DNA of 64,000 bases from Halosolutus gelatinilyticus (GTDB lineage Archaea > Halobacteriota > Halobacteria > Halobacteriales > Natrialbaceae). The stretch is from contig NZ_CP095492.1 in the NCBI RefSeq assembly GCF_023028105.1, positions 62,001 through 126,000 of the forward strand, given 5' to 3'. Each line of letters opens with the position of its first letter. Position 1 is the stretch's first letter. This document shows, in pieces, positions 1 to 64,000 of this stretch. The translations under genes and the position numbers were made by a program. A model generated the notes under the pieces. The model saw only the letters and a list, made by a program, of their open reading frames with translations. It was not told the DNA's origin and searched no databases.

Positions 1-27
1 ATCGAACTCGAGTACAACTACGCGTAG
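1..27 (+). CDS. Possible 3' end of an upstream gene (partial)
   Basis: The first 27 bases read in frame 1 as IELEYNYA followed by TAG, with typical haloarchaeal codon choice. This may be the last eight residues of a gene that starts before the window. It is too short to name, and chance is a real alternative. Confidence 0.3.
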   Translation: MELEYNYA

Positions 28-202
28 TGCCGGTTCGGCCCGGTTCGGATCGACCGAATCCGTCACCGCGCGCTGGAGGAGCCTCCGCTCGGGAACGCTC
101 GCTCGAGAGCGCTATCACTATCTCATCGCCGTCGAATCGGCGGCGACGCTGCGTCGACTCGGCCGTGCGGCGGTGACCCCGAAACGCGAACGCCGGGAAA
201 CG

Positions 203-210
203 CTTATACT
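203..210 (+). promoter_or_regulatory. TATA-like box for the M24-like gene
   Basis: CTTATACT lies about 27 bases before the ATG at 234. That is the spacing expected for a leaderless haloarchaeal transcript and favours ATG 234 over the GTG at 222. Confidence 0.5.
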
Positions 211-233
211 GGCGTCGATCAGTGTGCATCGAT

Positions 234-1358
234 ATGGCACGGTCAGCGACAGTCAAGCGCGAGCGGATCGTCGACGAGCTAACGAGTCGATCGCTGGAGG
301 AGCTCTGGCTCCTCCGCCCCGAGAACGTCGCCTGGTTTACGGGCGGTAACGTCGTGGTCGACGCGGCGAGCGACGTCGGCGTCGCCGCGGTCGGCGTTCC
401 CGCCGACGACGGACCCGTTCGGCTCCTGGCGCCGAACAACGAGATCGATCGCGTCCGCGAGGAGGAACTGCCGTCGCTCGAGGCGGCCGGGATCGACGTC
501 GAGGCCGAACGGTACGAGTGGCACGAGTCGGCACTTCCGACAGCCGTCGTCGATCGGCGTCGATCGCCCGCGGGTGCTGACGTGCCGATCGACGGGCTGA
601 CGACGGTCGATCCGTCCTCGCTCAGGACGCCGCTGCCGGAGAGCGAACTCGATCGCTATCGACGAGCGAGCCGCGAAACGACGCGGGCCGTGGAGGCGGT
701 CGGGGCCGACCTGACTCCCGAGACGACCGAACGAGAGGCGGCGGCGGCGCTTCGGAGCGAACTCGCGCGGCGCGGGTTCGCCGCGCCGGTCGTTCTCGTC
801 GGCGGCTCGGAGCGCGCAGTTGAACAGCGACACTTCACTCCCACGAACGCGCCCCTGGATCGGTTCGGTCACCTGACGGTCGTCGCCGAGCGCGGCGGGC
901 ACAACGTCGCGGTCACGCGAACGGTCGCGTTCGATCCGCCGGCGTGGCTCCGCGAGCGACACGAGGGGGCGTGTCGCGTCGCCGCGACGGCCGCAGCCGC
1001 GACGCTCGAGGCTGTGCGCGCAGACGCACCTGCAAAAGCTATCTTCGAAGCGATTCGAAGAGCGTACGCCGACGCCGGCTATCCGGACGAGTGGCGACGC
1101 CACCACCAGGGCGGTGCGATCGGGTACGAGAGCCGCGAGTGGACCGCGGGTCCTGACTCGACGACCGCCGCCCTCGCACCCATGCCGTACGCGTGGAATC
1201 CGACGATTCGGGGTGCGAAGTGCGAGGATACGATCCTCGTCGACCGCGACGGCATCGACGTGGTCACGTCGACCGGCGAGTGGCCGACGAGCGCGTACGA
1301 CGCCGTCGGATTCGACGTCTCAGTATCGTTTCACGATCCGCTCGCGATCGAGGAGTAG
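234..1358 (+). CDS. M24 (creatinase/prolidase fold) family protein, probably a pseudoenzyme
   Basis: A 374-residue protein with an N-terminal creatinase-like domain and a C-terminal pita-bread domain like Xaa-Pro dipeptidases. HHQGGAIGYESREW corresponds to the His region, and AKCEDTILV to the last metal-ligand Glu. In true M24 peptidases two Asp ligands precede TRT and another Glu sits in a VEPG segment; here these places read HNVAVTRT and AWNPTI, so three of the five dinuclear-metal ligands appear missing. Peptidase activity is therefore doubtful. Databases hold similar sequences labelled M24 peptidase with an AWNPS(I/T) signature (from memory). ATG 234 is preferred over GTG 222 because of the TATA box at 203. 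It stands alone, convergent with the GH51 gene, and its link to sugar catabolism is unknown. Confidence 0.75.
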   Translation: MARSATVKRERIVDELTSRSLEELWLLRPENVAWFTGGNVVVDAASDVGVAAVGVPADDGPVRLLAPNNEIDRVREEELPSLEAAGIDVEAERYEWHESALPTAVVDRRRSPAGADVPIDGLTTVDPSSLRTPLPESELDRYRRASRETTRAVEAVGADLTPETTEREAAAALRSELARRGFAAPVVLVGGSERAVEQRHFTPTNAPLDRFGHLTVVAERGGHNVAVTRTVAFDPPAWLRERHEGACRVAATAAAATLEAVRADAPAKAIFEAIRRAYADAGYPDEWRRHHQGGAIGYESREWTAGPDSTTAALAPMPYAWNPTIRGAKCEDTILVDRDGIDVVTSTGEWPTSAYDAVGFDVSVSFHDPLAIEE

Positions 1359-1528
1359 CGCCGTCCCGCGATTCGCGATCGCCGCAAGAACGATCGAAAC
1401 GGCGGAAGAGCGGAGGAATAGACGGCCACGGGCCGAGAGAGCGACCGTTCGCGAAACGGGATATCGACTTCGGTTCTTGCGGTTCGCGGGCGCTTTCACC
1501 GCGGTATCGCCACCGGTCGATCGGCCGA

Positions 1529-3949
1529 TCAACCGACCAGAACGCGAGCGACCGACGACGACTCGAGCGTCAGCGTCAGCGCTTCGTCCTCGAGCGTCAC
1601 CTCGCGTTCGTCGATCTCGTAGACCTCGAGGCCGGTCCACTCGTACCACGATTCGGGGTAGTCGCCGAGGCCCTCCTGTAAGTCGTGCGGATCGTCCGTC
1701 GGGCGCTGGACGATCACGGTCGCGTCCGCGCCGTCAAACGCTTCGGGTACCTCGAGCGTCACGTCGGCCGCGCTCCGTAGGTTCCGGTTCGTGAGGAACG
1801 TACAGAGTTCGTCGTCCATCGATGTCGTCATCGACGTTGCGTCGACGTACGGCACGTCGTCCATCGCTCGGATTCGGGCGCCGGTTTCGGGAATGTCTCG
1901 CGTTTCTCCGTCGACGGACGCGTCGATCACGTTCCACGTCCGGTCGCCGTCGAAAACGTTCGCGTACAGGGAGAGCGTGTAGCCGACCGGTAGCAGCGGG
2001 TTGGGGTTCGCCGGATGCTCGACGTGCTCGGGCGGGAACATGCGTACGGGAAGGTGCGTGTGGCTGGCTCGCCGCAACTGCTCGCTCCGCCTAATGAAGG
2101 CGTTGTACATCCCCGCGACGTAGGAGGCGCCGGCCATCGTCGGCATGCCGGGCCACGGATCGCCCTCGGCGACCGTCGGGTACAGGCCCCACTCGCCGAC
2201 GATGAACTCGAGGTCCTCGAGGCCGTACGAGGCCGCCGTCTCGGCGGTCTCGGCGAGAAGCTGGCCGAACTGCGTCGGGAACGCGATCAGGACTTCGTTG
2301 TAGTCGAGCGCGTCGGCGTCGTTCGCGTCCTTCCACTCCTCGACGCTGCCGGGATCCTCCGCCCGAATGCCCCAGTTGTAGCGGTGCATGCCGATTCCGT
2401 CCATCTCGTCGCCGACGGTCTCGAACAGCGTTTCGTTCCAATCGTTGGGATCGGGGACGAGGTTCTCGTCGTCGTACTTGGGATCCATTCCGTCGGGGAT
2501 GACCGTGATCGAGTCGTCGACGGCGGTCATCGCCTCGATGAATTCGAGGGCGCGCTCGGCGAACTGCTGGGGGTCGTCGGTGCCGCCGGCCTGCCAGCCG
2601 CCCCAGACCTCGTTTCCGATCTCCCAGACCTCGACGTCGAAGGGGTCTTCGTAGCCGTGGTCGGCCCGAAGCGCGCCGTACTCGGTGTCCGTCGAGCCGT
2701 TACAGTACTCGACCCAGTTGGCGGCGTCCTCGGGCGTGATCGGTTCCGGCGGTTGGAACTCCCTGTCGGTGTCCTCGACCGTGACGCCGACGGTGATCGT
2801 CGGTTCGACGTCGGTACGGTCGCAAAACTCGACGTACTCCGCGGTTCCCATGAGGTTCGGATCGAGGCCGTTCCACACGACGTTCGGCCTGATCGGCCGT
2901 TTCTCGACCGGACCGATCCCGTCTTCCCACTTGTACGTGCTCGTGACGTTTCCGCCGGGCCACTTCAGCAGCGAGACGTTGCGATCCGCCATGAGATCGA
3001 TCGTCGTCGGATTGAACTTCCCCGCGACCGCGTCGTCGGGAAGCAGGGAGATCCAGTCGAGATCAACGTATCCGGTCCCCTCGGCGACGATCTCGAGAAC
3101 GTACTCGCCGTACGGGGAGGCGAAATCGTCCAGCGCGCCGCCCTCGAGTTCGTTCCCGCTTCGCTCCGCGAGCGTCAGTTCGATCCCCTCGTAGCGTCGC
3201 CACTCGTCGGTGAGGCCCTCGACGTCCGCGCCGGCGAGGACGTCGCCGTCGGGTGCCGCGAGGCGAACCTCGAGTGCGTCGATCCCGTCGCCGCGAGCCG
3301 ACAGCGCGAACTCGTAGGTGAGCGTTCGCCAGTCGGGCAGCGGAATCCGCTGTCGAACGCCGCCCGCGGCGTCCTCGAGGACGACTCGCTGGTGGGCGTT
3401 GCGCAATTCCCGGTCGACCGCCGGCCAGCCGCCGTCGGACTCCCACGTGCCGAGCCCGCGCACGCCGCCCTCGGCGGGGCGCTCGAACTCGGCGTCGTCG
3501 CCCACCGGCTCCCAGGGGAACGGGATCCCGTCGTACTCGCCGACCTCGTCGAAGCCGTAGACGTGCGAGACGTGATCCGGTTGGACCTGTCCCCAGGCGA
3601 CGAACGAGGTGTTCGTGACGTGCTCCGCGTAGATCCCGGGATAGATCTCGTGTGCACCGTAGTGTTCGGCGAAGCGACCGAACAGCGTTTCCGGAACCTC
3701 GCGGTCGCTTCGCTCGTCCGGATCCACCGTCACCGTCGTCTCGAACGGCCCGTCCGGATCACCGTTCTCGTCGCCCGTCCCGTCGGTTCGCTCCTCGCCG
3801 CCATCGGAGACGAGCTCGGCACACCCGGCTATCAGCCCCGTCGCCGTTGCGGCCTGGACGCCGAGATACCGTCTTCGAAGCATCGAGCTATGCGACTCGG
3901 ATTCGTTGCTATCCCTTCGCATACGCTCATCAACATTCTCCAGTGACAT
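1529..3949 (-). CDS. GH51-like alpha-L-arabinofuranosidase, Tat lipoprotein
   Basis: About 806 residues. The N-terminus has a twin-arginine stretch RRRYLG (residues 25-30), a hydrophobic run and a lipobox GLIAGC (Cys about 43), then an acidic linker, so it is probably exported by Tat and lipid-anchored outside the cell. The body has a GH51 layout: a carbohydrate-binding-like beta-sandwich (about 150-305), then a TIM barrel with the acid/base Glu in VWEIGNEVWGG (about 447) and the nucleophile Glu in FIVGEW (about 586), then a C-terminal beta domain. It should remove terminal alpha-L-arabinofuranose from arabinan, arabinoxylan or arabinogalactan. The longest frame opens with TTG at 3961; ATG 3949 is chosen, and ATG 3922 is possible. 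It lies just downstream of the GH2 gene on the same strand. It is a paralogue of the cytosolic enzyme at 40974. Confidence 0.88.
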   Translation of the reverse strand: MSLENVDERMRRDSNESESHSSMLRRRYLGVQAATATGLIAGCAELVSDGGEERTDGTGDENGDPDGPFETTVTVDPDERSDREVPETLFGRFAEHYGAHEIYPGIYAEHVTNTSFVAWGQVQPDHVSHVYGFDEVGEYDGIPFPWEPVGDDAEFERPAEGGVRGLGTWESDGGWPAVDRELRNAHQRVVLEDAAGGVRQRIPLPDWRTLTYEFALSARGDGIDALEVRLAAPDGDVLAGADVEGLTDEWRRYEGIELTLAERSGNELEGGALDDFASPYGEYVLEIVAEGTGYVDLDWISLLPDDAVAGKFNPTTIDLMADRNVSLLKWPGGNVTSTYKWEDGIGPVEKRPIRPNVVWNGLDPNLMGTAEYVEFCDRTDVEPTITVGVTVEDTDREFQPPEPITPEDAANWVEYCNGSTDTEYGALRADHGYEDPFDVEVWEIGNEVWGGWQAGGTDDPQQFAERALEFIEAMTAVDDSITVIPDGMDPKYDDENLVPDPNDWNETLFETVGDEMDGIGMHRYNWGIRAEDPGSVEEWKDANDADALDYNEVLIAFPTQFGQLLAETAETAASYGLEDLEFIVGEWGLYPTVAEGDPWPGMPTMAGASYVAGMYNAFIRRSEQLRRASHTHLPVRMFPPEHVEHPANPNPLLPVGYTLSLYANVFDGDRTWNVIDASVDGETRDIPETGARIRAMDDVPYVDATSMTTSMDDELCTFLTNRNLRSAADVTLEVPEAFDGADATVIVQRPTDDPHDLQEGLGDYPESWYEWTGLEVYEIDEREVTLEDEALTLTLESSSVARVLVG

Positions 3950-4037
3950 ATTAGTTTCCAACGATTATACGAAAGGGCGTATCCGTGGGTTGTGAATCGG
4001 CGATCGAGTCGACGAGAACAGGGGTAGGACCGGTCGG

Positions 4038-6773
4038 CTACCGCCCGGCGGACGACTCGAGTCGACCGGCGAGCAGTTCGTCGAGGAGCGCGGTCGCGGT
4101 CGGATGATCGCCGTAGGCGTCGGCGACGCGGAACGTACACACCCGAACGGTGCCCTCGCCGTAGTCGCGGGTCGCGATCGCCGCCGACGGATTCGCCAGC
4201 CACCCCTCGACGTAGCCGACGCCAACGTCGTCGTCCTCGGTCACGGCCGCGACCGCGTACGGATACAGCCCGTCCAGTTCCCAGCCGGGAACCGGCCCGA
4301 GCAGTCGCTCGAGTCGGTCGTCAACGGTGTACAGCAGCGACGCGACGAGGTTCCAGCTCTCGTCTTCGGGCAGGTCGCCGTATTCGAAGACCGACGAGTC
4401 GGTCACGGAATCGTCCCGACCCGCCACCAACAGGACGTCGCCGCCGCTGCGGGCGTACTCGAGGACCGCGTCCGTAGTCTCCCCGACGACGGCGACGGCG
4501 ACGGAGTCGTCGAGGCGATCCGTGACTGTCGCGCCGCGTCGATCGAGTTCGTTCCGGAGCGACTCGTTTTCGACGTAGACTGAGCCGCCGACCGATTCGG
4601 GGAACTCGGAACGGGAAACGACCGTCACCGGCTCGTCGGTTCGCGCGTCGCCGAACTCGACGGTAACCGTCACCGTCTCGATCGTGCCGTCAACGGCCGG
4701 CGCATCGACGGTAACGAGGTCCTCGGCGCGAACCGCCGACGCGGCGTTGACGGCGACCGTTCGTCGTCCCGATTCGCCGGCGGCGGTCCACGATAGCTCC
4801 GCCTCGAGCCGGTCGGTCGTGTCGTTGACGACGACCGCGTCCGCCGCGATCGGTTCGTCCTCCCGGACGGTTCGGGACTCGAACTCGAGTTGCACCGCGA
4901 CCGGCGCGTTGACGCGGGCGAACTCCTCGGCGAACGCCTTCGACTCGCGCCGGTAGTCGAGGATCCCGTTGAACTCCCACTCGATGTCGGAGAATTCCGT
5001 GATGACGTAGCCGGCGATGCCCTCGTGGGCGCGCATCTGTTCGATGACGTCCGCGTTCGACCGCAACTGTCGGCGCTGCCAGGCCTCCATCAGTTCCCGG
5101 AAGTCGTTGAACGCCTCGCTGAGCGCGGTCTCGTCGAAGCGGTCGCGGTAGCCGTCGGGCCGTTTCAACCCCTCCTCGAGGAACTCGTAGTCGAACCACG
5201 GCGGCCGTTCGCCGTAGTACTCCTCGATCGCGGACGCATCGCACAGCCCCCACGTCCCGAACTCGGAGATGATGGCCGGCGCGTCGCGGGGATCGGTCTC
5301 GGCGGCCGCGTAGTTGTCCGCCGGGTCCTCGACGATCCGGTCGAGGTCGTCCGCCCACGCGTCGGCGCGGTCGGGACTGACGAAGTAGCGGTGGTAATCG
5401 TTGAGGTCGGTGGCGACGTGGGCCCACCCGGAGTTGTCGCAGACGAGCCGCGTCGGATCGGCCGCTTTCGTCTCCTCGTACAGCGCGGCGAGGTACTCCT
5501 GTTTCTCCTCGTCCACCCACAGGGAAGTTTCGACGTCGAGGCCCTGCGGATTGCCGATCCCCCACTCCTCGTTGTAGATGCTCCAGACGACGACGCTCGG
5601 TCGGTTGTAATCGCGCTCGATCAGTCCCTCGAGTTGCTCGCGCACCTCGCGTTTCGACCGCTCGGAGTGGACCGTCGGGTTCGCCGGCTCCTCCCAGACG
5701 AGGAGGCCGAGTCGGTCCGCCTGCTCGAGGAAGTCCGGATGGGCCGGTTTGATGTGCTTTCGAAGCAGGTTGAAGCCGAGTTCCTTGGCCGTTCGGACCT
5801 CGTCTTCGAAGCAGTCGTCGCCGAACGGACGGTACAGCGTCTTCGGGTAATAGCCCTGCTCGAGCGCGCCGCGAATGGGGTACGGCTCGCCGTTCAGGTA
5901 CACCCGTCCGTCGCGGGCCTCGACGCTGCGCATCCCGAAGTACTCCTCGTACCGATCGCGGACCGTTCCGTCGCGCTCGAGTTCGACGCGGACGTCGTAG
6001 AGCGCGGGCGTCTCGGGCGTCCAGTAATCGGGGTCGTCGAGCGAGACCGCAATCGAAGCCGATCCGTCGGCGTCGAGGGTCGTCGCGGCGGTGGCGGCTT
6101 CGGCGCCCGACTCCTCGCGGGCGACCGTTACCGTCGCAGTGACGTCGTCGACTGGAAGATCCGCGCCCGCGGCTTCCCCTACGGTCGTATCGATCTCGAG
6201 GTTGACGCTATCGTCCTCGAGATCCGGCGTCGCGCGGACCGTTTCGACGCGGCTGGCGGGGACGAATTCGAGGGTAACGTCCTGCCAGATCCCGCTGACG
6301 CGCTGGTACCACGGCTCGCCCTGCTTCCCGTGAGGGATCTCGCTGATGTCCGCCGGGTCGGTCGCTTCGACGACGATCTCGTTTTCGCCGTCGACCAGCG
6401 CGTCGGTCGCGTCGACCGCGAAGGGGAGGTATCCGCCGCGGTTCGAACCGACCTCGGTGCCGTTGACCCAGACGGTCGCCTCGTAATCGACGGCGCCGAA
6501 ACGCACCAGCGCCCGGGCCATTCGATCCGTTTCGTCGATCGTCCCCTTGAGGTCGACCGTCCGTCGATACCACGCGGTTCCGGTGTACTCGCGGTAGGCC
6601 TCACGCTCCTGCCAGGCGTGTGGGACTTCGACCGGCTCCGCTCGATCGGGCCACGACTCGCCGCCGTCGTACCAGTTGCCGTCCCGACCGCTCTCGTCCG
6701 GATCCGTGACGAACTGCCACGATCCGTTCAGTTCGATGCGCCGCCGATAGCCGTCAGCTTGAGTGGTCGTCAT
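4038..6773 (-). CDS. GH2 glycoside hydrolase (beta-galactosidase/beta-glucuronidase type)
   Basis: A 911-residue GH2 enzyme without a signal peptide, so probably cytosolic. Residues 1-170 form the sugar-binding jelly roll (GTAWYRRTVDL, YEATVWVNG), 170-280 the immunoglobulin-like domain, and 285-600 the TIM barrel. The acid/base is Glu 402 in SIYNEEWG and the nucleophile Glu 504 in IISEFGTWG. The last 200 residues hold another beta domain and a segment (VAVVGETTDAVLEYARSGGD) resembling a ThuA or amidotransferase fold. The exact sugar (galactose, glucuronate, galacturonate or arabinopyranose) cannot be read from sequence. It lies between the MalK-type ATPase and the GH51 lipoprotein on one strand, so it probably processes sugars imported by that transporter. 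Confidence 0.88.
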   Translation of the reverse strand: MTTTQADGYRRRIELNGSWQFVTDPDESGRDGNWYDGGESWPDRAEPVEVPHAWQEREAYREYTGTAWYRRTVDLKGTIDETDRMARALVRFGAVDYEATVWVNGTEVGSNRGGYLPFAVDATDALVDGENEIVVEATDPADISEIPHGKQGEPWYQRVSGIWQDVTLEFVPASRVETVRATPDLEDDSVNLEIDTTVGEAAGADLPVDDVTATVTVAREESGAEAATAATTLDADGSASIAVSLDDPDYWTPETPALYDVRVELERDGTVRDRYEEYFGMRSVEARDGRVYLNGEPYPIRGALEQGYYPKTLYRPFGDDCFEDEVRTAKELGFNLLRKHIKPAHPDFLEQADRLGLLVWEEPANPTVHSERSKREVREQLEGLIERDYNRPSVVVWSIYNEEWGIGNPQGLDVETSLWVDEEKQEYLAALYEETKAADPTRLVCDNSGWAHVATDLNDYHRYFVSPDRADAWADDLDRIVEDPADNYAAAETDPRDAPAIISEFGTWGLCDASAIEEYYGERPPWFDYEFLEEGLKRPDGYRDRFDETALSEAFNDFRELMEAWQRRQLRSNADVIEQMRAHEGIAGYVITEFSDIEWEFNGILDYRRESKAFAEEFARVNAPVAVQLEFESRTVREDEPIAADAVVVNDTTDRLEAELSWTAAGESGRRTVAVNAASAVRAEDLVTVDAPAVDGTIETVTVTVEFGDARTDEPVTVVSRSEFPESVGGSVYVENESLRNELDRRGATVTDRLDDSVAVAVVGETTDAVLEYARSGGDVLLVAGRDDSVTDSSVFEYGDLPEDESWNLVASLLYTVDDRLERLLGPVPGWELDGLYPYAVAAVTEDDDVGVGYVEGWLANPSAAIATRDYGEGTVRVCTFRVADAYGDHPTATALLDELLAGRLESSAGR

Positions 6774-6840
6774 TGAGATGTAGGTTCATATCCGTCTCGG
6801 TATCAGTGGTAATCGCTAACCGAAAGCGCGGGCGGCCGCC

Positions 6841-8055
<1,215 letters not shown>

Positions 8056-8104
8056 TGTCGTAGCTCCGTGTGTTTCGCGTCGTTGGTGATCGCGTCGATC
8101 GTAG

Positions 8105-8138
8105 GCGGTAGCGCCGGCGTTTGTGCCGGTGCTACCGC
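8105..8138 (-). promoter_or_regulatory. Intercistronic hairpin upstream of the MalK-type gene
   Basis: Bases 8105-8118 and 8125-8138 form a 14-bp inverted repeat with one mismatch (G-U capable in one strand) around a 6-base loop. It sits after the DUF624 stop codon and before the ATPase start in a shared transcript direction. It may stabilise or partly terminate the upstream message. There is no obvious U-tract, so simple termination is not certain. Confidence 0.6.
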
Positions 8139-8206
8139 TGGTTCGCCCGCCGACGGGAACGAAGACGGGGAATTCGTACGCGTTCGCGGTCGAGCGGCGG
8201 CGCCGA

Positions 8207-8866
8207 TCACGGATCGGACACCTCCGCGGCGATCCGATCCGTCTCGGAGAGGCTCGTCACGAAGTCGACGTGGAGCGCGAACGCAACGCCCGCGAACAGC
8301 AGCGCCACGGCGACGGTCAGCACCGAGGTGACGGCGAAGAGCACGACCGTCACGACGCCGAGCGCCACCGCGCCGACGGCGTGGCGTGCGGTCCAACGGT
8401 AGCCGTCCGCGAACGCCGCGAACGCGGACTTTCCCTCCGCCAATCCCAGCAAGGTCGGGATGGAGACCAGCCCCGCGTAGAGGCCTGCGTACGTACAGCC
8501 GAGTGCGAGCAGCCCCGCTGGGACCGTCCCGCTCGCGAGGTACGCGAGCGCGTAGTTCACCGCGACCGTGACGAGCACGAGCGGAACCAGCGCCAGCAGC
8601 GTCGCGTGGACGAACTGCTCACGGACGGTTTCGAGCACCGCCGCTCGATCGATGCCGTCGCCGTCCTCGCGAAGCGAGAGGACGGCGCGGTAGGCGCCGA
8701 CCGTCGCCGGCCCGAGCGTCACGAGCGGCACGGCGGCGAGGAACCAGGCGACGCTGATCCCGATCACCGACACGAGGTTCGCCCAGACGAACCGCGCGGT
8801 TCGCTCGAGCGAGGCGTACATCGGGTCGAGGTCGGACGAGTGCGTTCGCGTCATGGTCGTGTTCAT
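8207..8866 (-). CDS. YesL/DUF624-like integral membrane protein
   Basis: A 219-residue protein with about five to six hydrophobic segments, for example VSVIGISVAWFLAAVPLVTL near residues 33-52 and AVALGVVTVVLFAVTSVLTV. The N-terminal layout (ARFVWANLVSVIG...GPATVGAYRAV) matches the DUF624 family, whose Bacillus member YesL is encoded with rhamnogalacturonan transport genes. Its role is unproven; an accessory role in the sugar transporter is inferred. ATG 8866 overlaps the TGA of the upstream permease as ATGA, which fixes the start and indicates translational coupling. Database calls may extend this frame far upstream, but the region above 8866 is the permease gene in another frame. Confidence 0.75.
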   Translation of the reverse strand: MNTTMTRTHSSDLDPMYASLERTARFVWANLVSVIGISVAWFLAAVPLVTLGPATVGAYRAVLSLREDGDGIDRAAVLETVREQFVHATLLALVPLVLVTVAVNYALAYLASGTVPAGLLALGCTYAGLYAGLVSIPTLLGLAEGKSAFAAFADGYRWTARHAVGAVALGVVTVVLFAVTSVLTVAVALLFAGVAFALHVDFVTSLSETDRIAAEVSDP

Positions 8867-9729
8867 TTGGTCGTCCCCTGCATTTCGACGGCCCTGACGA
8901 GGTGTTTCTGCATCACCAAGAAGACCAGCAAGAGCGGGACGGAGGCGACGACCGCCGAGGTCATGATGACGCCGGGTTCGGTCACGCCGAGGTTGTCCTG
9001 CAGGGTCACCAGGCCGATCGGGAGCGTGTACATCGCGTCGTTCTGGAAGATCAACAGCGGCCAGACGAAGGCGTTCCACGTCCAGATGAAGATGAACAGC
9101 CCGAGCGCCGCCAGCGCCGACCGCATGAGCGGCAACACGATGTGGGTGAAGATCCGGAGTCTCGAGAACCCGTCGAGGCGGGCCGCCTCCTCCAGCTCTT
9201 CGGGGATGTCCTTGAAGAACTGGACGAGCATGAACACGCCGAGCGGGTTGGCGGCGCTCGGGAGGACGACGCCCCAGACGGAGTTGACGAGGCCGAGTTC
9301 GCTCACGATGATGTAGACCGGCACGAGGTTGACGATGCCGGGCACCATGAAACTCGCCACGATGACCGCGAAGATGGCGCGGCGGCCGGGCCAGTCGAGC
9401 CGGGTCAGCGAGTACGCGATCATCGCGTCGATCAGAACCACGACGACGGTCGTTACCCCGGCCAGAATGAGCGTATTGACGGTCCACTGGACGATCAGCG
9501 AGTTCGTAAGCAGATAGTCGTACCAGTACAGGGTCATCTCCCACGGGATCAGGTACGGCACCTCGGAGTAGACCAGATCGCGAGTCATGAACGACGTCGC
9601 GAACATGTACCAGTACGGGATAAGAAAGAGGAACGCCATCCCGTACAGACCGGCGTAGAGGGCGATCGTCCGAAGCCGATCGTTCGTCAGCGAGAGGTCG
9701 TCGAAGAGCCCGCGCGATTCGACGCTCAT
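8863..9729 (-). CDS. Carbohydrate ABC transporter permease, MalG type
   Basis: A 288-residue inner permease of a CUT1 transporter with six predicted membrane helices. The cytoplasmic coupling loop is seen as EELEEAARLDGFSRLRIF followed by a helix, the EAA motif that docks the ATPase. The N-terminus carries a short cytosolic tail, then LYGMAFLFLIPYWYMFATS. Its start overlaps the stop of the MalF-type permease by four bases (ATGA), and its stop overlaps the start of the DUF624 gene in the same way, so the three genes are translated from one message. Confidence 0.95.
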   Translation of the reverse strand: MSVESRGLFDDLSLTNDRLRTIALYAGLYGMAFLFLIPYWYMFATSFMTRDLVYSEVPYLIPWEMTLYWYDYLLTNSLIVQWTVNTLILAGVTTVVVVLIDAMIAYSLTRLDWPGRRAIFAVIVASFMVPGIVNLVPVYIIVSELGLVNSVWGVVLPSAANPLGVFMLVQFFKDIPEELEEAARLDGFSRLRIFTHIVLPLMRSALAALGLFIFIWTWNAFVWPLLIFQNDAMYTLPIGLVTLQDNLGVTEPGVIMTSAVVASVPLLLVFLVMQKHLVRAVEMQGTTK

Positions 9730-10643
9730 CGGTTATCACCTCCGAGGAAGTAGTAGCTGGTCGCTGACACGGCGATCAGAATCATGAACAGGACGTAGCC
9801 GACCGCGGCGGCGTACCCGAACTGTCGGCCGGTAAACGCCGTATCGTAGAGGTAGAGGACGATCGTCGTCGTCGAGAACGACGGACCGCCGTTGGTCATG
9901 ATGAACGGCTGTCCGAACACCTGGAACGAGCCGACGAACGTCACGATGACGACGAAGATCAACGGATTCTGCATCTGCGGAATCGTGATGTCGCGCATCA
10001 TCCGCCACGTGCTCGCGCCGTCCAGTTTCGCCGCCTCGTAGAGACGATCCGAAACGTTCTGGCGCGCGGCCAGCAGGATGATGAAGTTAAACGCCAGCTG
10101 CCACCAGATCGTCGCGATAGCGATGGCGGGCATCGCGAGACTGTGGGAAGTCAACCAGTTGCCGCCGCCGACGTAGTACGGGACGAGTCCCGAGGCGCTG
10201 AAGATCTCCGTCCAGAGGAGACCGACGACCGCGACGGTCAGCACGTACGGGCTGAAGAAAATCGTCCGTAACAGCCACTGTCCCTTCACGTCGCGGTTGA
10301 CGCCGAGCGCCAGGAACAGCGAGCCGACGACGATCGGCGGCACCGTCAGGACGACGAAGTAGACGGTGTTTCGCAACGCGTTCCAGAAGTCCGGATCCGA
10401 AAGCAGGACCTGGTAGTTCTCGAAGCCGATGAACTGCGACTGGGCGGGATCGAGCGCGTTCCAGTCGTGTAAGCTCATGTACAGCGCCAGCAGCAGCGGT
10501 CCGAAGAGGAAGGTCCCGGCGATCAGGAGATAGGGGAGCGCGAAGGTACCCCCTGCAATCAGCTCGCGGACCCACGACTGCGAGAGGTCGACGAGTCCCG
10601 ATTCGTCCGCGTTCGCGTCGGTTTGTTGGGTTGCTTGTGCCAT
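9726..10643 (-). CDS. Carbohydrate ABC transporter permease, MalF/UgpA type
   Basis: A 305-residue permease partner. Hydrophobic helices begin at about residue 33 (TFALPYLLIAGTFLFGPLL), and the EAA loop reads YEAAKLDGASTWRMMRDIT before the last helices. It follows the solute-binding protein gene by two bases and overlaps the next permease by four, a tight operon. With the MalG-type subunit it would form the membrane channel for a mono- or oligosaccharide. Confidence 0.95.
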   Translation of the reverse strand: MAQATQQTDANADESGLVDLSQSWVRELIAGGTFALPYLLIAGTFLFGPLLLALYMSLHDWNALDPAQSQFIGFENYQVLLSDPDFWNALRNTVYFVVLTVPPIVVGSLFLALGVNRDVKGQWLLRTIFFSPYVLTVAVVGLLWTEIFSASGLVPYYVGGGNWLTSHSLAMPAIAIATIWWQLAFNFIILLAARQNVSDRLYEAAKLDGASTWRMMRDITIPQMQNPLIFVVIVTFVGSFQVFGQPFIMTNGGPSFSTTTIVLYLYDTAFTGRQFGYAAAVGYVLFMILIAVSATSYYFLGGDNR

Positions 10644-10645
10644 GA

Positions 10646-11974
10646 TTATCTCCTGTTAAACGTTTGTCTGACGCCCTCGGTCGCGGTTTCGATCACTTCC
10701 TCCGGCGCCATGTTTCCGGCGCGCATGTCGTCGAGCGGCTGGTAGATCTGCTCCGTGTACTCTTCGACGTTCGGCGTCGCGGGCGGGCGGATGAACTGAT
10801 CGTTCTCCACCATGTTGAAGAACGTCTCGAGGGTCTGGCTCCAGGTGTCCGACTCCCGAAGGCCGTCGCTCTCGATCGCCGCCTCGCTGGCAGGGAGGTG
10901 ACCGGCCTCGGATCCCCACCGGGCGTTGAACTCCTGTGAAAGCAAGCGGACGGTCTCGATTGCGTCCTCGAGTCGCGCCTGGTCTCGTTCGTCGCTCTGG
11001 GGAATAATCAGCATGTGACTGTCCCCGACCGTCACCGGATCGTCCGCATCCGGCATGATGAACGGCTCGGTCATCCCGAAGTCGAAGCCCGCTTCGCGGA
11101 CGACGCTGATGTGCCAGGTGCCCTCGATCTTCATCCCGACCTCGCCGCGATTCCACGCGTCCCAGCCGGTTCCGGGGTCGACGGGCGCCCACTCGTGTTC
11201 GTGGACCCAGTCGTGCATCTCCTGGACGACCGCGTGGCCGTCGTCGGTGTCGAAGGCGGGTTCGTAGTCCTCGGTCAGGATTTGGCCGCCTCGGCCGTGA
11301 AGTAACATTCGCATGACTTCGGCGTGGAACTGGCCGTCGAAGTAGTCGAAGGCGTAGTGGTCCGTGTTCTCGAGGATCGCGTTGGCAGCCTCGTAAAACC
11401 GGTCCGGCGTGTTCGGCGGCTTCTCCGGATCGAGACCAGCCTCCTCGAAGATTTCCTTGTTGTAGTAGAGCCCAAACGGGTGCGTGTCGAGCGGGACCGC
11501 GAGCTGTTCGCCGTCGACGACGCCGCCTTGAGCCACCTCCTCCAGGTACGGATCGGTTCCGATCTCGTCGGTGACGGAGACGATGCTGTCCTCGTAGTCC
11601 CGCATCATGCGCGAGTGCATCACCGCGACGTCCGGCGGATTGCCGCCGACCATCGACGTGTAGAGACGACCGTAGTGTTCGTCCCACGGGACCCGCTGGC
11701 GGTTGATTCGTAACCCGTCGTACTCGTCGCTCTCGTTTATTTCGTCGACCATCGCTTCCATGACGGTTCCGTCGCCGCCGCCGAAGAGCGTCCAGTACTC
11801 GACGCCGTCGCGCGAACTACCGATGTAACCCGTATAACCCGTACAGCCGGCGATGGCGCTGACTCCGGCGACACCGGTCGCCTGCAGGAATCGTCGACGA
11901 CTTACTCGCCGCGACTGGCCGCGGTCAGGCGGACGGAGTATGGTTTCACCCCTATTGCTGTTGCCCGTTGGCAT
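10646..11974 (-). CDS. Extracellular sugar-binding lipoprotein of the CUT1 transporter
   Basis: A 442-residue family 1 solute-binding protein. The N-terminus has RRVSRRRFLQ (Tat motif) and AIAGC (lipobox Cys about 44), so it is exported folded and anchored to the membrane lipid. The mature part contains typical segments such as EYWTLFGGGDG near its start and YYNKEIFEEAGLDP. It should bind the sugar outside the cell and deliver it to the two permeases that follow. It is the first gene of the transporter cluster; a 7-bp inverted repeat lies in its promoter. Ligand identity is not readable, but neighbours suggest an arabinose- or uronate-containing oligosaccharide. Confidence 0.93.
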   Translation of the reverse strand: MPTGNSNRGETILRPPDRGQSRRVSRRRFLQATGVAGVSAIAGCTGYTGYIGSSRDGVEYWTLFGGGDGTVMEAMVDEINESDEYDGLRINRQRVPWDEHYGRLYTSMVGGNPPDVAVMHSRMMRDYEDSIVSVTDEIGTDPYLEEVAQGGVVDGEQLAVPLDTHPFGLYYNKEIFEEAGLDPEKPPNTPDRFYEAANAILENTDHYAFDYFDGQFHAEVMRMLLHGRGGQILTEDYEPAFDTDDGHAVVQEMHDWVHEHEWAPVDPGTGWDAWNRGEVGMKIEGTWHISVVREAGFDFGMTEPFIMPDADDPVTVGDSHMLIIPQSDERDQARLEDAIETVRLLSQEFNARWGSEAGHLPASEAAIESDGLRESDTWSQTLETFFNMVENDQFIRPPATPNVEEYTEQIYQPLDDMRAGNMAPEEVIETATEGVRQTFNRR

Positions 11975-11980
11975 ACCTCA

Positions 11981-12001
11981 ATATGATTAAACACATCATA
12001 T
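11981..12001 (-). promoter_or_regulatory. Promoter and possible operator of the sugar transporter operon
   Basis: ATATGAT and ATCATAT (7-bp arms, 7-bp spacer) form a perfect inverted repeat 7-27 bp upstream of the solute-binding protein ATG at 11974. The AT-rich TTTAATCATAT stretch within it is at TATA-box distance for a leaderless message, so a regulator bound here would block TFB/TBP. Function is inferred from position only. Confidence 0.5.
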
Positions 12002-12183
12002 GTATTTTCCGGTCAGTAGCACTAGAGTTCACCCCTTCTAAACGGAGAATCGGAACGAAAATCGACAGGTATCTCACGGACGATTGCTGCGGTATTGATT
12101 CGCATAGTTCTGGTGCGGAAATCGCAGCGCAACCGGCAATCGAAACCGACGCCTATCGAGCGAGCGAATCGACGCCGAGCCGA

Positions 12184-12957
12184 TCAGAACGCGCTATCTG
12201 CGAATCCGCCGTCGACGGTCAGCACCTCGCCAGTGACGAACGAGGCCGCGTCGCTCGCGAGGTAGATCGCCGCGCCGACGACCTCGTCGCGTTCGCCGAC
12301 GCGTCCGAGCGGTGTCCGCTCGTCGATCCGATCGCGCTTCTTCGTCCCCTCGGCGTAGGTGTCGGCGTTTTGCGGCGTGATGAAAAAGCCCGGCGCGACC
12401 GCGTTGACCCGGATCTCGGGCGCGAGTTCCTTCGCGGACGCACGGGTGAAGGCCTCGACGCCGCCTTTCGCCGCGGAGTATGCGGGGAGGTTCGCCATCG
12501 AGAGCCGCGCCGCAAGCGAGGAAATGTTCACGATACTTCCGCCCTCGTCCATCGCGGGCGCGAACGTCTGCGTGACGCGTCGCACGCCGTCGAGTTGGAT
12601 GGCGGTGACGAAATCCCACTCGTCGTCGCTGATCTCGAGGACGGTATCGCGCGAAATCGCTCCTTGCGAGGCGACCACGACGTCGATCCCGCCCAAGGCC
12701 TCTTCCGCGGTCTCGCGGACGTTCTCGAGCGACTCCCGGTCGGTCACGTCGCAGGTGACCCGAGCCGTGTTCGCGCCGCGGTCCTCGAGCAGATCGGCCG
12801 TCGCGTCGACCTTGTCCTCGGATCGACTCGTCGCGACGACGTCCGCCCCGTCGGCCGCGAATCCCAGCGCGATGGCCTGGCCGAGCCCGCTCGTGCCGCC
12901 GATCACGACGGCGCGTTCGTCCGCAACGGTCACTGGCGTGTGCGTATAGTCGTCCAT
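12184..12957 (-). CDS. SDR-family NAD(P)-dependent sugar/uronate dehydrogenase
   Basis: A 257-residue classical short-chain dehydrogenase. The Rossmann motif is GGTSGLG (about 20-26), the NNAG-like position reads ASQGA, and the catalytic Tyr-Lys is in YSAAKGG; the end EVLTVDGGFADS is typical. It probably oxidises a sugar or reduces a keto-uronate, but the substrate is unknown. The unusual SQGA in place of NNAG is worth noting. It is divergent from the GH51 gene at 13124, sharing a 166-bp promoter region, which suggests joint control with arabinose-releasing enzymes. Confidence 0.9.
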   Translation of the reverse strand: MDDYTHTPVTVADERAVVIGGTSGLGQAIALGFAADGADVVATSRSEDKVDATADLLEDRGANTARVTCDVTDRESLENVRETAEEALGGIDVVVASQGAISRDTVLEISDDEWDFVTAIQLDGVRRVTQTFAPAMDEGGSIVNISSLAARLSMANLPAYSAAKGGVEAFTRASAKELAPEIRVNAVAPGFFITPQNADTYAEGTKKRDRIDERTPLGRVGERDEVVGAAIYLASDAASFVTGEVLTVDGGFADSAF

Positions 12958-13090
12958 ACGTCAGCCGAACCCGTGCGCCGCTATGAACGTTTTCATGACC
13001 GACATCGGTGCGGTAGGCGAGACGCGAGGATCGAGCGTCGAACGCGCGCCGAGTCCCGCGGTTCTTTCGAAACGAGCTAACCCGAAGTAT

Positions 13091-13100
13091 TAATATAGAT
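13091..13100 (+). promoter_or_regulatory. TATA box for the cytosolic GH51 gene
   Basis: TAATATAGAT is centred about 28 bases before the ATG at 13124, the spacing of a leaderless haloarchaeal promoter. It lies in the shared region between the divergent SDR and GH51 genes. Confidence 0.6.
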
Positions 13101-13123
13101 ATGTGCAAACATCGAGTTAGTGC

Positions 13124-14623
13124 ATGACTGACGCACGTATAACAGTCCATACTGAGGCGAGTATCGATCGGATCGCGCCCGAAGTCCACGGGCACTTCTC
13201 CGAGCACCTCGGTCGGTGTATCTATGGAGGCATCTGGCACGCGGACAGCGCCGACGAGGGCGGATTCCGGGAAGATACCGTCTCGCTGCTGGCCGATCTC
13301 GATCTCCCCGTGTTGCGGTGGCCGGGCGGCTGTTTCGCCGACGACTACCACTGGGAGGACGGCATCGGGCCGCAGGCGGACCGACCGCGCCGCCGAAACC
13401 TCTTCTGGGCACAGGGTCCCGAGGAGATCCCCGAAGAGTCGAACGCCTTCGGCACCGACGAGTTCCTCGAGTTCTGCGAGCGGATCGGAACCGAGCCCTA
13501 CCTCGCAGCCAACGTCGGGTCCGGCGACCCCCAGGAGGCGGCGAACTGGGTCGAGTACTGCAACTACGACGGCGACACCGAACTCGCGGACCGACGCCGC
13601 GAGAACGGCCGCGAGGAACCCTACGGCGTGAAATACTGGGGACTCGGCAACGAGAACTGGGGCTGTGGCGGCCAGATGACCCCCGAACAGTACGCCGACG
13701 AGTACCGCCGGTTCGCGACATACGTCGGCACCATGGACAACCTGATGCTCGATCACGACCTCGAGCTCATCGCCTGCGGGTTCGAGCAACACGAGTGGAA
13801 CCGCCGCTTCCTGGAGAAGGTCAACGAATCGCCCTGGGGCGTGGATTTCCCGCTCGACCACCTCACGCTGCACCACTACTACGGACGGACGATATCCGTC
13901 GCCGAAGCCGACGAGGACCAGTACGATCGGTTCCTCGCGGACGCCCTCGAGATGGAACGCCACATCGAGCGCATGGCCGGGGCGATCAACGCGGTGGCAA
14001 CGACCCGCGACATCGGCGTGATCATCGACGAGTGGGGCGCCTGGCACACCGAAGCGACGGCCGATAACGGCCTCGAACAGCCGGGGAACGTACTCGACGC
14101 GCTCTCGGCGGCGGCCGTCCTCGACATCTTCAACGACTACAGCGACGTCGTGACGATGACGAACATCGCCCAGACGGTCAACGTCCTCCAGTGTCTCGTC
14201 GAAACCGACGAGACCGACGCGTGGGCGCGGCCGACCTACCGCGTGTTCGACCTCTACGCACCGCACAAGGGCAACGAAGCCGTTCGAACGACCGTCGAGA
14301 CGCCGAGTCGCGAACTCGCAGACGACCGAAAACTTCCGCTCGTGGGCGCGTCGGCGTCGGTCGGCGACGACGAGACGTACGTGACGGTCACGAACCTCGA
14401 CTGCCGCGAGGACCACGCCGTCGAACTCTCCCTCGAGGGGACGCGTCTCGACGAGGGTGACGTCCGCGCCGAGATCCTGTTCGCCGATCAGGACCCCGCA
14501 CGCGAGGTGACGGCCGACAACGCCGACGAGTTCACCGCCGCGGACCTCGCCGTCTCTACCGACGGCGACTCGATCGAGGCAGAGCTGCCGCCGTCGACGG
14601 TCGCCGCGATCTCGATCCGATGA
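13124..14623 (+). CDS. abfA: GH51 alpha-L-arabinofuranosidase (cytosolic)
   Basis: A 499-residue enzyme close in length and layout to bacterial intracellular AbfA. It starts directly with the barrel (EVHGHFSEHLGRCIYGGIW), has the acid/base Glu 177 in YWGLGNENWG and the nucleophile Glu 303 in VIIDEWGAWH, and ends in a beta-sandwich (VTNLDCREDHAVELSLEG). No signal peptide is present, so it should act on short arabino-oligosaccharides after uptake. It is divergent from the SDR gene. The substrate class is fairly secure; preference for alpha-1,2, 1,3 or 1,5 linkages is not. Confidence 0.93.
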   Translation: MTDARITVHTEASIDRIAPEVHGHFSEHLGRCIYGGIWHADSADEGGFREDTVSLLADLDLPVLRWPGGCFADDYHWEDGIGPQADRPRRRNLFWAQGPEEIPEESNAFGTDEFLEFCERIGTEPYLAANVGSGDPQEAANWVEYCNYDGDTELADRRRENGREEPYGVKYWGLGNENWGCGGQMTPEQYADEYRRFATYVGTMDNLMLDHDLELIACGFEQHEWNRRFLEKVNESPWGVDFPLDHLTLHHYYGRTISVAEADEDQYDRFLADALEMERHIERMAGAINAVATTRDIGVIIDEWGAWHTEATADNGLEQPGNVLDALSAAAVLDIFNDYSDVVTMTNIAQTVNVLQCLVETDETDAWARPTYRVFDLYAPHKGNEAVRTTVETPSRELADDRKLPLVGASASVGDDETYVTVTNLDCREDHAVELSLEGTRLDEGDVRAEILFADQDPAREVTADNADEFTAADLAVSTDGDSIEAELPPSTVAAISIR

Positions 14624-14867
14624 CCCCGACCACGGTAGTTCGTCCCTGACCTTGCGGCTCTCGCGTCGCGCGAGACGCCGACGATCGAGGACGCCGATCG
14701 CACAGAGGGATCGAGGAGATTGCGAGGAGTTCGACTCCTTCTCGGACTATGTGCTCGGCGACGAGGCCGACGACGGCTGACTTCGGGGGCGCCCCGGATC
14801 CGCCTTCGACGGCGAATTCGCCCGCGAAGTAGTAACGATTATGATTGATACGCTAAAACAGGGTGGC

Positions 14868-15980
14868 ATGACATACCGAGTCGCAGTGATAGGCACCGGT
14901 TCGGAACCCGAAAATCCCGGCCGAGACGGCTACGCGATGGCGTATCACCACGCGGAAGGATACACCCAGGTCGACGAGTGCGACCTCGTGGCGTGCGCGG
15001 ACATCGTCTCGGAGAACGCGCGGGCGTTCGCCGGCGAGTACGATATCGACGAGGACGGCGTCTTCGCGGACTACGAGGAGATGCTCGAGGCCGTCGAACC
15101 CGACACCGTCTCGCTGTGCGTGCCCCCGAGTATCCACGCGCCGATCGCGATCGACTGCATTCGATCGGGCGTCGTCGAGGCGATCCACTGCGAGAAACCG
15201 ATGGCCGACACGTACGGCGGCGCGCGAACGATGGCCCTGGAGGCGGCCCGCCACGGCGTGCAGTTGACGTTCAACCACCAGCGACGGTTCAGCGATGCGG
15301 TGCGGACGGCGAAGGAACTGCTCGACGCCGGCGAGATCGGCGAACTCGAACGCGTCGAGTTTTCGGCGCCGGTCGGCATCTTCGACTACGGGAGCCACTC
15401 CTTCGACCTCTGTAACTACTTCAATGACGAGGTGCCTGCCGACTGGGTGTTCGGCCAGATCGACTACCGCGAGGAAAACGTGCTGTTCGGCTCGCACAAC
15501 GAGAACCAGGCCGTCGTCCTCTGGGAGTACGAAAACGGCGTCCACGGACTCGGGACGAGCGACAGCGCCGACGATCGCGGGCCGGCGAGCGCGGTCGCGT
15601 GTCACAACCGGTTGATCGGTGCCGAAGGCACGATCGAGGTCGGCCCGGTCGGCGACGAGAGCGAGGATCTACCGACGCTGCGGATCCGACGCGCCGGCGA
15701 CGAGCGGTGGGAGACGGTCGAAACCGAAGACGGCCTCCACAGCTGGGAGTTCGTCGACCGTGCGATCGCCGAAACCGTCCGGTGCCTGCGAGAGGGCGAG
15801 GAACCGGAACTCGGCGCGCAAAACGCGCTGAACGCGACCGAACAGATCTTCGGCGCATGGGAGTCCGCGCGCCAGCGCGGTCGGGTCGACCTCCCGCTCG
15901 AGATCGACGACAATCCGCTCGAATCGATGATCGAATCCGGCGAACTGTCTCCCGAACCGATGGAGACGGAGGACGCGTAG
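14868..15980 (+). CDS. Gfo/Idh/MocA family NAD(P)-dependent oxidoreductase
   Basis: About 370 residues. The N-terminal Rossmann fold starts VAVIGTGSEPENPG, with a longer than usual loop after the GxG, and continues to the EKP motif in HCEKPMADT; the C-terminal alpha/beta domain follows (FNHQRRFSDAV). Such enzymes oxidise or reduce sugars, inositols or uronates. ATG 14868 is chosen over ATG 14841 because the protein aligns from MTYRVAVIG and an AT-rich box precedes it by about 27 bp. The next gene starts at the base after its stop, so the pair is an operon. Confidence 0.88.
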   Translation: MTYRVAVIGTGSEPENPGRDGYAMAYHHAEGYTQVDECDLVACADIVSENARAFAGEYDIDEDGVFADYEEMLEAVEPDTVSLCVPPSIHAPIAIDCIRSGVVEAIHCEKPMADTYGGARTMALEAARHGVQLTFNHQRRFSDAVRTAKELLDAGEIGELERVEFSAPVGIFDYGSHSFDLCNYFNDEVPADWVFGQIDYREENVLFGSHNENQAVVLWEYENGVHGLGTSDSADDRGPASAVACHNRLIGAEGTIEVGPVGDESEDLPTLRIRRAGDERWETVETEDGLHSWEFVDRAIAETVRCLREGEEPELGAQNALNATEQIFGAWESARQRGRVDLPLEIDDNPLESMIESGELSPEPMETEDA

Positions 15981-16733
15981 ATGGCCCGGATTTCGATCTG
16001 CGTCGAGATGGTCTACGACGACGAGCCGTTCGCCGATCGCATCTCGCGGGCCGCCGAGGCGGGTGCCGACGCCGTCGAGTTCTGGGACTGGCGCGAGAAG
16101 GACCTCGAGACGATCGCGGAAACCGCCGATGCGGCCGACATTCCCATCGTCAGCTGCGTCGCGGGCGGAACGCTGACGGATCCCGACGCGGCCGACGACG
16201 CCGTCGAGACGATCCGCGAGTCGATCGAGATGGCGTCCGGTCTCGGGATCCCCACGCTCATCGTGACGACCGGACCGGATCAGGACGGCCTCGATCGGAC
16301 GACCCAACACGACAGCATCGTCGACGTCCTCTCGCGAGTCGCGCCCGACGCCGAAGCGGCGGACGTGACGCTCGTGCTGGAGCCGTTGAACAGGGCCGTC
16401 GATCATCCGAACTACTACCTCGAAACGTCCGAAGAAGGGTTCGAAATCGTCGACGAGGTCGGATCGCCGAACGTGAAACTGCTGTACGACGTCTACCACC
16501 AGCAGGTGACCGAAGGAAATCTCATTCGGACGATCACCGACAACGTCGATCGCATCGGCCACTTCCACATCGCCGACGTACCCGGCCGCCACGAACCCGG
16601 GACGGGCGAACTCGACTACGAAGCGATCATCAGGGCGATCGACGAGACGGCGTACGACGGGTACGTCGGCTGCGAGTTCTCGCCGATCGGTGGCGCCGAC
16701 GAAGCGGTCGACACCGTGCTAAGTTGGCGCTAA
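15981..16733 (+). CDS. Hydroxypyruvate isomerase-like TIM-barrel sugar isomerase
   Basis: A 250-residue protein of the Hyi/xylose-isomerase-like TIM-barrel group. Family segments are visible: VLEPLN (metal-ligand Glu), LLYDVYHQQ, HFHIADVPGRHEPGTGELDY and GCEFSP (second Glu). In this family the reaction is an aldose-ketose type isomerisation or epimerisation of a small hydroxy-keto acid or sugar. It starts immediately after the dehydrogenase stop, so the two enzymes probably act in sequence on one metabolite. A perfect 20-bp palindrome follows 50 bp downstream. Confidence 0.88.
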   Translation: MARISICVEMVYDDEPFADRISRAAEAGADAVEFWDWREKDLETIAETADAADIPIVSCVAGGTLTDPDAADDAVETIRESIEMASGLGIPTLIVTTGPDQDGLDRTTQHDSIVDVLSRVAPDAEAADVTLVLEPLNRAVDHPNYYLETSEEGFEIVDEVGSPNVKLLYDVYHQQVTEGNLIRTITDNVDRIGHFHIADVPGRHEPGTGELDYEAIIRAIDETAYDGYVGCEFSPIGGADEAVDTVLSWR

Positions 16734-16782
16734 CGGGAGGCGATCGATACGCCGCCGATCGCGTACAATGCGTTCTCGCTTT

Positions 16783-16802
16783 CTTCCGCCGTACGGCGGA
16801 AG
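16783..16802. terminator. 20-bp perfect palindrome after the isomerase gene
   Basis: CTTCCGCC-GTAC-GGCGGAAG is self-complementary over all 20 bases. It lies 50 bp after the isomerase stop and about 130 bp before the GH4 start. It could fold as an 8-bp stem in RNA at the operon end, or bind a dimeric protein. No T-run follows. Confidence 0.45.
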
Positions 16803-16930
16803 GCCACACGACGAACGAGGGGCCGTAGACAGTCCCTCGTGCAGCTGCTCCGGGAGGTGACGATAGCGTCCGGGAGAGTCGGACGGTCCATCCGGAACAA
16901 CTATTTGTATTTGATCTTCGTACTGGCCGT

Positions 16931-18358
16931 ATGCACCGACTCGGCGGAAACTCTCGAGTACAGTCACGACCATCGGTGAAGATCGGCTACGTCGGCGGCG
17001 GGAGTCAGGGGTGGGCGCACACGCTCATCAACGACCTCCTGCAGTGTACGGATATCGCCGGGAGCGTCTCGCTCTACGACGTCGACTACGAATCGGCCGC
17101 GAAGAACGCGAAGTTAGGCAACCGCCTGGCGGATCGATCCGACGTCTCCGGCGACTGGACGTTCGAGGCGCGCCGCGCTCTCGATGACGCCCTTGCGGAC
17201 GCGGACTGCGTGATCTGTTCGATTCAGGATCCGCCCGAGGAGACGTTCGTCCACGATATCGACGCCCCGCAGGAGTACGGCATCTACCAGACGGTCGCCG
17301 ATACGGTCGGCCCCGGCGGGACGATTCGCGCGCTCCGCGCGATCCCGCAGTACCGCGAGATCGCGGCGACGGTTCGCGAACAGTGTCCCGACGCGTGGGT
17401 GATCAACTACACGAACCCGATGACGGTCTGTACCCGGACGCTCTACGAGGAGTTCCCCGACATCAACGCCATCGGCCTCTGTCACGAGGTGCTCGAAGTG
17501 CAGCGATTCCTCTCGGAGATCGCCGAGACCTACGTCGACGGCGCCGCCGACGTCGATCCGGACGAGATCAACGTGACGGTAAAAGGAGTCAACCACTTCA
17601 CGTGGATCGACGAGGCGTACTGGCGCGATCACGATATCTTCCAGTATCTCGATCGCGAACTCGAGAAACGACAGCCGCTTCCGGGGTTCGAACCCGGCGA
17701 CCTGGACGACGACTCCTACTGGACGAACCACCGCCGGGTCGCGTTCGACCTCTACGATCGGTTCGGCCTGTTCGGCGCGGCCGGCGACCGCCACCTCGCG
17801 GAGTTCGTCCCCTGGTACCTCGCGCTCGACGAACCGGCGGAGATCCAGCGGTGGGGAATCCGCCTGACGCCGAGTTCCGCCCGCGTCGGCGGCAACGAGG
17901 GGCCGGCCAAGATGAACCGCTATCTGGACGGCGACGAGGAGTTCGAGTTCACCGAGTCCAATGAAGAGGCCGTCGACATCGTCCGCGCGCTCGTCGGTCT
18001 CGAGCCGGTCAAGACCCACGTCAACTATCCGAATCGCGGACAGACGCCCGACCTGCCGACGGGAGCCGTCGTCGAGACGAACGCCGTTATCACCGGCGGT
18101 GGGGTCGATCCGATCGTCGCCGGCGAACTCCCCCGCGAGATCAGATCGATGGTAATGACGGCCGTGAACAATCAGGAGACGCTCGTCGAGGCCGGCTTCG
18201 AGGGCGACCTCGATCTCGCCTTTCAGGCGTTTCTCAATGATCCGCTCGTCACGGTTCGACGCGACGAAGCGCAGGAACTGTTCGCCGAACTCGTCGAACT
18301 CGAGCACGACTACTTCGAGGCCTACGACCTCGACGACGCGGCCGTTCTCCAGGACTGA
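16931..18358 (+). CDS. GH4 NAD-dependent glycosidase, alpha-galacturonidase type (CHEV motif)
   Basis: A 475-residue family 4 glycosidase. The NAD-binding loop is KIGYVGGGSQGW (about 17-28), followed by INYTNPM and the CHEV motif at about 184-187, with NHFTW after it. GH4 enzymes cleave by an NAD+ and Mn2+ redox-elimination route. The CHEV version of the metal-Cys motif was described for alpha-galacturonidases such as Bacillus LplD, whereas alpha-glucosidases and alpha-galactosidases carry CHSV or CHN variants. The predicted role is therefore cutting alpha-galacturonides from pectin oligomers in the cytosol. A TATTTGTATT box at 16902-16911 stands about 25 bp before ATG 16931, supporting this start. 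Confidence 0.88.
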   Translation: MHRLGGNSRVQSRPSVKIGYVGGGSQGWAHTLINDLLQCTDIAGSVSLYDVDYESAAKNAKLGNRLADRSDVSGDWTFEARRALDDALADADCVICSIQDPPEETFVHDIDAPQEYGIYQTVADTVGPGGTIRALRAIPQYREIAATVREQCPDAWVINYTNPMTVCTRTLYEEFPDINAIGLCHEVLEVQRFLSEIAETYVDGAADVDPDEINVTVKGVNHFTWIDEAYWRDHDIFQYLDRELEKRQPLPGFEPGDLDDDSYWTNHRRVAFDLYDRFGLFGAAGDRHLAEFVPWYLALDEPAEIQRWGIRLTPSSARVGGNEGPAKMNRYLDGDEEFEFTESNEEAVDIVRALVGLEPVKTHVNYPNRGQTPDLPTGAVVETNAVITGGGVDPIVAGELPREIRSMVMTAVNNQETLVEAGFEGDLDLAFQAFLNDPLVTVRRDEAQELFAELVELEHDYFEAYDLDDAAVLQD

Positions 18359-18485
18359 CGTCGTCGCGCCCGGAGACCCGCGTTCGCGACCGTATCGCGG
18401 TACTCGGTGATCGCCGCCGGATCAATTCGATCAGACTCATAGTGGAAATTTAACCTCTCACTCGCCGTTACTTCCTATCGCCACC

Positions 18486-18620
18486 ATGGCACGAGACATC
18501 GTAAGAGCGGAGAACGTCCCATCGACGACGGCCGAGGCGTCGACCGACGACGGCGCGAACGTCGTTCAGTGGTCGGACAACGGCGGGGACCACCAGCGCT
18601 GGACGTTCGAGTCGATCTGA
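18486..18620 (+). pseudogene. Remnant of a ricin-B/CBM13 beta-trefoil repeat
   Basis: A 44-codon frame from ATG 18486 to TGA 18620. It holds one beta-trefoil repeat of the ricin-B lectin type: EASTDDGANVVQWSDNGG and then HQRWTF, the QxW motif that closes each repeat. A complete CBM13 needs three such repeats, so this is most likely the tail of a lost secreted glycoside hydrolase. An AT-rich box (GAAATTTAACC) about 40 bp upstream may still drive expression as a small protein. Confidence 0.6.
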
Positions 18621-18725
18621 GAGCGACGTCCGCCGCTCGCGCCGCACGACGGGACGGCGGGCCCGGACACCGATGCGCCGTTCGATTCCGACGGCCGAGT
18701 TCGACGCTGACGAATCGTCAGCGGC

Positions 18726-19400
18726 TCACGCGAACCGAAGTCGACCGAAGTACTCCGGCGAGTGGAAGACGGGTTCGGGCTTCTCGATGGGGTTCCAGGT
18801 CGCCTTCTGGGAGTCGGAGGCGACGCCGCTGCGGTAGAAGTTGCCCCGCCACTCCGTCCCCGCGGTCGGCGCGATCTCTCGGCCGGTTAGTTCCGAGAGG
18901 ACGTCGAAGGGGATCGCGGCAGCGAGCCACCAGCCGTCGACGTCGAAATCGCCGTCGGCCGTCGAGCCGGGAACCGAGGTCCGGACCGAAATCCGATCGG
19001 CGAGTTCGGGCGAGATCAGGTCGCGATCGAGCCCTCGCTCCTGCCAGCCGGCCTCCTGCCAGGCCAGTTTGAACTGGCCACAGCAGTTCGGCTCGAAGTT
19101 GACGTACAGCGAGTCCTCTGCGGGTGTCGGATCGGCGAAGAACTCGACGGAACTATCCTCGAAGGTCGGGCCGTTGAGTTCGGTCACCGACGCGGTGATG
19201 TCGTCGTCCTCGACGAAGAACTGCAGGTAGATCGCCTCGTCGTCGTAGCAGGCGCGGCCGATCGTCAGCGGCTTCGGACCGCTTTCGTGCCACGAGAACT
19301 CGTCGATGCGAAACTCCGGCGTCGCCTCCCACGGCGTTCCGTCGACGGCGTCGCCGAGCGGAACGTCGCCTCGTACGCGGGTGATCGTGTACTGTTTCAC
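18726..19400 (-). CDS. CBM9-like carbohydrate-binding domain protein
   Basis: About 224 residues consisting almost wholly of a CBM9-like beta-sandwich (DUF1083 group): FRIDEFSWHESGPKP, AIYLQFFVEDDDITA, SSVEFFADP, WLAAAIPFDVL and WRGNFYRSG. CBM9 modules usually bind reducing ends of xylan or cellulose, but stand-alone copies near sugar genes have no settled function. No signal peptide is visible. GTG 19400 is chosen since TTATTG lies about 27 bp upstream on this strand; the longer frame begins with residues unlike the family. It is followed by no gene on this strand and preceded by GH78, so it probably belongs to the pectin set. Confidence 0.72.
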   Translation of the reverse strand: MKQYTITRVRGDVPLGDAVDGTPWEATPEFRIDEFSWHESGPKPLTIGRACYDDEAIYLQFFVEDDDITASVTELNGPTFEDSSVEFFADPTPAEDSLYVNFEPNCCGQFKLAWQEAGWQERGLDRDLISPELADRISVRTSVPGSTADGDFDVDGWWLAAAIPFDVLSELTGREIAPTAGTEWRGNFYRSGVASDSQKATWNPIEKPEPVFHSPEYFGRLRFA

Positions 19401-19472
19401 GCGAGACGGTCGCACCTCGAGTGCCAATAACACACCGATCCCGCCATCCGACGCGCCGCGCCGAGCGCGTCG

Positions 19473-22220
19473 TTACTCGAGCGCGAACCGGTACATCCCC
19501 GATTCGACGTCGATCTCGAGTCGCTCTCCGCGCCGAGCGGCCGAGACGCCGTCGGGGAACGTCCGCGCGTTCTCGCCCGCACGAACCGGTTCGCCGTCGA
19601 CGGTCGCGACGGCGTCGCGATCGTCCGTCGGGAGCGCGATCGTCGCCGCGGTGTTCCACGGGATGGTCGCCTCGAGCCGAAGTGGTTCGCCGCCGTCGCC
19701 CGCCTCGCCGCCCGCGCTGTCGCTCCGCGTCCACGAGACCGCGACGGTGCCCCGTTCGGTCGGCACCCGCCCCGACGCCGACTCGAGTCCCGACTCGGGC
19801 GGCCGGATCTCGACGCGCTCGCCTGCGATCCCGGTCTCGTCGAGGCGGACGCCGAGCAGCGCCCGTAAGATGGTCACCAGCACCGTCGCGCCCATGGCGT
19901 GGGACTCGCTACGATTGCGCCGGTGGTCGTCCGGCAGCGATCGATCCCGGCAGTGCCAGCTCTCCCAGGTGAAGGTACCGCCTTGCGCGAGGATATTCGC
20001 CCAGCCGTCCGCCTCGGGGTCCGTCACCAGATCGACGATCGCCTCGGGACGGTCCGCGACCTCGAGGGCCTCGAGCAGCCACGGAACCATCATCGGCCCC
20101 ATCGCCATCCCTTGTTCGATCACCCGATCGGCGACCGCGTCGGTTCGCTCCTCGGGAACGAGCCCGAACGCGAGCGGCAGGGCGTTGGCGTGCTGGGACG
20201 AAGAATCGCTCGCGTCGGTCGCGTCGCAACCGTCGACGTAGCGGTCGCCCCGCCGCAATTGGTCGTCGATCGCCGCCTCGAGCACGCGCTGACGCTCGCG
20301 GTAGCGCGACCGCTCGCGGGCCGGCCGGTCGAGTTCGGCCGCAACGTCGGCCGCTCGGCCGAGCGCGCTCGCACAGAGGACGTTGACCGTGGTTCTGGCG
20401 GGCCACTCCCGATCGTAGCCGTAGCGCATCTCGGGCGGCCAGTCGACGATTCCCTCCTCGTAGGGACCACCCTCGCCGCCCGAGAGGGCCGTGACGAGCC
20501 CGGTTTCGGCGTCGACGTGGCGCTCGACGTACGCCGCGATCGCCCGCACGACCGGATACGCGCGCTGGAGGATCGCCCGGTCGCCGGCAGTTCGGTAGTA
20601 CCGCCAGACCCACTCGGGGAAGGAAACCGTGAAATCCGGAATATCGCGCTTGCCGTCGCCGTTCGGGTAGACGGCGTTCAGCCGTCCCTCATCGGCCCAG
20701 TACCGGTCCTGTGAGCGGACGAACGCCGCGATCGTCCGCCGGCTCAGCGTCCGTTCCGCGAAAGCATGCGTCGTCGTTTCCGAGATATTGAACGCGTCCA
20801 GCAGGAACTGGCCTTTCTCCCGAGTCGGCGTGTCGACGAACTGCTCCTGGCTGCCGTACAGCGCCGAGTGGCGCGCAAGTTCGAAGACCGCGTCGATCGT
20901 CTCGTTCGCGGACGCGAACGTTGCCGCTCGCTCGTCGGGAACGTCGTGACGCCGCGCCAGCAGCCGCACCTGCTCGGCGTCGATGGACTCGCCGGGATCG
21001 TCGATCTGCAGGTATCGGAATCCGAGGTAGTTGAACGCGCGGAACGTCCCCGAACCGTCGCGCTGGACGTACTCGTATCGCATGTCCGTCCACTGCGTGC
21101 CCGCCGTCTCCGCGACCGAGCCGTCGTCTTCGAGTCGATACCCCGCTCTGAATGCGACCCGGTGTCCGTCGGTCCCGTTTTCGAAGCGCACCCGGGGGAC
21201 GCCGGCGTACACGCGCCCGAAGTCGATAACGTACGCGCCGGATTCGAGCCGCTCGATCGACTCGGATTCGACCGGCGACCGCACGGTGTCGGTGCGTTGT
21301 GCGAGGAGTCGCTCCCACGGCTCCGTCGGGTGGGTGCCGACGACGGCTGCGGATGCCCACGCGGACGCGTCGAATCCGGGTTCGGCCCACCCGTCCGGCG
21401 CCCGGCGAGCGTCGATGATCTCGACCGGTTCCGCAATTTCGTCGTTTCGAAGCGGCGCGTCCGCCCGCCACTCGGCCTCGCGGACGCGCCACGACCCGTC
21501 CGTCGCGATCGTGCGCTCGCGCCCGTCGGCGAAGGTCACGTCGAGCTGGCAAACGAACCCGGGCTCGGCGGCGGGCCGTCCCTGTCCGGCGCCGTTCCAG
21601 TTGCACAGCGCGCCGATCGCGTTCTCGCCCGCCGTCAGGTCGGCAGCGAGATCGACCGTCCTGTAGTACTGGTGATCCGGATACGACGGCGCCGGACCCT
21701 CGTCGACGACGCGGCCGTTGACCGAGAGTTCGTACCGGTGGCTGGCGGAGACGTACGCCCGGGCCCGTGTTACCGTTCCGTCGAGGGTGAACTCGCGGCG
21801 CAGGTAGGTGAATCGGCCGCGCTCGAACGCGCCGTCCGCGGGGCGACGGATCCAGGCCGCCTTCCAGTCGGAGGGCTCGAGCAGCCCGGTCTCCCATCGC
21901 GCCGGGTCGCTCCACGGGCCGGGCTCGTCGGACTCGTCCCAGACGCGGACCGCCCAGCGGTAGGTCGTCCCGGACTCGAGCGGCGGCCCGTCGTACGCGA
22001 CCGCCGGTCGGTCGGACGATCGCTTTCCGGTGTCCCAAACGTCACCCTCACCCGCGGCGAGTCGCTCCGGCGTCGACGCGACGACGACCCTGAACGCCGT
22101 CTGGCGAGCGCCGCGGCGGTCGGACTCGACTCTCCAGCGGAAGACCGGATTCGGTTCGTCGATCCCGATCGGGTTCGACGAACGGCTCGTTCGCAAATCT
22201 ACGGGCTGTCGCGTTTCCAT
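19473..22220 (-). CDS. GH78 alpha-L-rhamnosidase
   Basis: About 915 residues, the usual size of GH78 enzymes. N-terminal beta domains contain NPIGIDEPNPVFRWRV and YRWAVRVWDES, a second sandwich follows (AWIRRP... YVSASHRYELSVNG), then an (alpha/alpha)6 barrel with VDTPTREKGQFLLDAF, which corresponds to the conserved DCPxR-E-GxxGD region, and a short C-terminal beta domain. It should remove terminal alpha-L-rhamnose from rhamnogalacturonan I fragments or flavonoid glycosides. No signal peptide. ATG 22220 (METRQPVDL) is preferred to the longer frame from 22271, which adds basic residues outside the family alignment. Confidence 0.9.
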   Translation of the reverse strand: METRQPVDLRTSRSSNPIGIDEPNPVFRWRVESDRRGARQTAFRVVVASTPERLAAGEGDVWDTGKRSSDRPAVAYDGPPLESGTTYRWAVRVWDESDEPGPWSDPARWETGLLEPSDWKAAWIRRPADGAFERGRFTYLRREFTLDGTVTRARAYVSASHRYELSVNGRVVDEGPAPSYPDHQYYRTVDLAADLTAGENAIGALCNWNGAGQGRPAAEPGFVCQLDVTFADGRERTIATDGSWRVREAEWRADAPLRNDEIAEPVEIIDARRAPDGWAEPGFDASAWASAAVVGTHPTEPWERLLAQRTDTVRSPVESESIERLESGAYVIDFGRVYAGVPRVRFENGTDGHRVAFRAGYRLEDDGSVAETAGTQWTDMRYEYVQRDGSGTFRAFNYLGFRYLQIDDPGESIDAEQVRLLARRHDVPDERAATFASANETIDAVFELARHSALYGSQEQFVDTPTREKGQFLLDAFNISETTTHAFAERTLSRRTIAAFVRSQDRYWADEGRLNAVYPNGDGKRDIPDFTVSFPEWVWRYYRTAGDRAILQRAYPVVRAIAAYVERHVDAETGLVTALSGGEGGPYEEGIVDWPPEMRYGYDREWPARTTVNVLCASALGRAADVAAELDRPARERSRYRERQRVLEAAIDDQLRRGDRYVDGCDATDASDSSSQHANALPLAFGLVPEERTDAVADRVIEQGMAMGPMMVPWLLEALEVADRPEAIVDLVTDPEADGWANILAQGGTFTWESWHCRDRSLPDDHRRNRSESHAMGATVLVTILRALLGVRLDETGIAGERVEIRPPESGLESASGRVPTERGTVAVSWTRSDSAGGEAGDGGEPLRLEATIPWNTAATIALPTDDRDAVATVDGEPVRAGENARTFPDGVSAARRGERLEIDVESGMYRFALE

Positions 22221-22288
22221 CCTCGATTCCGTGTGACGAGACTGCACAGATCGTGAAAAGGGTGCCGGCACGCTCGCTGCGATGGCAG

Positions 22289-23479
22289 TTACGCGTTCCG
22301 CGGTACCGGTATTCCGTCGAACTCGGGGAGTTCGCCGAGGTCGTCGGGAATCTCGACGAGGTAAACATCGCTGCTGGTCCCGCCGCGAGAGCTATCGAAG
22401 ACAACGCTGTCCCCGTCGGGACTCAGCCGCGAGTGAGGGTGAACGTCGTCGTCGCCGCTCCAGCCGTGTGCGGCCAGCTTGCGGGGCGTTCGGTACTCGT
22501 CGGCCTCGTCGTCCCGCTCCCAGAGCAGATCGAACGGCGCGCCGCGGTACGTGCCGTCCCCGACGACCAGCTCGCGCGAGTTGCTGTGGAAGTGCGTGTA
22601 GAGATCCGGCGCCGGCCACTCGTGTCGTTCCGTGCCGTCGTATCGAACGTGGCCGAAGAACGCCTCGGGATCGTCGCGGCTCCCCCGCCATCCGTGGTAG
22701 CCGATCGTCTCGCCGTCGGCGAGCCAGTACTCGTGGCCGACGGCCTCCTCCTCATCGGTCGGTCGGACGACCCACGTCTCGTCCGTCTCGAGGTTCACCG
22801 CTCTGATCCGATCGACCTCCTCCCACAGCCCCTCTTCGCAGTACGTGATGAGTTCCGGGCGAGTCGGCGACGCGTTGACGTGGTTGAGCCACCGGTGCTC
22901 CTCGACGTGGACGGTCGGGTCGCCGCCCTCGAGCGGTACCGAGAGCACCGTCGATCGGGGACCGGCGGTCATCCGGTCGGCGATCCACTGCTCGCGGTCG
23001 TCGGGATCTCGCTCGATGTCGAGTTCCTCCGAGATCGCCGTGACGGCCCGCGTTCCGTCGGCCGTCCCCGCGGCGATACTTCCCGCGTAGCCGTCCGGAA
23101 GCTCGTACAGCGGCGTCACCGCGAGCGTCTCGAGGTCGAGCGCGACGAGGCGATCGTCGCACCAGAACAGCGCCGTCGGTTCGGTCGCGATGCGGGTAAC
23201 GCCGCTGATCGCCGCCGGAAGGTCGGTTAACTGCGTTATCTCGCCCGACTCGAGTGCGATCGAGTAGAGCTGGCGCGTGCCGTCGCGGTCCGAGCGGATC
23301 AGCAGCCGTCGGCCGTCGTCGTACCATCCCGGCTCGGTGAAGTAGAGGTGGCGGCTGTCGGCGTCCGGATCGTTCGTCACCCGCGTGACGCGCGCGCCCG
23401 TCTCCGGATCGTCGTACCGCTCGCGCTCCGCGGGTAGCGTTCGGCCGGCGTTCGGCCCCTGTCGTAACTCGTCTCCCAT
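22289..23479 (-). CDS. ogl: PL22 oligogalacturonate lyase
   Basis: A 396-residue beta-propeller enzyme matching the PL22 family in length and motifs: VTRVTNDPDADSRHLYFTEP near the start, WLNHVNASPTRPELITYCEEG in the middle, LYTHFHSNS, and DDDVHPHSRLSPDGDSV near the end with the metal-binding His. It beta-eliminates di- and oligogalacturonates to 5-keto-4-deoxyuronate in the cytosol. ATG 23479 (MGDELRQGP) is chosen over upstream frames, with CTTTTTG at about 27 bp upstream. It lies between the DUF2264 and GH78 genes on the same strand. Confidence 0.92.
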   Translation of the reverse strand: MGDELRQGPNAGRTLPAERERYDDPETGARVTRVTNDPDADSRHLYFTEPGWYDDGRRLLIRSDRDGTRQLYSIALESGEITQLTDLPAAISGVTRIATEPTALFWCDDRLVALDLETLAVTPLYELPDGYAGSIAAGTADGTRAVTAISEELDIERDPDDREQWIADRMTAGPRSTVLSVPLEGGDPTVHVEEHRWLNHVNASPTRPELITYCEEGLWEEVDRIRAVNLETDETWVVRPTDEEEAVGHEYWLADGETIGYHGWRGSRDDPEAFFGHVRYDGTERHEWPAPDLYTHFHSNSRELVVGDGTYRGAPFDLLWERDDEADEYRTPRKLAAHGWSGDDDVHPHSRLSPDGDSVVFDSSRGGTSSDVYLVEIPDDLGELPEFDGIPVPRNA

Positions 23480-23546
23480 CTGGCTCGAGAGAGGTAGCCG
23501 CACCTCAAAAAGATACCTGCCGTCGAGGGCGGCCGTGATCGGCCGA

Positions 23547-25403
23547 CTACTCCGACCGCCCCTCGGCCGCGCTCCCGATCTCGCCGGCGCGACACTCGAG
23601 AAGTCGATCGCCGGCGGCCGTCTCGATCGTCACGCGGTCGCGATCGCCGGTCGCGACGAGTTCCGGGGTCGAGACCGCGTCGGCCGATCCGTCGGGCGCC
23701 GCGCGAACCGCCGCGGCCAGCCAGTGGTCGCCGGCGTCGTATCGCTTCCGAAGGGTCGGGACGACGGTGCGCGGGTGCATGAGGTTCGCGTTCGGCTCCT
23801 CCGAGACGATCGTCGGTCGCCGATCGGCCCGGAGATCGGCGATCGCGCTCGTCCCGTTCGGATACGTCGCGCGGGCGGTCGCGCCCTCCGTTTCGTGGGT
23901 GAACCGCGTCGCGTCGTCGTCGCCGGTTCGATCGAGCGGGAATCCGCCCTCCTCGACGTGAATCGGGCGCGACGTCTCGAGGCGATGGACGCGGACGTGC
24001 CACGGGAGCGCCGGCGCGACCCAGGTTTCGACGGTCACGTCGTCCCACGGGGTCCACAGCGATTTGAGGGTCGTCCCGTCGACCTCGGTCGCGGCGACCG
24101 ACTCGGGGACCGTGTACCGGTCTCCGTCCACACTGAGCGCGAGCGAGCTATCGTGTCCTGCCCGTCCGGGGCCCGCGTTCCGTCCGGCGACGGAGAATCC
24201 AAACGTCGCCGAGTACGCGAACTTCGCGTATTTCTCCGGCCCGTACGGACTGTCCCGGGGTAGCGAGAGCGCGAACAGGTGGCCGTCGTCCCGGCAGATG
24301 ACCTTGCCCGCTTCGGGCTGCGTGGTTGTAGTAAGTCGATCGGGCAGCGGTTCCTCGTCGGCCCGCCAGAACGGGTGCGTCGGCTCGAGCGCGAGCGGAA
24401 GGAACGCCTTCAGCGCCCAGTACGGGGAGTTCGGCGAATTGTACGGCTCCGACATCTTCAGCGTCGGATAGCGGTACCCCACCGACAGCAGCCCCCCGTC
24501 GGTGAATATCGGCTGGTTCAGCCACCAGCGGATATTGCGCGCCCAGAGTCCCCTAATCACACCCCACGGGAGCGGATGGACGTCGGCGTACGCGAGCGCA
24601 CCCCAGAACGCGGCCTGGGCGAAGCGGTAGGTGAGGCTTCGGCCGTAGGGGAGCGCCCGGCCGTCGCCGTCGAACCAGTCGACGTAGTCGGTTGCGAATT
24701 CGGCGGCTCGCTCCCGAAAGCGGCGCGCCCTGTCCGGATCCTCGTCGGCGCAGACGGACGCGTACGCGAGCCCGTAGTAGTGCATCGCCCATGGCACGTA
24801 GTAGTCGATCGCGCTCCCCTCGGGTCCGTCGGCGTACCAGCCGTCGCCGCGGTAGAACGACTCGAGTCGGTCCAGCGACGACTGCGCGAACTCCCAGTCG
24901 TGGGTCGCGCCGACCGATCGGAGCCCCGTGTTCACCATCACGCGGAAGAACAGCCAGTTGCAGTCGTGGAGTTCGGCGTCGTTGATCCCATTCAACCACC
25001 GGACGAGTTGCTCGCGTTCGGATTCGGAGAGCGGATCCCACATCCGTTCGGGCGTGAGGACGAGTCCGAGGCCGATCGCGGCCATTTCGACATGTTTCTG
25101 GGACCCGTCGCCGGCGTCACCCCAGTATTCGTCGTGTGCCGGGTCAGTGCCGTTGACGAGTCCGCGTCGAATCCGCGGCCACCGATCGAACGTCGAGTGG
25201 ACGCTCAACGGGACGATTCCCCACAGCGGTCTCGCGAATCCCTCCAGATCGGCGTCGACGTCGGGAAACCAGGCGCCGGTGGCCGTCGGCCGCACCCGCG
25301 CGCCGCCGGGACTGGCGTGATCGAGCAACGGGTCGACGAGCTGTTCGACGGCGCGTTCGAAATCGGTCCGTGTCCGGAGAGGGTTTTCGGCGACCGGATT
25401 CAT
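23547..25403 (-). CDS. DUF2264 domain protein, probable uronate-linked glycoside hydrolase
   Basis: A 618-residue protein whose first 360 residues match DUF2264: RPLWGIVPL, LNGINDAELHDCNWLFFRVMVN, YYVPWAMHYYGLAYA and WALKAFLPLAL, an alpha-helical toroid like those of glycoside hydrolases and lyases. The rest is a beta-sandwich of the kind that follows such toroids. From memory, some DUF2264 proteins have been assigned to glycosidase families acting on glucuronate-bearing arabinogalactan; the reaction here is not proved. Its place next to oligogalacturonate lyase and opposite GH88 suggests a role on unsaturated or acidic pectin oligomers. The start shares a 159-bp divergent promoter region with the GH88 gene. 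Confidence 0.8.
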   Translation of the reverse strand: MNPVAENPLRTRTDFERAVEQLVDPLLDHASPGGARVRPTATGAWFPDVDADLEGFARPLWGIVPLSVHSTFDRWPRIRRGLVNGTDPAHDEYWGDAGDGSQKHVEMAAIGLGLVLTPERMWDPLSESEREQLVRWLNGINDAELHDCNWLFFRVMVNTGLRSVGATHDWEFAQSSLDRLESFYRGDGWYADGPEGSAIDYYVPWAMHYYGLAYASVCADEDPDRARRFRERAAEFATDYVDWFDGDGRALPYGRSLTYRFAQAAFWGALAYADVHPLPWGVIRGLWARNIRWWLNQPIFTDGGLLSVGYRYPTLKMSEPYNSPNSPYWALKAFLPLALEPTHPFWRADEEPLPDRLTTTTQPEAGKVICRDDGHLFALSLPRDSPYGPEKYAKFAYSATFGFSVAGRNAGPGRAGHDSSLALSVDGDRYTVPESVAATEVDGTTLKSLWTPWDDVTVETWVAPALPWHVRVHRLETSRPIHVEEGGFPLDRTGDDDATRFTHETEGATARATYPNGTSAIADLRADRRPTIVSEEPNANLMHPRTVVPTLRKRYDAGDHWLAAAVRAAPDGSADAVSTPELVATGDRDRVTIETAAGDRLLECRAGEIGSAAEGRSE

Positions 25404-25562
25404 ACCCGACGTATGTTATCACACTCCTAAAACGATTGTCCCGATCGCCGGTCGGTCACGCACGGGGAGCCGCGCGAACGCCCGCGAGGACGGGGACCGT
25501 CGGCGAACAGGGGACGGCGGCACGATGGGTTTATCAGTCGAGACGCCCCACTATGGGTCGAT

Positions 25563-26771
25563 ATGCCGCGCGAACCCGACGCACTGCTCGAATCGACCGC
25601 GGACCGAGGGCTTCCGAATCGCTACGCCGACGAGCCGTCGGTCGATCGAGCGGACGTAGCCGACGCGCTGTCGGTCGCCGTCGATCGGATCGACGCCTCG
25701 CTCGACGAGTTCTATGATCGGTTTCCGGAACCATCGAGCGATGATCTGGTCTATCGTCCGACGGACAACGTAGACGGGTGGACCGCGTCTTTCTGGACGG
25801 GCCTGTGCTGGCTCGCGTACGAGGTCACCGGCGACCGCCGGTTTCGGGACGGCGCTGAGGCGCAGGTAGCGACGTTCGAGCGGCGGTTGGATGAGGGGGA
25901 CGTTGACACCCACGATATCGGCTTTCTCTACACGCTGTCCGCGGGCGCCGGATACCGTCTCACCGGGAACGAACGGTACCGCTCGCTGGCGCTTACGGCG
26001 GCGGATCGCCTCGCCGATCGGTTCTGGGAGCACCCTGGGCTGATTCAAGCGTGGGGCGAACTCGAACCGGACGGCGACTCCTGGGAGCGCGGTCGCACGA
26101 TCGTCGACACGATGATGAACCTCCCCCTGTTATTCTGGGCGAGCGACGAGACGGGCGATCCGCGGTACGCCGCGATCGCGGAGACCCACGCCCGGACGAC
26201 CGCGGAGCACATCGTCCGATCGGACGGATCGACCTACCACTCGTTCCAGTGCGACGTCGAGAGCGGCGCGTCGATCGGCGGCGAAACGGTCCAGGGATAC
26301 GACGACGAGTCGTGCTGGTCGCGCGGGCAGACCTGGGCGATCTACGGGTACGCGATCGCCGCCGACTACGCCGACGAGGGAGCGTACGCGCAGCTCTCGG
26401 CGAAACTCGCCAACTACTACCTCTCGCGCGTCGAGGACGACTGCGTCCCCCTGTGGGACTTCGACGCGCCGGCCGATCGGGACGTTCGCGATACCTCGGC
26501 CGCCGCGATCGCGGCCTGCGGCCTCGACGAACTCGCCCGACAACTCCCGCTGGCCGACGAGCGCGTCCGCGGCTATCGTAACGCCTCCCTCGCGACGCTT
26601 GGAAGCCTCGCAGAAACGTACTCGACCGAGGGATTGGATTCGAACGGGCTCCTTACGGACGGCGCTTACGACGTTTCGAACGGCGACTACGACGAGTGTT
26701 GCATCTGGGGCGATTACTTCTACGTCGAGGGACTCGTTCGCGCCACGACGCACTGGTCGCGGTACTGGTGA
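25563..26771 (+). CDS. GH88/GH105-type unsaturated glucuronyl/rhamnogalacturonyl hydrolase
   Basis: A 402-residue (alpha/alpha)6-barrel enzyme. Family markers are GWTASFWTGLCWLAYE (about 72-87), the Asp in THDIGFLY (about 118) and the Asp in TIVDTMMNLPLLFWA (about 182), which match the two catalytic aspartates of unsaturated glucuronyl hydrolases, plus DDESCWSRGQTWAIYG. It hydrates the double bond left at the non-reducing end by polysaccharide lyases and releases a 5-keto-4-deoxyuronate. It is cytosolic (no signal). The likely substrates are products of the PL22-type pathway or rhamnogalacturonan lyase. The following SDR gene starts 48 bp downstream. Confidence 0.9.
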   Translation: MPREPDALLESTADRGLPNRYADEPSVDRADVADALSVAVDRIDASLDEFYDRFPEPSSDDLVYRPTDNVDGWTASFWTGLCWLAYEVTGDRRFRDGAEAQVATFERRLDEGDVDTHDIGFLYTLSAGAGYRLTGNERYRSLALTAADRLADRFWEHPGLIQAWGELEPDGDSWERGRTIVDTMMNLPLLFWASDETGDPRYAAIAETHARTTAEHIVRSDGSTYHSFQCDVESGASIGGETVQGYDDESCWSRGQTWAIYGYAIAADYADEGAYAQLSAKLANYYLSRVEDDCVPLWDFDAPADRDVRDTSAAAIAACGLDELARQLPLADERVRGYRNASLATLGSLAETYSTEGLDSNGLLTDGAYDVSNGDYDECCIWGDYFYVEGLVRATTHWSRYW

Positions 26772-26819
26772 ACGCGCTTCGGACAGTAACGCTAAGTAAC
26801 CGATCGCCGTACGGACCGT

Positions 26820-27599
26820 ATGGGTTCTTTCGAGTGCGACTTTTCGGACGAGACGGTGATCGTCACCGGCGGCAGTTCCGGAATCGGGCGCGCCGTCGCC
26901 GAGCGGTTCGGCGATGCGGGTGCGACGGTTATCGTCGCGGATATTCGCGAGGCACCGAAGGGGAGCGATGAGCCGCCAACCCACGAGACGATTCGGGACG
27001 GTGGCGGGACCGCCGAATTCGTGGCGACCGACGTTTCCGAGTCCGGCCAGGTCGAGTCGGTCGTCGACGCCGCTCGGGAGTTCGGCGGCGTCGACGTGAT
27101 GGTGAACAACGCGGGAATTTTTCGCGGCGGATCGATACTCGAGACGGACGTCGACGAGTTCGACGCCGTCTACGGGACGAACGTTCGCAGCGTGTTCGTC
27201 GGCTGCCGCGCCGCCGCCGCCGACATGCTCGACCGAGAAGGCGGCGGTGCGATCATCAACACCGCCTCTATCAGCTCCGAACTCGCACAGACCGGCCACG
27301 CCGCCTACGACGCGTCGAAAGGCGCCGTCATGATGCTCACGCGCGTCGCGGCGCTCGAACTCGCCTGGCACGATATTCGGGTCAACGCCGTCGCACCTGG
27401 GGCCGTCCAAACCGCGATCACCTCGGGAGTCGATCGAGGGACCGACGATCGGATCGCCGCCGTCCGAAAGGAAAACCCGATGGACCGTCGAGCCGCCCCC
27501 GAAGAGATAGCCGGCGCGTACTGCTTTTTGGCCGGCGACGACGCCTCGTACATCACCGGGCACATGCTGTACGTCGACGGCGGCTACGCGATTTATTAA
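26820..27599 (+). CDS. SDR-family dehydrogenase, possible KduD-type role
   Basis: A 259-residue classical short-chain dehydrogenase with GGSSGIG (18-24), NNAG in VNNAGIFRGGS, the catalytic Tyr-Lys in YDASKGA and a C-terminal MLYVDGGYAIY. Because it follows the GH88/105 gene, it may reduce 2,5-diketo-3-deoxygluconate to 2-keto-3-deoxygluconate as KduD does, but the family is too broad to prove this. A TAAGTAAC box lies about 27 bp before the start, so it may also have its own leaderless transcript. Confidence 0.85.
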   Translation: MGSFECDFSDETVIVTGGSSGIGRAVAERFGDAGATVIVADIREAPKGSDEPPTHETIRDGGGTAEFVATDVSESGQVESVVDAAREFGGVDVMVNNAGIFRGGSILETDVDEFDAVYGTNVRSVFVGCRAAAADMLDREGGGAIINTASISSELAQTGHAAYDASKGAVMMLTRVAALELAWHDIRVNAVAPGAVQTAITSGVDRGTDDRIAAVRKENPMDRRAAPEEIAGAYCFLAGDDASYITGHMLYVDGGYAIY

Positions 27600-27719
27600 C
27601 AGCGCTGACGCCGCCTCGATCCCTCTTGTGCGAGCGAAACGCGGACCGGTAGCCTCGTCGCGTTCTCAGCTGTCGTTGCTCAACTCGCGAATCGATTCCG
27701 CACGACACGCATCCAAGTA

Positions 27720-27735
27720 TCCGGTGGTGCCGGAC
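27720..27735. promoter_or_regulatory. Palindromic site, copy 1
   Basis: TCCGGTGGTGCCGGAC: the outer six bases are inverted repeats. The same 16-base element with one swapped pair recurs at 27891, 171 bp away. Confidence 0.45.
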
Positions 27736-27890
27736 GGTTCCAGTGTCCGGAACGAGCGGCTGTTCAGGGTATCGCGACCAAGTATTTACACAGGTACGGT
27801 CGTAATTCATATCTCGACCTCACAACGGTATTTGCGTGATATCGCAACCCGACATCAACTGCCGAGTACAATACGTATCTCGATTCGCCG

Positions 27891-27919
27891 TCCGGTGTGG
27901 CCGGACATAAATATAAACC
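27891..27919 (+). promoter_or_regulatory. Palindromic site, copy 2, abutting a TATA box
   Basis: TCCGGTGTGGCCGGAC at 27891-27906 runs straight into ATAAATATAAACC, a good haloarchaeal TATA region. Expected transcription start is near 27940 on the plus strand. Position just upstream of TBP binding suits an activator or dual regulator site. Confidence 0.5.
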
Positions 27920-28154
27920 GACGCGATTCACGGCAGAACGGCGTTGTGTGGTTTGATGAGGAGCATCCGTCTACTGACGGCAGAGAGCGTCAGATGTCGA
28001 AAGTCTCAGTTGAGGTCTATCAGTAGGAGTTCGGTCAGGCCGGATGCAAGTTCCCGTTCCGTCCCAACGCGGGCGCTACGGTAACGGCTGCTCTGAAATA
28101 CCGTTTTAGCTATCAGGCACAAGAGATCACGAGTTGCGCGCTCGCCGGACCGTC

Positions 28155-29225
28155 TTATCGTCTATCGTACTCTTTCTCGCCGCGTGGTTCCGTAACCGAA
28201 TCGACGACGCCCCGAAGATAGCCGACGGTAAATCCACGCGCACGGTGGCGCCAGTCATCGTCGCCGGCCATTCGGGGGACGTGATCCGGAATGATGACGC
28301 CATCGAAGCCGACCTCGGAGAGCGTCCGAACGACCTCGGTAGTGTCGAAATTCCCCTCGTCGACGAACGTCTCGTGGAAACGCGGCACTTCGCCGACGAC
28401 GTCACGGAAGTGGACGAAGAGTATCTCGTCTCGCTCGCCGAAGCGCCGCAACACCTCGTGAACGTCGGTCCCCATCTCCGAAAAGCAGCCCAGACAGAGT
28501 TTCAGTCCGTGGTTATCGCTGGGGACGAGGTCCATCGCCCGTTCGAAGTTCTCGGCGTTTCGGAACAGCCGAGGGATACCTCCCAGCGACTCCAGCACCG
28601 GCGGATCGGCGGGATGAAGCGCGAGGTCGACGCCCGCCTCTTCCGCGACCGGGAGGACGCGCTCGAGGAACCACTCGTAATTATCCCAGAATTCGTCTTC
28701 GTCGTAGGCCCGATCGAGACCCGGAGCGAGATCGTCGGGTGCCTCGATCTCGTCCAGGTCGAAGCCGGTCCCCGTCGCGCCGCCTCGAAGTTCGACCGGA
28801 GACGTGCGCATCGGGACGACTCCCCGCGGGTTCCACTGGTACCCGAGGATCGGAACGTCGGCCTCGCCGAGGTTCCGCACGAGGGTCGTAATCTGCTCGA
28901 GCGCTCGGTTGCGGTCCTTGCGACCGAACATGATATCGCCGTATAGCGAATGAGGGAGCGACTGGATACCGGTCAATCTGAGTCCCGCACCCTCGACACG
29001 CTCTCGAGCGGACACTAACTCCTGAGCTGACGGAATCGCGTCCGGTCCGATGGCGACCGTCGTCTTCGCATCGCGGTCGTTGAACTCGTCGGGCTCCTCG
29101 TGGGTGTCGGCGTGATCGAGAAAGACGTCCGTGGCTCCGAGTTGACGGATGTACCGCAAGCGATCGGTATCGAGCGAGCGAGTGCGGACACCCACGCGAA
29201 TATCGGCTTTCTGTTGGTCGGCCAT
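28155..29225 (-). CDS. uxuA: Mannonate dehydratase
   Basis: A 356-residue TIM-barrel dehydratase converting D-mannonate to 2-keto-3-deoxygluconate. UxuA segments are clear: LALHPADPP, LCLGCFSEMG, FVHFRDVVG, FVDEGNFDTTEVV and IIPDHVPRM, which include the Mn2+-binding Cys and His residues. ATG 29225 (MADQQKADI) is chosen because AATATTTGG lies about 29 bp upstream, making a leaderless start. It is the clearest central-metabolism gene in the window. GH115 sits next upstream on the same strand, fitting glucuronate released from xylan and passed on through fructuronate and mannonate. Confidence 0.92.
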   Translation of the reverse strand: MADQQKADIRVGVRTRSLDTDRLRYIRQLGATDVFLDHADTHEEPDEFNDRDAKTTVAIGPDAIPSAQELVSARERVEGAGLRLTGIQSLPHSLYGDIMFGRKDRNRALEQITTLVRNLGEADVPILGYQWNPRGVVPMRTSPVELRGGATGTGFDLDEIEAPDDLAPGLDRAYDEDEFWDNYEWFLERVLPVAEEAGVDLALHPADPPVLESLGGIPRLFRNAENFERAMDLVPSDNHGLKLCLGCFSEMGTDVHEVLRRFGERDEILFVHFRDVVGEVPRFHETFVDEGNFDTTEVVRTLSEVGFDGVIIPDHVPRMAGDDDWRHRARGFTVGYLRGVVDSVTEPRGEKEYDRR

Positions 29226-29337
29226 AGAGTGCGTTATAACACCGAGACCAAATATTCCACCGATACGGAAACACACCGTACTCGAAACCGTCGTATATTT
29301 CACGACCGCGAGTCGACGAGCGCGATTTCGTATCGTC

Positions 29338-32292
29338 TCACTCGAGTCGGGTCTCGCGAGGCCCGAGATACGTCTCTGCCCGAGCGTCGGTTCGGACGAC
29401 GATCCGATCGACGATCAGGCCGGGATCGAGTCCCTCGACGGCGAGCGTGTGCAGCCCCGTCGTCGGGATCTCGTGGGTGGTCGTCCCAACGGCGCCACCG
29501 CGGAGCACGTTCTGCTGCCACTCGGGATCGTGCTCGCCACCCGCGGGATCTATCGATGCGATTTCGCGGTCCTCGCCGAGGTCTACGGCGTACCGGAGGT
29601 CGCGCGCCTCGGTGAGCGCCTGCGTCGGAACGCAGTACGCGTCGACCGTGACGGTCTCCGCGCTCGGTATCTCGAGGTCGAACTCCAGTCGCGGGGTACC
29701 GTCCTCATCAGGGTCGTAACTCTCGAATACCGACGGCTCGAGCGCGACCGTCGTCCCCGAGAGGCGGCCGGGGATGTCGTCGTCGGTCCAGCGGGCACGG
29801 TCGCCGTCACGACGACGGCTGGCGTGCTCGGCCTCCATCGCCGCGACGCCATCGATCACGGCGAAGTCCGCCGCCGTCTCTCGGCGGGGCGACGCGACGA
29901 CGCGGACCCGCTTCCGGGTGCCGTAGCCCTCGACAGTTATCGTCCCCGCGGCACCGGTCTCGGGAACGAGCGTCCGATCGACGCCGACCCACAGACGCGT
30001 TTCGTCCGTAACCGTCCCCTCGCGAGCCGACAGGCGAATCCAATCGTCGCTCGGCGTCGCAGTCCACTCGGTCGGCTCGGCTCCGCGCGCGAACAGATCG
30101 AGGAAGCGCTCGCGGTCCATCCCGGGATGGACGGTCGGCAACGCGGGCGGGTGAACGTCGCTCTCGCGCACCGGTTCGCGGCACCCTTCCGGAACGACGC
30201 CGAGGGACGGTCCCTCGTGCGGAGTAGTGCTAGCAGTATCGGGTTCGTCGAATACCGGCAGCTCTCGAGGGCGATCGGACATCATCTTCGCCCACTTCCC
30301 GTCGAGCAGCGTCTCGTTGTAATAGCGCGTCTCCTCGGCGATGCGCCGGTGTGCCGCCTCGGCGCGATCGCCGTACGCTTCGGCGGTCGCGCGGCCCTGC
30401 CCGGCGTACCGTCGACTGCGATACGCGTGAATGTGTTTCGCCGTCATCGCGGCCGCACACCGGATCGGATAGCCGACGAGTTCGTAGAAGCTCGGCCGCC
30501 GAGACTCGGGAAGCGTATCGCAGATCTCGGTCGCGCGGTCCGCGATCCGCTCGAAGGCCGCGACGCGGCGCCGGGCCTCGTCGCCACCGTGCGTGACGCT
30601 AAACGCCGGGTCGTCGGGCTTCGTATTCGGATACACCGTCGACCTGCCCATGTGCTCCGGTTTTCGGGACTGCGAGAGTCGGTAGTACTCCCGCAGGAGA
30701 TCGGCGATCTCGCCGGCGTACCGTTCGCCGAACTCGCGGTCGGCCCACGCTTCGAGCCACGCCGCGATCGGCGTCTCGCGAACGCTCTCGACGTCCCACG
30801 CGAGATCGAGGAAGTACTCCATCTCCTTCTCAGTCGGTTTGACGTCCCCGACATTGACGAACCAATACTCCCGCGCGCCGGCGTCGTAGGCCTTCGTCAT
30901 CTCCCGCCTGACGAGCCCCGGCGGGACGCTCGAGAGCCAGAGGTAGTCGTGGGGTCGTCCCCAATAGGAGAGGTGGTAGTAGACGCCGTGCCCGCCGGCC
31001 CGCTCGCGCTTCGGTTCGGTCGGGAGCGCTCGGATGTGACCGTAGTTATCGTCGGGCCACATGACGCACACGTCCTCGGGCACGTCGAGTCCGCCGCGGT
31101 AGAGCTCGAGTACCTCCTTGTACGGACAAAACGCCTGTGGAACGCGATCGACCGAACGATCGTGGGCCTCATCGAGCAGCGTCCGTTGGTCCTCGATCAC
31201 TCGCTGCAAGGTTGCGGTCCGCTCTTCGCGGGTGTCGCCGCCGGGCATCTCGGAATCGTGGATCCCTCGCATTCCGAGGGTGAAGACGTTCTCGTAGTCG
31301 GCGACGTCCTCGACGCGCTCGCGCCAGTACGACAGGATCGTCTCGCGGTTGGTCTCGTAGTTCCACTCCTCGTGCGGTGCCTCCCACTCGTCGACGTTGT
31401 TCCGGTGCATCGGCTCGCAGTGAGAGGTGCCCACGATGATGGCGTACGTGTCGGCCAGGTCGGCGTGTTCGGGGTACCGGTAGAACGCTTTCGTATCGGG
31501 GTGCATCGCGGGCCAGACGGTGTTGGCCTTCAGCCGGAGGAGCAACTCGAAGAGCCGTTCGTAGGTCGTCGGGCCGATACCCGGCCGATCCGAATCGTCC
31601 GGCGCGTGGGCGTCCGTCGCCCACGGACGGAGACCGAAGTCCTCGTCGTTGAGGAAGATCCCGCGGTAGGTCACCGACGGCGGGCCGTCCGCGTAGCAGC
31701 CGGCCTCGACGGCGACGACGTCGCGTCGCGTGGGCGCGACGTCCGCCCACCAGTACCACGGCGATACGCCGATCGTCTTCGAGAGGTCGTATGATCCGTA
31801 GGCAGTTCCTCGCGGATCGCTCCCGACGACGAGAACGCAGGCGTCGAGATCCGGCGCCGGATTTCGAACCGTCGCGATGACGTAACTTTCCCGTCGCCCT
31901 CGGAGTTCCGCCGCGTCGATATCGCTCGCGGGGAGGCAGGCGTCCACGCCGACGGAGTTGTCGATGGTTCCGACGACGACGGCGATCTCGCCGGCAGCAT
32001 CTAGCGTGTTCACCAACTGCGGTTCGGTCCCGGTCACCCGTTCGACGTCCGTACAGAGATCCGTCGCTGCGATGTGCGTCACAGCGTGATCGTTCGGATC
32101 GACGTACACGTCCGCGATCGATTTGCCCCGAACGATCGTCACGTCTCCCTTATCCGGAGATTCCGTAATCACGAACCAGACCTCACAGCGGCGGAAGTAG
32201 AACTTTTCGTCCGCTTCGACGATCCGGATCGTCGATCGAATCAATGAACGTGATCGAAAATCATCATCACTAGATGGAATTTCAGGAATCAT
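29338..32292 (-). CDS. GH115 xylan alpha-1,2-glucuronidase
   Basis: About 984 residues, typical of GH115. Signature segments are GVSPWYWWADV, VTYRGIFLNDEDFGLRPW, LLRLKANTVWPAMHP, SHCEPMHRNN, TLGMRGIHDSEM and MWPDDNYGHIR. The C-terminal beta-sandwich (EAEHASRRRDGDR and following) is the usual carbohydrate-binding-like tail. GH115 enzymes remove (4-O-methyl)glucuronate from internal or terminal xylose of glucuronoxylan. No signal peptide is evident, so it may act in the cytosol. The start is uncertain: ATG 32292 is used, with AT-rich boxes at 32303-32312 and 32333-32345; the first 40 residues are poorly conserved. Confidence 0.9.
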   Translation of the reverse strand: MIPEIPSSDDDFRSRSLIRSTIRIVEADEKFYFRRCEVWFVITESPDKGDVTIVRGKSIADVYVDPNDHAVTHIAATDLCTDVERVTGTEPQLVNTLDAAGEIAVVVGTIDNSVGVDACLPASDIDAAELRGRRESYVIATVRNPAPDLDACVLVVGSDPRGTAYGSYDLSKTIGVSPWYWWADVAPTRRDVVAVEAGCYADGPPSVTYRGIFLNDEDFGLRPWATDAHAPDDSDRPGIGPTTYERLFELLLRLKANTVWPAMHPDTKAFYRYPEHADLADTYAIIVGTSHCEPMHRNNVDEWEAPHEEWNYETNRETILSYWRERVEDVADYENVFTLGMRGIHDSEMPGGDTREERTATLQRVIEDQRTLLDEAHDRSVDRVPQAFCPYKEVLELYRGGLDVPEDVCVMWPDDNYGHIRALPTEPKRERAGGHGVYYHLSYWGRPHDYLWLSSVPPGLVRREMTKAYDAGAREYWFVNVGDVKPTEKEMEYFLDLAWDVESVRETPIAAWLEAWADREFGERYAGEIADLLREYYRLSQSRKPEHMGRSTVYPNTKPDDPAFSVTHGGDEARRRVAAFERIADRATEICDTLPESRRPSFYELVGYPIRCAAAMTAKHIHAYRSRRYAGQGRATAEAYGDRAEAAHRRIAEETRYYNETLLDGKWAKMMSDRPRELPVFDEPDTASTTPHEGPSLGVVPEGCREPVRESDVHPPALPTVHPGMDRERFLDLFARGAEPTEWTATPSDDWIRLSAREGTVTDETRLWVGVDRTLVPETGAAGTITVEGYGTRKRVRVVASPRRETAADFAVIDGVAAMEAEHASRRRDGDRARWTDDDIPGRLSGTTVALEPSVFESYDPDEDGTPRLEFDLEIPSAETVTVDAYCVPTQALTEARDLRYAVDLGEDREIASIDPAGGEHDPEWQQNVLRGGAVGTTTHEIPTTGLHTLAVEGLDPGLIVDRIVVRTDARAETYLGPRETRLE

Positions 32293-32971
32293 CGTTTGAG
32301 AAACATATAGTATTACACGGATCACTACCGAATAGCATATTATTATCACAGTATACAGTCCGGCCTATACGCGAGAATTTCAAGGACAATTGCTGCCAAG
32401 AATAGTTGCTGGTCAGCAGAGAGAAGAACGGAACGGAGAGCGAAGAATGATCGATGGAGCCACGATTGGAGAGAAGCCAAAGACCACGATCGAAGAGATA
32501 CCAATTATGAACTGTACGCATACGGCGGACTAGCTCAGCTGTGAATTAAGTTTATGTTCAATTACGAATAGTACCAGTTTACCTTATTACTGTCTTAATA
32601 TACAGTTCGGGCGTTCGGTGGCTGTTTTCAGCTACTGTCATCCGGGCAGAATCTCAATACACCCCGTGTGCGAAATGATATTTGGAGCCTGGATCGCGTC
32701 GAGCCCCCGTGTACGAAGTGATTTTTGAAATGTGCTCGAGTACAGACCCCATGTGCAATATGAATTTCAACGACTCTCAAAAACAGACCCCGTGTGCAAT
32801 ATGAATCTCAAACCTAGCACTACCCGCGGGCCCCGTGTGCGAGATGAATTCGAGACGTGTTCGAACACACCCCCCGTGTGCGAGATGAATTATGCGCTAT
32901 ATCGGCAGTACACCCCGTGTGCAAAGTGAAATATATCAGCTAATCGGTTGCATAGAGGGGCGTACCGACAG
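32293..32971. other. AT-rich intergenic region carrying the origin-box array
   Basis: There is no gene. The left half (to about 32640) is AT-rich with the promoter of GH115; the right half holds seven ordered repeats. The change in base composition against the flanks fits a replication origin arm. Confidence 0.7.
32662..32936 (+). repeat. Seven-copy origin-recognition-box array, 41-43 bp spacing
   Basis: Seven direct copies of a box with consensus near CCCCGTGTGCRADATGAATT. The C of the CGTGTGC core lies at 32665, 32708, 32750 (reads CATGTGC), 32791, 32834, 32875 and 32916, giving intervals of 43, 42, 41, 43, 41 and 41 bp. That is close to four helical turns, so all boxes face the same side of the DNA. 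The C-run reads as the G-string on the other strand. The array lies just past the 3' end of orc1/cdc6 and ends 36 bp from it. Confidence 0.9.
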
Positions 32972-34318
32972 CTATTTCTCTTCGAAGAAGTCATCGATCT
33001 GAGCGTTGACGACGGATGCGATGAGGTCTTCGTTGTTTTCGATCTCCTCGAGTCGGATGTCGGCCTCGAGCGTTTCTGCGACGACTTCAGGATCGTCGAC
33101 GAACGTGTATTCCTTGTGGACGCCGCTTCCGTATCCACGACCCCGTTTCTCGGACGTCACGAAGTTGTACGTTTCCGCCTCGGTCATGTAGCGAAGGTAC
33201 GAGTCGCGCGATTTCTTGTCCGCATCGAGGAGGTCTGCGAGGTACTGATAGACTCGATACGCCACGGTGCTGGGGACGGCGTTCAGGTTTCGCTGGGCGT
33301 ACACGGGCACGATCGCGGTTGCGTACAGTGAGAGCTTCTTTTGCGTCGAGAGCCCCTGCATCTGCGTGAGCGTTCGATCGCGTTCCGCTTCCTCTTGGGC
33401 ATCGCGAACGTGTTCTTCGCGAACCGTCTCTTCGCCCCGCCGGTCGGCGAGTTCGCCTGCTTTTCGGAAGAGATCGATCGCTTTGCGCGCATCGCCGTGA
33501 TCTTGCGCAGCGAACGCTGCGCTGAGCGGGATGATACCGTCTTCGAGGACGCCGTCCCGGTACGCGTCCCGGCGCCGATCGAGAATCGATTGCAACTGGT
33601 TCGCGTCGTAATCGGGGAAGACGACGTCTTGCGGATTGAACGAACTCTCCGCTCGTCCGTCGAGATTTTCCATGAATCGGGGATCGTTCGTCAGCGCCGC
33701 GACCGATATGTCGCCGTCGATACGGCCGAGTTGCGAAGCGCGCGAGAGCTGGTAGAGAAGCTTCGAGTACGCCGGCTCGTCGTTGGGATCGCGTTGGCGG
33801 CCGACGAGGAGATCCACTTCGTCGAGGATGATGATGACCGAGTCGAAGCACTCGCTCAAGATTTCGTAGAACCGTCGGAGTTTCTGGTCGGTGGAGATAC
33901 CGGTTTCGGGAACGCCGGCTTCGATACTGGCTTCCGTGGCCGCGTTTTCGACGAGTCGATAGACGGCACGATCGTGTGATTTGATCGTCTGGCAGTTGAT
34001 CTGGACGACGCCGAACTGAATGTCCTGGGCGGTCGCCAGATCGGAAACCTGCTCACACACCGCGTTGATGATGAGCGACTTCCCGGTTCCGGACGGTCCA
34101 TAGAGGAGCATGTTGGGTGGACGGTTCCCCTGCAGAATCGGTCGGAGGTACGTGATGATGTCGTCTAGCTGTTGATCCCGACCGACGATTCGATCTTCGT
34201 CGATGACGGCGTCGGGATCCAGCAGCGTCTTGTTTCGGAAAACGGAGTTCTGAGCGCCTTCCTGCAGACGGCCTTTAATAGATTGTGAAAGAGACCGTTG
34301 TTCGTCGCCATCACCCAT
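32972..34318 (-). CDS. cdc6: Orc1/Cdc6 replication initiator
   Basis: A 448-residue AAA+ initiator. Walker A is YGPSGTGKS (about 74-81), Walker B IIILDEVD (about 163-169), sensor-1 appears in ALTNDPRF, and sensor-2 in GDARKAIDLFRKAGE. The C-terminal 110 residues form a winged helix (VPSTVAYRVYQYLADLL ... GRGYGSGVHKEYTF) that reads the origin boxes. ATG 34318 is used: TCTATTTATG at 34341-34350 is placed about 27 bp upstream, so a leaderless message starts at this codon. Origin boxes lie on both sides, including within its promoter, so it may repress itself. It probably loads the MCM helicase and fires this replicon. Confidence 0.95.
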   Translation of the reverse strand: MGDGDEQRSLSQSIKGRLQEGAQNSVFRNKTLLDPDAVIDEDRIVGRDQQLDDIITYLRPILQGNRPPNMLLYGPSGTGKSLIINAVCEQVSDLATAQDIQFGVVQINCQTIKSHDRAVYRLVENAATEASIEAGVPETGISTDQKLRRFYEILSECFDSVIIILDEVDLLVGRQRDPNDEPAYSKLLYQLSRASQLGRIDGDISVAALTNDPRFMENLDGRAESSFNPQDVVFPDYDANQLQSILDRRRDAYRDGVLEDGIIPLSAAFAAQDHGDARKAIDLFRKAGELADRRGEETVREEHVRDAQEEAERDRTLTQMQGLSTQKKLSLYATAIVPVYAQRNLNAVPSTVAYRVYQYLADLLDADKKSRDSYLRYMTEAETYNFVTSEKRGRGYGSGVHKEYTFVDDPEVVAETLEADIRLEEIENNEDLIASVVNAQIDDFFEEK

Positions 34319-34340
34319 AGTATGGGTATATCGCGCATTC

Positions 34341-34350
34341 CATAAATAGA
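34341..34350 (-). promoter_or_regulatory. TATA box of orc1/cdc6
   Basis: On the minus strand this reads TCTATTTATG, about 27 bp from ATG 34318. An origin box begins ten bases further upstream, so initiator binding could block or tune transcription. Confidence 0.65.
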
Positions 34351-34357
34351 TACAGGG

Positions 34358-34380
34358 AACCGTGTGCAAGATCAAATATG
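34358..34380 (+). repeat. Origin box 8 (degenerate)
   Basis: ACCGTGTGCAAGATCAAATA keeps the CGTGTGC core (C at 34361) but has lost two bases of the C-run. Same orientation as the seven-copy array; sits at the cdc6 promoter. Confidence 0.7.
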
Positions 34381-34516
34381 GGTTTTTCACGCGATATAAG
34401 CCGATTCTACGGGATACTGTGAATTACACACGCTACCGCGGGCAAAGTCAATTCACCGCAGGCAAAGCCAGCTTGGGATTCGGAATCATCACTTCTTACG
34501 CGCGATCGAGGGGACA

Positions 34517-34540
34517 CCCCGTGTGCGAAATGAAATTTAA
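34517..34540 (+). repeat. Origin box 9
   Basis: CCCCGTGTGCGAAATGAAAT, a near-exact consensus match, C of the core at 34520. Confidence 0.85.
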
Positions 34541-34591
34541 CAGAGCGCCAGATAGAGAAATAACCAATGGTGTGGGATCCGAACCCCCTCC

Positions 34592-34614
34592 CCCCGTGTG
34601 CGAGATGAATTTGA
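34592..34614 (+). repeat. Origin box 10
   Basis: CCCCGTGTGCGAGATGAATT, exact consensus, core C at 34595; 75 bp from box 9 (about seven turns). Confidence 0.85.
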
Positions 34615-34970
34615 GGCCGACCGAAGGGGGACGGGTGGGAGACAAATCCGTTGACCAAGCAACGAACGGCGACAGTTCGAAGAGATACGTAAGATAGAAA
34701 TCCTCTATGATCGATCTAGCAAACAACTCTTTTGTTAGGGAAAGTTTTATTACTATAGGCTAGAAACAGTAACCGTACTAGACCCAAGGGTAGGCCGTAA
34801 GAGTTGTAAAAGAGTCGGGGAACAAATCGTTATCAACCGTCGGCCAGATATTCCACTGGAGACTTTCGAATTTCCGGGACTGCCGATTTCCTCCGCTACT
34901 CACTCTCTATTCGTTGATTTTGAATCTGAACGTCTCTCAGCAACTGGCTAACCGAGTCGCACTCGCTGCG

Positions 34971-34993
34971 AATTCATTTCGCACACGGGGGGA
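34971..34993 (-). repeat. Origin box 11, inverted
   Basis: On the minus strand this reads CCCCGTGTGCGAAATGAATT. It is the only box in this orientation and faces box 10 across the AT-rich segment. Confidence 0.85.
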
Positions 34994-35057
34994 GGGGATC
35001 AGATCTCGCCGCACGGGATCAACTCCCACGACACTACGTAGTAGAATCGAGCACCTC

Positions 35058-35798
35058 TTACCAGTGCTCGTTCACGACCGCAGCGGCACCGTCGAGCGTG
35101 TCGTACGAATCCGGGCGTTCCTCCGCTTCGTAGATGATCCAGTCGACGTCCTGTTCGCGAACGGCGGCGAAGGCTTCTTCGAGATCCAGATCGCCCTCGC
35201 CGACGACGCTCGTCTCGCCGGCGGCCGCGTCGTAATCTTTCAGGTGGACGAGGTCGATGCGATCGTCGAAGTCGCGCAGCACCTGCAGCGGATCGTATCC
35301 GGCCACGCCGGCCCATCCGAGATCAACCTCGAAGCCGACGTTGTCGGCCGCGTCTAGGAGGTACGCGATCGCGGGGTCCCCATTCAGTTGGGTGAACTCC
35401 TGGTCGTGATTGTGGTAGTGAAGGTTGATGTCGTACGGTGCCAGCGCGTCGGCCGCCTCGCCGAGCCGATGTCCGATCGTCTCGACGGCCGAGCGCGATT
35501 CGAAGTGTTCGGGGTCGATCCAGGCGACGGCGACGTCGCTGCAGCCGAGCGATCGATAGGTTTCGCCGACCGACTCCGGATCGTCTTCGATATCGGTCAA
35601 TCCGATGTGGGCGCCCGCTACTGAGAGCTCCGTCCGGTCCAGCGTTTCGGTCAGTTCCTCGACGGTCGCGTCACCCAGGCCCGCGAACTCGACTCCGTCG
35701 AACGTCGTGTCGCCGACGCGCTCGATCACGTCCGGCAGCGGTTCGTCGACGCCGTGCAAACTGTACAGTTGAAAACCGAATTTCGTCATACCACTCAT
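35058..35798 (-). CDS. TIM-barrel sugar phosphate isomerase/epimerase family protein
   Basis: About 246 residues of the AP endonuclease 2/xylose-isomerase-like barrel group. Family segments: GFQLYSLHG at the start, FDGVEFAGLG, LHYHNHDQEF, FEVDLGWAGVAGYDP (metal-ligand Asp) and DLVHLKDYDAAAGE with a conserved His-Lys-Asp. Members isomerise or epimerise sugars, keto-inositols or similar. The precise substrate is unknown. ATG 35798 (MSGMTKF) is chosen since TTTAGT lies about 27 bp upstream; ATG 35789 is an alternative. It is next to the origin and not in an operon. Confidence 0.85.
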   Translation of the reverse strand: MSGMTKFGFQLYSLHGVDEPLPDVIERVGDTTFDGVEFAGLGDATVEELTETLDRTELSVAGAHIGLTDIEDDPESVGETYRSLGCSDVAVAWIDPEHFESRSAVETIGHRLGEAADALAPYDINLHYHNHDQEFTQLNGDPAIAYLLDAADNVGFEVDLGWAGVAGYDPLQVLRDFDDRIDLVHLKDYDAAAGETSVVGEGDLDLEEAFAAVREQDVDWIIYEAEERPDSYDTLDGAAAVVNEHW

Positions 35799-35880
35799 CT
35801 GTTGTGAGCCGTGATAGATCTGACTAAAGGCGTTCGGGGACTGCAGGCTTCCGATTGTCGTCAGTCTTTGTCCGGTGAGT

Positions 35881-35897
35881 CGCTTAACTAAACACCG
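35881..35897 (-). repeat. Possible solitary insertion-sequence end
   Basis: The minus strand reads CGGTGTTTAGTTAAGCG, close to the left end of the IS6 element at 36421 (CGGTCGTGTTTAGTCAAGCG). The sequence inside it is not IS-like, so it is at best a leftover end. Confidence 0.3.
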
Positions 35898-35949
35898 CCC
35901 TCCGCTCCGCCACAGGACTTTTCCGTCAAGTCCCGTCCGTTCCACGGGA

Positions 35950-36069
35950 ATGTCTCACTCGGACACGGTTCTCTGCCCTGACTGCGGCTGGACGGGAACG
36001 GCATCTGAGTTGCTCGGAGAGGGAGCGAGCGCGGAATGTTCCAGTTGCGGGAAGGACATCCAGCGGTAA
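35950..36069 (+). CDS. Small CPxCG-type zinc-ribbon protein
   Basis: A 39-residue protein, MSHSDTVLCPDCGWTG onward, with CPDCG and CSSCG four-cysteine pairs spaced for one zinc ion. Haloarchaea encode many such micro zinc fingers, some affecting swarming or biofilm. The start at 35950 is used because upstream residues in the longer frame are not conserved in character. No partner gene is evident. Confidence 0.7.
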   Translation: MSHSDTVLCPDCGWTGTASELLGEGASAECSSCGKDIQR

Positions 36070-36152
36070 CCGTTTCGCGTCGTTTCGGAGGGCGACACGG
36101 CGTCGCGCTTACACCCATCGTGCGGTTCGAGCGTCGTCGTGCGACGCCCGGG

Positions 36153-36371
36153 TCAGCGTTCCCGGCGGAGGATCAGGTCCGCACCGCCCCACCAGTTGAC
36201 GACGGCCTCGTCGAGGTCCCACCCGTCGTGAGCGAGTTCGTTCAATAGCTGCTCGGTCTCATCATGCTTGATCCGGAACCAGAGGAGGCTGGAGGGCGCG
36301 GGGACGACTTTGTACTCGTACTCGCCGCTCCGGGGCGACTCGTCGCCGAAACGGTCAGTGAGATTGCTCAT
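36153..36371 (-). CDS. DUF4177-type small protein
   Basis: A 72-residue protein: EYEYKVVPAPS, then LLNELAHDGWDLDEAV and a final GGADLILRRER, which is the DUF4177 pattern (a short beta-alpha-beta unit of unknown function). ATG 36371 is the only reasonable start. It lies between the zinc-ribbon gene (opposite strand) and the IS6 element. Confidence 0.75.
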   Translation of the reverse strand: MSNLTDRFGDESPRSGEYEYKVVPAPSSLLWFRIKHDETEQLLNELAHDGWDLDEAVVNWWGGADLILRRER

Positions 36372-36420
36372 GAAGCCGGGAGATGAGGGGGCGACTCATA
36401 ACCGTTGTGGTGGCCCGTGA

Positions 36421-37119
36421 CGGTCGTGTTTAGTCAAGCGTGAAAAGTGAGACGGTGTGATTTCTTGCTGGTCTATGGCAGAAATCAGCCGCCTCGTCGG
36501 GTGTAGTGACTGGATCGACATGGAGGTTGTGGAGCGGGAACGGACACCCGAACCAGCGATGAAACTCGGTATTCAATTCCATCTAGCGGGTCTCTCGCTG
36601 TCGAATACCGTCTCGTTTCTCGCCGACCTGGGTGTCGAGCGCTCTCGGAACGCGGTTCATGATTGGGTGCGGAAAGCCGGTCTACAGCCTACCGAGGGCC
36701 GAAGCCAGAATCACGTCGTGCTGGACGAGACGGTGATTCGGATCAATTCCCAGCAATACTGGCTGTACGCTGCCTGTAACCCCGAAACAACCAATCTGTT
36801 TCACGTTCGACTCTTTCCGACTACGACGACCGCAGCAACCCAGATGTTCCTCGCTGAATTACGCGAGAAACACTCCGTCGATTCTGCCGTGTTTCTGGTC
36901 GATGGCGCTCAGCATCTCCAAACTGCGCTTTCCCGAGCTGGGCTTCGATTTCATCCTGAACGACATGGAAATCGGAACAGCATCGAGCGCATCTTCCGCG
37001 AATTGAAACGCCGAACGTCTTCGTTCTCGAACTGCTTTAGCCACGTTTTCCCTGAAACCGCTGAAAACTGGCTCCAAACGTTCGCTCGCTGGTTCAACGG
37101 GCCTAACTAAACACGACCG
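36421..37119 (+). mobile_element. IS6-family insertion sequence (complete)
   Basis: A 699-bp element with a perfect 14-bp terminal inverted repeat, CGGTCGTGTTTAGT at 36421-36434 and its complement at 37106-37119, enclosing one transposase gene. The 8 bases outside each end (GCCCGTGA and AATGAACA) do not match, so no target duplication is visible; an old or recombined insertion is likely. Confidence 0.85.
36475..37110 (+). CDS. IS6-family DDE transposase
   Basis: A 211-residue transposase. An N-terminal helix-turn-helix part (LSLSNTVSFLADLGVERSRN) is followed by the catalytic core: the first Asp in VVLDETVI, the second in FLVDGAQH and the Glu in HGNRNSIERIFRELKRR. The length and motifs match haloarchaeal IS6 elements that move by copy-in/replicative transposition. 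ATG 36475 is favoured over an upstream start at 36457. The stop codon overlaps the right terminal repeat. The gene looks intact. Confidence 0.9.
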   Translation: MAEISRLVGCSDWIDMEVVERERTPEPAMKLGIQFHLAGLSLSNTVSFLADLGVERSRNAVHDWVRKAGLQPTEGRSQNHVVLDETVIRINSQQYWLYAACNPETTNLFHVRLFPTTTTAATQMFLAELREKHSVDSAVFLVDGAQHLQTALSRAGLRFHPERHGNRNSIERIFRELKRRTSSFSNCFSHVFPETAENWLQTFARWFNGPN

Positions 37120-37415
37120 AATGAACAAATCTTGCGAGGAGCAGCGGGCGAGATGCTCCTCGAGAATCAACTGACACGTGCCTTTCTTTCAACGCGGTCT
37201 GCACCGACTCAGCTCCTATATGATAGAGCGTGTGTCTACCTAGAGCTATCTGCCGAGACGGAGATAGCGATCTACCGCAAAGAGATGATGAGCCGTCGCA
37301 CCGAAATCGAACCACCGCACAGCAATAGAGCCGCTGCACTGGTCATCAGGCGTTCGGACTTGAATCGCACCACAGTGTCGGATAGATTAACTGTCGAGTG
37401 AAATCAATCGTGAGT

Positions 37416-38078
37416 ATGCGCTATCTCACAGCTCGCCTCATCCCGAGTGAGGAAGGCGTCTTCCACCCCCTGGGCAGCGAACTCAGGGAAGAGCCGTCGG
37501 TACGCCGCGAAGCCATTCACCACGCAGAACACCTTGACGACGGCACCGTCGTCCTTCTAGCCGAGGCAAGCGGTAACCGCCACCGGTACGAGGAGATTAT
37601 GGCAGCCTCATCGCACGTTGACGACTTCCTCGTCGCCGGCGAAGAGCGGTGGATGTCGGTGAACTGATGCGAACCGACACACGCCATACGCCGAGCTCTG
37701 GAGCACCAACACGATGCCGGCGTAATCGCGGATATGCCCATCCGGTTCACCGGCGACGGGTCGATGCGGATCACCTACCTAGGGAGCGATACCGGGTTCC
37801 GGCGGCTGTTCGAGGAGGCGAACCAGCTGGAAGACGTGCCGTTCCGATTCGAGGTCGTCGAGATCGGCGACTACGAACCAGAGAGGGCGTCGCTGGTCAG
37901 CTCGCTGACGACGCGCCAGCGGAAAGTCATAGAGGTGGCTGTCGAGACCGGATACTACAGGTCGCCCCGAGAAACGAGCCTCGAGGATGTCGTCGACGCC
38001 GTAGGTATCGCTCCGTCAACCGCCAGCGAACACCTTCGAAAGATCGAATCCCGCGTCTTCTCGGCGCTTTTCGGGTAG
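37416..38078 (+). pseudogene. HTH-10 (bacterio-opsin activator-like) regulator, broken by one in-frame stop
   Basis: Two pieces in the same frame make one regulator of about 220 residues. The N-terminal part (MRYLTARLIPSEEGVF ... EERWMSVN) ends in TGA at 37665-37667, and the reading frame continues without interruption as CEPTHAIRRALEHQHD to the C-terminal HTH_10 domain (LTTRQRKVIEVAVETGYY, SLEDVVDAVGIAPSTASEH). Only one nonsense change is needed to explain it. A GATTAAC box about 27 bp before ATG 37416 shows the promoter remains. A restart at ATG 37734 could still yield a 114-residue DNA-binding fragment. Confidence 0.85.
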
Positions 38079-38168
38079 GGAGTGATTCAGATCGAATTGT
38101 GGAGTTAAAAATAGCCCTATGACTGCGGCAGCAACCATATTCAGCTACGTAGTTTATTCTCACTACTG

Positions 38169-39062
38169 ATGACGAACACAGAAACGCACCCGACCACCGA
38201 TGCATCGTTACTTGCTGATCACGATGTTGAATCTACCTATCGCGACGTAAATGACGTCCAATTACATGTCGTAGCCGCGGGTGAACCCGATGCCCCACTG
38301 GTCGTCCTACTGCATGGGCATCCCGATTTCTGGTACGGCTGGCGCGACCAGATCATTTCGCTCGTCGAAGCCGGCTTTCGTGTGATCGTCCCGGACCAGC
38401 GGGGCTCCAATCTGAGTGAGGCCCCCGACGAGATCGATGCCTATCGGCAATCAGAACTGTCTGCCGACGTATGCGAATTGATCCGGAGCGAGGGCCGGGA
38501 ATCGGCCCACGTAGTTGGACACGACTTCGGTGGATTCGTCGCCTGGAATGTAGCACTCCGTGACCCGTCAATCATCGATCGTCTCGGGATCTTAAATGTT
38601 CCACATCCAACGGTCTATCGAAACGTCTTACGAGCTAGCCCCCAACAGATCGTCCGGAGCTGGTACGTGTGGTTTTATCAGTTACCGAAACTACCCGAGT
38701 GGATGTTTCGTCGGAACGATATGGCCAATATGGTTGCTTCTCTTGAAGTAACTTCAAATCCTGGAACGTTCGACGAAGAAACGATCCATCGCTATCGGTC
38801 GGCCTGGCAACACACCGGCGTTGGTCCACGGATACACTGGTATCGCGGGTTTCGTCGTTCGGAACGCCCGCCACGCGACACCGTTGTCCAGCCGACGCTG
38901 ATTTGTTGGGGAGAAGATGACATAGCACTCGTCCCCTCGATGGCTAAAAAGAGCGTCGACTACTGTCAAAATGGGCAGCTACGAATGTTCCCTGAGACAT
39001 CACATTGGGTACACCATGAGCGTGAGGAAGTCACTAAAGCGCTACTGCGCCATTTCTCGTAA
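38169..39062 (+). CDS. Alpha/beta hydrolase, epoxide hydrolase/haloalkane dehalogenase type
   Basis: A 297-residue alpha/beta hydrolase. The oxyanion-hole segment is LLHGHPDFWYGWRDQ, the nucleophile Asp is in VVGHDFGGFVAW (Asp rather than Ser, as in epoxide hydrolases), and the acid and base are near CWGEDDIALVPS and MFPETSHWVHHE. It has no signal peptide. It has a different composition from the sugar genes and lies among mobile and broken genes, so it may be an acquired detoxification enzyme. The substrate is unknown. Confidence 0.85.
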   Translation: MTNTETHPTTDASLLADHDVESTYRDVNDVQLHVVAAGEPDAPLVVLLHGHPDFWYGWRDQIISLVEAGFRVIVPDQRGSNLSEAPDEIDAYRQSELSADVCELIRSEGRESAHVVGHDFGGFVAWNVALRDPSIIDRLGILNVPHPTVYRNVLRASPQQIVRSWYVWFYQLPKLPEWMFRRNDMANMVASLEVTSNPGTFDEETIHRYRSAWQHTGVGPRIHWYRGFRRSERPPRDTVVQPTLICWGEDDIALVPSMAKKSVDYCQNGQLRMFPETSHWVHHEREEVTKALLRHFS

Positions 39063-39984
39063 CCAACAGAACGGTTTCCAGGTCCCTGGCGCGTTAGCAG
39101 ATTGTGCTTCTCGTCTTTACCACCGGATGACGGCCGACGAAAGAGCAATCAGTCGATATACAGGCGAAATAGGAGTAATAGTTAAACTCCCTGCAATAGG
39201 TACCTATCTCCTCTGAATCGTGTGAACCACGCCTACGTCCTATAAATCCCAGACAACACTTCGATCGGTAACTGAGCCGATTCGGCCGCCTCCAAACTTT
39301 CGTATGATGCTCGTTATGGTTGTTACTTGTTCTACTATGCTCGTGAACTTGGTCCGCTATCAGATGTTTCTCGGTATCACTGTGATCGGCTTCTCGGATA
39401 TCGCTAGTAGCGGGGTTTCACCGGTACGTTTGCTCTTCCAAGGAGGTTGCCTCTCTAAAGATAGCTGCCATAATTGTTCTTGAGCTTGTCTACTCACCGC
39501 CGGATATGGACGAGATAGAAATAGTCAGAAAACTAGTTAGCTTCCGATCTTAATTCATTACTGTCATGTTTATCGACGTTTCGATTCATGGGTTCCGTAC
39601 TGAAATCGGGACCAGCATCGCTGGCGGGTCGCCTGCAGCTGTGGCACTCCATCAACGAGAAAGATCCATCTCCAACGCAATGGTTCTCACGGAGGTCCCT
39701 GAGGAACATCTCAATCAGTGCTCCTATTCCCATCAAAGTTGCCCACACTGCCGTTTTCAGCAATCGTAACTACGACGCTCCTTTGATGACCGTAGCGTCA
39801 AGGTGTCGTTACGATCTTCGGGTTGCCCGGGTGTTGTGGTTCAGGAAGTCCGCAGAACACGTTACTTACGCCGCTGATAAAACAGTATCATTATTTTCGG
39901 TTGCAGTCTAAGCGGAGACCGGTATCTGTACATATGTTTCCCGACAGTAAACGTTTTACGCATTCATGACAAGCGGTCTTACGA
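39063..39984. other. Gene-poor, relatively AT-rich stretch with a decayed insertion sequence
   Basis: From 39063 to about 39530 nothing is recognised. From 39533 to 39760 there is a decayed IS6 transposase fragment, listed separately, then about 200 bp to the IclR gene with no clear feature. Confidence 0.6.
39533..39760 (-). pseudogene. Decayed IS6-family transposase fragment
   Basis: On the minus strand IEMFLRDLRENH aligns with TQMFLAELREKH of the intact transposase, then with a frame change VDGVPQLQATRQR aligns with VDGAQHLQTALSR, and MNRNVDKHDSNELR with HGNRNSIERIFREL. The second Asp survives, but the protein is frameshifted and truncated at both ends. Nucleotide similarity (for example CGATTTCA and ATCGAAAC blocks) supports common origin with the element at 36421. 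Confidence 0.75.
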
Positions 39985-40731
39985 ATGACAGACAGTCAGC
40001 CCTCGATCGGGACCGTTGGAACGTCGTTCGAGATAATCGAAGGGCTGAACGAGCTCGGGGAGGCCGGCATCACCGAACTCGCACAGTACCTCGACAAGTC
40101 GAAGAGTTCTGTGTATAAACACTTGAATTCACTGTTGGAACTGGGTTATGTGACGAAGCAGGACGGGCGCTACAAGCTCGGACTAGCGTTTTTCCGCCTC
40201 GGTTACGGCATCCGCGAAGCCAATCGACTGTACAAGGCCGCGAGCGCCCCTCTCGATAATCTCGCCCAGACGACCGGCGAGACGGTATCCCTGATCGTCG
40301 AAGAGCACGGTGATGCCGTCTGTCTCTACCAGGCCAGCTCTCGCCCCGAGGGAATCAGGACGATCAGGGAGTCAGAGCGTGTGCCGCCGGACTCGATCAC
40401 GGCCGGAAAGGCCATCCTCTCTGGTCGGTCCACGTCCGAAGCTATCCAACTCCTAGATCGCCAGCACCAGGATGGTCAACAGGCATACTCCGAGCTATGC
40501 TCGGAGCTTGGATCGATCCACGAGCGGCAGGTGCTCATCGAGCGCTCACCTGACGAGTCTGACTGTAATGCGGTCGCCACTCCAATCTACGACGGGGACG
40601 ACTACGCCATTGGCGCGATCATGGTTTACGGTTCACCGACGAACATGGCAGGTAAACACCTGGAGGAGGACATTCCTGGCCTCCTTATCAGCACCGCGAA
40701 GACAATCGAGGTCGAACTCGCCACCCGATAG
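39985..40731 (+). CDS. IclR-family transcriptional regulator
   Basis: A 248-residue regulator. The N-terminal winged HTH includes GEAGITELAQYLDKSKSSVYKHLNSL (about 28-53), followed by YVTKQDGRYKLG and an effector-binding domain from about residue 80 (TGETVSLIVEEHGDAVCLYQ, RVPPDSITAGKAIL, DGDDYAIGAIMVYG). Haloarchaeal IclR proteins such as XacR control pentose catabolism, and this one precedes the GH51 gene by 242 bp on the same strand. It probably senses arabinose or a uronate derivative, but that is inference. It is the only intact sugar-type regulator in the window. Confidence 0.92.
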   Translation: MTDSQPSIGTVGTSFEIIEGLNELGEAGITELAQYLDKSKSSVYKHLNSLLELGYVTKQDGRYKLGLAFFRLGYGIREANRLYKAASAPLDNLAQTTGETVSLIVEEHGDAVCLYQASSRPEGIRTIRESERVPPDSITAGKAILSGRSTSEAIQLLDRQHQDGQQAYSELCSELGSIHERQVLIERSPDESDCNAVATPIYDGDDYAIGAIMVYGSPTNMAGKHLEEDIPGLLISTAKTIEVELATR

Positions 40732-40973
40732 ACACTCCGAGGCTGCTTACCTCTCGGAAACTGTGCGTAGGAGTACCTGCGCGTTGGTGACCCGGCGGAA
40801 CCTGATGTTCTCGATCGAATTTGTCGGTCTGATTGTCATCTTGACGGCGAGGGTGAAAACCTGCTACAGGTTCGGTGCTAACTCCGAGCCGGGAACTCAC
40901 GACGCCACCTCCGAGCAGAAATGAGAGATATTCAACTGGTTGCCAAACGCTTATTGAGTGACTCTTCTTAACC

Positions 40974-43091
40974 ATGCGCGTGTCAGACGAGACGAGCGGC
41001 CGAGCGACGGTTAGTATTGACACCGCCGAACAGAGCGACTGGAGCGTCGACCCGCGCGTGTTCGGGAAGTTCACGGAGATGAACGGCCGCGAGGCGTACC
41101 CGGGAATCTACTCGGAGCACCTGGCGAACGGCTCGTTCGAGGAGTGGTACACCTGGCCCAAGCGGCCGCGCGAGGACGCTCCGGACTGGTGGTGCCGCAC
41201 CGAGGTCGTCCACCGGGACGTCGACCGGGAACCGAACGTGGCCTATCCGTGGGAGTCCCGTCGGGACGGACGCGTCACCTTCGAACACCTTGTCGGCGGC
41301 GTCCACGGCAGGGACGCCACTGTCCCGCCGAGGACCGACACGCTCGGCAGAGAGCACCGCGAGCCGCCCGCCCGCTACCAGCGGATCACCGTCTGGGAGG
41401 GCGAAGGCGGCGTCGTCCAGCGCCTCGCGCTCCCCGACGATCGGACCCTGGAGTACGTGCTCGAACTCAGCGTCCGCGGCGACGGCCACGACGAGGTCGA
41501 AATCGAAATGGAAGGCGCCGACGGAACGGTACTCGCTCGGGAGCTGGTGCCGGTGAGCGACGAGTGGCGGCGCCACGAAGTCACGCTCGAACTCGACGCG
41601 GAGAGCGACGATAGATACGAGAACTCCGCGTTCGGCGTCCACTCGCTGGTGCTCTCCGTCGAAGGGCGAGGGCACACCGACCTCGACTGGGCGAAGCTCC
41701 GAGCCGGCGACGCCGTGAACGAGAAGTTCAACCCGACGGCGATCGAGAACATCCGCGAGTACGGCGTCCCCTCGATTCGGTGGCCGGGAGGGAACTTCAC
41801 GAGTCAGTACCACTGGCGCGACGGCGTCGGCCCGCTCGAGGAGCGCCCGGTACGAACCGAGCTGCACTGGGGCGGCCTCGAACCGAACTACCTCGGGACC
41901 AACGAGTTCCTCGAATTTTGCGAGCTGGCGGACGTCCATCCCTACCTCAACGTTGGCTTCAGCGAGCACATCTCGCCCGTGGAGGCCGCCGACTGGGTCG
42001 AATACGTCAACGGAGACCCCGGGGAGACGAAGATGGGCTCACTCCGTGCGGAGCACGGTTACGAGGAGCCCTGGGGCGTCGACGTCTTTCAGGTGGGCAA
42101 CGAGGTGTGGGGTACCTTCCAGATCGGTCACACGGAGCCCGACGAGTACGGCCGACGATTCCGCGAGTACTACGACGCGATCACGGGCGTCGACCCGGGC
42201 ATCGACGTCGCGGCGACGGCGCTGGATCCCGGAATGCACACCTGGGGCGGCCCCGGCTGGAACGAGCGGTTCTTCGAGGCTGGCGGACGCGTCGCGGACG
42301 GTATCGACATCCACCGGTACGTCCACGGCGAAGCCGACGGGGACGCCGACGTCGACCCGATCGCGTTCAACCAGCAGCTCGTCCTCTTCCCGACGCAGTT
42401 CGAGGAGAACGTCGAGCGGTTGCGCGAGACGGCCGCCGAGTACGACGCCGATCCGGACGTGACGGTCGGCGAGTGGAACATGGGCGCGGGCGGCCTCCCC
42501 GACGGTCCCCGCGCGAAGTATGGTACGATGGCCCACGCCGCCTTCTGCGCGGGGATGTACAACGCCTTCCTCCGCCAGGGCGACGCCGTTCGGTTCGGCC
42601 ACCAACGCGACAACTCGTTCAAGCACCGCCCGTTCCCGAGCGACCTGCGGCCGTTCGAAACGGCGAACAACGCCGCGATGCGCCTGTACACCGAACGGCT
42701 TCGCGAGGGCGACTGGCATCACATCCCAGCCGCCGTCGACGGCCCGGGTGGGGATATCGACCGCCACGGCGAGCGGATCAGGGCGCAGGAGGACACGCCG
42801 TACGTCGACGCGGCGGCCGTCTGCTCGGGCGATGACGTCGCCGTGTTCCTCGTGAACCGCGACCTCCGCGAGGTCCGCGCGGCCGTCGTCGACCTGGGGG
42901 AGCTGGCCCCCGGCGACCAGGTCGCAGTCACTGTCCAGCGCGCCGACGATCCGCTCGACGACACCTGCGAGTGGGACGGCACCGTGTGCTACGAACTCGA
43001 GGAGCGTCGGATCGAGGCGGACGCCCGCGGACGCGTCGTCGTCGATCTGCCGCCGGCGGGCGTCGCTCGCGCCGACGCGACGCTCGACTGA
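40974..43091 (+). CDS. GH51-like alpha-L-arabinofuranosidase (no signal peptide)
   Basis: A 705-residue GH51-like enzyme in the same subgroup as the lipoprotein at 1529. Order: N-terminal GKFTEMNGREAYPGIYSEHL, a carbohydrate-binding-like insert (about 90-245), then the barrel with acid/base Glu 377 in VFQVGNEVWG and nucleophile Glu 500 in VTVGEWNMG, and a C-terminal beta domain. No Tat signal is present, so it should act inside the cell. Together with the extracellular paralogue it gives an outside/inside pair. A GCTTATTG box lies about 25 bp before ATG 40974, supporting its own promoter. Confidence 0.9.
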   Translation: MRVSDETSGRATVSIDTAEQSDWSVDPRVFGKFTEMNGREAYPGIYSEHLANGSFEEWYTWPKRPREDAPDWWCRTEVVHRDVDREPNVAYPWESRRDGRVTFEHLVGGVHGRDATVPPRTDTLGREHREPPARYQRITVWEGEGGVVQRLALPDDRTLEYVLELSVRGDGHDEVEIEMEGADGTVLARELVPVSDEWRRHEVTLELDAESDDRYENSAFGVHSLVLSVEGRGHTDLDWAKLRAGDAVNEKFNPTAIENIREYGVPSIRWPGGNFTSQYHWRDGVGPLEERPVRTELHWGGLEPNYLGTNEFLEFCELADVHPYLNVGFSEHISPVEAADWVEYVNGDPGETKMGSLRAEHGYEEPWGVDVFQVGNEVWGTFQIGHTEPDEYGRRFREYYDAITGVDPGIDVAATALDPGMHTWGGPGWNERFFEAGGRVADGIDIHRYVHGEADGDADVDPIAFNQQLVLFPTQFEENVERLRETAAEYDADPDVTVGEWNMGAGGLPDGPRAKYGTMAHAAFCAGMYNAFLRQGDAVRFGHQRDNSFKHRPFPSDLRPFETANNAAMRLYTERLREGDWHHIPAAVDGPGGDIDRHGERIRAQEDTPYVDAAAVCSGDDVAVFLVNRDLREVRAAVVDLGELAPGDQVAVTVQRADDPLDDTCEWDGTVCYELEERRIEADARGRVVVDLPPAGVARADATLD

Positions 43092-43307
43092 CCCGGTCTC
43101 TCTGCCGACACCGGTGCGTTCGTGAGCATCCTCGAGAACGTGGTGTGCGCACCTTTCGAGGAATATCCACGCTTCCACAATGTTTTAATAGTATGAAGAT
43201 GAGCTACAGGCTGTCGTACGGTACCACACACGCAGGTATCAGTACCCGGGACGCTCCGACCGTCCGCTCCGCGAGTGAGACGTGACGCGAGCGACTACGC
43301 CAGAACT

Positions 43308-46300
43308 ATGACAGACGGAGATACGCCAGACGACCGGCGGAGAGAGCACAGACCATCGATCGACGAGACGGACGTCCCGCGACGGACATTCCTGACCGGC
43401 TTGGCGGCCGCAGGCGCGCTCGGCGCGGCCAGTTCGGACGGCCTGGCTGACGGCGTCGCGGCCGAATCGACGGCCACCGGCGAAACAGGCTGGGAACCCG
43501 CTGAAGTTCCCTTCGGGATGGAGACGCCCTGGACGAGCGATGTGGGCCCGGAGAACGCCCGGCCGGAGTATCCGCGGCCGCAGATGGTGCGCGAGGAGTG
43601 GCGGAACTTAAACGGCGTCTGGCAGTTCGCCGGCGCCGCCGAGAGCGAGTCGCCGCCGATCGGGGAGGCGCTCGGCGAGCGAATCCTCGTTCCGTATCCC
43701 GTCGAGTCGCCGTTATCGGGGATCGCCCGCCACGAGACGTGGATGTGGTACCGACGGCGGTTCGAGGTCCCCGACGAGTGGATCGTACCGACTGCCCATT
43801 CGGGCAACGTCGAGAACAACCCGAATGCTCAGCGGCTCTTGGTGCACTTCGAGCGAGTGGACTGGGAGGCGACCGTCTACGTCAACGGCGAGGAGGTCGC
43901 CCGACACAAGGGCGGGTACGATCATTTCGTGGCGGACGTCACCGACGCGCTCGTCGAGGACGGCCCGCAGGAACTGGTCGTCGGCGTCTACGACCCGACC
44001 GGAAACAACACCGAACCGATCGGCACGCAGCCGAAGGGGCGCCAGGGCGTCGGCACCGGCTACGGCGGCGAAGGAACACTCTGGATGACACCGACCTCGG
44101 GCATCTGGGATACGGTGTGGATGGAACCGGTCGCCGAAGCGCACATCGAGGAACTGCAACTGACACCGGACCTCGGCGAGGAGGTGCTCCGGCTCACCGC
44201 CGAAGCGCCCACCGACGACGCGACGGTGGTCGCGACGGCCTACGACGAGGACGACGAGAAGGTCGGGCGCGTCACCGGACCAGTCAACGAGGAACTGGAA
44301 CTCCCGGTACCGGACCCGCGCCCGTGGTCGCCCGACGATCCGTTCCTCTACGACCTCGAGGTGGAACTCCGCCGCAAGGACGGGCCGGGTCGGGTCGCGG
44401 AGGCTGGCGGCGGGAAGCTCCTGGACCGCGTCGAGAGCTACTTCGGCATGCGTTCGTTCGGGATGCGCGAGATCGGCGGCGTCGCCCGGCCGACGCTCAA
44501 CGGCGAGCTGTTCTATCCCATCGGCACGCTCGACAGCGGCCAGTGGCCGGACGGCCTCTACGCGGCGCCGACCGACGAGGCGCTGGTCTGGGAGCTGCGG
44601 GCCCAGAAGGAACTGGGCTACAACATGGTGCGCAAGCACGGCAAGGTCGAGACGCGGCGGTGGTTCTCCCACGCGGACCGGCTGGGACTGCTCGTCTGGC
44701 AGGACATGCCCAACATGGAGGAGCCCGCGTTCGAGGGCCTCGATGTCCCGTGGGAAGAGTTCGACCGCGACCAGTTCGAGACCGAGCTCCGCGCGGTCGT
44801 CGACGAACTCGATGGCCACCCCTCGATGTCCGTCTGGATCCCGTTCAACGAGGGCTGGGGGATCCCGGCCGGCGACGTCGAGTACGTGTCGGAGATCGCC
44901 GACAAGGTCGCCGAGTGGGACCCCGAGCGTCTCGTCAACCCGATGAGCGGCTACAACAAGCAGATCGGCGGCCCGAACCGCGAGTGCGGCTGTGGCGACG
45001 TCAACGACGTCCACGAATACCCCGGCCCGATCGCGCCGGAGCCGGAACCGGATCGCATCTCCGCGCTCGGCGAGTTCACGACGCCGTCGTACGGCGTCGA
45101 GGGCCACGTCTGGGGCGACATCAACACCGGCTCTACGGCCGACCGGTTCGTCGAGGAGTACGTCGAGGGCGTCCGCGAACTCCGGGAACTCGTCGTTTCG
45201 GAGGGGCTCAGCGCCTCCGTGTACACCGCGACGACCGACCTCGAGAACGTCGGGAACGGCCTGATCACCTACGACCGCGAGGTCGTAAAGCCCGACCGCG
45301 CCCCCGACGGCGTCCGGCAGGTCCGCGAGGCCCACGACCGGCTTACGGGTGCGGCCGCGGACCTGATGGCGAACGTCTCGATCGATATATCGGTTCCCGA
45401 CACGTATCCCTCGGGCGGCCTGCTCGGCTCGTCCGGCGCGCTGGAGCTCACCGCCACGCTGGAGAACCCGGAGAGCGCCCCGTCCGTGGCGGAGCCAGTC
45501 GAGGACGTCGCGTTCGACCTCGGTCTGCCCGACGGCTGGACGGTCGCGGACGCTTCGGGGACCGAGGTCGACGCGGTCGAGAACGGCGAGTCGGCGACCG
45601 CGATCTGGGAGGTCGTCCCCGACGCGACGACCGCCGGCGACGCTACCGTCGAGATCGGGATCGACTACGGCGTCGCCGGCGAGCGTTTCCGGTTCGCCGA
45701 CGAGCGCTCCATGAGCGCGAGCCTGCTGGCGTACTACCGCTTCGAGGGGAACTTTCGCGACAGCTCGACCTACAGCAACGCCGGCGTGCCGGTCGGCGGC
45801 GCCAGCACCGACGACGTCGCGATCGAGGGACAGTCGGCCATGGTGCTGGACGGTGAGGACGACTACGTGCTGCTCGCCGAGCAGGGCGATCACTTCCTGT
45901 CGGACGCGTTCGCGCGGCGGTCCGTCTCGACGTGGATTCGCCCCGAGTCGACCGATGGCGTCCAGTGCATCTACAACGAGGGCGGAATCTACAACGGGTT
46001 CGGACTCCGCATCGAGGACGGCTCGCTCGTTGCCGGCGTCTCGAACAACGGCGCGCTCGTCACCACCAGCGCGCCGTTCGACCGAACGGAGTGGACCCAC
46101 GTCGTCGCGATCTTCGACGAGGGGATGCTCCGACTCTACGTCAACGGCGAGGAGGTCGCTGCGAACGAGGACGTCGGCTTCGACACGGTGCCTGGTCACG
46201 TCGGCGGCGCTGAGATCGGCAGCTCCACGACGACGACCCCGTGGGGCAGCGAGGTGAACTTCTTCGGCGGGCACGTCGACGCGACGGCGATCTTCGCCGA

Positions 46301-47303
46301 CGCGCTCTCGGAGGACGCGATCGAGACGCTCGGCTCGCTCACCTTCTCCGTCGACGCGCCAGCGTCGTACGACGCCGGCGGAGAGGGCGTTCCGCCGGAA
46401 TCGTTCGCGCTCGACGCGTCGCTCTCGGACCTCCGGACCGACGACGGGACGGGCTCGGCCCTCGAGAACGTCTCGTTGACCGTCGTCGACCTGCCGGACG
46501 GCTGGACGGCGGAGGCGGTCACGCCGACCGAGTTCGACGCTGTCCCCAACGGCGAGGCCGTAACCGCCACCTGGGAGATCACCCCGGAGACGTCGACCCG
46601 CGGCGAGGCCGACGTTACCGTCGACGCCGTCTACGACCTCGGCGGAGAGCGGCGCCGGGTCACCGGCGGCGCGGTCCTCTCACCTGTCCGGATCGCCCAC
46701 TGGCCCCTCGACGGCACGACCGAGGACGCGACGGGCAGCGGTCACGACGCCAGCCTCGAGAACGGCGCGGCGTTCGACGATCAGGTGGCCGTCCGGGGGG
46801 GCTACTCGGTGGCGCTGGACGGCGACGACGATTTCGTCGACCTGGCCGAAGGCGGCGACGACTTCCTCTCGCAGTCGTTCACGGAGCGGACGGTGACGAC
46901 GTGGGTCAGACCCGAGACGACCGCGGGGAGCCAGGTGCTGTACAACGAGGGCGCCGCGGCCAAGGGGCTCGTCGTGCGCATTAACGACGGCGCTCTCGAG
47001 GCCGCGACGATAAACAGCGGGACCGCAGTCGCGATCGAGGCGCCGTTCGACCGGACGGAGTGGACCCACGTCGCGGTCGTCTTCGACCGGGGGGCGTTCC
47101 GCCTCTACGTCGACGGGACCGAGGTCGCCGCGAACGAGGACGTCGGGTTCGCCTCGACCAGCGGCGGGTACTGGGGCGGCGAACTCGGCGGCGCGGAGGT
47201 GGCCTACTGGACGGGCAACTTCGCCGGCCACGTCGACGAGTCGGCGATCTACCGCGAGGCGCTCTCGGCCGACCGGATCGCGGCGCTGGCGAACGCGGTC
47301 TGA
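43308..47303 (+). CDS. Secreted GH2 glycosidase with two LamG domains (copy A)
   Basis: About 1,331 residues. A Tat motif (PRRTFLTGLAAAGALG) marks export without a lipobox. GH2 domains follow: sugar-binding (about 85-280), Ig-like, TIM barrel with acid/base Glu 515 in IPFNEGWG and nucleophile Glu 589 in SALGEFTTP. After the barrel come two units, each an NEW3-like beta domain (SVPDTYPSGG ..., SVDAPASYDAGG ...) followed by a LamG/concanavalin jelly roll (LLAYYRFEG ..., IAHWPLDGT ...) with WTHVVAIFDEG and WTHVAVVFDRG. The LamG domains probably bind polymer. The sugar specificity (galactose, galacturonate, glucuronate) is not settled. ATG 43308 is preferred to 43275. Confidence 0.9.
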   Translation: MTDGDTPDDRRREHRPSIDETDVPRRTFLTGLAAAGALGAASSDGLADGVAAESTATGETGWEPAEVPFGMETPWTSDVGPENARPEYPRPQMVREEWRNLNGVWQFAGAAESESPPIGEALGERILVPYPVESPLSGIARHETWMWYRRRFEVPDEWIVPTAHSGNVENNPNAQRLLVHFERVDWEATVYVNGEEVARHKGGYDHFVADVTDALVEDGPQELVVGVYDPTGNNTEPIGTQPKGRQGVGTGYGGEGTLWMTPTSGIWDTVWMEPVAEAHIEELQLTPDLGEEVLRLTAEAPTDDATVVATAYDEDDEKVGRVTGPVNEELELPVPDPRPWSPDDPFLYDLEVELRRKDGPGRVAEAGGGKLLDRVESYFGMRSFGMREIGGVARPTLNGELFYPIGTLDSGQWPDGLYAAPTDEALVWELRAQKELGYNMVRKHGKVETRRWFSHADRLGLLVWQDMPNMEEPAFEGLDVPWEEFDRDQFETELRAVVDELDGHPSMSVWIPFNEGWGIPAGDVEYVSEIADKVAEWDPERLVNPMSGYNKQIGGPNRECGCGDVNDVHEYPGPIAPEPEPDRISALGEFTTPSYGVEGHVWGDINTGSTADRFVEEYVEGVRELRELVVSEGLSASVYTATTDLENVGNGLITYDREVVKPDRAPDGVRQVREAHDRLTGAAADLMANVSIDISVPDTYPSGGLLGSSGALELTATLENPESAPSVAEPVEDVAFDLGLPDGWTVADASGTEVDAVENGESATAIWEVVPDATTAGDATVEIGIDYGVAGERFRFADERSMSASLLAYYRFEGNFRDSSTYSNAGVPVGGASTDDVAIEGQSAMVLDGEDDYVLLAEQGDHFLSDAFARRSVSTWIRPESTDGVQCIYNEGGIYNGFGLRIEDGSLVAGVSNNGALVTTSAPFDRTEWTHVVAIFDEGMLRLYVNGEEVAANEDVGFDTVPGHVGGAEIGSSTTTTPWGSEVNFFGGHVDATAIFADALSEDAIETLGSLTFSVDAPASYDAGGEGVPPESFALDASLSDLRTDDGTGSALENVSLTVVDLPDGWTAEAVTPTEFDAVPNGEAVTATWEITPETSTRGEADVTVDAVYDLGGERRRVTGGAVLSPVRIAHWPLDGTTEDATGSGHDASLENGAAFDDQVAVRGGYSVALDGDDDFVDLAEGGDDFLSQSFTERTVTTWVRPETTAGSQVLYNEGAAAKGLVVRINDGALEAATINSGTAVAIEAPFDRTEWTHVAVVFDRGAFRLYVDGTEVAANEDVGFASTSGGYWGGELGGAEVAYWTGNFAGHVDESAIYREALSADRIAALANAV

Positions 47304-47400
47304 GGCCGTCTCCAGCGCTTTCTTTTTCGACGACGTCTGGCAGGAGGAGGCAGACGTCGGCGGCGACGCGATTTCTACCGTTCGTCGCTGTGCCCACACG

Positions 47401-47478
47401 ACGACGGTCCTGATCACCGGCGTCAGCGGACTGATCGGCTCCGCCCTGACCGGCCACCTCGGCGGCCGATGCGAACTC
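47401..47478 (+). pseudogene. Fragment of an NAD-dependent epimerase/dehydratase
   Basis: About 26 codons reading TTVLITGVSGLIGSALTGHL, the TGxxGxIG Rossmann start of extended SDR sugar epimerases or dehydratases. The frame then runs into unrelated sequence. It is only the N-terminal beta-alpha unit of a lost gene. Confidence 0.6.
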
Positions 47479-47504
47479 CCGGGAATGGTTCCGATCGAGA
47501 CGGA

Positions 47505-47933
47505 CTCTTTTTCCATTCGCACACGAGGTCGTCGAGCGTCCGGAGCGTCTCCGTCCCAGCGGTGGACGTAGTACACGTTGAGGTAGTCTGTCCCGAGTTG
47601 TCGAGGGCCCCCTCGATCTGCGCTCGGACGTGCTTGCGTCCGAGCCCCGGTCGCTCGGGCGGTCGCCGACCGGGAAGAACACTTTCGAGAGGTCTTCGCG
47701 GTCGCGGTCTTCGAGCCGCTCGCCGATCCAACGTTCCCTGATGTCCGGCGGGTCGCCGTAGACGTCGGCCGTGTCGACGAAGTTGACGCCGTCTCCTGTG
47801 CAGTATCGAGCAGTTCGTGGGCCTCCTCGCGAGTCGTCTCGGTCGTGTCGTCGAAGTCTATTCCGAACCGCCACGTTCCGACGTAGAGCTTCGAGACGTG
47901 CAGGCCCGTCGAACCGAGCGTAGTGTACTCCGT
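47505..47933 (-). pseudogene. Aldo/keto reductase pseudogene with several frameshifts
   Basis: Minus-strand pieces reassemble an aldo/keto reductase N-terminal half: EYTTLGSTGLHVSKLYVGTW, then GVNFVDTADVYGDPPDIRER, KVFFPVGDRPSDRG, GRKHVRAQIEGALDN, NVYYVHRWDG and TLRTLDDLVCEWKK. Each piece is in a different frame from the next, so at least three or four small indels are needed. The start codon is ACG at 47933. The conserved Asp-Tyr active-site pair of VDTADVYG is still visible. The gene stops abruptly near 47505. Confidence 0.8.
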
Positions 47934-47960
47934 GGATCGTCGGCGGCTGCGTGTCGATCC

Positions 47961-49163
47961 TCAGTTGAAGTACTCCGGATCGGGATACGGGAACGAGTGG
48001 TTCTGCCACCCGTCGGGGTAGTACCGTTCTACGCCGGCGAGGGCGTCGCGGTCGGAGGCGTCGAACGGCGTCCCATCCTCGTGGAACAACCCGTTGACGC
48101 GCCCGTTCTGGCGCGGCGTCTGCAGGTACGCCGGCTTCAGCATCAACTGCCAGAAGAAGTCGCCGTCGATCTGCCCGTTCGCGTGCGCGTCGTCGACGAT
48201 CGGGGCGAGCGACTCGTAGTTGGGCAGGAATCTGTTCGGCGGTTCCTCGCGGGTGCGCTGCCACTCGGTGCACCACAGCGGTTTCCCCGTGTTGGCGCGG
48301 TGCTGCTCGGCCTGCGCGAGGTAATCCCTCGCCGCCTGCTCGTCGACCGGCAGGTTCATGTGAAATTGGTGGATGTCGAGGTCGTCGTTCTCGTCGTACA
48401 CGTCGTTGTACTGGAAATCCTTGCAGCCCATCGTCACCGTCCCGTTCGGCGCGTTCGCGACGAATTCGGCGAGCATGTCCTTCACGAAGTCCTGTCGCGG
48501 TTGCACGTCGCCGGGTTCGTTCATGATCTCGGTAGCGAGCAGCCGCGAGTCCTCGCCGAACTCCTCGGCCCACCGGCGCGTGAAGTGCAGCGGCGACCGT
48601 GCCCATCCCGACCAGTCCCGCGGCTGGATGACGTTCTCGCGGGATGGCGAGTGAACGCCGAACGCCGTCTCGGGGTCGGTGTCCGTCCGGTTGGCCTCGG
48701 TCGGTTCGTCCTCGGGCGGCGCCTCGAAGAGCACCAGGATCGGTCGGATGCCGCGCGCGTCGCACTCCGTGAGGAAGTGTTCGACGTGCGCGAAGAACGA
48801 CGGTCCGTCCTCCTGCCAGTACTCGTATGACGCCAACACGCGCAGCGAGTTCAGGCCCAGCGACCGCGCGTAGTCGAGGTCCCGCTCGATCTCGGCGTTC
48901 GCGTAGTTCGACCAGATCTGGTAGTTGTTCCAGGAGCCGTACTGGAAGTACTGTGCGCCGCGGATCCCGGTGAGGGCGTCCGGATAGGCCGCCGCGCTCG
49001 CGGCGGCCGTCAGCAGGCCCGACCCGGCCGTCGCCGCTCCGACCGCGCCCACCGTCTTCAGGTACATCCTGCGGTCGGGGTCGCCGAAACGCTCGACCTC
49101 GGTGGCGCGTTCGCTATCGCCGTGACTATCCGATACCTTGTCGGCAGCCGTCTCTCTTGACAT
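47961..49163 (-). CDS. Secreted GH5-like endoglycosidase
   Basis: A 400-residue clan GH-A enzyme. The N-terminus has a Tat motif RRMYLK (31-36) and a hydrophobic stretch to about residue 60, so it is exported. The barrel shows NSLRVLASYEYW, the acid/base Glu 216 in ATEIMNEPGD, HQFHMNL and the nucleophile Glu 300 in PLWCTEWQR, the GH5 order. The length suits an endo-beta-glucanase, mannanase or galactanase; sequence alone does not choose. It lies between the two inverted GH2-LamG genes and probably helps degrade the same polymer. Confidence 0.83.
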   Translation of the reverse strand: MSRETAADKVSDSHGDSERATEVERFGDPDRRMYLKTVGAVGAATAGSGLLTAAASAAAYPDALTGIRGAQYFQYGSWNNYQIWSNYANAEIERDLDYARSLGLNSLRVLASYEYWQEDGPSFFAHVEHFLTECDARGIRPILVLFEAPPEDEPTEANRTDTDPETAFGVHSPSRENVIQPRDWSGWARSPLHFTRRWAEEFGEDSRLLATEIMNEPGDVQPRQDFVKDMLAEFVANAPNGTVTMGCKDFQYNDVYDENDDLDIHQFHMNLPVDEQAARDYLAQAEQHRANTGKPLWCTEWQRTREEPPNRFLPNYESLAPIVDDAHANGQIDGDFFWQLMLKPAYLQTPRQNGRVNGLFHEDGTPFDASDRDALAGVERYYPDGWQNHSFPYPDPEYFN

Positions 49164-50272
49164 GCACCCTATCTATCGGTGAACAATGTAATAAAAGTAT
49201 GTAAGAAACCGAAGTTCGATACGCTCGCCCTCGAACGCGAGCTTCCGCGCGTCGCCATGGTCCGAATGAAGATCACCGCGGAGTTCTCCAGGTACGCTGC
49301 TGTTGCTTGACCATCTCTCGGGCCTCGAGCGCCTTCTCCCACTCGTCGAAGTAGTACCGATACTAGCTCGTCACCGACGACCGATTCGAGTGTTCCTCGA
49401 CGGCGAATACAGCTCCTGCGAGTAATAATCCCCAATGCCGGCGGGTCCAGAGCCCGTATCCGGCGGCCAGTGCGGCGACTCCGAGCGACAGATACCAGGC
49501 ACACTCATGATGCCGAGCACCAGTAGCGCGACGCCAACGAGAACTGCATAGGCTGCGATACCTTTCACATCGAACGGGATTACTGCCCGGTTCGAAGCGA
49601 CCTGCGGTACCCTTCTTACAAATATCATTTCCTGTGATCGCGGTGATGAGTCGATCTATTTCGTCCGTGGGTCAGATCGCCGACAGGGATCGGCACTACG
49701 CGCGTAGTGTCGATCGATGAATTTCACAGTAGGAAACGTGTATCGATCGAAACCGGTGCGGATCGAAGAACCAGTCGCGGTCACGAACCATTCGTACTTT
49801 CTGCTCTCATCGGCAGCGGTACTGAGGCAGTTGCGAGGGCGAATTCGTTCACCGACAAGGAACGCAAACCGATTTTCCGGACTCGACTGGCGAAATACAC
49901 TTCGAAATATTATGAACGATTATAGAATTTACATGCATACACCTGTAAATATATGTCGAATTCCAGAACGTTCGAGGAAAACCGTATCCCAGAAAGAAAC
50001 GGTTCCGTGCTGCAGTCGTCCTCTTGCCCGGTGAAGAACTCGAAGGTCCGGACACAATGGTCCGTCGCGTTTAAACGACCAACGACGAAGTCTCCCGAAA
50101 CTACCATTTCTACGCGCCAAAAGCGGCGGCGGCTGGTCCGACGGCCGGCAGCAGTTCGTTCGTCCGAGCGGTGCAAGTTCGCGCAACTGTCACCTCGAAT
50201 CGACGGGACGGGTTGTCCGTTCGTTCACCGCCCCGGCGGGACCGCGCCTGTCCGCCCGCGCCGATCAGTCGG
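49164..50272. other. 1.1-kb gene-poor region with a broken membrane protein
   Basis: At 49320-49628 on the minus strand a membrane protein relic is seen, listed separately. From 49630 to 50272 no gene, repeat or known site is recognised. Confidence 0.55.
49320..49628 (-). pseudogene. Frameshifted small membrane protein
   Basis: The minus strand starts MIFVRRVPQVASNRAV and a helix GIAAYAVLVGVALLVLGIM, then the hydrophobic coding continues in another frame as WYLSLGVAALAAGYGLWTRR and HWGLLLAGAVFAVEEH. Two helices in two frames suggest one haloarchaeal multi-helix protein of unknown function broken by an indel near 49500. Confidence 0.45.
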
Positions 50273-53200
50273 TCATACGCTCTCGAACAGCTCCGTTAGC
50301 CGGTCCTCGGAGAGCGCGGCGGAGTAGACTGCCGTCGCGTCGACGTGCCCGCCGAAGAAGTTCTCCTGCCCGTCGTTCCACGGAGTCGTCGTCACGGAGC
50401 CTCCGACGGCGCTTCCAGCGACGTGATCCGGAACGGTCTCGAAGCCGACGTCTTCGTTCGCAGCGACCTCCTCGCCGTTGACGTAGAGTCGGAGCATCCC
50501 CTCGTCGAAGACGGCGGCGACGTGGGTCCACTCCGTCCGCTCAAACGACCCCCCGACAGTCACGGTGGTGCCGCTGTTCGCCGCACACGCTTCCAGGGTG
50601 CCGTCGTTGAGACGGATCGCGAACCCATTGAAGTGGCCGCCCTCGTTGTAGATGCACTGAAGGCCGCTCGTCGAGTCCGGCCTGATCCACGTCGACACCG
50701 TCCGCTCCGTGAAGGCGTCGTGCAGGATTCCCTCGTTGAAGTCGGAGATCAGCGCGTAGTCGTCCTCGCCGTCGAGGGTCAGTGAGTACTCGCCTTCGAC
50801 CGCGATCTGATCGTCGAAGCCGGCGCCGTTTTGCAGCGAAACCGGATTGTCCAAGTTCGAGCTATCCGCGGGACTGTCCTCGAACTGCCAGTAGGCGAGC
50901 AGGGACGGGGTCAGTTCGCGCTCGTCGACGTGGGAGAGGCGTTCGCTGCCGATCGTGTAGTCGACCGCCACTTCGAGCGTGACGTTGCCGGCGGCCTCAT
51001 CGGGGGTGATCTCCCAGGCGACGGTCACCGACTCCCCCTCGTCGACCGCGTCGATCTCAGTCTCTCCGTCGGGCGCGATCGACCAGTTGTCCGGCAGTCC
51101 CGAGACGGACATAGCGACGTTTTCCACGGTAGCGCCCACCGCTTCCCCACTCTCCGGGTTGGCGAACGTGGCGGCGATTTCGAACGGGTTCGGCGAACCA
51201 AGGACGCCGCCCGAGTCGTACGAGCTGGGCACCTCGACGTCGATAACCGCGTTCCCCATCACGAGTTTCGACTCCTCGATGATTGTTTCGTGCGCCTCGC
51301 GGATTCGCTCGAGGCCGTTCTCCGCTAGCGTCGGTTTGAAGACCTCACGGTCGTAGGTGACATGTCCGTTCGTGACGTTCTCGAGGTCCGTCGTTGCCGT
51401 GTACACCGACGCGCTCAATTGCTGGCCGACCATGAGGGTCCGGAGCTTGTCGACGCCCTCGACGTACTCGTCGACGAATTGCTCGGGCGGGACGTCGGTG
51501 TTCGGCTCGCCCCAGACGTGGCCCTCGACGGCGACTGACGGCGTCGTGAACTCGCCGAGCGCGGAGATGCGATCCGGTTCCGGCTCCGGGGCTTTCGGAC
51601 CGGGGTACTGGTGGACATCTTTGATGTGGCCGGCACCCGAGTCGCTGTTGGACCCGACGTCGTAGCCGCTGTTGGCGTCGACGAGTCGCTCGGGATCGAG
51701 TTCCGCGATCATCTCGGTGACCTCCCTGACGAAGTCGAGGTTGTCGTTGTAGATCCCCCAGCCCTCGTTGAACGGCGTCCAGACGGCCATCGACGGGTGC
51801 GTGTCGTGCTCGGAAACGATCGCCCGGACTTCCCTCTTGAAGTGGGCGCGAGTGTCGCCGTTCCGTATAAGTTCCAAGTCGTCCATGTTGGGCAGGGATT
51901 CGTGCATGTTGGGGATATCCTGCCAGACGAGCAGTCCCAGCCGATCGGCGTGGTAAAACCACCGCCGCGTCTCCACGGTGGCGTGCTTGCGCACCGTATT
52001 GTACCCGAGTTCCTTCTGGAGTTCGAGATTGTACCGCTGGGCCTCGTCGGTCGGCGCGGTCTGAAGGCCGTCGGGCCACGTGCCGCTCTCCAGCGATCCG
52101 ATCTGGTAGACCATCTCGCCGTTGAGCGTCGGCCGCGCCGTCCCGCCGACTTCCTGCATTCCCAGCGAACGCATGCCGAAGTAGCTCTCGACGCGGTCCA
52201 GGAGCTTCCCGCCGCCCGCTTCGGTGGCCCGGCCGGCGCCGTCCTTGCGGCGGAGCTTCACGTCCAGATCGTAAAGGAACGGGTCGTCCGGGCTCCAGAG
52301 GCGCGGGTCCGGGACCGGGAGTTCCAGTTCCTCGTTCGCGGATCCGATAACGCGACCCACTTTTTCGCCGTCCTCGTCGTAGGCCGTCGCGACCACCGTC
52401 GCGTCGTCGGTGGGCGCTTCGGCGGTGAGCCGGAGCACCTCCTCGTCGAGATCCGGCGTCAACTCGAGATTCTCGACGTGCGCTTCGGCGACCGGTTCCA
52501 TCCACACCGTATCCCAGATGCCCGAGGTCGGCGTCATCCAGAGCGTTCCTTCGCCGCCGTAGCCGGTGCCGACGCCCTGGCGCCCCTTCGGCTGCGTGCC
52601 GATCGGTTCGGTGTTGTTTCCGGTCGGGTCGTAGACGCCGACGACTAGTTCCTGCGGGCCGCCCTCGACGAGCGCGTCCGTCACGTCCGCCACGAAATGA
52701 TCGTACCCGCCCTTGTGTCGGGCGACCTCCTCGCCGTTGACGTAGACGGTCGCCTCCCAGTCCACTCGCTCGAAGTGCACCAGGAGCCGCTGAGCGTTCG
52801 GGTTGTTCTCGCCGTCCTCGGGATCCGCCTCCGGCACGATCCACTCGTCGGGGACCTCGAACCGCCGTCGGTACCACATCCACGTCTCGTGGCGGGCGAT
52901 CCCCGATAACGGCGACTCGACGGGATACGGCACGAGGATCCGCTCGCCGAGCGCCTCCCCGATCGGCGGCGACTCGCCCTCGGCGGCGCCGGCGAACTGC
53001 CAGACGCCGTTTAAGTTCCGCCACTCCTCGCGCACCATCTGCGGCCGCGGATACTCCGGCCGGGCGTTCTCCGGGCCCACATCGCTCGTCCAGGGCGTCT
53101 CCATCCCGAAGGGGACGGGTTTCGGTTCCCAGCCGGACTCCACGGGCTTGGCCGCCGCGCTTGGCTTGATCCCGACGCCGCCGAGGGCTCCGGTCGCGGC

Positions 53201-53308
53201 CAGCCCCTTCAGGAAGCCGCGCCGCTCTAGCCTGCCGACTGTCGCGTCGTCTGTTCGGTTGTTCTGGTTCGGTTCGTCTCTCGCGTCGTCTGTCGAGTTG
53301 TCGCTCAT
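50273..53308 (-). CDS. Secreted GH2 glycosidase with one LamG domain (copy B)
   Basis: About 1,011 residues, a close paralogue of the protein at 43308. A Tat motif LERRGFLKGLAATGALG precedes the mature start GWEPKPVPFGMETPWTSD, which is nearly identical to copy A through the sugar-binding domain. The acid/base Glu is in WTPFNEGWG and the nucleophile in SALGEFTTPS. One NEW3-like unit and one LamG (LLAYWQFEDSPADSS ..., WTHVAAVFDEG) follow, so it has one C-terminal unit fewer than copy A. ATG 53308 is used. It is inverted relative to copy A and probably acts on related but not identical chains. Confidence 0.9.
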   Translation of the reverse strand: MSDNSTDDARDEPNQNNRTDDATVGRLERRGFLKGLAATGALGGVGIKPSAAAKPVESGWEPKPVPFGMETPWTSDVGPENARPEYPRPQMVREEWRNLNGVWQFAGAAEGESPPIGEALGERILVPYPVESPLSGIARHETWMWYRRRFEVPDEWIVPEADPEDGENNPNAQRLLVHFERVDWEATVYVNGEEVARHKGGYDHFVADVTDALVEGGPQELVVGVYDPTGNNTEPIGTQPKGRQGVGTGYGGEGTLWMTPTSGIWDTVWMEPVAEAHVENLELTPDLDEEVLRLTAEAPTDDATVVATAYDEDGEKVGRVIGSANEELELPVPDPRLWSPDDPFLYDLDVKLRRKDGAGRATEAGGGKLLDRVESYFGMRSLGMQEVGGTARPTLNGEMVYQIGSLESGTWPDGLQTAPTDEAQRYNLELQKELGYNTVRKHATVETRRWFYHADRLGLLVWQDIPNMHESLPNMDDLELIRNGDTRAHFKREVRAIVSEHDTHPSMAVWTPFNEGWGIYNDNLDFVREVTEMIAELDPERLVDANSGYDVGSNSDSGAGHIKDVHQYPGPKAPEPEPDRISALGEFTTPSVAVEGHVWGEPNTDVPPEQFVDEYVEGVDKLRTLMVGQQLSASVYTATTDLENVTNGHVTYDREVFKPTLAENGLERIREAHETIIEESKLVMGNAVIDVEVPSSYDSGGVLGSPNPFEIAATFANPESGEAVGATVENVAMSVSGLPDNWSIAPDGETEIDAVDEGESVTVAWEITPDEAAGNVTLEVAVDYTIGSERLSHVDERELTPSLLAYWQFEDSPADSSNLDNPVSLQNGAGFDDQIAVEGEYSLTLDGEDDYALISDFNEGILHDAFTERTVSTWIRPDSTSGLQCIYNEGGHFNGFAIRLNDGTLEACAANSGTTVTVGGSFERTEWTHVAAVFDEGMLRLYVNGEEVAANEDVGFETVPDHVAGSAVGGSVTTTPWNDGQENFFGGHVDATAVYSAALSEDRLTELFESV

Positions 53309-53788
53309 GGTGGATCTCTCGCAGTCGGCGCCCTCCACGGACGATGTGCCCCCGCCCTGCGTGGGCCTGATTGCACGACCGGCCGTTGGAGTCGCCGATA
53401 GACGGTTGTACGCTGTACTCTCACGCCGTCCGGAATGTAATTCATGGATAAATATAATAAATCTTCCTGCGAACGAAGCTGCGGTTCGGAAACGGAGATC
53501 CGGATCGCAGCAGTCGACCTACGCCGACTCGATCGGGCCAGTGATCCGGGTCAGCGAGTACGGCGGGGCGGTGAACGCGGCAGCGCCGCCCTCGATCCTG
53601 ACCATCGAGGTGATCGGCGTGACGTTCTCGGGGCACTCGTCCGCGAGGTCGTTCAGTTTGTCGGGGTCCGCGGGGCCGTGTAACTATCGGACGTCCCTCG
53701 CCAGCCGGACGCCGGGAGATGCGCCGCCTTGCGGCACACTTAAGTCCGACTCCATCAGTCACGGAAACGGAGTGAGACACGTTTCGCC
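53309..53788. other. Region between copy B and the sulfatase
   Basis: There is no intact gene. It holds the promoters of the two divergent genes and a minus-strand gene remnant ending at 53519. Confidence 0.55.
53519..53692 (-). pseudogene. C-terminal remnant, possibly of a GH51-type arabinofuranosidase
   Basis: A minus-strand open stretch reads DKLNDLADECPENVTPI, TSMVRIEGGAAAFTAPPY and SLTRITGPIESA then stop (TAG at 53519-53521). There is no start codon at its head and a stop lies upstream in frame. The ending AFTAPPYSLTRI resembles the last strands of GH51-like C-terminal beta domains, but this is a guess from pattern. Confidence 0.4.
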
Positions 53789-55240
53789 ATGACTCGACCG
53801 AACGTCCTCTGGATCTGCACCGACCAGCAGCGCTTCGACTCGCTGGGCTGTTACGGCAACGAGTACGTCGATACGCCGAACATCGACCGCCTGGCCGATC
53901 GCGGCGTCCGGTTCGACCAGGCGGTCTGTCAGAACCCCGTCTGCGCGCCGAGTCGGGCGAGCTTCCTCACCGGCCGCTACCCGCGGACGACCGGCGTTCG
54001 GCAGAACGGCCAGCAGATCCCCGAGACCGAGACGCTCGTCACGAAATCGCTGGCCGACGACGGGTACACCTGCGGCCTCGCCGGCAAGCTCCACATCAGC
54101 CCGTGTAACCCCCGCGCGGAGTGCCGGCCCATGATGGAGACGCGGATCGACGACGGCTACTCCGAGTTCCGCTGGTCCCACGATCCCAACCGGACGTGGC
54201 CGACCAACGAGTACCGCCAGTGGCTCCGGGAGCGCGGCGAGGAATACGACCCGACGCCTCATCCGGACTCGGAGTACGTCGAGATGGGCGTCGCCCCCGA
54301 GAACACGCAGACCGCCTGGTGCGCCCAGAAGGCGATCAACTTCGTCGAGGAGGCCGCGGACTTCGAGCAGCCGTGGCTCTACTCGGTGAACTTCTTCGAT
54401 CCGCACCACCCCTTCGTCGCGCCCGAGGAGTACCTCGAACGCTACGAGGAGATCTTGGAGGAAATCCCGCTCCCCGAGTACGAGGAAGGGGAACTCGACG
54501 ACAAGCCCGACTTCCATCGGGACTACCACGAGGGCGCGTACCGCAACCCGAACCTGTTCCCGTTCGCCGAGATGGACGAGACGGACCACCGGTTGCTCCG
54601 GGCAGCCTACTGGGCGATGGTCGACCTGATCGACGACCAGGTCGGACGCCTGCTCGACGCCCTGGAGCGATCCGGTCAGCGCGAGAACACGCTCGTGATC
54701 TTCATGTCCGACCACGGCGAGCTGCTCGGCGACAACGGCGCCTACCTCAAGGGGCCGTTCTTCTACGAGCAGTCCGTCCGCGTGCCCCTGATCGTCTCGT
54801 GGCCCGGCGAGATCCGCGAGGGCGTCGTCAGCGACGCGCTGGTCGAACTCGTCGACCTCGCGCCGACGCTGCTGGACGCCGCTGGCGTCGATCGTGAGCC
54901 GGGGATGCAGGGCCGGTCGCTCTGGCCCCTGCTCGCAGGCGAATCGGACGTCGACGAGCACCGCGACGCCGTTTACGCCGAGTGCTACAACTCGCCGGGC
55001 GCGATCTGGGACGAGACGCGCCAGTACGTGACGATGGTTCGAACCGACCGGTACAAGCTCACCAAGGTACACGGCGAGGACACCGGGGAGCTCTACGATC
55101 TCGAAGCGGATCCCTCGGAGACGGACAACCTGTGGGACGATCCCGAGTACGCCGACCGCAAGGCCGAGTTGCTCTCGCGGCTCACCGACCATATGGCCTG
55201 GACGATCGACCCGCTGCCCGAGCGGGAAGCACCCTTCTGA
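53789..55240 (+). CDS. Sulfatase (formylglycine type)
   Basis: A 483-residue S1-type sulfatase. The metal Asp is in ICTDQQRFDSLGC (about 11-12), the formylglycine motif is C52-A-P-S-R in PVCAPSRASFLTGRYP, and the second metal site is MSDHGE (Asp 308, His 309). The end YDLEADPSETDNLWDDPEY is typical. Cys-type sulfatases need a formylglycine-generating enzyme, which is not in this window. There is no signal peptide, so it should remove sulfate from imported sugars or oligosaccharides, which suggests that sulfated (for example algal) glycans are used. The next gene, a PiT-type permease, is convergent. Confidence 0.92.
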   Translation: MTRPNVLWICTDQQRFDSLGCYGNEYVDTPNIDRLADRGVRFDQAVCQNPVCAPSRASFLTGRYPRTTGVRQNGQQIPETETLVTKSLADDGYTCGLAGKLHISPCNPRAECRPMMETRIDDGYSEFRWSHDPNRTWPTNEYRQWLRERGEEYDPTPHPDSEYVEMGVAPENTQTAWCAQKAINFVEEAADFEQPWLYSVNFFDPHHPFVAPEEYLERYEEILEEIPLPEYEEGELDDKPDFHRDYHEGAYRNPNLFPFAEMDETDHRLLRAAYWAMVDLIDDQVGRLLDALERSGQRENTLVIFMSDHGELLGDNGAYLKGPFFYEQSVRVPLIVSWPGEIREGVVSDALVELVDLAPTLLDAAGVDREPGMQGRSLWPLLAGESDVDEHRDAVYAECYNSPGAIWDETRQYVTMVRTDRYKLTKVHGEDTGELYDLEADPSETDNLWDDPEYADRKAELLSRLTDHMAWTIDPLPEREAPF

Positions 55241-55259
55241 CGCCGACGGCTGGGGTCGG

Positions 55260-55397
55260 CTATTCGCGCTCTCCGCCGGCGTGCTGCGACCGGATCCACA
55301 CCCGCATTTCGCCGGGCTCTCGGCGGGTCCGTGCATAGTACGGGATCGCCTTGAACCGCGCGGGCACCAGATCGACATCCGCGGGGCGCGGCCCACC
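55260..55397 (-). pseudogene. C-terminal remnant of a GH127-type beta-L-arabinofuranosidase
   Basis: The minus strand reads ADVDLVPARFKAIPYYAR, then TRREPGEMRVWIRSQHAG and a TAG stop at 55260-55262. LxPYYAWxNREPGEMRVWIR is the usual end of GH127/DUF1680 proteins. Only about the last 40 residues remain; the permease gene stop lies directly against it, so the rest was replaced or deleted. Confidence 0.7.
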
Positions 55398-56582
55398 TCA
55401 CGCGATCGCCGAGGCGAGCGACGCGAGTCCGTAGCCGCACAACAGCGCGAGGGCGAGCGACAGGGCCCAGGCGACGACCGTCCGGCCCATCTTGGACGCG
55501 CTCGTCCCGCCCGACCGGCCGGCGTACCCGGCGCCGACGATAGTGCTGACGATGATCTCGTTGAACGATACCGGGATGCCGAAGAACACGGCCGTCTGCG
55601 CGATGATGAACGCCGGAAACAGCGCCGCGATCGACCGCTCGGCGGACAGCGAGGAGTAGTCCCGCGAGAGCGCCTTGATCATGCGCGGCGCGCCGGTCCA
55701 GGAGCCGACCAGCAGGCCCACCCCGCCGCCGACGAGCGCGGCCGAGACGGACACGTCGACGGCGTCGAGCAGCGGGACGATCGGCCCGAGCGCAAGGCCG
55801 ACTTGGCTTCCGCCGGCGGAGAACGCGACGAGGCCGCCGAGCCCGAGCAGCATGCGGTACTTGCACGCGACCGGATCACGAGCGGCCGCGCGCCACACGA
55901 GGAGGGCGAATGCCCCCGCAAGCGACGCGGTTGCAGCCACGTTCGCGGGCGTCTCGGGGAGCGAGAGCGCCCGCCCGGCGGCCGTCGCGAGCGACGCGGT
56001 CCCTCCGGGTGGCCCGAAGACTACGAAGCCGACGTTGGCGACGATGGCGCCGATGACCACGGCCAGCCCCGGCAGCACTCGATCGTCGGCGGCCGCTTCG
56101 GACTGCAACAGGCGGGCAGTCGCGTACGCCGTCGCCCCGCCGACGAACGGCGTAAGCGTCCACAGCAGGCCAATTTGGATGTACTTCCCCCATGCGGGCG
56201 TGCCACCGGTCGCAAGGCCCACGCCGACCATCGCACCTGTCACAGTGAACGCGGTTGCGATCGGGTAGCCGGCGAATACGCCGACGGCGACGAGCGTCGC
56301 GGCGACGAGTAGCCCAAGCGTTGCCGAGAGCGGCGTGAACGCGACGCCGCGGACGAGTTCTGTCCCGACCGCCGCTGTCACGTTCGCGCCCTGTAACACC
56401 GCACCGGCGAGGCCGAGCAGGCCAACGACGAACGCGGCCCGCATCACGGAGATGGCATTCGCGCCGACCGCCGGTGCGAACGGCGTTGACCCGCTCGATC
56501 CCGCACCGATCGTCCAGGCCATAAACAGGCTGGCGACACCGGCGGCTCCGAACGTCGCTATCGTGGCGACTGCGTCGAACAT
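55398..56582 (-). CDS. PiT-family anion permease (phosphate or sulfate)
   Basis: A 394-residue membrane protein with about ten helices and the duplicated PiT signature: GANAISVMRAAFVVG in the first half and VSFNEIIVSTIVGAGYAG in the second. PiT proteins are cation-coupled phosphate carriers, and a subgroup (CysP) moves sulfate. Being beside a sulfatase, sulfate transport is plausible, but phosphate is the family default. ATG 56582 (MFDAVATI) is chosen; the longer frame upstream lacks membrane character. It is convergent with the sulfatase gene. Confidence 0.8.
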   Translation of the reverse strand: MFDAVATIATFGAAGVASLFMAWTIGAGSSGSTPFAPAVGANAISVMRAAFVVGLLGLAGAVLQGANVTAAVGTELVRGVAFTPLSATLGLLVAATLVAVGVFAGYPIATAFTVTGAMVGVGLATGGTPAWGKYIQIGLLWTLTPFVGGATAYATARLLQSEAAADDRVLPGLAVVIGAIVANVGFVVFGPPGGTASLATAAGRALSLPETPANVAATASLAGAFALLVWRAAARDPVACKYRMLLGLGGLVAFSAGGSQVGLALGPIVPLLDAVDVSVSAALVGGGVGLLVGSWTGAPRMIKALSRDYSSLSAERSIAALFPAFIIAQTAVFFGIPVSFNEIIVSTIVGAGYAGRSGGTSASKMGRTVVAWALSLALALLCGYGLASLASAIA

Positions 56583-56674
56583 TCGATCTCTCGGGAAAAG
56601 GACCGTCGTCCTACATGAATCGTGCGGTTCCGTCCCGATCAGCCGACACCGATCAGGGGCTCGCCGGCCGCCGG

Positions 56675-58207
56675 TCAGAGCTTCACCTTGAACGCGTCCG
56701 CGTAGCCCGCGAACAGCGCTCCGAACAACTGCTTGTCGTCGGGCTCGACGCCGTAGAGCACGAGCTGCCCGGCGTACGCCGCGACGCCGATCGGAACGCC
56801 GACAGCGAGGGCGGCGCCGCCGGACATCAGCAGACTCGCGGCGTACATGGCGCCGACAGATCCCAGCCCGGCCGCGATCGGCTTCGCGAACAGCCGGGTG
56901 TAGGGGTGAAGTCCCTCCAGGTACCACAGCTCGACGACCCGACAGAGATTGATCACGCCCAGCGCGCCGGCAGTCCCCAGCGCGGCGCCCACGAGGCCGA
57001 ACTGGAGAATGAAGTAGTAGCTCAGCCCGAGGTTGAGGACGCCGAGTAGCCAGCTGTTGAGCGCAGTGAGGTACTGGTGGTCAGTCATCAACAGCAGCCA
57101 GCCGGCCGACCCGACGGCGGCGTTGAGCAGCTGGCCGAACACGAACAGGACCAACACGAGTTCGCCCCGGACGTAGTCGGTGCCGAACAGTCCCAGCAGT
57201 TCGGCGCGGAATACGAGTTCGATCGAGCCCACGAGCAAGGCGCCGCTGAAGATCCACCGGGTGATGGCGCTGTAGGCGGCCTGCAGCTCCTCCGTGCCCC
57301 CGTTCGCGTAGAGCCGCGACGCGATCGGGGGGAACAGCTGGTTGAACGCCAGCAGCGGTAGCGCGATGAAGCTCGTCAGGAACAGCGCGATGTTGTAGAT
57401 CCCCGCCGCGGACGACGACAGCACGAACCCGATCAACAGGACGTCGACGCGGTTCCGGAGGAGGCCGCCGAGGCTGGCCAACGAGTTCGGCAGCGCGTAG
57501 TTGAAGAACGCGCGCGCCTCGGCGCCGGCCCCGCGCAGCGACGGTCGGAGGTCGATCCGGACCAGCGAGAGCGAGACCGCGACTAGGAAGACCCCGAACG
57601 TCGCGGTGCCGACGGCCGCGACCGTCCCGAGGACGGAGTAGCCGGCCCGAAACGCGACCGCGACCGAGAGCAATCGCGCCCCTGGTCGCAGGATCCGCAG
57701 CACCAGCACCTGGTACTCGATCAGCTCGAGCGTCCGGAACAGGTCACTAACGAGGTTGATGAAGACGTTGAGCGGGATCAGGATCGCGAAGATCCGCAGC
57801 ACCGGCGGGAACGCCGGATGGCCGATCGTCCAGCCGTTGATCGTCGGAGCGGCGACGATCAGCCCCGCCGCGAACAGCAGGCTCGCGGCCAGCGCGGTGC
57901 AGTAGGCCAGCCCGAGGATTCGCCGCTGGCGATCCCGGTCGTTCTCGTAGGCCGGGACGTACCGCACCAGCGCCGGGTTCGATCCCAGGTGGGCGAACTG
58001 GGTTACCATCTGGAAGATGCGGAGCGCCAGGGCGTACACCCCGTACACGCCGACGCCGAGGCTATGGGTGAGCAGGAGGTTGGTCCCGAACATGATGACC
58101 TTCTGGAGCACCGTCCCGCTGATCGTCGCGACGGCCCCGTGGGTTACCGACTCGAGCGCCTCCGATAGCTGCTCGTCGTCCAGCGTCGACTCTGACTTCA
58201 CTGCCAC
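56675..58207 (-). CDS. Oligosaccharide flippase/polysaccharide export family protein (MATE/Wzx-like)
   Basis: A 510-residue protein with 12-14 predicted helices and an N-terminal cytosolic tail (ESVTHGAVATISGTVLQKVI...). The first helices, LLTHSLGVGVYGVYALALRI and LFAAGLIVAAP, and the central FNYALPNSLASLGG belong to the Wzx/RfbX flippase group, which flips lipid-linked glycans. GTG 58207 is the start because TTTTATTA lies about 27 bp upstream (leaderless); no ATG is nearby. It is likely a separate transcript from the ABC transporter just upstream. Its link to glycan uptake is not obvious; S-layer or surface glycan export is the safer reading. Confidence 0.85.
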   Translation of the reverse strand: MAVKSESTLDDEQLSEALESVTHGAVATISGTVLQKVIMFGTNLLLTHSLGVGVYGVYALALRIFQMVTQFAHLGSNPALVRYVPAYENDRDRQRRILGLAYCTALAASLLFAAGLIVAAPTINGWTIGHPAFPPVLRIFAILIPLNVFINLVSDLFRTLELIEYQVLVLRILRPGARLLSVAVAFRAGYSVLGTVAAVGTATFGVFLVAVSLSLVRIDLRPSLRGAGAEARAFFNYALPNSLASLGGLLRNRVDVLLIGFVLSSSAAGIYNIALFLTSFIALPLLAFNQLFPPIASRLYANGGTEELQAAYSAITRWIFSGALLVGSIELVFRAELLGLFGTDYVRGELVLVLFVFGQLLNAAVGSAGWLLLMTDHQYLTALNSWLLGVLNLGLSYYFILQFGLVGAALGTAGALGVINLCRVVELWYLEGLHPYTRLFAKPIAAGLGSVGAMYAASLLMSGGAALAVGVPIGVAAYAGQLVLYGVEPDDKQLFGALFAGYADAFKVKL

Positions 58208-58227
58208 AGCAGGGACTTTCCACCGAA

Positions 58228-58239
58228 CGTAATAAAACT
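58228..58239 (-). promoter_or_regulatory. TATA box for the flippase gene
   Basis: The minus strand has AGTTTTATTACG, about 27 bp before GTG 58207, supporting the non-ATG leaderless start. Confidence 0.55.
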
Positions 58240-58263
58240 GGCTACAGCGGCGCGGGGGACCAG

Positions 58264-60489
58264 TCAGTCGTCGGACTGCCCGGTCGCGTGCGCTCCGGCA
58301 CCGGCCTCGCCGGCGGTCGATCCATCGTCGCCGGTGATAGCAGGACTCGACCAGTACTCGTGGTTGTCGTACTCGCGGAAGCAGGCCGCCTGGTGGATTT
58401 CGTCGCCGTCCGAGGACGTCGGCTCGGGCGTCTCGCGCGAACAGACCTCGCGGGCCTCGGGACAGCGCGTGTGGAACCGACAGCCCGACGGCGGATTCTT
58501 CGGGTTCGGGATGTCGATATCACGGATCGGCATCTCCTCGTCGCCCTTGTCGGTCTCCAGGTCGGGCGTCGCCCAGACGAGGCTCTTCGTGTAGGGGTGT
58601 TTCGGGTCGTTGACGATCTGGTCGACGGGCCCCATCTCGACGATCTCCCCGAGGTACATCACGCCGATCCGCCCGCCGGCCTTCTCGGTGATGTAGCGGG
58701 CGTTCGAGAAGTCGTGGGAGATGAAGAGAAACGCGGTGTCGAATATCTCCTGCAGCTCGAGCATGAGGTCCATCATCTCGACGCGCAGGGAGACGTCGAG
58801 CGCGCTGATGGCCTCGTCGCCGAGAATGAGGTCGGGCTCCATCAGGAGCGCGCGGATCAGCGCGACCCGCTGTTTCTCGCCGCCCGAGAGCTGGTGGGGG
58901 TACCGCTGTGCGTAGTCTTCCGGCGGGGACATGCCGACCCGCTCTAGCATCCCGAGGATGCGGGCCTGCCGGTCCGCCATGTCGAGGTCCGGATTCCACT
59001 GCTTGAGCGGCATCGTCAGGCTGTGCATGATCGTCCGGTTCGGGTTCAGCGCGCTTCCGGGGTCCTGGTGGATGATCTGCAGGGCTTTCCGGATCTCGCC
59101 GTGCGGGACGTCGACATCCCCTCTTCGGTCCTTGGCGTCCCAGACGTCCTGCCCGCGATACTTCACTGAACCGCCCGTTGGCCGCTGGAGACCGATCGCG
59201 GTCTTGCCCAGCGTCGTCTTGCCGCAGCCGGACTCGCCGACGAGCGCGACAACCTCGTTCTCGTAGATGTCCAGCGAGATGCCGTCGACCGCGCGGACGA
59301 TGTCGGGGTCGCCGAACAGGTCGGCGATGATGCCGCCGTCGGCGTCCTCGAAGTGGACCTCGACATCGTCTAACGTGACGACCGGCGTGCTGTCCTCGTC
59401 GGCCGCGATCACGTCGTAGGTGCTCTCGTCGGCGTCCTCGATCCGCTCTCGGATTCCCTGGAGGGGGACCGCCTCGGCCGACTGCTCCCAGTGGTGGCAC
59501 TTCGCCCGGTGGTCGGCGTCGATGCCGTAGTACCCCGGATCGACGCTGACGCACGTCTCGTCGGCCATCGGGCACCGTGGGTGGTACGAGCACCCCTCGG
59601 GCACGTTGACCGGGTCCGGCGCCGACCCCTCGATCGGCTTCATCTCGTCGACGGGCGCCTTGATGTTCGGCGTTGCGTTGAGCAGCGATCGAGTGTAGGG
59701 GTGGGCCGGGTTCGTCAGGATCTCCTGGGTCGGCCCGGACTCGACGAACTCGAAGGCGTACATCACCGCCAGCCGGTCGGCCAGCTCGGCGACCAGCGGG
59801 AGGTCGTGGGTAATGAAGACGATCGTGATGTCGTACTTGCGCTGAATCTTCTCCATCAGCCGGATGATCGACCGCTGCATCAGCAGGTCCAGTGCGGCGG
59901 TCGGCTCGTCCATGACGAGCACCTCGGGGTCTAACACCATGCTCAGCGCGATGAGCGCCCGCTGTTTCATCCCGCCGGAGAGCTCGTGTGGATACGAGTC
60001 CATCACGTTGTCGGGCTCCATGAACAGGTCGGCGATGAGATCGCGGGCGTGCTCGATACCCTCTTCGACGTCGTAGCCGTGGGCCTTGAGCGTCTCGACA
60101 AAGTGGTTGCGAATCTTCTTCGTCGGGTTGAACGAGTTCATCGCCCCCTGGAACACCATCGACACCTCCTCCCAGCGGAACTGCCGCAGCTCCTCGTCGC
60201 TCAGTCCCAGCACGTCGATCGGTTCACCGTTCTCGGGGTGGTAGACGACGTCACCGCTGAGTACGCCCGGGTCGACGACGGCGTCCAGCATCGCGGACGC
60301 GAACATCGACTTTCCGGAGCCGGATTCGCCGACGACGCCGAGGATCTCGCCGCGCTCGACGTCGAACTCCACGTTGTCCAGGACCCGAGAGGTGCCTCGA
60401 TCCATGTCGAAGGTAACGCTGACGTCGCGCAACTCGAAGATCACGTCGTCGGACGTCCGAGTCGATTCTAGCCGTACGTTCTTACTCAT
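58264..60489 (-). CDS. Fused two-domain Opp/Dpp ABC transporter ATPase
   Basis: A 741-residue protein joining the two ATPases that are usually separate (DppD and DppF). Domain 1 has Walker A GESGSGKSMF (about 55), LSGGMKQR and LVMDEPTAALD; it ends with the Opp C-terminal Cys-rich motif (CSYHPRCPMADETC). Domain 2 (from about 365) has GESGCGKTTL, LSGGEKQR and LILGDEAISALD, and also ends with CRFHTRCPEAREVC. These tails can bind an iron-sulfur cluster in some homologues. Haloarchaea and Thermotoga-like bacteria use Opp-type systems for oligosaccharides as well as peptides. It lies downstream of the two permeases. Confidence 0.93.
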   Translation of the reverse strand: MSKNVRLESTRTSDDVIFELRDVSVTFDMDRGTSRVLDNVEFDVERGEILGVVGESGSGKSMFASAMLDAVVDPGVLSGDVVYHPENGEPIDVLGLSDEELRQFRWEEVSMVFQGAMNSFNPTKKIRNHFVETLKAHGYDVEEGIEHARDLIADLFMEPDNVMDSYPHELSGGMKQRALIALSMVLDPEVLVMDEPTAALDLLMQRSIIRLMEKIQRKYDITIVFITHDLPLVAELADRLAVMYAFEFVESGPTQEILTNPAHPYTRSLLNATPNIKAPVDEMKPIEGSAPDPVNVPEGCSYHPRCPMADETCVSVDPGYYGIDADHRAKCHHWEQSAEAVPLQGIRERIEDADESTYDVIAADEDSTPVVTLDDVEVHFEDADGGIIADLFGDPDIVRAVDGISLDIYENEVVALVGESGCGKTTLGKTAIGLQRPTGGSVKYRGQDVWDAKDRRGDVDVPHGEIRKALQIIHQDPGSALNPNRTIMHSLTMPLKQWNPDLDMADRQARILGMLERVGMSPPEDYAQRYPHQLSGGEKQRVALIRALLMEPDLILGDEAISALDVSLRVEMMDLMLELQEIFDTAFLFISHDFSNARYITEKAGGRIGVMYLGEIVEMGPVDQIVNDPKHPYTKSLVWATPDLETDKGDEEMPIRDIDIPNPKNPPSGCRFHTRCPEAREVCSRETPEPTSSDGDEIHQAACFREYDNHEYWSSPAITGDDGSTAGEAGAGAHATGQSDD

Positions 60490-60576
60490 GTGTTGCAGTG
60501 TCCATCGACTTCGTTCTGTGTGTCGGTTCCTCGTGCCGAGGCGGCGTTTGCTGCCAGCCGGCTGTCGGCGCCCCGG

Positions 60577-61548
60577 TCATCGTGCTTCCTCGTCGACGGT
60601 CTCGGCGTGGCGGGCCCTGAGTCGCGGGTTGAACACCTTGTCGGCTGCCTGTCCGAACATGATGAGGCCGAACGACAGCCAGACGACGCAGATCATCGGC
60701 AAGATCAGCCAGTGCGCCGATTGCCAGGTGTACAGCGATCCGGCAGCGGTGTAGGCCAGGTTCATCATGACACCCCAGTTCTGCGTGCTGACCGAGAGGA
60801 TCCCTAGGAAGTACAGGCCGACGGAGGCGAAGATGACGCCCCGCGCCGCGTTGACAAGGTTGATCATGATGTAGGGCATCAGGTTCGGGACGATCTCGTG
60901 GCGGAGGATCGTCCGGGTCGGGATGCCCATCGTGCGCGAGGCCTCGATGTAGGACTCCTGGCGGACGCTGAGCACCTCCGATCGGAGCGCCCGTGCGAGC
61001 CCCGCCCACCGCGGTAGGGTGATGACGATCCCGACCACGAAGGGATTCGTCGGCTCGAAGATGACCGCGATGACGATCACCAGCGGCAGTCCCGGGACCG
61101 CGATGATCGCGTCGCAGATCATCATCAGGATCTCGTCGATTCGCCCGCCCTTGTAGCCGGCGAAGGTCCCGACGATCGTCGCCACCGAGATGTTGTACAG
61201 CGCGCCGCCCGCGATCATCAGCAACATGAACGGGGTCGCGTGGATCAGCCCCAGCATCAGGTCGTTGCCGTACCGATCGGTCCCGAGCGGGTACTCCATG
61301 TTCTGGAACGGCGATAGGAGCACGCCGCCGGTGCCGTCCGGCGGGTTGGTGAGCCAGACGCCGACGGTCCCGACGAGGATGAAGAACACGATCGTCGAGA
61401 AGCCGAACAGCCCGCGCGGGTCATTCAACAGGATCCGGAGCGGCGCGAGGACGTTCGTGTCTAGGACCGTGCGGTAGTACTCCTTGCGGGAGATCTCGAC
61501 GTCGGAGACGGTTTCGAAGGGATTCGATCGCTCGTCAGAATGACTCAT
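60577..61548 (-). CDS. Opp/Dpp-type ABC permease, DppC subunit
   Basis: About 323 residues with six predicted helices. DppC markers: FGFSTIVFFILVGTVGVWLT, PLGTDRYGNDLMLGL (typical GTDxxGRD segment in altered form) and the EAA-like coupling region IEASRTMGIPTRTILRHE. ATG 61548 is used; a GTG at 61557 would add three residues. The start overlaps the end of the upstream DppB gene by 14 bases, so the pair is coupled in one operon. Confidence 0.93.
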   Translation of the reverse strand: MSHSDERSNPFETVSDVEISRKEYYRTVLDTNVLAPLRILLNDPRGLFGFSTIVFFILVGTVGVWLTNPPDGTGGVLLSPFQNMEYPLGTDRYGNDLMLGLIHATPFMLLMIAGGALYNISVATIVGTFAGYKGGRIDEILMMICDAIIAVPGLPLVIVIAVIFEPTNPFVVGIVITLPRWAGLARALRSEVLSVRQESYIEASRTMGIPTRTILRHEIVPNLMPYIMINLVNAARGVIFASVGLYFLGILSVSTQNWGVMMNLAYTAAGSLYTWQSAHWLILPMICVVWLSFGLIMFGQAADKVFNPRLRARHAETVDEEAR

Positions 61549-62554
61549 GTCGCTCACCCGATTCGAGCCGCGGGTCGAGTTTGCCGTACGTCAGATCGGC
61601 GATATAAATGCCGATCACGACGGCGACAGTGATCACCAGGAAACAGCCCATCATGAGCGTGTAGTCCCGGGTTTTGATCGACTGGAACAGCAGAAGGCCG
61701 GCCCCTCTATAATTGAACACTTTCTCCAAGATGACCGCGCCACCGAACATGAACCCGATGGAGATCATCAGGCTCGTGTATAGCGGCAACAGCGCGTTCC
61801 GGGCGACGTAGTGGAGCGCGATGCGCCGCGATCGGAGTCCGCGCAACTGCGCGACGCGGATGTAGTCTTCGCCCATCACGCGGACGCTGTTCCCGCGCAT
61901 CCCGAGCGCGCGGCCGCCGATTCCCGTCACGACCATCGACGCGATCGGGAGCGCCGCGTGGACCAGTACGCCGGCGAAGAATGCGTAGTTCAGCCCCGGT
62001 ACCGTCCCCGGCGTCATCCGGCCGCCGATCGGGAACAGCTGCATCTGGTAGCCCAAGATGTATACGAGCAGGATGGCGACCACGTAGTAGGGGACCGACG
62101 TCAGAAACGTTGAGAGCGAACTGAACGCGACGTCGAATTTGGTCCCCTCGGCGTAGGCCATCAGCGCACCGAGCGTGATGCCGAGCGTGAACGTCAGCGT
62201 GATCGCCATCGCCATCAGGAATATCGTCCAGGGCAGGCGTTCGGCGATGACCGACGCTACCGCCTCCTGATGCCAGATCGATCGTCCGAGGTCGCCCTGG
62301 AAGACGGCGACCACGTAGTCGATGTACTGCTGCCAGAGCGGCTTGTCCGGCTGGATGTTCACGTACGATTCGACGAGTGCGTTGAGCTGCTCCATCTCCT
62401 GGGTGGTTAACGACCCGCCTTTCTGTTGGATGAGCCGTGCCCGGATGTAGTCCTGTGGTCCGCCAGGGAGCTGTCTGATCATCACGAACGTGAAGGAGAC
62501 GACAGCGTAAATCGTCAGCAGCGCCTGCAGCGTCCGTTTCAGGTACCAGTTCAT
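61535..62554 (-). CDS. Opp/Dpp-type ABC permease, DppB subunit
   Basis: A 339-residue permease with a first helix YLKRTLQALLTIYAVVSFTFVMIRQLPGGP that is typical of DppB, then IYVNIQPDKPLWQQYIDY-like region, RVMGEDYIRVAQLRGLRSRRI (coupling loop) and further helices. It precedes DppC in the same operon. The small plus-strand membrane gene and 344 bp of spacer separate it from the solute-binding protein gene upstream, so it may have its own promoter. Confidence 0.93.
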   Translation of the reverse strand: MNWYLKRTLQALLTIYAVVSFTFVMIRQLPGGPQDYIRARLIQQKGGSLTTQEMEQLNALVESYVNIQPDKPLWQQYIDYVVAVFQGDLGRSIWHQEAVASVIAERLPWTIFLMAMAITLTFTLGITLGALMAYAEGTKFDVAFSSLSTFLTSVPYYVVAILLVYILGYQMQLFPIGGRMTPGTVPGLNYAFFAGVLVHAALPIASMVVTGIGGRALGMRGNSVRVMGEDYIRVAQLRGLRSRRIALHYVARNALLPLYTSLMISIGFMFGGAVILEKVFNYRGAGLLLFQSIKTRDYTLMMGCFLVITVAVVIGIYIADLTYGKLDPRLESGERHESF

Positions 62555-62898
62555 CGCTCGCGCCTCCGTCGGTACGTCGACTGGTTACAACTCCGAACGG
62601 TCATCGTCCACCTCCATCGTTGCCTACCATGTGATCACGAATATCTGTATTCATCACTCTCCTCCTTCATGAGAGATACTGTCACAATTGTTCGTGAATC
62701 GGTGATGACTTATATCTGTCGGATGGACCGGCAGATGGTTTACCTGTTCGCAACGTCACTTTCCTCGAAATCGGCGTCCGACAGCGGGAGTCGTCGCACC
62801 GTCGAGCCCTACGGTGACCGCCCCACGCGTGCACGAGCGATGTACTCGCCTCAGCGGCGATAGATGCGTTTTTCCCGCCGGGTGCGCTGTCTGGGGAT
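62555..62898. other. Intergenic region upstream of the Opp permeases
   Basis: No protein or RNA gene is recognised. An AT-rich stretch near 62640-62660 (GAATACAGATATTCG on the minus strand) could be the dppB promoter, with a leader of about 65 bases. Confidence 0.4.
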
Positions 62899-63141
62899 AT
62901 GTCCGAACGAATCCTCGAACGGATCTGTGAGATACGGTGGATCGGAGTGGAATTGCTCATCATCGATGCCATATTGCTCTTGCTCTTGCTCTGGTCGTTC
63001 CTGTACGTAGAGCCTGGGACGTCGACGTACTACGTCGCGCTGCTAAGCCTCGGCCTCATCGTCGCGACGCTGCTCGGCGGCGGCGCGCTGGTGTACAGGT
63101 GCAACCAGATACAGGAAAAGAAACTTGACCGGGCCGACTGA
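62899..63141 (+). CDS. Small two-helix membrane protein of unknown function
   Basis: An 80-residue protein with two strong hydrophobic segments, GVELLIIDAILLLLLLWSFL (about 16-35) and VALLSLGLIVATLLGGGALV (about 46-65), a short acidic N-terminus and a charged tail (QIQEKKLDRAD). Codon use is normal for the replicon, so it is probably real. It is on the opposite strand inside the transporter cluster. No family is recognised. Confidence 0.6.
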   Translation: MSERILERICEIRWIGVELLIIDAILLLLLLWSFLYVEPGTSTYYVALLSLGLIVATLLGGGALVYRCNQIQEKKLDRAD

Positions 63142-63184
63142 TCCTCGAAAGAAGACGCTGCGGTCGAACCGCGCTCCGCTCGGA

Positions 63185-64000
63185 TTATTCCTCCGTCGTC
63201 TGGATCAGCGCTTGATTGCTGCCCTCTTTGGACTCCTTGAACAGCTGTTGGGCCGGCCCGTGAACGTACATCACGTCGTCGTCGAGATCCGGGATGTCGA
63301 AGCCATCGCTCGAGAGGTACGACGGGAAGGTAGCATCAGTCAGCTTGAAGTACGGCAGATCCTGGTTGAACCACCACGCGTACTGTTTAACGGCTTCGGT
63401 GACCTGATCATCCGATTGGTTGGCAGCCAGCGCCTGGATCATCTCGCTGAGGTTGACCGTCTCCTGGCTCCCGTCGGGCTGGCCGATCGGCGGCAGTTCG
63501 ACCTCGTCCGTGGGGTGGGCCGAGTGGGACGTCTTCGGCGCCTCTAACACGTCCTGTGCGAAGAAGTACGGATGCGGGCCGCCCAGCAGCGCGTTGAATC
63601 CGAGTTGGAAGTCGCCGTTCCCGCGCGCGGTAAAGAACTGTCCCGGCTCGACCGTCGTCGACGAGAACTCGATGCCGAAGTCAGGCAAGGACTGCTTGAG
63701 CGTCTCGCTGACGCCGATCGGGCCGGGCCACGGCGGACTCATCCACTCAATCGCGATCGGCTCGCCGTTGGTGTCGTACCACTGCCCGTCGGACCGCTCT
63801 AGTCCGGCCTCGCGCATCTTCTCGGCCGCCCTGTCGGGTTTGGACCCGGGCCCGTAGCTCGTCAGCGTGTTCTCTAGGAAGTCGGTCCCGAGCCAGTTCT
63901 CGGCCATCTGGTCGGTCATCCCGGAGATGTATTGGGACGCTTGATGGCGCGGGTTGACGTTCTGTTCGACCGTGTTGCGGTCGATCAGAAACGCCATCGC
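63185..64000 (-). CDS. Opp/Dpp-type solute-binding protein (C-terminal part; cut by window end)
   Basis: The last 270 or so residues of a family 5 solute-binding protein; the gene continues beyond 64000. Recognisable parts are MAFLIDRNTVEQNV, SYGPGSKPDRAAEKMREAG, PIAIEWMSPPWPGPIG and the C-terminal KQYAWWFNQDLPYFKL. It should be the binding subunit of the Opp-type transporter encoded downstream (two permeases and a fused ATPase). The signal peptide is outside the window. Ligand could be an oligosaccharide or peptide. Confidence 0.88.
   Translation of the reverse strand, partial: AMAFLIDRNTVEQNVNPRHQASQYISGMTDQMAENWLGTDFLENTLTSYGPGSKPDRAAEKMREAGLERSDGQWYDTNGEPIAIEWMSPPWPGPIGVSETLKQSLPDFGIEFSSTTVEPGQFFTARGNGDFQLGFNALLGGPHPYFFAQDVLEAPKTSHSAHPTDEVELPPIGQPDGSQETVNLSEMIQALAANQSDDQVTEAVKQYAWWFNQDLPYFKLTDATFPSYLSSDGFDIPDLDDDVMYVHGPAQQLFKESKEGSNQALIQTTEE

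Follow-up and report, generated by a model that had tools for sequence, protein, structure and literature searches.

In Haloferax volcanii, gene conversion is very efficient and leaves long tracts and no chimeric genes; it tolerates 74% identity and takes place in a polyploid host (PMC8223754). Recombination between two sod genes of the same sequence, sod1 and sod2, has also rearranged a Haloferax chromosome (PMC6063281). On the enzyme side, GH2_18 and GH2_19 are two GH2 subfamilies active on furanosides, archaea included, and the ORF1110 enzyme of Streptomyces sp. JHA19 (PDB 9J6M, 9J6N) was placed in GH2_18 (PMC12243196). Our literature searches returned nothing useful on gene conversion among paralogous glycoside hydrolases of archaea or on galactofuranose in haloarchaea.

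The pair of GH2 genes analysed here, A and B, resembles all three systems in part. Similar to intermolecular conversion in H. volcanii, it involves non-reciprocal homogenisation of homologous sequence in a haloarchaeon, and gene conversion of A and B is a clear case of an already known kind. However, the Haloferax events are allelic with long tracts, whereas A and B are paralogues with tracts of ~740 bp and 70-80 bp inside the genes (PMC8223754). The absence of chimeras and the length of the Haloferax tracts count against a short-tract explanation of our pair. As with sod1/sod2, the exchange between A and B would be an ectopic homologous recombination of gene copies that share one haloarchaeal replicon; the sod genes, however, are direct repeats that split the chromosome, while A and B are inverted and no rearrangement was seen (PMC6063281). 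With ORF1110, the two proteins share a GH2 core over about 600 residues, including the conserved catalytic Asp and Glu residues, but the ORF1110 tail is AbfB in place of NEW3-LamG, and its E594 and the FGG after the nucleophile are Val and changed, respectively, in this haloarchaeal clade. Taken together, we put a probability of roughly 85% on A and B being an old GH2_18-type pair, paralogues or co-resident homologues, with an N-terminal block homogenised by conversion; the recombination mechanism and the furanosidase function are what we infer for it.

The gene pair and its surroundings

Gene A (43308..47303, + strand; ORF, Pfam and phmmer) encodes a predicted Tat-exported, GH2_18-like GH2 protein with two NEW3-LamG units in tandem, and gene B (50273..53308, - strand; ORF, Pfam and TAT signal) encodes one of the same type with a single NEW3-LamG unit. 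Counted from their Met starts at 43308 (+) and 53308 (-), the proteins are 1331 and 1011 aa long, and each has a twin-arginine signal and a GH2 core. The genes converge, their stops lying 2969 bp apart, which bears out a first-pass annotation of two GH2 LamG genes in opposite orientation about 3 kb apart. Pfam detected Laminin_G_3 and NEW3 (NPCBM_assoc) in both, and the reported difference of two units in A and one in B was recovered as well. The genes had further been called near-identical. This holds for 43510-44251, where the proteins are 95% identical, but not for the whole length, over which identity is 68% and very unevenly spread. Beyond 44254 it falls to 65% in the barrel and about 55% in the tail. 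At the DNA level there is a single inverted match of 2864 nt at 78%, which is far above chance. The 5' ends and upstream regions have nothing useful in common; since the upstream regions are without homology, a recent segmental duplication was rejected as the origin of the pair.

Both genes are carried by a large secondary replicon, a 562-kb contig in a haloarchaeal genome of 4.76 Mb and 4 contigs. Within the window (the whole 64,000-nt stretch analysed), an alpha-L-arabinofuranosidase-like gene lies upstream of A (40974..43091, +; ASD1_dom, with the ArfA model below its cutoff), a sulfatase gene is divergent from B (53789..55240, +), and a GH5-type gene with a Cellulase fold occupies the spacer (47961..49163, -; PF00150, E 1.5e-6). 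Remains of an aldo-keto-reductase-like gene, recognised by eye and by a scattered tblastx match to L055 5175-5609, are present at 47320-47960, together with an epimerase-like fragment. Adjoining the carbohydrate gene cluster, window positions 32000-40000 have a lower GC content (48-62%) and contain a DDE transposase remnant (36457-37110). A second convergent pair of GH2 paralogues consists of a gene at 4038-6773 (-) and a partner immediately outside the left edge of the window, at about G000:C2:58480-61120 (+). Its members, on the same replicon, are 44% identical in protein and about 70% in DNA and have no conversion tract; the pair serves as a negative control.

Evidence for homogenised tracts

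The main tract spans the jelly-roll and reaches into the Ig-like domain, at 43510..44251 (+) in A and 52369..53113 (-) in B, the latter coordinates being taken from exact matches. Inside this block of about 740 bp, A and B share exact DNA runs of 135, 95, 100 and 101 nt. Their 4-fold sites are identical at 121/132 positions (92%) in the block versus 116/186 outside (Fisher 8.5e-10), a contrast that does not appear in the B-Y29, A-H30, B-H30 or Y29-H30 comparisons and is weak in A-Y29 (p 0.037). Y29, from Halobacteriales archaeon YIM A00010 (L029), and H30, from Halomarina rubra (L030), are the only two close relatives found; both genes encode GH2 + NEW3 + one LamG. In keeping with the 4-fold sites, dS between A and B is 0.11 [0.06-0.16] in the block, as against 0.66 [0.52-0.84] for the remaining GH2 core and 0.65 for the tail, with a dN of 0.26 and a dS of 0.66 over 44254-45350. 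Applied to A, B, Y29 and H30, a permutation test of the Sawyer/GENECONV type recovered 43510-44251 at p<1/2000, and the main block persisted when only silent sites were used. Low nucleotide identity despite protein similarity, the pattern looked for as a refutation, is absent from the block. Silent-site contrast, fragment test and tree incongruence thus agree in upholding the suggested conversion between A and B. Two dense patches of difference occur inside the block, at 43787-43810, where B is the odd one relative to the relatives, and at 44151-44176, where A is, as if both had been left unconverted.

The extent of the block is at odds with two further claims of the annotation, that near-identity runs through much of the barrel and that conversion keeps the catalytic parts alike. 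It ends at ~44251 in the Ig-like domain, at residue 326, within the Pfam Glyco_hydro_2 match (residues 289-393). Based on the GH2 fold, the catalytic barrel would begin near residue 410, so it belongs to the diverged parts. The opposite of the second claim was therefore seen: homogenisation affects the accessory N-terminal domains, and the barrel has diverged.

Trees gave different topologies for tract and flank. In the block tree, A and B pair as sisters (100/99), and a B+Y29+H30 grouping is rejected (p-AU 0.004). In the tail tree, A+B is rejected (p-AU 0.019) and A joins Y29 at 93/94. Barrel-only trees are weak in placing A and B and do not reject them as sisters (p-AU 0.12-0.23), so the incongruence rests on the tail. 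With barrel and tail combined, A+B is borderline (p 0.057) and B+Y29+H30 is rejected (p 0.033), which suggests a mosaic as opposed to one clean event. The barrels and tails of A and B differ from each other almost as much as they differ from those of relatives in other haloarchaea.

Two shorter tracts were also detected. One in the LamG core of A (46111..46186, +; partner in B about 50436-50511) has a 58-nt exact run and was recovered by the fragment test at 46118-46183 with p<1/2000, making a further A/B conversion of ~70 bp well supported. Another, over the nucleophile motif PEPEPDRISALGEFTTPS (45036..45118, +; partner in B about 51507-51589), has a 53-nt exact run, but its fragment test (45038-45116, p 0.035) is marginal, and this tract of about 80 bp is no more than a marginal candidate for conversion. 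The closest pairing also shifts along the genes, with B much closer to Y29 at 44868-44958 and A closer at 44700. Because different stretches favour different pairings, it is likely that several exchanges, or unequal rates, lie behind the pattern.

Gene neighbourhoods were considered as well. The L029 gene is accompanied by a sulfatase, an arabinofuranosidase-like gene and an ABC importer. The sulfatase, directly upstream, is 63% identical to the one beside B, and the importer is 67-74% identical to that at 58-62.5 kb of the window. By position B is therefore tied to Y29 more strongly than A is, but in the tail tree it is A that joins Y29; such a conflict is what mosaic exchange would leave. 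L029 and L030 have one copy each of this GH2 subtype, and so no conversion partner is available there. YIM A00010 holds an additional, more distant GH2 homologue at 53%.

Based on these observations, we propose that A and B are long-diverged paralogues or co-resident homologues encoding secreted GH2_18-type furanosidases. The ~740-bp block, which encodes the jelly-roll together with a portion of the Ig-like domain, was homogenised much later, along with at least one more short tract in the LamG core. As a mechanism we infer that the inverted copies recombined homologously, either within one molecule or between sister molecules of a replicon that is probably polyploid, and that these events were resolved as short, non-reciprocal tracts with no net inversion. 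Barrels and tails would be free to differ in specificity and binding.

Inverted arms and competing explanations

Long inverted repeats had been placed around 47.3-50.3 kb, but repeats in that spacer reach 37 nt at most and do not rise above chance level. The sole long arms sit inside A and B, at 43506..44581 (left) and 52041..53116 (right); they are 1076 nt long, 91% identical and 7459 nt apart. The flippable segment was thus misplaced, and a crossover between the arms, possible in principle, would invert 44.6-52.0 kb. Since the arms lie in the genes, such a flip would give each promoter and 5' end the barrel and tail of the other gene. This raises an improbable alternative in which the block is the crossover zone of a recombinational switch, with each promoter and signal peptide alternating between two barrel-plus-tail cassettes. 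The geometry allows it, with exact runs of up to 135 nt in the arms; the homogenised block is preceded by unrelated 5' ends and followed by 3' parts that have diverged; the sod recombination is a precedent for rearrangement (PMC6063281); and the gene mosaics exceed the complexity of one tract. However, no evidence of flipping was found in the one assembly, which has one orientation, the spacer lacks dedicated repeats, and the additional LamG tract falls outside the arms. The same data are explained by conversion without crossover. A broader form of the idea, a natural domain-swapping device with recurrent exchange through the N-terminal block by either conversion or the 44.6-52.0 kb flip, seems to us equally improbable. 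If it were true, two promoters and signal peptides would trade diverged catalytic barrels and LamG tails.

Haloarchaea exchange DNA readily, and the block could have arrived from another cell as a horizontally acquired allele of one gene instead of from the neighbouring copy. A search of two further genomes of the genus found no homologue of A or B, which favours an outside source and indicates that the whole cluster was either acquired or lost elsewhere; plasmid records contained no close copy of the locus. Nevertheless, an outside donor would have to nearly equal the resident copy, and a copy 7.5 kb away already does. We rate this origin slightly below the switch.

It is more doubtful still that short reads of two similar copies were mixed during assembly. 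The longest exact shared run, 135 nt, is near short-read length; however, the block retains clustered differences, the second convergent GH2 pair has no such block, a separate short tract exists in LamG, and the genome consists of 4 contigs. Purifying selection acting on the N-terminal domains, with no conversion, is hardly credible: the block does exceed the barrel in conservation among the relatives too (75-77% aa to L029/L030), but silent sites are also alike, dS differs sixfold and the other pairs have little or no silent-site rise, so that regional constraint is ruled out as its cause.

Enzyme family, tails and meaning

Returning to the conversion-homogenised GH2_18-type pair, the solved structures closest to A and B are the beta-D-galactofuranosidases 9j6n and 9j6m (E about 1e-128). 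By phmmer, A matches 9j6n with an E value of 1.5e-129, and matches to 9J6M (7e-129 for A, 1e-127 for B) run from residues 65/72 to 680/690, which is the whole GH2 core. In the Streptomyces enzyme, mutants of D423, E464 and E530 have 1.8, 2.6 and 15.2% activity left, and an E594 mutant has 11.3% left (PMC4560423). The first three align with D477/E526/E600 of A and D474/E525/E596 of B (ORF numbering), and the acid/base NE motif, the nucleophile Glu and the D423-equivalent Asp are present in both. A, B, L029 and L030 have Val in place of E594. This glutamate is not known as defining for GH2_18, and the change makes transfer of the substrate uncertain, such that the substrate may differ; it would lower the claim of Galf specificity, not that of fold or family. 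Both the E594 counterpart and the FGG that follows the nucleophile Glu are missing from the L029/L030 clade, while the other haloarchaeal homologues G036, G336 and G340 keep them wholly or partly. From sequence, these losses hint at a different substrate for the L029/L030 clade. Our best guess is that A and B are furanosidases, acting on beta-D-Galf or alpha-L-Araf, that would trim a (possibly sulfated) furanose-bearing polysaccharide, a role suggested by the neighbouring arabinofuranosidase-like, sulfatase and GH5-type genes.

The second NEW3-LamG unit of A (46332..47300, +) groups at 94/93 with G220/G286, tails from two other haloarchaeal genomes, one of them belonging to a PhoD phosphatase. 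An origin as a copy of A's first unit was rejected, as a clade of the two units gave a p-AU of 0.018. It was probably gained by domain shuffling. NEW3-LamG tails 48-49% identical to B's also occur in L057 (4487-7087) and L058 (about 4560-7110, -), as in a mobile tail domain. The tails had been suggested to tune polymer binding; in L057, though, the tail is fused to a PhoD phosphatase, and the domain is therefore not specific to polysaccharidases. A structure model of the tail (pLDDT 66, moderate) matched generic concanavalin-like/lectin-like jelly rolls, the first being arabinanase AbnA, and we take this as a statement of fold only. The Streptomyces enzyme stays active without its own tail domain (PMC4560423), which would fit A and B tails that are free to change.

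In conclusion, A and B offer a clean example, with outgroups at hand, of diverged haloarchaeal paralogues that underwent conversion in short tracts, and these intragenic tracts form a mild contrast with the long, non-chimeric tracts of Haloferax (PMC8223754). Whole-gene similarity of such pairs masks different catalytic barrels, and annotating both from the N-terminal half would mislead. The pair also adds archaeal members to a little-studied furanosidase branch of GH2.
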